This document shows positions 1 through 23,308 of a stretch of DNA of 23,308 nt, piece after piece. The notes beneath the pieces are model-generated. The model did not search any database. It worked only from the letters and a program-made list of their open reading frames with translations, and had not been told where the DNA came from. This DNA comes from a virus. Made by a program: the position numbers and the translations under genes. The stretch covers positions 1-23,308 of the IMG/VR virus record IMGVR_UViG_3300042691_031174; one strand, given 5' to 3'. Each line of letters starts with the position of its first letter. The first letter of the stretch is position 1.

Positions 1-2
1 CA

Positions 3-761
3 AAATCACTTTGTAATGGATATTGGAAAGAATCATATGATCCTCAACATCCGTTTTGTAATGATAAATTTACACCTCCAACTGAATTAATTCGCGTTGG
101 AAATTCTTATCGACCACAGAGTTTAACACAAACTCAATTTAATAAATTAAATCTCCAAATCGGTTCAGAATATCAAGGTGGAATATATATTGGTGTTTTT
201 GAACCTGGAAATCCAATGAATCCATTAGGATCTAAATTGTATGGAAATATGAATTTTGGAAATCCACTGGAATATTATGCAGATCAAATTGGTATTGGCG
301 GAACAGACAAAAAGTGGGCGTTGATTGTTTCTTCAAAAATACATAATTTTAAATATCATAATGATGAAGAAAAAATTTATAAAGAAACATCGCTATGGGA
401 TGGTTATTTCAATAAATCAGTTGCGGCAAATTCAAAGTTATATACAACTTTTAGAAATCGTCCAATAGATGGGTTTATAGATTACTACATTCCATCAATT
501 CAAGAATTGCATTTCTATATGAATTATTTGTCAACGAGAGAAAATAATCTTTCAGCAACAGTTATGTCGTCAAGTATATTTTCAACAAAATATATTTCAA
601 ATCAGTCTAACAAAGTCAATATAAATAATTCCATGATGTTATATGGAGTTGTTCTAGAAAAGAAAAATAATATTAATTTTTCTAGAAATCACACTATACT
701 CATCCCAAGTACAAATTTATCAACAGTTTTATTTTTTAGAAGAATTATAATCAATGATTGA
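3..761 (+). CDS. Virion/fibre-like protein with DUF1566-like C-terminus (5' partial)
   Basis: The reading frame is open from base 3, so the gene starts upstream of the window and only the last 252 codons are seen. The in-frame ATG at 216 is internal. A glycine-rich GSEYQGGIYIGVF segment (about residues 53-65 of the fragment) is followed by an IDYYIPSIQELHFYMN segment and a terminal LFFRRI. These resemble the start (YQGGIIFY), middle (WYLPSIDEL) and end (VRRI/FRVIR) of DUF1566/FGE-like modules found in phage fibres and surface proteins. This is motif recall, not a search. Its position before the neck genes suggests a structural or host-contact role. No signal peptide or membrane segment can be judged because the N-terminus is missing. 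Confidence 0.5.
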   Translation, partial: KSLCNGYWKESYDPQHPFCNDKFTPPTELIRVGNSYRPQSLTQTQFNKLNLQIGSEYQGGIYIGVFEPGNPMNPLGSKLYGNMNFGNPLEYYADQIGIGGTDKKWALIVSSKIHNFKYHNDEEKIYKETSLWDGYFNKSVAANSKLYTTFRNRPIDGFIDYYIPSIQELHFYMNYLSTRENNLSATVMSSSIFSTKYISNQSNKVNINNSMMLYGVVLEKKNNINFSRNHTILIPSTNLSTVLFFRRIIIND

Positions 762-785
762 CATTACAATGATTTGTGTTACAGT
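758..785 (+). promoter_or_regulatory. Candidate sigma70-type promoter
   Basis: A perfect -35 hexamer TTGACA (758-763) overlaps the stop codon of the previous gene. A weak -10, TACAGT (780-785, 4 of 6 matches), follows after 16 bases. Predicted initiation near 792 would keep the AAAGG ribosome-binding site at 793-797. The weak -10 makes this tentative. Confidence 0.35.
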
Positions 786-804
786 TTAAATGAAAGGTAT
801 GATT

Positions 805-1329
805 ATGGAAAGTGAAAATATAGAATTTCGAAAAGAAGAACCAAAACAAGATCAGTCCTCTGGTATCAAGAAAAAGTTAAGTATGATGCAAAGTTTTGCA
901 TCAGCAATAACATCTAGAGGTCTTAAAAACGAAAAAACTACAAAACCAATAAAACAACTAAGAGTTCTTTCATGCTTTGGAGATAAACAGCAAGGTGGAG
1001 TATTACCCCCATGTGAACATCTCAAGACAAGCAAAACTGAAGGAAAACATTTTTGTGGAGGTTGTGGGTGTGGTGATCGACCAGGAACTTGGTTGATGTC
1101 TGCAAATGACACATATTCAAAACTAGATTATCCCAGATTGGCATGTCCATTGAATATGCCAGGATTTTCAAATTATGAACCATCAAAACCAGACGAGTCG
1201 ATATCCCCAATCACTCGAAGATATTATATTGAAAACTATCCATATGAAAAATTAGAAGAAATTAAAGTAAATACATTCGACCCACCACAACCACCGCCAC
1301 AAAAACAAGAAGAAACAAAGAAAACTTAA
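805..1329 (+). CDS. Cysteine-rich putative metal-binding protein, unknown function
   Basis: The product is 174 residues. I chose the ATG at 805 over the upstream in-frame ATGs (790, 799) because AAAGG at 793-797 is spaced seven bases from it. The middle carries six cysteines (C57, C70, C84, C87, C89, C114) and histidines H72 and H82, including the cluster CGGCGCG at 84-90. That pattern suggests a zinc or iron-sulfur site, but the ligand set cannot be decided from sequence alone. Flanks are polar: a Lys/Glu-rich N-terminus and a Pro-rich C-terminus (DPPQPPPQ). There is no signal peptide or membrane segment. It sits directly before the neck genes, separated from them by a hairpin and a late promoter. 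I recall similar unnamed proteins in marine T4-like phages but know of no function. Confidence 0.7.
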   Translation: MESENIEFRKEEPKQDQSSGIKKKLSMMQSFASAITSRGLKNEKTTKPIKQLRVLSCFGDKQQGGVLPPCEHLKTSKTEGKHFCGGCGCGDRPGTWLMSANDTYSKLDYPRLACPLNMPGFSNYEPSKPDESISPITRRYYIENYPYEKLEEIKVNTFDPPQPPPQKQEETKKT

Positions 1330-1346
1330 TAAAATAACAAATAAAG

Positions 1347-1376
1347 TCTCCTTATAAATAAAATAAGGAGATTTTT
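1347..1376 (+). promoter_or_regulatory. Hairpin with T-tract enclosing late promoter and gp13 RBS
   Basis: TCTCCTTA (1347-1354) and TAAGGAGA (1364-1371) form a perfect 8-bp stem around a 9-base loop, followed by TTTTTC. It could terminate transcription from the gene upstream. The 3' arm is also the Shine-Dalgarno sequence of the gene starting at 1380, so read-through RNA would have it paired. Confidence 0.6.
1353..1360 (+). promoter_or_regulatory. T4-type late promoter box (gp13)
   Basis: TATAAATA is an exact match to the T4 late-promoter consensus read by gp55. With T4 geometry (box at about -13 to -6) the transcript would begin near 1366, removing the 5' arm of the surrounding hairpin while keeping AGGAG. 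Confidence 0.65.
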
Positions 1377-1379
1377 CTT

Positions 1380-2186
1380 ATGTCAGGGCAAAATCCAAAC
1401 TCAAGACAAACAATAATCGAATATGCGTTACGATCACTTGGCGCACCAGTTGTACAAATAAATGTAGATTGGCAACAATGCGAAGATCGCCTTGATGAAG
1501 CACTGCAATTTTTCTCCGAATATCATTTTGATGGTGTGCAGAGGGTGTATTTTAAATATCAACTAACCCAAAATGATATTAACAACAAATATATTGCAAT
1601 TGAAAATATAACATCTCCAATCGGAGGAGTGGATAGACCAACAGGAACTGACATAGTTTCTGTGATTAAACTGTTCAGATTTGGAAATTTTGCAGGGAAT
1701 AATATGTTTGATATAAAATATCAAATGGCATTGAACGATTATTTTGGAGTAAATCGTGGACTTGGGTCTAGTCAGTCCTTGCCACTGGCAAATTATGATG
1801 CATCAATGCAATATCTTAATTTAATAGAACAATTTTTCTCTCCGGAAAAAACAATAAGTTTTAGTAAAGTGACCAATAGAATATACATTGACAGTGAAAT
1901 ATCAGAAACAAAAGTTGGAGATTACATCATAATAGAGGCATACGCTGTTCTGGATCCAGACGAATATCCAAAGATTTACAATGATAGACTTCTAAAGAAA
2001 TATCTTACTGCACTCATAAAGAAACAATGGGGAGGAAATATGGCAAAATATGATGGTGTTCAACTTCCGGGGGGAATCACATTTAAGGGTGCAGTGATAT
2101 ACCAAGAAGCAGTTAACGAATTGCAATTAATAGAAAACGAATTAAGATCGACCCATGAACTACCAATAGATTTCATGTTAGGATAA
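1380..2186 (+). CDS. 13: Neck protein gp13 (head completion)
   Basis: The product is 268 residues (T4 gp13 is about 309). In T4, gp13 and gp14 form the neck that seals the DNA-filled head and joins it to the tail. The N-terminus RQTIIEYALRSLGAPVVQIN, followed by a CEDRLDEALQFFSEYHFDGVQ stretch, matches my recollection of gp13 from marine T4-like phages. The order gp13-gp14-gp15-gp16-gp17 supports this. The start follows TAAGGAG (1364-1370) at nine bases. Expression is expected late, from the TATAAATA box just upstream. The next gene starts two bases after the stop. The shorter length is normal for the marine group as far as I recall. Confidence 0.9.
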   Translation: MSGQNPNSRQTIIEYALRSLGAPVVQINVDWQQCEDRLDEALQFFSEYHFDGVQRVYFKYQLTQNDINNKYIAIENITSPIGGVDRPTGTDIVSVIKLFRFGNFAGNNMFDIKYQMALNDYFGVNRGLGSSQSLPLANYDASMQYLNLIEQFFSPEKTISFSKVTNRIYIDSEISETKVGDYIIIEAYAVLDPDEYPKIYNDRLLKKYLTALIKKQWGGNMAKYDGVQLPGGITFKGAVIYQEAVNELQLIENELRSTHELPIDFMLG

Positions 2187-2188
2187 AC

Positions 2189-3115
2189 ATGGCAGTAAAC
2201 CCATACTTCAAAGATTATTCTGGAGAACAAAATTTACTTGATGATTTAACAATAGAAACCATCAAAGTGATGGGTCGTGATCTAATATATCTTCCCAGAG
2301 AATACTTAAAAGTAGATCCTATATTTGGTGAAGATCCAAAAAGTTATTTTAAAGATGGTTACATCCTTGAAATGTATGTCAGAGAAACTATGAAGTTCGG
2401 TGGTAATAAAGATATAATGACTAAATTTGGTATCACCATTACAGATAGACTGACTATTGATTTGTCTATAACACGATTTGGTCAGGAAATTACATCAAAG
2501 AATCCGACAATTATAAAACCAAGAGAAGGGGATCTAATTTATTATCCTCCATCTAGATCCATATTTGAAATTAACTTTGTAGAAGACGAAGAACCATTTT
2601 ACCAATTTGGAACTTTAACTACATATACACTTGTATGTGAACTCTTCACATATTCCCATGAGAAAATTGAAACAGGGTTTGAAGAAGTTGATGAGGTATA
2701 TGAACTTCGCAACAGTTATGCTGATATTTTAGGATTAACCGGAAATACAATTTCCGGAATAACAAAATACTACAATGGAGAAGAAGTATATCAATCAACA
2801 GGGTATACTGGTGCTGGAGCAACTTTGGCAAATGCATCAGCAACAGGAACTATTGTTGAATTGATAACAAAAACTACTGGCGTTTCTGATCAAATGTATA
2901 TAACAAATAAATCCGGAACATTTATTGCTGGACAAACTGTTAAAGGAACATTGTCTGGTGCTGAGTATATTCTTCATGGAGTTACTTCCAGTATTGTCAA
3001 CATTGCAAAAGATCCAGTTGATCCAGATCTTGCAACAAATAACGATGCAATAGAGAGAGAAGCATCATACACTATAGAGTTTTCAGCGGATAATCCATTC
3101 TCAGAGAATTGCTAA
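2189..3115 (+). CDS. 14: Neck protein gp14
   Basis: The product is 308 residues, longer than T4 gp14 (about 256). The N-terminal region (NPYFKDYSGEQNLLDDLTIE, then IKVMGRDLIYLPREYL) is typical of gp14, partner of gp13 in the neck. Residues about 200-272 look like an inserted beta-rich module: alternating Gly, Ala, Thr and Val with GTIVELI and SGTFIAGQTVKGTLSGA. Similar sequences recur in marine phage structural proteins. The conserved C-terminal part (about 288-308) follows it. AGGAT just upstream of the ATG may serve as ribosome-binding site. The stop overlaps the next start as TAATG, so translation of gp15 is probably coupled. Confidence 0.88.
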   Translation: MAVNPYFKDYSGEQNLLDDLTIETIKVMGRDLIYLPREYLKVDPIFGEDPKSYFKDGYILEMYVRETMKFGGNKDIMTKFGITITDRLTIDLSITRFGQEITSKNPTIIKPREGDLIYYPPSRSIFEINFVEDEEPFYQFGTLTTYTLVCELFTYSHEKIETGFEEVDEVYELRNSYADILGLTGNTISGITKYYNGEEVYQSTGYTGAGATLANASATGTIVELITKTTGVSDQMYITNKSGTFIAGQTVKGTLSGAEYILHGVTSSIVNIAKDPVDPDLATNNDAIEREASYTIEFSADNPFSENC

Positions 3116-3831
3116 TGTTTTCAATCAATAACACATATTACAACGAATCAATAAGAAAAATGGTAACAGCATTTGGTGCTTTATTCAATTCGATTTATGT
3201 TTTAAGAAAAAATGATTCCAAAGACATAATTGAAAAAATAAGAGTCCCACTGGTTTATGGACCAAAAGAAAAATTCATATACAGAATAAAATCAGAGGCG
3301 CAAATAACCGATAATACACATGTTCAGATAACCCTGCCGATGATTGGTTTCGATATGACGAGTATTTTATATGACACAAATCGCAAATTAAATAGAATGA
3401 ATAAAAGAATAGTGGGAGATAGATCCACATATTCAGAAGTTCCATATAATATTAATTTTGGTCTTTATGTGTTTACTAGAAACATAGATGATAATTTACA
3501 AATCGTTGAACAAATACTTCCTTATTTTTCACCAGAGTTCATGGTTACTATAAATATTGACAACCTATACCCTGCTGTCGATATTCCTATCGTTTTGAAT
3601 AGTGTAGCAATGAACGAAGACTATGAAGGATCTTTCGAAACACGAAGATCAGTGACCAGTCTATTTGACTTTACGATGAAGGGTTATGTATATAACAAAT
3701 TCTGCGAACCAACAACTGGAATCATAAAAAATTCAGAAATCCAACTTGGTATCACAAGTGGAAGTGGTTATACAGCATATATGAATTATGTAAGTGATCA
3801 TGGAGATCCGGTGTATTTAACAATAACATGA
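3115..3831 (+). CDS. 15: Tail terminator / sheath stabiliser gp15
   Basis: The product is 238 residues from the ATG at 3115, which overlaps the gp14 stop as TAATG; a TTG further upstream would add only two residues and is less likely. In T4, gp15 caps the tail tube and sheath and contacts the neck. The run NESIRKMVTAFGALFNSIYV, then KIRVPLVYGPKEKFIYRI and ITLPMIGFDMTSILYD, is characteristic of the family. T4 gp15 is about 272 residues. There is no strong Shine-Dalgarno sequence, consistent with coupling to gp14. The stop is followed by GAGGAT, the ribosome-binding site of gp16. Confidence 0.9.
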   Translation: MFSINNTYYNESIRKMVTAFGALFNSIYVLRKNDSKDIIEKIRVPLVYGPKEKFIYRIKSEAQITDNTHVQITLPMIGFDMTSILYDTNRKLNRMNKRIVGDRSTYSEVPYNINFGLYVFTRNIDDNLQIVEQILPYFSPEFMVTINIDNLYPAVDIPIVLNSVAMNEDYEGSFETRRSVTSLFDFTMKGYVYNKFCEPTTGIIKNSEIQLGITSGSGYTAYMNYVSDHGDPVYLTIT

Positions 3832-3838
3832 GGATATT

Positions 3839-4309
3839 ATGACTGAAGATACTGATAAAAAATTATCAAAGATTCTTGATCTTCCAGAGATAGAAACAAT
3901 CGATGATAAAAAAGTAACCGATATAGTAGAACCAAAATCCATAAAAAGACAAAAAAAAGATCTGGTTAGACAAGATTTTAGTGAAGCAAGAAATAATATG
4001 AAACAGTTGATATCAACTGGATTTGATGCAATTGACGAAATGATGAAAGTTGCAAATGCAAGCGATTCTCCTAGAGCATATGAAGTTGTTTCTATTCTAT
4101 TAAAAACAATGACAGAAATGAATTCTGAAATGATATCTCTACATGAAAAAGCAAATAAAGCGGAACCACAAACAAATAAAAGCGTAAATAATACAACAAA
4201 TAATTCTATATTTGTAGGATCAACAAAGGATCTTCAAAACCTAATAAACCAATCTAGAAGTCAATTAAAATATATAAACAATGAAGAGATGAAGAATGAC
4301 GAAGCATAA
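3839..4309 (+). CDS. 16: Small terminase subunit gp16
   Basis: The product is 156 residues (T4 gp16 about 164). The small terminase forms a ring that recognises phage DNA and regulates the gp17 motor. The identification rests on size, position directly before gp17, and layout: a charged N-terminus, a helical middle (NNMKQLISTGFDAIDEMMKV, EVVSILLKTMTEMNSEMISLHEKA) able to form a coiled-coil oligomer, and an Asn/Thr-rich linker before a short C-terminal tail. GAGGAT lies a few bases before the ATG. The last 14 bases overlap the gp17 start, which suggests coupled synthesis of the two subunits. Confidence 0.85.
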   Translation: MTEDTDKKLSKILDLPEIETIDDKKVTDIVEPKSIKRQKKDLVRQDFSEARNNMKQLISTGFDAIDEMMKVANASDSPRAYEVVSILLKTMTEMNSEMISLHEKANKAEPQTNKSVNNTTNNSIFVGSTKDLQNLINQSRSQLKYINNEEMKNDEA

Positions 4310-6041
4310 AGATGGATATCTTGGAAATCCAAACTTAAAACCAGTTGGTGTTCAACAACAATTTACCCCAGAACAAGTTCAAGAATATATAAAATGTGCT
4401 ACCGACCCAATATATTTTATTAAGAATTATGTAAAAATTGTATCAGTGGACCAGGGATTAGTCTCTTTTGATATGTACGATTATCAAAAAGAACTTATAA
4501 AGACTTTGCACAACAATAGATTCGTTATTGGTAAATTGCCAAGACAGACTGGTAAAACTACTACAGTTGGTTCATATTTGCTTCATTATGTTCTTTTTAA
4601 TCAAAATGTAAATATTGCAATATTAGCAAATAAACAAGCAACCGCCATAGAAATTCTAGGAAGAATTAAAATGGCGTTTGAATATTTGCCAAAATGGTTG
4701 CAGCAAGGTGTTGTAGAATGGAATAAAGGTTCGATTGTGCTGGAGAATGGTTCAAGGATTCTTGCTGCTGCAACATCTTCATCTGCTATTCGTGGTGGAT
4801 CTTTTAATATAATTCTTTTAGACGAGTTTGCACACATTCCAATTCAAATTGCTGAAGAATTTTTCTCATCAGTATATCCAACAATCACATCTGGTCAATC
4901 TACAAAAATGTTTATCATATCCACACCAAATGGATTGAACATGTTTTATTATTATTGGAAAGGTGCTGTAAATAAACAAAATGGATATGTTCCAGTAGAA
5001 GTTCATTGGAGTCAAGTTCCTCTATATCCTGGTGGTCCACTAAGAGGTGAAAAGTGGAAACAGGAAATGATAAGTAAAACATCAGAAAAGCAATTTCAAA
5101 GCGAATTTGAATGTGATTTTGTAGGTTCATCCAATACATTGATATCATCTTCAAAACTCCACACTATGGTTTTTAATAAACCAATATTGAGGACAAAGGA
5201 AGGACTAACAATCCATGAAGAACCAATACGCGAAGACGAAGAGAAAAAAACACAAGATCACATTTATTTTATTACTGTTGATACTGCGAGAGGTCAAGGC
5301 AAAGATTATAGTGCGTTTGTAGTTATGGATGTGACTCAATTCCCATATAAAGTTGTGGCACAGTATAGAAATAATACAGTATCTCCGTTGTTGTATCCAT
5401 CTATTATCAAAACAGTTGCAAAAAAATACAACAATGCGTATGTAATGATAGAAATAAATGATATTGGTTCACAGGTTGCTGATATTCTTCATACGGATCT
5501 AGAATATGAAAATATTGTAAAAACAAGTTTCCTGGGAAGAAAAGGTCAAACAATAACAGAAGGATTTGGTGGAGCAAAGCAGAATCATCTAGGACTCAAG
5601 ACATCCGTGACAACTAAAAAAGTGGGTTGTGCTGTTTTGAAGAATCTAATAGAAGAGGATAAATTAATAGTTGAAGATTTTGATATTATAAATGAATTGA
5701 CAACCTTTGTTGCCAAAAAAAATAGTTATGAAGCAGATGATGGTCACAATGATGATTTAATAACATGTCTTATAATTTTTTCGTGGTGTACAAGACAAGA
5801 TTTTTTTAAAAATCTGACAGATATGGATGTTCGCCTTGCAATGTATTCGAGAGAGATAGAAAAAATAGAAGATGATTTACTCCCATTTGGATACTATGAT
5901 GATGGTTCTGGAGAAGAACCAATTCAAAATGAAGAAGAAGAATGGTCCGGAGAGTCAGGAGATAGATGGTTAATACGGGAAAGAAAAAATATTAAATATA
6001 TTTTTAGACCCAATAATAGCACTTTCTACGAACAATCTTGA
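4296..6041 (+). CDS. 17: Large terminase subunit gp17 (packaging ATPase/nuclease)
   Basis: The product is 581 residues (T4 gp17 about 610). It is the motor that drives DNA into the prohead and cuts the concatemer. The ATPase domain has Walker A LPRQTGKTTT (81-90, K87), Walker B LLDEFAH (174-180, D176/E177) and coupling motif ISTPNG (208-213). The RNase H-fold nuclease domain has VDTARGQGKDYSA (328-340, acidic D329), an acidic E386 in VMIEIND and GHNDDLIT (483-490), so three acidic metal-ligand positions are present. A Glu/Asp-rich C-terminal tail (about 530-560) follows. The ATG at 4296 overlaps the end of gp16. All catalytic motifs look intact. Confidence 0.96.
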   Translation: MTKHKDGYLGNPNLKPVGVQQQFTPEQVQEYIKCATDPIYFIKNYVKIVSVDQGLVSFDMYDYQKELIKTLHNNRFVIGKLPRQTGKTTTVGSYLLHYVLFNQNVNIAILANKQATAIEILGRIKMAFEYLPKWLQQGVVEWNKGSIVLENGSRILAAATSSSAIRGGSFNIILLDEFAHIPIQIAEEFFSSVYPTITSGQSTKMFIISTPNGLNMFYYYWKGAVNKQNGYVPVEVHWSQVPLYPGGPLRGEKWKQEMISKTSEKQFQSEFECDFVGSSNTLISSSKLHTMVFNKPILRTKEGLTIHEEPIREDEEKKTQDHIYFITVDTARGQGKDYSAFVVMDVTQFPYKVVAQYRNNTVSPLLYPSIIKTVAKKYNNAYVMIEINDIGSQVADILHTDLEYENIVKTSFLGRKGQTITEGFGGAKQNHLGLKTSVTTKKVGCAVLKNLIEEDKLIVEDFDIINELTTFVAKKNSYEADDGHNDDLITCLIIFSWCTRQDFFKNLTDMDVRLAMYSREIEKIEDDLLPFGYYDDGSGEEPIQNEEEEWSGESGDRWLIRERKNIKYIFRPNNSTFYEQS

Positions 6042-6088
6042 AATATTTAAATTAATATATATTCAATAGGTATTACAAAGGAGAGACA

Positions 6089-7423
6089 ATGGCTAGACCA
6101 AATGTAACATTTAAACTAAACGATTTATCTGTGATCGGACCAGCTCAAGAAGCAACTGAGCAACCATCATTTAAAATGAATGCAGCAATGATGTCTGAAA
6201 ATGATCATTTAATTGCACTTGCAAGAGGAACTGAACCATCTGCTGGATTTATGTATATTCCAAATAGCAATGATTTGTATGCAAGATTAAATCAAATGAT
6301 TGTTAATTTAGCAGGAGGAGAAACTTTCCTAGCAGGAGCAACTTTATATTCACAAGGTTCCTGTGCAGCATCATATATCAATGGAACATATCCTGGTGAT
6401 GTATTTGATGGTGTAACGACAGCAATTAGTGGAATAACTTTTGGTGGAGGTAAAACAGCATTCAGAGAAGAATTCTGGGCATTGAATAATTATCTACAAT
6501 ACGGATCTCCTGTATTTGTTGGATTCAATGTCTCTTCATCAATTGCTACCGCAAGAAATTATGAATTTGTTGGTGGATTAGAAATTTTCAAGGGTGCATT
6601 GCTATATGATGTTATTTTCCAAGGACGATCAAGTGATGCAGCAATAAATCTAATTAAAGAAATTACCGATGCAAAGAAGAATAATGATCTTCCTGTATTT
6701 GCAATATTAAATACTCCATCAAAACCATCTGCCACCGCAGGATCAATTGATGATAATGCTGTTGGAGTTACTTTTGCTGATTTCCATTATGCTACCGTTT
6801 ATGGAGAAAAAATACATCTAGGAGCAAATGGTGCATCTGAAACATTAATCACTACTATTCTTGCCCCAGATATCGCAGGATGCTTTGCTAGAACAGATCG
6901 TGATTTCTATCCATGGTATTCTCCAGCAGGAACTAATAGAGGTAGAATTCTTGGAGTAACTCGTCTTAAGCATAATTTAAATGCCGCATTACAAGATGCA
7001 CTATATGATGCAAAAATTAATCCAGTAGTTACTTTCCCAGGAGAAGGAACCTTCCTTTTCGGAGATAAAACTACATATTCACAAACATCTACTCTTTCTA
7101 GAATGAATGTCGCTAGATTGTTTATCAATCTCAAGAAGCAACTTGGAGCAGTTGCAAGAAAAATTCTATTCAACACTAACGATGTTTCCACTAGAGCAGC
7201 ATTTGTTACAACTGCAACTGAAATCTTGACTCAAATTAAAGCACAAAATGGTCTTTCGGATTTTAAAGTAATTTGCGATGAATCTAACAATCCAATTACT
7301 GTAATTGAAGCAAATGGATTTGTTGCTGAAATTTTACTCAAACCGCTAACTTCTATTAACTTTATTACTCTAACACTAACCAATGTTGATTTAGAGACTA
7401 ATTTAGGTACTACTGAACAATAA
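6089..7423 (+). CDS. 18: Tail sheath protein gp18 (compact form)
   Basis: The product is 444 residues, much shorter than T4 gp18 (about 659). The sheath contracts to push the tube through the host envelope. The conserved C-terminal core is clear: DFYPWYSPAG (272-281), RGRILGVTRLKHNLN, PVVTFPGEGTFLFGDKT and LSRMNVARLFINLKKQLG. The N-terminus (ARPNVTFKLNDLSVIGPAQ) is also sheath-like. What appears missing is much of the exposed, variable protrusion region between them. Both ends are intact and there is no frameshift, so this looks like a naturally small sheath. A strong AAAGGAGAG (6077-6085) precedes the ATG. I found no clear late-promoter box in the AT-rich 47-base leader. Confidence 0.92.
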   Translation: MARPNVTFKLNDLSVIGPAQEATEQPSFKMNAAMMSENDHLIALARGTEPSAGFMYIPNSNDLYARLNQMIVNLAGGETFLAGATLYSQGSCAASYINGTYPGDVFDGVTTAISGITFGGGKTAFREEFWALNNYLQYGSPVFVGFNVSSSIATARNYEFVGGLEIFKGALLYDVIFQGRSSDAAINLIKEITDAKKNNDLPVFAILNTPSKPSATAGSIDDNAVGVTFADFHYATVYGEKIHLGANGASETLITTILAPDIAGCFARTDRDFYPWYSPAGTNRGRILGVTRLKHNLNAALQDALYDAKINPVVTFPGEGTFLFGDKTTYSQTSTLSRMNVARLFINLKKQLGAVARKILFNTNDVSTRAAFVTTATEILTQIKAQNGLSDFKVICDESNNPITVIEANGFVAEILLKPLTSINFITLTLTNVDLETNLGTTEQ

Positions 7424-7478
7424 TATTAGAAGATTAACAACTATTTTTGAGTTAAGAGTAAATTGAGTAATAAGACAG

Positions 7479-7486
7479 AATAAATA
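7479..7486 (+). promoter_or_regulatory. Late promoter variant before gp19
   Basis: AATAAATA differs from the TATAAATA consensus only at the first base and lies in the 80-base gp18-gp19 gap. Predicted initiation near 7492 leaves most of the AGAGG ribosome-binding site (7491-7495). One-mismatch boxes are common in AT-rich DNA, so confidence is low. Confidence 0.35.
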
Positions 7487-7503
7487 ATTAAGAGGTAAAA
7501 CAC

Positions 7504-8076
7504 ATGCCACAAATTCAACCAAATACAATTACAACTTTTAGAAACAACTTTAGAGGAGTTCGATCAAATCGTTTCATTGTTCAACCAGACTGGCCAACCG
7601 GAATTCCTGGTCTTCAAAATGCTGTAAATGATTTAAGAGAAACTTCTATTTACATCAAAGCAGCAGATATTCCAGAAGCAAGCATCGGAGTTATTACTGT
7701 TCCTTGGATGGGTAGAGCAATCAAATATTCTGGTGAAAGAACCTATGTTGATTGGTCTATTCAAATTTATGAATCCAATAAACAACAAAGCGATCTTCGC
7801 AGATTGTTTGAAATTTGGTTAGATGCAATGGACACCAGAGAAACACATAACATCAACTACAGTGTCACTGCTAGTTGGTCTGTTTGGTATAATGACATTG
7901 TTCAAGGACAAACTAGAAATAATCCTCAAGGATTTACCAGAGGCATTAAATTGAAGAATTGCTTCCCAATCAATGTTGGTACTCTTCAAATGGATTACGA
8001 CTTGTCTGACTCATTTGCAGTATTCCCAGTTACACTTGCGTTCGATTATTGGGAACCACTTGGCGAACTTCAATAA
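7504..8076 (+). CDS. 19: Tail tube protein gp19
   Basis: The product is 190 residues (T4 gp19 about 163). It polymerises into the inner tail tube inside the sheath. Evidence is the position between sheath and portal genes and a family-like sequence: an N-terminal NNFRGVRSNRFIVQ strand, IYIKAADIPEASIGVITVPWMGRAIKYSGER, then YVDWSIQIYESN and a C-terminal FAVFPVTLAFDYWEPLGE. The alternation of strands and the IPEA/VPWMGR motif fit the gp19/gp54 tube fold. AGAGGT lies seven bases before the ATG. It needs high expression. The neighbouring gp18 and this gene are relatively rich in Gly and Ala. Confidence 0.92.
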   Translation: MPQIQPNTITTFRNNFRGVRSNRFIVQPDWPTGIPGLQNAVNDLRETSIYIKAADIPEASIGVITVPWMGRAIKYSGERTYVDWSIQIYESNKQQSDLRRLFEIWLDAMDTRETHNINYSVTASWSVWYNDIVQGQTRNNPQGFTRGIKLKNCFPINVGTLQMDYDLSDSFAVFPVTLAFDYWEPLGELQ

Positions 8077-8114
8077 TTGTAGTTTGTCTAAAAAATATAA
8101 AAAGGTGAATTTTT

Positions 8115-9677
8115 ATGGGATTAAGAGATTTATTTGGATTTTCATTTAAAAAAGATCCAATGGACATGGATGTAGGGGAGGGCCTCTCAGGGGGCCCTCC
8201 CTCTACCATATCATTCGTAGCACCAGATAATTCTGATGGAACAAATATCCTCGAAACCGGAGGATTTATGAGTTCTGTATATGATTTTGGTGGATCATTT
8301 GTTGATGAAAATTCATTAATCAATCAATATCGGTCAATGTCTCTTTACCCAGAAGTTGACATGGCAATAGAAGATATAATAACAGAATCAATTGTTTTTG
8401 ATTCGCATGGTGAATCTATAAAATTAAATTTAGATTCTGTGAATTTATCTGATAATATCAAATCAAAAGTATTATCCGAGTTTGATACTATTCTCAAAAT
8501 GTTGGATTTTAAAAATAAAGGTTATGAGATATTTAGACGATGGTATATTGAAAGTAAATTATACTATCAACTAATTATTGATACAGAAAATCCAGAAAGA
8601 GGAATAGTTGAATTAAGATCTATAGATCCAACAAAGATACGAAAAGTAAGAAAAGTAGAAAAAGAAATAAAAAATATAAATGGAATGCAAGTTCCATTGA
8701 TTAAAAAAATAGATGAACATTTTGTTTATACAGATTTAGAAGTAAATTCTATTACAACGACATCAGCATCTGGAATAAGAATCAGTCCGGACTCTATAAC
8801 ATATTGCAATTCTGGGTATATAGATCAAACAACAAAAAAAGTAGTAGGGTATCTCCACAAGGCAATAAGACCATTAAATATGCTCCGCCAGATTGAAGAT
8901 GCTGTTGTAATTTATCGAATATCAAGAGCACCAGAGAGAAGAATATTTTATGTTGATGTTGGTAATTTACCAAAACAGAAAGCAGAACAATATCTCAAAG
9001 ATTTGATGAATCGATACAGAAATAAACTCGTATACGATTCTGGAACTGGAGAAATTAAAGATACAAGAAATCACATGTCCATGTTGGAGGATTTTTGGTT
9101 ACCAAGAAGAGAAGGTGGAAGAGGAACTGAAATTTCAACACTACCTGGTGGTCAAAATCTTGGAGAAATGGAAGATGTTGAATACCTACTGAGAAAATTA
9201 TATAGATCTTTGAATGTTCCATTAACAAGAATGGAAGTTCAAACTGGATTTAATCTTGGCAGAAGCAGTGAAATTACCAGAGATGAGGTCAAATTCTATA
9301 AATTTATAGAAAGATTGAGAAACAAATTTTCATTCTTGTTCCTTGATATTTTAAAGAAACAGTGCATATTGAAAGGAATAATGACCGTTGATGATTGGAA
9401 TTCAATATATCATGATATTAATTTTCAATTTACAAAAGATTCATATTTTACCGAATTAAAAGAAAATGAAATACTGAGAGAAAAGGTAGAAATGTTGACG
9501 GTTTTGGCAACATATAGTGGCACTTTATTTTCCAACAAATATATTCGAAAGAATATTTTAAAACAAACCGATGAAGAAATTGCACAAATGGACAAGGAAA
9601 TGGAACAAGAAAGAAGTAAACAAATAATGCAACAAGTGCAGATGCAACAAATGGGATTAGAACCAGAACAACAATAA
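8115..9677 (+). CDS. 20: Portal vertex protein gp20
   Basis: The product is 520 residues, close to T4 gp20 (about 524). The dodecameric portal nucleates prohead assembly and is the channel for DNA. Characteristic stretches are YPEVDMAIEDIITESIV, FDTILKMLDFKNKGYEIFRRWY, LRSIDPTKIRKVRKVEK, IYRISRAPERRIFYVDVGNLPK, DFWLPRREGGRGTEISTLPG and VPLTRMEVQTGFNLGRSSEITRDEVKF. The C-terminus is Gln-rich (QQVQMQQMGLEPEQQ). AGGTG sits eight bases before the ATG. Oddly, residues about 17-32 (MDVGEGLSGGPPST) are encoded by a GC-rich block that forms a strong hairpin, out of character with the rest of the gene. Immediately after the stop lies a TATAAATA late-promoter box. Confidence 0.96.
   Translation: MGLRDLFGFSFKKDPMDMDVGEGLSGGPPSTISFVAPDNSDGTNILETGGFMSSVYDFGGSFVDENSLINQYRSMSLYPEVDMAIEDIITESIVFDSHGESIKLNLDSVNLSDNIKSKVLSEFDTILKMLDFKNKGYEIFRRWYIESKLYYQLIIDTENPERGIVELRSIDPTKIRKVRKVEKEIKNINGMQVPLIKKIDEHFVYTDLEVNSITTTSASGIRISPDSITYCNSGYIDQTTKKVVGYLHKAIRPLNMLRQIEDAVVIYRISRAPERRIFYVDVGNLPKQKAEQYLKDLMNRYRNKLVYDSGTGEIKDTRNHMSMLEDFWLPRREGGRGTEISTLPGGQNLGEMEDVEYLLRKLYRSLNVPLTRMEVQTGFNLGRSSEITRDEVKFYKFIERLRNKFSFLFLDILKKQCILKGIMTVDDWNSIYHDINFQFTKDSYFTELKENEILREKVEMLTVLATYSGTLFSNKYIRKNILKQTDEEIAQMDKEMEQERSKQIMQQVQMQQMGLEPEQQ
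8172..8206 (+). repeat. GC-rich inverted repeat inside gp20
   Basis: GGAGGGCC (8177-8184) pairs perfectly with GGCCCTCC (8193-8200) around an 8-base loop. The stem can extend outward with GTAGG (8172-8176) against CTCTAC (8201-8206), leaving one bulged T. The block is almost entirely G and C in strongly AT-rich surroundings and lies about 60 bases into the portal gene. Role unknown. Confidence 0.8.
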
Positions 9678-9685
9678 TATAAATA
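9678..9685 (+). promoter_or_regulatory. T4-type late promoter box (prohead core gene)
   Basis: Exact TATAAATA directly after the gp20 stop codon. Predicted initiation near 9691 gives a short leader that still contains TAGGAGA (9694-9700) before the ATG at 9706. It likely drives the core, protease and following head genes. Confidence 0.65.
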
Positions 9686-9705
9686 TTAATTAGTAGGAGA
9701 ATAAA

Positions 9706-10332
9706 ATGCAAAATACCAAAAACATCATAAACAATATTGTTGAGAATAATCTAGTTGATGCTAAAAGACAGATAAAAGAACAATTACTCAATAAACTGGG
9801 TACAATTCTTGAATCAAAAATAGAAGAAATTGCTCCAAGCATGATTGCAATTTCTGAATCGGAAGACGAAAGAAAAAAAGATGTAACTAGGAAAATGGCA
9901 ATGGGCGACGAAAACGGTGAAGATGGTGAAGAAAAAATGAAACCATCCCAAAAATCAAAAAAACAAAAAAATAAAAATATAAAAGACGATGTACAGCATG
10001 ATGATGTTGAATTAGAAGATGAATTTGATGATGACTTTGAACAATTTGTCGATCAAATTCATGAAATAGTCGAACAAATAGAAAATGAAATAGGAAAAGA
10101 ATTATCTAAAGAAGAAATTATTGAAATAAGCAATGATTATATAAATTTCTTAAATGAAGAAACTGAAGAAGATTCTGAAGAAGATTCTGAAGATGAAGAT
10201 GAAGATGAAGACATGATCGAAGAAGAAAAAGATTTACCTGGAAATCAAGAAGCAATAGATGTTGCTCAACCAAAAGGAAAGATAACAGGAGCAGATTTTA
10301 AAAAACTTCGTTCGATGAGAGGGAAAAAATAA
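9706..10332 (+). CDS. Acidic prohead core protein candidate (gp67/gp68-like position)
   Basis: The product is 208 residues and extremely charged. An N-terminal helical stretch (NTKNIINNIVENNLVDAKRQ, IKEQLLNKLGTILESKIEEI) is followed by a Lys-rich linker, an acidic helix (DEFDDDFEQFVDQIHEIVEQ), a Glu/Asp run (about 154-175) and a basic end, KITGADFKKLRSMRGKK. T4 places the small prohead core genes 67 and 68 exactly here, between portal and protease. The acidic, low-complexity character fits a scaffold core protein removed by gp21. Sequence similarity to gp67 cannot be judged by eye, so I give no symbol. TAGGAGA precedes the ATG. The stop is joined to the gp21 start as TAAATG. Confidence 0.6.
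   Translation: MQNTKNIINNIVENNLVDAKRQIKEQLLNKLGTILESKIEEIAPSMIAISESEDERKKDVTRKMAMGDENGEDGEEKMKPSQKSKKQKNKNIKDDVQHDDVELEDEFDDDFEQFVDQIHEIVEQIENEIGKELSKEEIIEISNDYINFLNEETEEDSEEDSEDEDEDEDMIEEEKDLPGNQEAIDVAQPKGKITGADFKKLRSMRGKK
10165..10212 (+). repeat. Tandem GAAGAAGATTCT / GAAGAT repeat
   Basis: Two exact 12-base units GAAGAAGATTCT (10165-10176, 10177-10188) are followed by three GAAGAT and one GAAGAC. They encode the acidic Glu/Asp/Ser run in the core-protein candidate. All units are multiples of three, so copy-number change would keep the frame. Confidence 0.85.
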
Positions 10333-10977
10333 ATGAAACTAATCACCGAAACCGTAGAAGACATCCAAACAATAGTTGAATCCAATGAAGCAGGATCTAA
10401 AAACTATTATATTAAAGGTGTAATGATGGAAGCGGGTGTGGTGAATAGAAATAAAAGAATGTATAATGAAAATGTTCTCAAGAGAGAATGTAAGAGATAT
10501 ATTACAGAATATGTGAAGAAAAATCGTGCTCTTGGAGAATTAAATCACCCATCTGGACCCACTGTAAATCTTGATCGTGTCTCTCACATGATTGTTGATT
10601 TAAGCGAAAGTGGAAATCAAATACACGGAAAAGCAAAAATAATAGACACACCAATGGGTAAAATTGTAAAAAGTTTAATTGATGAAGGTGCTCAACTTGG
10701 TGTTTCATCCAGAGGAATGGGTTCATTAAAATCACAAGGTGGGGTTAACATTGTTCAAGATGACTTTAATCTTGCAGCAATTGATATTGTTGCTGATCCA
10801 TCTGCTCCTAATGCATTTGTTGATGGCATATTAGAAGGAAAAGAATGGATCTGGAATAATGGTTTATTAGTTGAAAAAGAAATAAGCAATTATGAAAAAC
10901 AACTAAAAAGAACCTCAGTAAAAAAACTAGAAGAAACAGCAATTAAATTGTTTTCTGATTTTTTAAAGAGAATTTGA
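10333..10977 (+). CDS. 21: Prohead maturation protease gp21
   Basis: The product is 214 residues (T4 gp21 about 212). This serine protease of the herpes-assemblin-like fold digests the scaffold and trims gp23 before packaging. Motifs: LGELNHPSGPTVNLDRVSHM with candidate catalytic H72, GVSSRGMGSL with candidate catalytic serine at S125 or S126, and DIVADPSAPNAFVDGI (151-166). A possible self-cleavage site ILE|G (166-169) follows, matching the I/L-X-E rule known for T4 gp21. The ATG immediately follows the previous stop, so translation is probably coupled. The stop overlaps the next start as TGATG. Confidence 0.94.
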   Translation: MKLITETVEDIQTIVESNEAGSKNYYIKGVMMEAGVVNRNKRMYNENVLKRECKRYITEYVKKNRALGELNHPSGPTVNLDRVSHMIVDLSESGNQIHGKAKIIDTPMGKIVKSLIDEGAQLGVSSRGMGSLKSQGGVNIVQDDFNLAAIDIVADPSAPNAFVDGILEGKEWIWNNGLLVEKEISNYEKQLKRTSVKKLEETAIKLFSDFLKRI

Positions 10978-11873
10978 TGACCGAAAAAACTACAACTAGA
11001 GTTATTTTAAAAGAAGTAATAGGAACGCTAGCAGCAGTTGGTGCTGCTGGTCTGGTTGCTGGTGCTGTTCGTGGAGCAATTAAATCTAAAAATTTAAAAC
11101 AATATGTTACACCAGGTACTAGACCAGGAAAACCAGCAGGGATGTCTGCAAGAATATTTCAAAATGTAAGAAATGCACTTTCTGCTTATGGAGAAAGAGC
11201 ACAGGAAGGATGGTTGGAGAAAAAAGCAGAGATGGATACTCAAATTCATTCTCAAATTGCAGCACAATATAATTTAAAACCAACAGAATATGCTAGAGTA
11301 ACAGCAGAACATGCAAGAAAAAATAAAGCATTGAGTGTGATAAATGATCCAAAAACCAGACAAATGTTGTTAAGTAAGGGTGTAATCAACATTTCTAGAG
11401 GTGGGCAACTATCCGGTCTTGAAAATATAGACATTGAGGATTTGCCAAATATAGAACAGGCAGTAAAGCAAGGCAATCCAGCAGCATATACTGCAAGAAC
11501 CCCAAAGCAAACATCCAGATCAATTCAAGATGTTATCGATAAACCAACAACACTTGAAGTTCTTGATCAAACTAATCCAACAGCAAGACAATTTAGAGAA
11601 AAAATGACAAAAGAATTTATAACTCCAGCAAGTCAGGCAGCAACGGAAAAAGCAGTTAGGGACATAGAAACATCAAAAAAGGCAAGAGCAGCAATGCAAT
11701 CAGCAATTTCACAAGATAAACAAAATCAAATGAATAGATTAAATAGCAGAATACTTGCATTGCGTCCAAGACCTGGTTCTAATTTAACAACATCTCAAAA
11801 AACAAAAAGAAGAGTTGCGTCAGCACTTTTAGGAGCAAAACAAGTAATTTCTTCTTTAGATTTTTGGAATTAA
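10977..11873 (+). CDS. Unrecognised Ala-rich basic protein between gp21 and gp22
   Basis: The product is 298 residues from the ATG at 10977, which overlaps the gp21 stop; AAAGAG lies upstream. I do not recognise it. A single hydrophobic Gly/Ala segment (VIGTLAAVGAAGLVAGAV, about residues 14-31) could be a membrane or amphipathic segment. The rest is soluble, helical and rich in Ala, Lys, Arg and Gln, with several R/K-rich stretches (for example TSQKTKRRVASALLGAK near the end). In T4, gp21 is followed directly by gp22, so this is an insertion in the prohead cluster. Its company suggests a head-internal or core component, perhaps one injected with DNA, but that is inference. A late promoter separates it from gp22. 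Confidence 0.75.
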   Translation: MTEKTTTRVILKEVIGTLAAVGAAGLVAGAVRGAIKSKNLKQYVTPGTRPGKPAGMSARIFQNVRNALSAYGERAQEGWLEKKAEMDTQIHSQIAAQYNLKPTEYARVTAEHARKNKALSVINDPKTRQMLLSKGVINISRGGQLSGLENIDIEDLPNIEQAVKQGNPAAYTARTPKQTSRSIQDVIDKPTTLEVLDQTNPTARQFREKMTKEFITPASQAATEKAVRDIETSKKARAAMQSAISQDKQNQMNRLNSRILALRPRPGSNLTTSQKTKRRVASALLGAKQVISSLDFWN

Positions 11874-11900
11874 GTATTTGAAAAAATAATTTATTCTACA

Positions 11901-11908
11901 TATAAATA
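11901..11908 (+). promoter_or_regulatory. T4-type late promoter box (gp22)
   Basis: Exact TATAAATA in the 54-base gap before gp22. Predicted initiation near 11914 leaves a short leader containing TTGGAGA (11916-11922), well placed for the ATG at 11928. This is the cleanest late promoter in the window. Confidence 0.7.
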
Positions 11909-11927
11909 GACAAAATTGGAGAATTTT

Positions 11928-12971
11928 ATGGCAAACGAACAAATGTACTCAGACCCTAAATTATATGATGATGGAAGTGGAAGAGGTGCTGTAATTAATC
12001 AACCAGTAGCATCTCCAGATGCGGCAGTAAAAAATATGCAAACCAGAAGACCAGGGGGAGGAGCATATGTTCAACTTCCTGGTGCACAACAAGCAAACCC
12101 AGCAATGAATGCTGAAGATAAAGAAGAAACAGAGGAAACAAATATCTCTGATACTGATTATCTTGCAAGTTTGTTTGATGGTGAAAACTTAAGTGAAGAA
12201 TTCATGAAAAAAACTGCAACTATATTTGAAGCAGCAATTCATGAAAAAGTTTCAATTATAGAAAAAACTATACTAGAAGCAGCAAAAGAATTAATAGAAG
12301 AACAAGTTAAGGAAAAGACAGAACACTTAACTGAGCAACTTGATAATTATCTTTCATATGTAATCAATGAATGGATGGAAGAAAATAAAGTTGCTGTAGA
12401 ACGAGGTCTTCGCACAGAAATAGCAGAACATTTTATGGTTGGTCTTAAAGAATTGCTAGATGAGACTTTCATTGATGTTCCAGAAGACAAATACAATGTT
12501 CTTGATGAACTTGCATCTGCAAATGAAGAATTACAAGAACAACTAAACACTGAAATAAAGAAAAATATCGAATTATCAAATGAAATAACTGCTAGACTTT
12601 GCGCAGAAGCATTTTTTGATATTTCGACTGGATTAACTGATACTGAAGTAGAGAAACTTGCAACTTTGGCAGAAGGAATAGAATTTGCAAGTGTAGATCA
12701 ATACAAAGAAAAAGTTAAACTACTAAAAGAATCATATTTTAACAAGAATTCAAATCAGCATATAAATCAACAACAAAATCTTGTTGAAGAAACAACTAAT
12801 CCTGGAATTTCAAAAGAAATAAATGATCCAGGTATGTTAAATCTTGTAAATGCAATTGGAAGACTTAACAAGAATAGACAAAAACCAGCACAGCAAATTT
12901 CTGAAAATAGCAACGCTGGAAAATTGTTAAATATGATTAACCCAAACATCGCAACAGATCAGTATATCTGA
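11928..12971 (+). CDS. 22: Prohead scaffold protein gp22
   Basis: The product is 347 residues (T4 gp22 about 269). It is the main internal scaffold on which gp23 assembles and which gp21 degrades. I chose the ATG at 11928 because TTGGAGA lies five bases upstream; a TTG at 11916 is inside that site. The N-terminal 80 residues are polar and Gly/Pro-rich. Residues about 85-235 are helical and acidic (EFMKKTATIFEAAIHEK, NELASANEELQEQLN-like coiled coil), ending in the family-typical LCAEAFFDISTGLTDTEVEK and LAEGIEFASVDQYKEKV. Candidate protease sites of the I/L-X-E type include IFE|A and ILE|A. The Gln/Asn-rich C-terminus makes it longer than T4 gp22. Confidence 0.9.
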   Translation: MANEQMYSDPKLYDDGSGRGAVINQPVASPDAAVKNMQTRRPGGGAYVQLPGAQQANPAMNAEDKEETEETNISDTDYLASLFDGENLSEEFMKKTATIFEAAIHEKVSIIEKTILEAAKELIEEQVKEKTEHLTEQLDNYLSYVINEWMEENKVAVERGLRTEIAEHFMVGLKELLDETFIDVPEDKYNVLDELASANEELQEQLNTEIKKNIELSNEITARLCAEAFFDISTGLTDTEVEKLATLAEGIEFASVDQYKEKVKLLKESYFNKNSNQHINQQQNLVEETTNPGISKEINDPGMLNLVNAIGRLNKNRQKPAQQISENSNAGKLLNMINPNIATDQYI

Positions 12972-12984
12972 AAAAATTAAAATT

Positions 12985-12992
12985 GATAAATA
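12985..12992 (+). promoter_or_regulatory. Late promoter variant before gp23
   Basis: GATAAATA differs from TATAAATA at one base, in the 45-base gap before the capsid gene. Predicted initiation near 12998 gives a leader containing TAAGGAGAG (13004-13012), the strongest ribosome-binding site in the window. Position and the need for heavy gp23 expression support it. Confidence 0.5.
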
Positions 12993-13016
12993 TTAAAAGA
13001 CTTTAAGGAGAGAAAA

Positions 13017-14432
13017 ATGGATTTTAACGGTACAACCCCATATGACACACTCGTAGAAAAATGGTCCCCAGTATTAGATCACACTGAAATGGACCCAATC
13101 AATGATCTTCACAAGAAAAGAGTAACCGCTGTTCTTCTTGAAAATCAAGTAAGAGCAATGCAAGAAGATAGAATGCAACAAAATCTTTTCGAAGCAGCAC
13201 CAACCATGAATATGGGTGGATCAAGTTTTGTAAGCGGACAACTTGCAAATGCAGGAAATTTTGCTGGATATGATCCAATTCTAATTTCACTTGTTCGTCG
13301 TGCAATGCCAAATATTGTTGCATATGATATTGCTGGCGTTCAACCAATGAGTGCACCAACTGGTCTTATCTTTGCAATGCGCGCTAAGTATAACAATATT
13401 AATTCCACCGAAGAAGCATTGTTTGACGAAGCATGGCCAAAGTTCTCTGGTGCATCTGGCGCAGCAGTAAATACCGTTGAAGCAATTGGTCCAACTGGTT
13501 TACTATCTGGACACACTCTCGGTGTAGCACCAATTAACGAATCAGGTACTCGTACTAATCTTTTCTCGGATTTCCGTGGTATGCTTACTAGCACCGCAGA
13601 AAAACTAGGAGATGGTAGCAATTACTTCCGTGAAATGGCATTCAGCATTGAGCGTATTGCTGTACAAGCAAGATCACGCGCTCTCAAGGCAGAATACACA
13701 ACTGAACTTGCACAAGATCTCAAGGCAGTTCACGGTCTTGATGCTGAGTCAGAACTTGCAAATATTCTCTCAGTTGAAATTATGAACGAAATCAACCGCG
13801 AAATTCTTCGTGCAATGTACACCGTTGCTAAGACTGGTGCACAAAACACTGATCTTGCCACTTCTGGTGTATATGATCTAGTTGCTGATTCTGACGGTCG
13901 TTGGTCAGCAGAACGCTTCCGTGGACTTATGTTCCAAATTGAACGAGAAGCAAATCAAATTGCTAAAGATTCTCGCAGAGGTCGTGGTAATTTCATTCTT
14001 TGCAGCGCAGATGTCGCATCAGCACTTGCAATGGGTGGATTCCTTAATCTCTCACCAGCACTCAATGTTCAAATGAATGTTGATGACACTGGTAATGTTT
14101 TTGCTGGAGTTCTAAATGGCAAGTACAAAGTTTTCATCGATCCATTTATTCGTAACAATGTAAACTTTGTTACCGTTGGTTATAAGGGAACTTCACCTTA
14201 TGACGCTGGTATGTTCTACTGCCCATATGTTCCTCTACAAATGGTTCGTGCAGTTGGACAAGATACATTCCAACCAAAGATTGGATTTAAGACTCGCTAC
14301 GGTCTAGTCGCAAATCCATTCGCTAAGGGTCGTGATGCAATCACTGTAGATACAGATGGATTAGAAGCAAATTCTAACTCATATTATCGCCTCTTTGCCG
14401 TTAAGAACCTTCACGGCAATACTGGTAACTGA
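13017..14432 (+). CDS. 23: Major capsid protein gp23
   Basis: The product is 471 residues (T4 gp23 about 521), an HK97-fold capsid subunit. Recognisable stretches are LISLVRRAMPNIVAYDIAGV, QPMSAPTGLIFAMRAKYN, a MAFSIERIAVQARSRALKAE helix, NREILRAMYTVA, GRGNFILCSADVASALAMGG and KIGFKTRYGLVANPF. A predicted gp21 cleavage site NLFE|AAPTM falls after E59, comparable to T4 cleavage after residue 65. TAAGGAGAG sits just upstream. Codon use differs from the neighbours: arginine is mostly CGT/CGC and C-ending codons are frequent, whereas flanking genes rely on AGA. I take this as selection for high expression. A strong terminator follows 23 bases after the stop. Confidence 0.97.
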   Translation: MDFNGTTPYDTLVEKWSPVLDHTEMDPINDLHKKRVTAVLLENQVRAMQEDRMQQNLFEAAPTMNMGGSSFVSGQLANAGNFAGYDPILISLVRRAMPNIVAYDIAGVQPMSAPTGLIFAMRAKYNNINSTEEALFDEAWPKFSGASGAAVNTVEAIGPTGLLSGHTLGVAPINESGTRTNLFSDFRGMLTSTAEKLGDGSNYFREMAFSIERIAVQARSRALKAEYTTELAQDLKAVHGLDAESELANILSVEIMNEINREILRAMYTVAKTGAQNTDLATSGVYDLVADSDGRWSAERFRGLMFQIEREANQIAKDSRRGRGNFILCSADVASALAMGGFLNLSPALNVQMNVDDTGNVFAGVLNGKYKVFIDPFIRNNVNFVTVGYKGTSPYDAGMFYCPYVPLQMVRAVGQDTFQPKIGFKTRYGLVANPFAKGRDAITVDTDGLEANSNSYYRLFAVKNLHGNTGN

Positions 14433-14455
14433 TCAGTCTAGAATAAAGTTATAGG

Positions 14456-14485
14456 AACCCACGGGGAAACCCGTGGGTTTTCTTT
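14456..14485 (+). terminator. Intrinsic terminator after gp23
   Basis: AACCCACGGG (14456-14465) and CCCGTGGGTT (14470-14479) form a perfect 10-bp stem closed by a GAAA tetraloop, followed by a T-rich tract TTCTTTT. This is a textbook rho-independent terminator ending the capsid transcript. Confidence 0.93.
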
Positions 14486-14493
14486 TATAAATA
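14486..14493 (+). promoter_or_regulatory. T4-type late promoter box (gp3)
   Basis: Exact TATAAATA that begins at the end of the terminator T-tract. Only five bases separate it from the ATG at 14499. With T4 spacing, initiation would fall at or next to the A of that ATG. Confidence 0.65.
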
Positions 14494-14498
14494 CTTAC

Positions 14499-15083
14499 AT
14501 GCCAGAGTCAAATTTTCAGACATATCAAGATATAATTGATAAACTTGGTCCAAACACTCCTGGTAGTTTATATACTGTAAATCCAACTCAACCAAACAAT
14601 ACAAATTTTTTAACAAATAATAAATTTAAATTTGTAATTAGTAGATGTCCAACTGTCACTTATTTTTGTCAAAGAGCAAATATTCCATCTTTCAGTTTTG
14701 GCACATCAATTCAGTCACAACCAGGTGGAATTGCAATTAAAAGACCAGGAACAGCGTATAACTACGAAGATCTACAAATAAGTTTTATTATAAATGAAGA
14801 TCTAACAAATTGGTTAGAGATATACGAATGGATTAAAAAATTAGGAATATCATATGATAGCACAGTTGAAGTGATAGATGATATGCAGATGGTTGCCACT
14901 GGATTAATGTTAGTAACGGATAGCAAATATAAACCAATTGTCGCAGTAAGGTATATGAATATGTTTCCTACTTTTTTAGGCGGAATAGATTTTGATTCTG
15001 CATTACCAGATACAGATGCTATAATAACAACAGCAACATTCTCATACACACACTACGAAATAGAAATATTAAAAAATCCATAA
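14499..15083 (+). CDS. 3: gp3-like tail completion / tail-tube-family protein
   Basis: The product is 194 residues (T4 gp3 about 176). In marine T4-like phages, gene 3 lies between gp23 and uvsY, exactly here; gp3 terminates and stabilises the tail tube. The sequence looks like the tube/terminator beta-sandwich: NNKFKFVISRCPTVTYFCQR, ANIPSFSFGTSIQSQ, LQISFIINEDLTNWLEIYEW and a late FSYTHYEIEILKN strand. These also resemble gp19/gp54-type proteins, so a tube-initiator role is the main alternative. There is no Shine-Dalgarno sequence before the ATG; the upstream bases are the terminator tail and a late-promoter box, so the mRNA may be leaderless. Confidence 0.7.
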   Translation: MPESNFQTYQDIIDKLGPNTPGSLYTVNPTQPNNTNFLTNNKFKFVISRCPTVTYFCQRANIPSFSFGTSIQSQPGGIAIKRPGTAYNYEDLQISFIINEDLTNWLEIYEWIKKLGISYDSTVEVIDDMQMVATGLMLVTDSKYKPIVAVRYMNMFPTFLGGIDFDSALPDTDAIITTATFSYTHYEIEILKNP

Positions 15084-15101
15084 CCAATAAAAATTATTAT
15101 T

Positions 15102-15536
15102 ATGAACATTGATGAAATCAAAATACAAGTTGAACTAGATGTAGCAATTGATGCAAATCATTTAGATGATGAATCCATAAGAATTCCACAAATACACAAT
15201 AAATATCTTTGTATTCTTATGGATGAAAAAATCATTCTAGAAAAAATAGAATCAAAATATAAAAAAGCAAAAAGAGATAAATGGTTATATTATTCTGGAA
15301 AAATGAGCAAAGAAGAACTCAAGCAGAGATCATGGGAACCGTTTGATCTAGCAATTATAAAACAAGATGTTGATCGATTCGTTGAAAGTGATGATGATAT
15401 CATTGAGATCTCAAATAAAGTTCATGTTCAACGAGAAAAAATAGCATATCTGGAAAGTGTAATTAAAATAATTGCAAATAAGATATGGAATATTAGATCC
15501 ACAATAGAGTGGATTAAATTTACTCAAGGATCATGA
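15102..15536 (+). CDS. uvsY: Recombination mediator UvsY
   Basis: The product is 144 residues (T4 UvsY about 137). UvsY loads the UvsX recombinase onto single-stranded DNA covered by gp32. Family-typical sequence: NKYLCILMDEKIILEKIESK, then KWLYYSGKMSKEELKQRSWE (about 60-79), PFDLAIIKQDVDRFVESDDD and the C-terminal IANKIWNIRSTIEWIKFTQG. It is all-helical and highly charged, as expected for a heptameric helical protein. There is no evident Shine-Dalgarno sequence in the 18-base AT-rich gap before the ATG. The stop overlaps the uvsW start as ATGA, consistent with one recombination operon. Confidence 0.93.
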   Translation: MNIDEIKIQVELDVAIDANHLDDESIRIPQIHNKYLCILMDEKIILEKIESKYKKAKRDKWLYYSGKMSKEELKQRSWEPFDLAIIKQDVDRFVESDDDIIEISNKVHVQREKIAYLESVIKIIANKIWNIRSTIEWIKFTQGS

Positions 15537-16987
15537 TTCGAATTAAAGACATAGATTCTGTTTACATTGAAATCGAATGTGATAAATCGATTTCAAAGGA
15601 ATTAAGTTTGTTTTTTACATTCAATGTCCCAAATTCACAATACAATCCAGCATTTAGAAAAAAGAGATGGGATGGAAAGATAAGATTATTCAATCTACTT
15701 ACATCAAGATTATATAAAGGACTGCTTCCTTATGTTTTTTCCTTTGCAAATGATCGGGGATATAAAGTAGAATACGAACCAACTCTTCTTCCAGATAATT
15801 CTACTTTTTCTTTTCCAAAAGTATACTCAAATAAAAAAGAAATAGAACCACATGATTATCAAAAAGAAGCAGTTATACATGCTTTGAAAAATAAAAGATG
15901 CCTTCTTATATCTCCAACTGGATCTGGAAAAAGTTTAATAATATATCTGCTTGTTCTAGAGTTGCTAAAAAGAACAAAACAAAAAATTCTTATAGTTGTT
16001 CCAACTACTGGATTAGTCACTCAATTATCATCTGACTTTGAAGACTACGCAAATACAAATTTAATATCAAAGTTAATTCATAAGATATATGGTGGTATGG
16101 AAAAAACAACAACATCTAGAGTGGTAATATCAACATGGCAAAGTTTATATGATCAAGATGAATTGTTTTTTAACCAGTTTGAGTCAATCATTGGTGATGA
16201 ATCTCACTTATTTAAAGCAAAATCATTAATCAAGATAATGAATAAATTAAAAAAATGCAACTATAGAATAGGAACCACAGGAACGCTTGATGGGACTCAA
16301 GTGCATAAATTAGTCCTCGAAGGTTTATTTGGTACTGTATTTCAAGTAACATCGACAAAAGATTTAATTGATAAAGAAGTATTGGCAAAATTAAATATTA
16401 AATGTTTAATATTGCAATATCAAAATGCTGAAATTGAAAAAATTAAAAGAGCAAAATATCAAGAGGAAATCGAATGGTTGGTGTTAAACGAAAACAGAAA
16501 TGAATTTATTGCAAATCTAACAAATAACATAAAAGGAAATGTTCTAGTTTTGTTTAATTTTGTCGAAAAACATGGTGTTCCCCTTTATAGAAAAATTCAG
16601 AAAAAAGCAAAAAAGGATTGTTATTTAATATCAGGAAAGACAGAAATAGAAGATAGAGAGCAAATAAGAAAAATTGTAGATAGAGGCGACAACAGTGTTT
16701 TGGTTGCATCATATGGTACATGTAGCACAGGAATTAACATTAAAAATATTCATGCTATAGTTTTTGCATCTCCTTCAAAATCTGTTATTCGTGTATTGCA
16801 GTCAATAGGAAGAGGATTGCGAAAATCAGACACAAAAGACAAAGTAACTGTATATGATATAAGTGATGATCTTAGTTGGAAAAAGTATAGAAACCATGCA
16901 CTCAGACACCTAGATGAGCGCATATGCATATATACTAATGAAGGGTTTCAGTTCGAAAAAATAAAAATCAACTTGGAGTCTAAATGA
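15533..16987 (+). CDS. uvsW: DNA/RNA helicase UvsW
   Basis: The product is 484 residues (T4 UvsW about 503). It is a superfamily 2 helicase that unwinds R-loops, branched and forked DNA and helps switch T4 from origin-dependent to recombination-dependent replication. The N-terminal accessory region ends with EIEPHDYQKEAV. Motifs: Walker A SPTGSGKS (127-134), DExH box DESH (222-225), motif III GTTGTLDG (247-254) and motif VI QSIGRGLR (423-430), with SYGTCSTGINIK before it. All helicase motifs look intact. ATGA overlap at both ends ties it to uvsY upstream and the next gene downstream; AAGGA lies unusually close (two bases) to the start. Confidence 0.95.
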   Translation: MIRIKDIDSVYIEIECDKSISKELSLFFTFNVPNSQYNPAFRKKRWDGKIRLFNLLTSRLYKGLLPYVFSFANDRGYKVEYEPTLLPDNSTFSFPKVYSNKKEIEPHDYQKEAVIHALKNKRCLLISPTGSGKSLIIYLLVLELLKRTKQKILIVVPTTGLVTQLSSDFEDYANTNLISKLIHKIYGGMEKTTTSRVVISTWQSLYDQDELFFNQFESIIGDESHLFKAKSLIKIMNKLKKCNYRIGTTGTLDGTQVHKLVLEGLFGTVFQVTSTKDLIDKEVLAKLNIKCLILQYQNAEIEKIKRAKYQEEIEWLVLNENRNEFIANLTNNIKGNVLVLFNFVEKHGVPLYRKIQKKAKKDCYLISGKTEIEDREQIRKIVDRGDNSVLVASYGTCSTGINIKNIHAIVFASPSKSVIRVLQSIGRGLRKSDTKDKVTVYDISDDLSWKKYRNHALRHLDERICIYTNEGFQFEKIKINLESK

Positions 16988-17709
16988 ATCTTAAAATCTT
17001 TAAACTGCGCAGTGGAGAAGAAATAATTTGTCAAGTCAAAGAAGAGACTAAAACAAAATATAAAATTTTAGATCCATTAGTTTTTAAATCAACAACATCA
17101 TTTGATTCCCATGGATCATATGACATGACTGTTCTTAGGGATTGGTTGCAACACACAAAAGTTAAAACTATAGCACTTCCAAAAAATCACATTGCATTGG
17201 AAATGGATCCAACTGATGATACGGTAAAATTATACACATTGCAGTTGGATACCGAAAGAACTATAAATGAAAAAATAGTAAGTATTGAATCTGAGAAAGA
17301 AATAAGTAAACAAATAGAAAATACTGATGATTTGTTTAATGAATTTCTTGGATCGTTTTTAGAAGACATGACTCAAGCACTGCAACCTCAAAATATAGAA
17401 CCACCATTTGCAAATAGGCAAGCACCAAGCAAAAAATGGAATAAAAAAAATAATACTCCAAAACTACCATCACCGGAAATGAATCCAAATGAATTAGACA
17501 GACATGGAATATATGTAACGATGATGATTCCTTCTGAATCAATAATGAATCTAATAACATCTGGATTACTTAATCCAAAAGACTTATTGAAAATGATTAA
17601 GGAAGTCAAGAAGAAAAATAGATTTACTGGAGATGAAGTAGATCGACAGGATTTTGGTAATAAGCTTAGCGATTGGAATCCTGATCCAGATTCGAATGAT
17701 TATAAGTAA
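16984..17709 (+). CDS. Protein with Sm-like N-terminal domain, unknown role
   Basis: The product is 241 residues. Residues about 1-35 (LKIFKLRSGEEIICQVKEET, then YKILDPLVF) have the strand pattern and the G-E-E-I-x-x-x-V signature of an Sm/LSm-like beta-barrel, the fold of RNA-binding Hfq and Sm proteins. The middle is charged and Gln/Asn/Pro-rich (about 115-165). The C-terminal part (HGIYVTMMIPSESIMNLITS, GLLNPKDLLKMIKEV) looks like a separate small helical domain. I recall proteins of this type in marine T4-like phages between uvsW and gp55 but know no function. GGAG lies five bases before the ATG, which overlaps the uvsW stop as ATGA. A 151-base gap with a promoter follows. Confidence 0.75.
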   Translation: MNLKIFKLRSGEEIICQVKEETKTKYKILDPLVFKSTTSFDSHGSYDMTVLRDWLQHTKVKTIALPKNHIALEMDPTDDTVKLYTLQLDTERTINEKIVSIESEKEISKQIENTDDLFNEFLGSFLEDMTQALQPQNIEPPFANRQAPSKKWNKKNNTPKLPSPEMNPNELDRHGIYVTMMIPSESIMNLITSGLLNPKDLLKMIKEVKKKNRFTGDEVDRQDFGNKLSDWNPDPDSNDYK

Positions 17710-17796
17710 CTTAATATTATAATATTAGTTTTCTTCTTTATTACCACACAAAGATTATACACATACTGACGAATTCGTGTCAAGAGTACACACATG

Positions 17797-17813
17797 AGTT
17801 TTTTAAAAAAACT
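17797..17813 (+). repeat. A/T palindrome in gp55 upstream region
   Basis: AGTTTTTT (17797-17804) and AAAAAACT (17806-17813) are perfect inverted copies around one base. It could be a weak bidirectional terminator or a protein site, but such sequences are easily formed by chance in AT-rich DNA. It lies within the 151-base gap 17710-17860, which also holds the palindrome ACGAATTCGT (17769-17778). Confidence 0.35.
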
Positions 17814-17823
17814 TTATAATCAC

Positions 17824-17851
17824 TTGAAAGAATGTATAGAGATGCTATACT
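17824..17851 (+). promoter_or_regulatory. Sigma70-type (early) promoter of gp55
   Basis: TTGAAA (17824-17829) is followed after 16 bases by TATACT (17846-17851), preceded by TGC to give an extended -10. Both hexamers match host sigma70 consensus well (5 of 6 each). Predicted initiation near 17858 lies only about three bases before the gp55 ATG. Confidence 0.65.
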
Positions 17852-17860
17852 TTGGTCAAC

Positions 17861-18424
17861 ATGAATGAAAACAACGAAGAAGATATAATAGAAACAGAAG
17901 TAAAAAACGCAAAGCACTACATAGATAATGAAAAATTTTGTAAGTCTATGATTGAGTGGAAGAAACTCGTAAAAGAATTTGAAGAAAGTGGAGAGGAAAA
18001 ACGACCACCACTTTCGGATTACATTGCTGAGTGTTTCATCAAAATTGCCGAACATCTTTCCCACAGACCAAATTTTATAAATTATCCGTTTAAGGAAGAT
18101 ATGATTGGTGACGGTATAGAGAATTGTATATTGTATGCGCATAATTTTGATCCACACAAATCGTCAAATCCATTTTCATATTTTACTCAAATAATATACT
18201 ACGCATTTTTGCGAAGAATAGAGAAAGAGAAAAAACAAGGATTTATAAAATACAAATCATTGCAAATGAATGATTTTGATGGTAAAATTGTAGACTGGTT
18301 GAAGTCTCAACCAGACATAACATCATATTCAGATTTTTTATCTAAACATTTTTCACTTAGCGAATCAGATATAGAAAAATTAGAACCAAAAAAGAAAAAG
18401 AAAAAAAGAAGGAAGAAAAAGTGA
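17861..18424 (+). CDS. 55: Late-transcription sigma factor gp55
   Basis: The product is 187 residues (T4 gp55 about 185). It replaces sigma70 on host RNA polymerase and directs it to TATAAATA late promoters. The family core is unmistakable: FIKIAEHLSHRPNFINYPFK, DMIGDGIENCILYAHNFDP and KSSNPFSYFTQIIYYAFLRR (about 60-119), a sigma region 2-like segment. T4 gp55 ends with a hydrophobic-acidic clamp-binding motif. Here the best match, SDFL (157-160), is internal and the protein instead ends in eleven consecutive Lys/Arg residues (177-187). The ATG at 17861 has no Shine-Dalgarno sequence and a predicted leader of about three bases. The Lys/Arg codons supply the AAGGAAG ribosome-binding site of gp47. 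Confidence 0.94.
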   Translation: MNENNEEDIIETEVKNAKHYIDNEKFCKSMIEWKKLVKEFEESGEEKRPPLSDYIAECFIKIAEHLSHRPNFINYPFKEDMIGDGIENCILYAHNFDPHKSSNPFSYFTQIIYYAFLRRIEKEKKQGFIKYKSLQMNDFDGKIVDWLKSQPDITSYSDFLSKHFSLSESDIEKLEPKKKKKKRRKKK

Positions 18425-19482
18425 AAATTGCTTTTATAAATGATACCCATTTTGGGGTTAGAAATGATTCTCCTCTTTTTCTAGAACACATATTGCATTT
18501 TTTTGAAAATTCTTTTATACCGCATTTAGTTGAACATAAGATAGATACGATCATTCACCTTGGCGATTTTTTTGACCGAAGAAAGTATGTAAATTTTAAC
18601 ACGCTTTCTTCGGTCAGAAAAAGATTTATAAAACCATTGATTGATAATAATATCAAAATGTACATAACCCTCGGCAACCATGACACATATTATAAAAATA
18701 CAAATGACATAAATTCAATACAGGAATTATTGTCTCAGTATGACCAATTTACAGTAATTGATAAACCAACGCAACTTAAGTTTGATGAATTGTCTATTGA
18801 TGTCGTACCGTGGATTACAAATGAAAATTTAGAATCTACTGTAAACTACATAGAGCAGTCAGATTCAGTCATGTTGTGTGGTCATCTTGAAATTATAGGA
18901 TTCCAGGTTATGAGTGGAGTGAAACATTTACACGGATTGACACCAAAGATGTTTAATAAATTTGAAATGGTTCTTTCTGGTCATTTTCATATAAAACAAA
19001 GCGAAGCAAATATATATTATCTTGGAAGTCAGTACCAAATGAATTTTGGAGATGTTTCAAGTAAAAAAGGGTTTCATATTCTGGATACAAAAACTAGGGA
19101 TCTTGAATTTATTCAAAATCCAAATAATATATTTCATGTGTTTAATTACAGTGATGCAACTGAGGATGATGTGAAAGATATAGCAAAATTTATTTCTAAA
19201 ACTGATTTTAGATCAAGTTTTGTGCGTATCTTTATAAGAGAAAAAACAAAACAATCGATTTTTGACAAACTTATAGATGCCCTGTGGAGTAAAGGCATAT
19301 ATGATTTATCAATAGTTGATGAAATGAATTTAATTACAAATAATTCGGTTGTTGATTTTTCTGAAAATGAAGATACCCTTACTATTATAAGCAAAGAAAT
19401 AGATGGCATTGAGCGGGATTTCAATAAAGGAAAACTTAAAAACATAATAAAAGATGTATATATGGAGAGTCTTAGAGTATGA
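18421..19482 (+). CDS. 47: Recombination nuclease subunit gp47 (Mre11-like)
   Basis: The product is 353 residues (T4 gp47 about 339). With gp46 it forms the phage Mre11-Rad50 complex that resects DNA ends for recombination and degrades host DNA. Metallophosphoesterase motifs: DTHFG (D8, H10), LGDFFDRR (D49), LGNHD (N86, H87, D88), CGHLE (H155) and SGHFH (H188, H190). All metal ligands are present. It starts with GTG, overlapping the gp55 stop (GTGA), after AAGGAAG. An ATGA overlap leads into a 51-codon gene rather than directly into gp46. Confidence 0.95.
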   Translation: MKIAFINDTHFGVRNDSPLFLEHILHFFENSFIPHLVEHKIDTIIHLGDFFDRRKYVNFNTLSSVRKRFIKPLIDNNIKMYITLGNHDTYYKNTNDINSIQELLSQYDQFTVIDKPTQLKFDELSIDVVPWITNENLESTVNYIEQSDSVMLCGHLEIIGFQVMSGVKHLHGLTPKMFNKFEMVLSGHFHIKQSEANIYYLGSQYQMNFGDVSSKKGFHILDTKTRDLEFIQNPNNIFHVFNYSDATEDDVKDIAKFISKTDFRSSFVRIFIREKTKQSIFDKLIDALWSKGIYDLSIVDEMNLITNNSVVDFSENEDTLTIISKEIDGIERDFNKGKLKNIIKDVYMESLRV

Positions 19483-19634
19483 ACAAACTTGAAATTAAAA
19501 TATCAGACAAATTTCAATTCAATCCAATTCCATCAAAAGTTGAACCAAAACCACAATCAAAGGTTAAAAATCAGTCTAGCAAATTAGAGAAGATTGAATT
19601 TAGATCCATGGTTGTTCCGGAAAAAAAATTATGA
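19479..19634 (+). CDS. Small 51-residue protein between gp47 and gp46
   Basis: A 51-codon frame from ATG 19479 to TGA 19634. It overlaps gp47 and gp46 by ATGA at each end and exactly fills the gap. GGAGAG (19464-19469) lies nine bases before the ATG, so it is well placed for translation. The product begins MNKLEIKISDKFQFNPIPSK, then a Lys/Pro/Gln/Ser-rich stretch and ends MVVPEKKL. It is basic, without cysteines or membrane segment, and looks like an extended peptide rather than a folded domain. T4 also has small genes (46.1, 46.2) between 47 and 46, but I cannot show homology. Without this gene, gp46 would lack a coupled upstream frame. Confidence 0.7.
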   Translation: MNKLEIKISDKFQFNPIPSKVEPKPQSKVKNQSSKLEKIEFRSMVVPEKKL

Positions 19635-21361
19635 TAATTTTTGAAAAAGTAAGATTTAGGAATTTTGGTTCGTTTGGAAATACTGTAACGGAAATTGTGT
19701 TGGATAAAAACAACACCACTTTAATTTGCGGTAATAATGGAAGTGGTAAATCCTTTGCTTTTCTTGATTCAATAACCTTTGGATTGTTTGGAAAACCATT
19801 CAGAAAAATAAATATTCCACAATTGGCAAATTCAATTAATTCTAAAAATTGCTTAGTTGAAGTTGAATTTAGCAAAGGGCAAGAAAAGTATCTTGTGCGA
19901 AGAGGTATAAATCCAAGACTATTTGAAATACACAAAGATGGAAAACTAATTGACCAGGACGCAAAAAGTATTGACTACCAAGAGATACTTGAACATCAAA
20001 TATTAAAAATGAACTACAAGACCTTTACACAAGTTGTAATATTAGGTAGTTCTTCTTTTGTTCCTTTTATGCAATTGAGTGCGTCTGATAGGAGATCAGT
20101 AATAGAAAACATTCTTGATATAGACATATTCAGCACTATGAATGTTGTAATTAAAGGAAAAATATTATCGATTAAAGAATCAATGAAGGATTTAAGTACA
20201 AAAATAGAAATAGAAAAAAATAAAATTCAAGTTCATAAAAACTATATTTCTACTTTGGAAAAGAAAAACAATGAAGATGTGGATGCATCCAACACCAGAA
20301 TACAGATAATAAATGATAAAATATTTCAATTAAAAACAAATATTGCATCACGGGGTCATAGTTTAATTTCTTTACAATCTGATATCAATCACGCAAAAAA
20401 TATAATAAAGGAAAAACAAGAAAAAATAAAGAAATTAAATTCTAACATAGCATCATCCACAACTATAAAAAAACAAAAACAAAACGAAATTCATTTCTTT
20501 AAAGAAAATTGTACATGTCCAACATGCAGTCAATCTATAGATGACAAAATTAAAAAAGAAAAAATACTAACTAATAATTATGATATATCTAACATTGATG
20601 AAGATATAGTAGTTATGAATGAGGTGATTGACACAGAAATCAATTTTATTGAAAAATTTGAAAGCAATATAGAAGAAGCAATAGAAACTATGTCATATAT
20701 CAATGCTGTTGAACGGGAAATAGCATCTCTCGTTGCTGAAATAGAAAGAATTGAAACAACATCAAATAAATCTACTATTAGAACAAATATAGTCGAGGAA
20801 TATGAAAAGTTAAAAATACTTGAAGCAACTTTAACTCTACTTGAAACAAAAAGAGAAGAGCACTCAGATGATCTGATGTATCATGAATTTGCGAGCGAAC
20901 TTCTTCGTGATGGTGGGGTAAAAGCAAAAATAATTAAATATTATTTACCATATATGAACAAATTTATCAATAAATTCTTAGCGTCAATGGATTTTTATGT
21001 TCAATTTAATATGGATGAGGAGTTCAATGAACAGATAAAGTCTAGATATCGTGATGAGTTCAGTTACATGAATTTTAGTGAAGGGGAAAAAATGAGAATA
21101 GATTTGGCATTACTACTCTCATGGAGAGAAATAGCAAGACTAAAAAATAGTGTAAATTGTAATTTATTGATACTGGATGAAGTTTTTGATTCTTCTTTAG
21201 ATTCTGTTGGGATGGATGAACTCATGAAACTTCTTAAAATTGTAAGTGATAAAGCAAATGTTTATGTTATAAGTCACAAAGCGGATCAATTGGTTGATAA
21301 GTTTTCTAATATAATTTCATTTGAAAAGAAAAATAATTTTAGTAAAATGATAAATAACTGA
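19631..21361 (+). CDS. 46: Recombination nuclease subunit gp46 (Rad50-like)
   Basis: The product is 576 residues (T4 gp46 about 560). It is an SMC-like ATPase that partners gp47. Walker A CGNNGSGKS (33-41) is followed by QLSASDRRSVIENILDID, a long coiled coil broken by a zinc-hook CPTC (296-299), then a second coil, ABC signature NFSEGEKMRIDLALLLSW (481-498), Walker B LLILDEVFD (512-520) and the switch histidine in VISHK (545-549). All are intact. The ATG overlaps the stop of the 51-codon gene (ATGA). Confidence 0.96.
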   Translation: MIIFEKVRFRNFGSFGNTVTEIVLDKNNTTLICGNNGSGKSFAFLDSITFGLFGKPFRKINIPQLANSINSKNCLVEVEFSKGQEKYLVRRGINPRLFEIHKDGKLIDQDAKSIDYQEILEHQILKMNYKTFTQVVILGSSSFVPFMQLSASDRRSVIENILDIDIFSTMNVVIKGKILSIKESMKDLSTKIEIEKNKIQVHKNYISTLEKKNNEDVDASNTRIQIINDKIFQLKTNIASRGHSLISLQSDINHAKNIIKEKQEKIKKLNSNIASSTTIKKQKQNEIHFFKENCTCPTCSQSIDDKIKKEKILTNNYDISNIDEDIVVMNEVIDTEINFIEKFESNIEEAIETMSYINAVEREIASLVAEIERIETTSNKSTIRTNIVEEYEKLKILEATLTLLETKREEHSDDLMYHEFASELLRDGGVKAKIIKYYLPYMNKFINKFLASMDFYVQFNMDEEFNEQIKSRYRDEFSYMNFSEGEKMRIDLALLLSWREIARLKNSVNCNLLILDEVFDSSLDSVGMDELMKLLKIVSDKANVYVISHKADQLVDKFSNIISFEKKNNFSKMINN

Positions 21362-21362
21362 T

Positions 21363-21689
21363 ATGAATATAGCAGACACACTATCCTTTAGAGGTAGATT
21401 CAAACAATACGATGCTGACGGAAAACCTTATTTATATAAAATAGGTGATGTTGTTGAATATAAATCTAAAAAATATATTGCTGTAAAAGCAACATCATCT
21501 GTTATACCTGGATCAGCAAATTCAGAATCTACATGGCAAAAATTTGTTGCCGCTGCTGGGGGGGGTTTCTATATACAGGATGACCCTCCAGTTGGGGCAA
21601 TTGAGGGTGATCGTTGGTTTCGACCAACGCCAGCGGTGATGTTTACTTTAATAAAACAAGAAACTGATTTTATTTGGGTTGAATTGTGA
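21363..21689 (+). CDS. Small carbohydrate-binding-module-like protein
   Basis: The product is 108 residues. The first half resembles a CBM5/12-type chitin/carbohydrate-binding fold: YKIGDVVEYKSKKYIAVKAT, then a loop and STWQKF (W58). The second half (DDPPVGAIEGDRWFRPTP, then FTLIKQETDFIWVEL) matches the GD-x-W and terminal W patterns common in phage fibre and virion decoration proteins. The halves are joined by AAAGGG, encoded by a run of eight G. Its start is one base after the gp46 stop, with no clear Shine-Dalgarno sequence, suggesting coupling. A virion-like module between recombination and clamp genes is odd. Family assignment is from motif shape only; function unknown. Confidence 0.65.
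   Translation: MNIADTLSFRGRFKQYDADGKPYLYKIGDVVEYKSKKYIAVKATSSVIPGSANSESTWQKFVAAAGGGFYIQDDPPVGAIEGDRWFRPTPAVMFTLIKQETDFIWVEL
21558..21565 (+). repeat. G8 homopolymer tract in coding region
   Basis: Eight consecutive G encode the glycine linker of the preceding gene, in strongly AT-rich DNA. One extra G would stop translation at TGA 21581-21583 (window numbering), removing the C-terminal half. Confidence 0.9.
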
Positions 21690-21706
21690 TAATATCATGT
21701 TAAACT
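21679..21706 (+). promoter_or_regulatory. Candidate sigma70-type promoter upstream of gp45
   Basis: TTGAAT (21679-21684), 16 bases, then TAAACT (21701-21706) preceded by TGT (extended -10). Predicted initiation near 21713 would lie within or after TAGGAG, which lowers its appeal for the gene at 21719, but it could serve gp45. Weak -10; tentative. Confidence 0.3.
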
Positions 21707-21718
21707 ATAGGAGCAAAA

Positions 21719-21904
21719 ATGAACAAAGATTATGAACGAGACAGAGAAAAGAATCGTAAGCGTAAAGAATTTAAACTTAAGTCTATTGAAAAGAAAGAAA
21801 ATACATCTCAAAAGAAAAAAATGAAACAAAATCTTAGAGAATATATCAATGGAAATTTAAATGACGAATATGATGATTCTTTTGTTGATGAAAATTTTGA
21901 ATGA
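21719..21904 (+). CDS. Small highly charged protein upstream of gp45
   Basis: The product is 61 residues, with a strongly basic first two thirds (NKDYERDREKNRKRKEFKLK, KKKMKQNLREY) and an acidic end (NDEYDDSFVDENFE). It is probably helical and could bind nucleic acid or a protein partner, but I do not recognise it. TAGGAG sits about seven bases before the ATG, a good ribosome-binding site. The stop TGA is followed by GGAT, which forms part of the gp45 ribosome-binding site, so the two are likely co-translated. Position directly before the sliding clamp suggests a replication or transcription accessory role; that is inference only. Confidence 0.65.
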   Translation: MNKDYERDREKNRKRKEFKLKSIEKKENTSQKKKMKQNLREYINGNLNDEYDDSFVDENFE

Positions 21905-21913
21905 GGATATAAT

Positions 21914-22597
21914 ATGAAACCTGTGACTTTTTCTAAAAATACATTATCAATTCTTAAAAATTTTGCCAGTTTGAATTCTAACTTATTGGTTAAACCTGGT
22001 AAGGTAATTAAGACAATTACTCCATCAAAAAATGGAATGGCAATTGCAACTGTTGAAGAATCCTTTAATACAGAATTTGGTATTTGGGATCTTAATAAAT
22101 TTCTTGGAGTTGTTAGTTTATTTAATACTCCAACTTTTGATTTTGGTCAAAAGAATATGAAAATTAAAAATGGTGGTAGTTCTGTTGTTACATATCACTA
22201 TGCGGAACCAAGACTACTTTCAGTTCCAACTAAAGATGTAATAATGCCAGAAATTAACATTAGTATAACTATGACTGAAAAGCAGTTCTCAGAACTACAA
22301 AAGGCTGCATCAGTGATGCAACTTCCTGATCTGTCATTTAAATCAGATAATGATTCAATAGTTGCAATGGTGTCAGATCTTTCTGATCCAACTAGTAATT
22401 CATATCAGGTAGTTGTTGGTACTGGTGATAATTTGCCAGAATTTTTGTTCCATTTTAAAATGGAAAATATTAAAATCCTACCAGGAGATTATAAAATTAA
22501 TTTTGCTAAAAATATTGTTGGTGAGTTTATACATAAGGGTATGCCACTAACTTACTGGTTTGCTATGGAAGCAAACACCTCTAAATATGAAGGTTGA
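21914..22597 (+). CDS. 45: Sliding clamp gp45
   Basis: The product is 227 residues, matching T4 gp45 (228). The trimeric ring tethers DNA polymerase gp43 and, in T4, is also the mobile activator of late transcription through gp55 and gp33. Family sequence: KPVTFSKNTLSILKNFASLN, NSNLLVKPGKVIKTI, EFGIWDLNKFLGVVSLFN, VVTYHYAEPRLLSVPTKD and GDYKINFAKNIVGEFIHKG, with the last strands making the PCNA-type fold. GAGGAT precedes the ATG at a normal distance. It is followed by an FkbM-type gene instead of gp44 directly. Confidence 0.95.
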   Translation: MKPVTFSKNTLSILKNFASLNSNLLVKPGKVIKTITPSKNGMAIATVEESFNTEFGIWDLNKFLGVVSLFNTPTFDFGQKNMKIKNGGSSVVTYHYAEPRLLSVPTKDVIMPEINISITMTEKQFSELQKAASVMQLPDLSFKSDNDSIVAMVSDLSDPTSNSYQVVVGTGDNLPEFLFHFKMENIKILPGDYKINFAKNIVGEFIHKGMPLTYWFAMEANTSKYEG

Positions 22598-22600
22598 ACT

Positions 22601-23197
22601 ATGTCAAAAATACTAATACAAATTGGAGCTGCTGAGGGTAATGATCATGTTACAGAAATTATAAAAAATGAAACATTTACTAAAGTTATTTTAGTAGAAC
22701 CAAATGTTAAAAATTTTAAATTACTTCAAGACAATTACAAAACTTATAATAATATAATATTTGAAAATATCGCAATAAGTGTAGAAAATACTAATATAAC
22801 TTTATTTGCCGAAGACAAGAACATCAGTTACCATGGGTCTGTAAATTATGAACATTTGCTCCGTCACGGACATCATCCATCTAATATAAAAGAATTTACT
22901 ATTCCAGCATTAACTTTTACTAGTCTATTAGAAAAACACAATCTATTAAACTATGAAATAGAATTTTTATTCATAGATACGGAGGGGCATGATTGTGATA
23001 TAATTCTAAGCACCAATTTTAATGAAATAAATGTTAAAAACATTTGTTTTGAAACAGTACATTCTGATGGTACTAACACTAGTGGGGAAAAATTAAAAAA
23101 GACAATAAAATATTTAAACTCCTGTGGTTATGAAGTTGATCAGACCAAAAAAGTTGATTGGTCGCTGTGGATGGTTAAAACTAACATTAAGAACTAA
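22601..23197 (+). CDS. FkbM-family SAM-dependent methyltransferase
   Basis: The product is 198 residues. The N-terminal SAM-binding motif IQIGAAEGND (6-15) corresponds to IDIGANxG of the FkbM family. VEPN (32-35) gives the acidic residue that binds the SAM ribose, and IDTEGHD (125-131) matches the family's IDVEGHE. The FkbM family methylates hydroxyl groups, often on sugars or polyketides; the substrate here is unknown. It has no membrane segment or signal peptide. AAGGT lies six bases before the ATG and three bases separate it from gp45. It is an accessory gene lodged between the clamp and clamp-loader genes, two bases before gp44. Codon use is AT-rich like the neighbours. Confidence 0.88.
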   Translation: MSKILIQIGAAEGNDHVTEIIKNETFTKVILVEPNVKNFKLLQDNYKTYNNIIFENIAISVENTNITLFAEDKNISYHGSVNYEHLLRHGHHPSNIKEFTIPALTFTSLLEKHNLLNYEIEFLFIDTEGHDCDIILSTNFNEINVKNICFETVHSDGTNTSGEKLKKTIKYLNSCGYEVDQTKKVDWSLWMVKTNIKN

Positions 23198-23199
23198 AA

Positions 23200-23308
23200 A
23201 TGAAACCAGAAAACTTTCTGTGGGTTGAAAAGTATCGTCCGCAGACCATTGAAGAGTGTGTTCTCCCCATGTCGCTGAAGTCAACCTTCAGCGACATGGT
23301 TGCTAAAG
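23200..23308 (+). CDS. 44: Clamp loader large subunit gp44 (3' partial)
   Basis: Only the first 36 codons are in the window. The sequence KPENFLWVEKYRPQTIEECV, then LP and LKSTFSDMVAK, matches the start of T4 gp44 (EQKYRPSTIDECILP, then ETF). gp44 is the AAA+ subunit that, with gp62, opens the gp45 ring and loads it at primer ends. The Walker motifs lie beyond the window. The ATG is two bases after the previous stop, with at most a weak ribosome-binding site. The stretch from about 23235 is more GC-rich than the neighbouring genes and contains a perfect inverted repeat. Confidence 0.9.
   Translation, partial: MKPENFLWVEKYRPQTIEECVLPMSLKSTFSDMVAK
23267..23299 (+). repeat. Perfect 14-bp inverted repeat in gp44
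   Basis: CCATGTCGCTGAAG (23267-23280) and CTTCAGCGACATGG (23286-23299) are exact reverse complements around a 5-base loop TCAAC. It lies 67 bases into the gp44 coding sequence and would form a very stable hairpin in mRNA. No T-tract follows, so it is not a standard terminator. Confidence 0.9.

Follow-up and report, generated by a model that had tools for sequence, protein, structure and literature searches.

Introduction

Several genes of bacteriophage T4 carry an RNA stem that hides the start of translation, the known precedents being e, soc, 49 and the gene for I-TevI (PMC3014915, PMC2988022). As the reviews stress, the T4 genes with stems of this kind are late genes that lie inside early or middle transcripts (PMC2988022, PMC3014915). 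In gene e the Shine-Dalgarno sequence (SD) and/or the AUG is hidden in read-through RNA, the late promoter core TATAAATA lies within the segment that forms the 5′ strand, and RNA made late lacks this strand (PMC3014915). Similarly, the SD and/or AUG of soc and gene 49 are sequestered on longer transcripts (PMC3014915). For the T4 genes I-TevI, I-TevII, I-TevIII and segB, and for mobE of phage Aeh1, the ribosome binding site is sequestered on RNA started upstream and a late (or middle) promoter is positioned such that later RNA escapes (PMC2988022). Masking hairpins that contain a late promoter were described for a few T4 genes, whose products would do harm or be of no use early in infection.

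Here we describe a stem of this type in front of gp13, one of the core genes for virion assembly. The stem occurs in a widespread lineage of uncultured T4-like phages and is clearly under selection. The original prediction pointed to e and soc as precedents, and the principle is indeed known from T4, while the gene, the conservation and the existence of two exchangeable structures appear to be new. A search of a collection of open-access papers brought up no description of a masking hairpin for gene 13. The locus differs from gene e in that the latter encodes a lysis protein (lysozyme) rather than a neck protein and that the T4 read-through RNA is early. Furthermore, repression of gene e was measured to be 100-fold, whereas repression of gp13 is predicted from sequence, and no U-tract is mentioned for e. 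The I-Tev, segB and mobE cases concern homing endonuclease genes in early or middle transcripts, whereas gp13 is a core virion gene that follows apparent tail genes; soc and gene 49 are likewise other genes than gp13. If the interpretation given below is correct, T4-like phages also use stems to choose which late transcript makes the neck protein, and the leader would be a compact 35-base promoter/ribosome binding site part whose output is set by the RNA start site.

Organization of the gp13 leader

The window, by which we mean the entire 23.3-kb stretch of DNA that was analyzed, is a genome fragment of an uncultured T4-like phage. On the basis of family matches, sequence and position it contains gp13 (starting at 1380), gp14, gp15, terminase genes and gp18 to gp23, as well as UvsY, UvsW, gp55, gp46/47 and gp45. 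The gp13 gene (1380-2186, + strand) encodes a head-tail adaptor of the Ad2 type, that is a neck protein (phrog_211, E = 1.2e-36), and gp55 (17852-18424, + strand; phrog_234, E = 1e-56) is a T4-type late sigma factor that would recognize the late promoter discussed here. Upstream of gp13 lies a short gene for a Cys-rich protein of unassigned function (790-1329, + strand), which gave no match in Pfam or PHROGs. A counterpart of this gene is present immediately before gp13 in both large relatives, G001 (156.7 kb) and G002.

Positions 1343-1375 of the + strand read AAAGTCTCCTTAT AAATAAA ATAAGGAGATTTT and can form a stem of 13 pairs, including one G-U pair, with a loop of 7 bases. The 5′ arm (AAAGTCTCCTTAT) covers 1343-1355, the loop (AAATAAA) 1356-1362 and the 3′ arm (ATAAGGAGATTTT) 1363-1375; within the stem, 1347-1355 and 1363-1371 form nine contiguous Watson-Crick pairs. 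The minimum free energy of the segment is −13.9 kcal/mol as compared to −5.6 kcal/mol for shuffled sequences (z = −4.14), and none of 200 shuffles was as stable. The core stem has only three G-C pairs and a folding energy of −9.6 kcal/mol. The SD of gp13, AAGGAG (1365-1370), is located in the 3′ arm, nine bases before the ATG at 1380, and a T-tract (TTTTT, 1372-1376) which may be an element of an intrinsic terminator follows the stem and partly lies within it. The T4-type late promoter core TATAAATA occupies 1353-1360 and overlaps part of the loop and, in the 5′ arm, the three uppermost pairs. A perfect 8-bp stem with the late promoter in its loop, hiding the gp13 ribosome binding site, had originally been proposed; the stem is confirmed and the hiding of the site is supported, but the stem is slightly longer, and the loop describes the position of the promoter only approximately. 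Searching Rfam gave no match at gathering score anywhere in the window. The predicted fold, together with the covariation described below, characterizes the structure as a hairpin that would sequester the ribosome binding site, in the sense of a stable stem that pairs the SD and/or the start codon.

In T4 late promoters, TATAAATA spans positions −13 to −6 and transcription starts at the sixth base past the core. By this rule the +1 of the gp13 promoter is predicted at 1366, and late RNA would begin with AGGAGAUUUUUCUUAUG. The same core at a comparable distance occurs in nearly all gp13 relatives, and in 26 of 40 relatives that share the form of the window the predicted +1 is the base immediately preceding GGAG, while in 8 it is the first G. 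Late RNA with its +1 at GGAG would have the SD at its beginning and would contain neither the loop nor any part of the 5′ arm. The sequence thus supports the proposal that the hairpin contains a late promoter from which RNA without the 5′ arm would be made, with 1366 as the predicted 5′ end.

This arrangement suggests that translation of gp13 is probably switched by the choice of promoter. RNA reading through from upstream would contain both arms, fold at 1343-1375 and bury the gp13 SD, leading to poor translation. The polymerase directed by gp55 would start RNA at about 1366, leaving out the 5′ arm, and produce a late RNA with AGGAG at its very 5′ end that would be translated. In this way gp13 expression would be coupled to the late promoter of the gene itself, and the stem would insulate it from transcripts of the upstream operon. 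In the window the stem and U-tract may also terminate part of the read-through RNA.

Two forms of the predicted masking stem

For comparison, a tree of 155 gp13 proteins was built with FastTree; the midpoint root was used for drawing only and the labels were derived from simple rules. The tree contains two neighboring clades with different leaders. According to the original prediction, homologues lacking the paired arms would speak against the hairpin. The SD-masking stem is retained in 38 of the 41 gp13 genes of the window's clade, and in 39 of 41 members of the sister clade, which are without the SD stem, a different masking stem takes its place: the promoter (GCCATAAAT) pairs with the start codon (ATTTATGGC).

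The pairing in the sister clade is between (U/G)GCCAUAAAU and AUUUAUGGC(A/C), with folding z-scores of −3.9 and −4.2. The outermost pair occurs as U-A, G-C or A-U and covaries with the last base of codon 2, which reads GCA, GCC or GCU and encodes alanine in each case. Covariation is weaker than in the window's form: a single pair contributes almost all of it, and breaks are frequent among the inner A-U pairs. Part of this stem is coding sequence, and a U-tract is absent. Masking of the translation start, as predicted from the folds, is therefore the feature that both clades have in common. In L056/L220 and L063/L219 (L056 and L063 are contigs of L220 and L219) the partner arm of the start codon is shifted to a position upstream of the promoter and a pairing of 9-10 bp is kept. 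The sequence NATAAATA was reported as the late promoter of marine T4-like phages (PMC2984593), and this consensus covers CATAAATA of the second form.

As a negative control we used the marine clade around Pelagibacter phage Mosig, in which gp13 has a late promoter and usually an ATGGC start. In this clade 71 of 78 genes are without a stem, and GCCAT was found in only 1 of the 56 marine gp13 genes that combine ATGGC with a late promoter. Moreover, GCCAT at the promoter did not occur in any of the listed non-gp13 late genes starting with ATGGC, a count from which near-duplicate gp13 copies among the rows marked "other" were excluded. The idea that the start-codon stem is a by-product of Met-Ala starts was rejected on these grounds.

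For the SD form, the calculated mean unpairedness of the start region is 0.19 when the RNA reads through and increases to 0.48 when it starts at the late promoter; the corresponding values of the start-codon form are 0.31 and 0.63. Unpairedness also increases in the outgroup without stem (from 0.48 to 0.73), indicating that part of the calculated rise is generic.

Outside gp13, a resemblance to the sister form was noticed at G001:70866 (L327) and G002:63783 (L335), where an ATAAATA promoter can pair with the start codon over 7-8 bp; one of these genes is a probable UvsY.

The T4 gene 13 orthologue also carries a hairpin just upstream (GGGGCC-GCAA-GGCCCC; L157). However, there is no TATAAATA within the 90 bases upstream and the stem ends before the SD, and therefore the device is absent there. 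The gp13 leaders of T4, Cr30, phiN3, P-TIM40, DSL-LC03 and Melnitz-3 have no late-promoter core near the start, which makes them uninformative about the switch. In the gp13 leader of Stenotrophomonas phage Ps15 (L155) a late promoter lies inside the hairpin GCGATA-AATAC-TATCGC, of which the 3′ arm is not a ribosome binding site.

Possible roles in insulation and timing

The switch could serve as an insulator within the late program, where gp13 would be silent on late RNA of the upstream operon and be translated only from its own promoter. The same logic would have been rebuilt or swapped via two unrelated stems, one masking the SD with possible termination and the other masking the start codon with the promoter as antisense arm. 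We regard this use of the switch as a serious possibility, though somewhat short of probable. In G001 and G002, gp13 is preceded on the same strand by genes for collagen-like proteins and further proteins that resemble tail or baseplate components; these calls are based on repeats and position, and those proteins that were tested gave no family match. The gene adjoining gp13 can itself carry a late promoter. From these two observations we infer that the read-through RNA may be largely late. Insulation from an upstream late operon would thus suit the gene order better than a block that is imposed early and released late.

Such an early block with late release had been the function originally proposed. 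It corresponds to a strict temporal switch, a special case of the promoter-dependent switch in which early or middle RNA entering gp13 must stay untranslated until the late phase. This would match the situation of T4 genes e and I-TevI (PMC3014915, PMC2988022), and the late promoter is embedded as expected. Nevertheless we consider strict temporal control rather doubtful: the proposal finds no support in the upstream genes of G001 and G002, which look late, nor in the neighboring gene that can own a late promoter. Upstream of gp13 no convincing early promoter was detected, and sigma-70-like sites occur at chance level.

In the window the stop codon of the upstream gene is 13 bases before the stem, and in relatives the median distance to the arm is 10-13 bases. 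With this gap a terminating ribosome might reach only the base of the stem.

Possible role in termination

The combination of a stem and a U-tract in the window has the appearance of an intrinsic terminator, with a weak G-C content. By number of pairs the segment 1343-1375 is the longest terminator-like match in positions 1-20000, with T5 and three G-C pairs. It is conceivable that the hairpin is mainly a terminator of the upstream operon and that the SD is in the 3′ arm merely as a result of packing terminator, promoter and ribosome binding site into 30 bases. The T-tract is conserved: the spacer between SD and ATG contains a TTTT run in 40 of 43 relatives of the window's form as compared to 6 of 133 other genes with GGAG at the same loci, and the extension of the stem has A in its 5′ strand and U in its 3′ strand. 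In addition, the same hairpin occurs in L101 (4221-4265), L103 (9905-9950), L146 (− strand) and L148 (− strand), where it is followed by a U-tract or U-rich tail and, further downstream, by a second TATAAATA; at these loci it looks like a terminator before a separate late promoter. A distinct terminator immediately ahead of a late promoter also occurs elsewhere in the window, at 14454-14493 after gp23, where a strong GC-rich stem (12 pairs, 7 of them G-C) is directly followed by the promoter; this junction contrasts with the overlapping one at gp13.

Termination as the main role nevertheless seems unlikely to us. Apart from the three G-C pairs of the core stem, L102/L137 have the first-form stem without a U-tract, and the sister clade keeps the masking with a stem that ends in coding sequence and lacks a U-tract. 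Furthermore, the 3′ arm contains the SD at a working distance in all relatives of the window's form. Some termination in this form is plausible in view of the sequence, and the two roles, termination and masking, may coexist.

Compensatory changes and control searches

Masking of the start by base pairing predicts that changes in one arm are compensated in the other, and compensatory changes in related phages had been named in the original prediction as a check. In an alignment of 33 distinct sequences of the window's form they were found at six stem pairs, with 24 cells altered on both sides. Pairing was maintained in 95.3% of the stem cells as compared to 86.9% after shuffling, and for each covariation measure at most 1 of 500 shuffles (0 to 1) was as high. 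When the register was slid, pairing dropped to only 44-61% and the covariation score was also far lower. The pair beside UCUCC occurs as A-U, C-G or U-A and the pair above CC as U-A or G-C. As would be expected of an SD, GGAG is invariant (33 of 33), and its partner CUCC is retained alongside. L029 has a much longer stem in which other sequence separates the same elements (−29.1 kcal/mol, z = −7.8). A clear stem is absent in a few members (L038, L044/L045, L039-L042). According to these patterns masking is maintained in the relatives through compensating mutations, and the switch is therefore probably real.

An inverted repeat centered on a promoter is also what would be expected of an operator, that is a DNA site for a dimeric protein that controls the late promoter. 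That reading is very improbable: three Watson-Crick pair types at one position fit base pairing rather than a fixed protein site, and the sister clade has a wholly different stem; the operator was rejected on these grounds.

The core TATAAATA by itself is hardly enriched in the window (7 sites versus 3.9 expected). When 2.9 million viral contigs of IMG/VR were searched for exact matches to the pattern TCTCCTTATAAATA-N2-8-AAGGAGA, 73 contigs were returned, and in 68 of these the next gene is a gp13 relative, with identities from 87% down to about 35%. Among the late-promoter-like sites that precede genes at the first 150 loci, stems of ≥7 bp were present at 66 of 76 gp13 late promoters as compared to 1 of 40 other late-promoter genes. 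In G001, which was read as overlapping pieces, the gp13 stem is the longest of its kind with 12 bp, the runner-up having 8. The IMG/VR loci include near-duplicates; distinct sequences were used for covariation, the start-codon-form alignment, the tree and the +1 counts. Start codons were picked by rule. A hairpin arising by chance, or as a side effect of the consensus sequences for late promoters and SDs in an AT-rich genome where TATAAATA is frequent, is refuted by the shuffles, the covariation and these gene controls and by an outgroup that has the same promoter and start and is mostly stemless, leaving this explanation a negligible probability.

Other observations

Close to the contig end, at 23267-23299, there is a perfect 14-bp inverted repeat, CCATGTCGCTGAAG-TCAAC-CTTCAGCGACATGG, within the apparent start of gp44. 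Its G+C content is unusual, and the repeat may be real or may be an end effect of the assembly.

At 14486-14499 the window reads TATAAATA-CTTAC-ATG. The T4 rule places the late +1 on the A of this start codon, which belongs to a second tail-tube-like gene, and the late mRNA of this gene may thus be leaderless. A promoter-ATG spacing of 12-14 bases recurs in the relatives, where the spacings show a small peak at 12-13 and a main peak at 22-33, with the caveat that a reversed control pattern also yields a few short spacings. Several of the short-spaced late-promoter genes encode proteins with MKxFxQYLxE-like N-termini (L332:688; L330, G001:131551, − strand; L331, G001:144414 and 144709; L332, G002:1163 and 4374). 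These N-termini presumably resemble the T4 capsid-targeting sequence of internal proteins, and the products may be packaged proteins.
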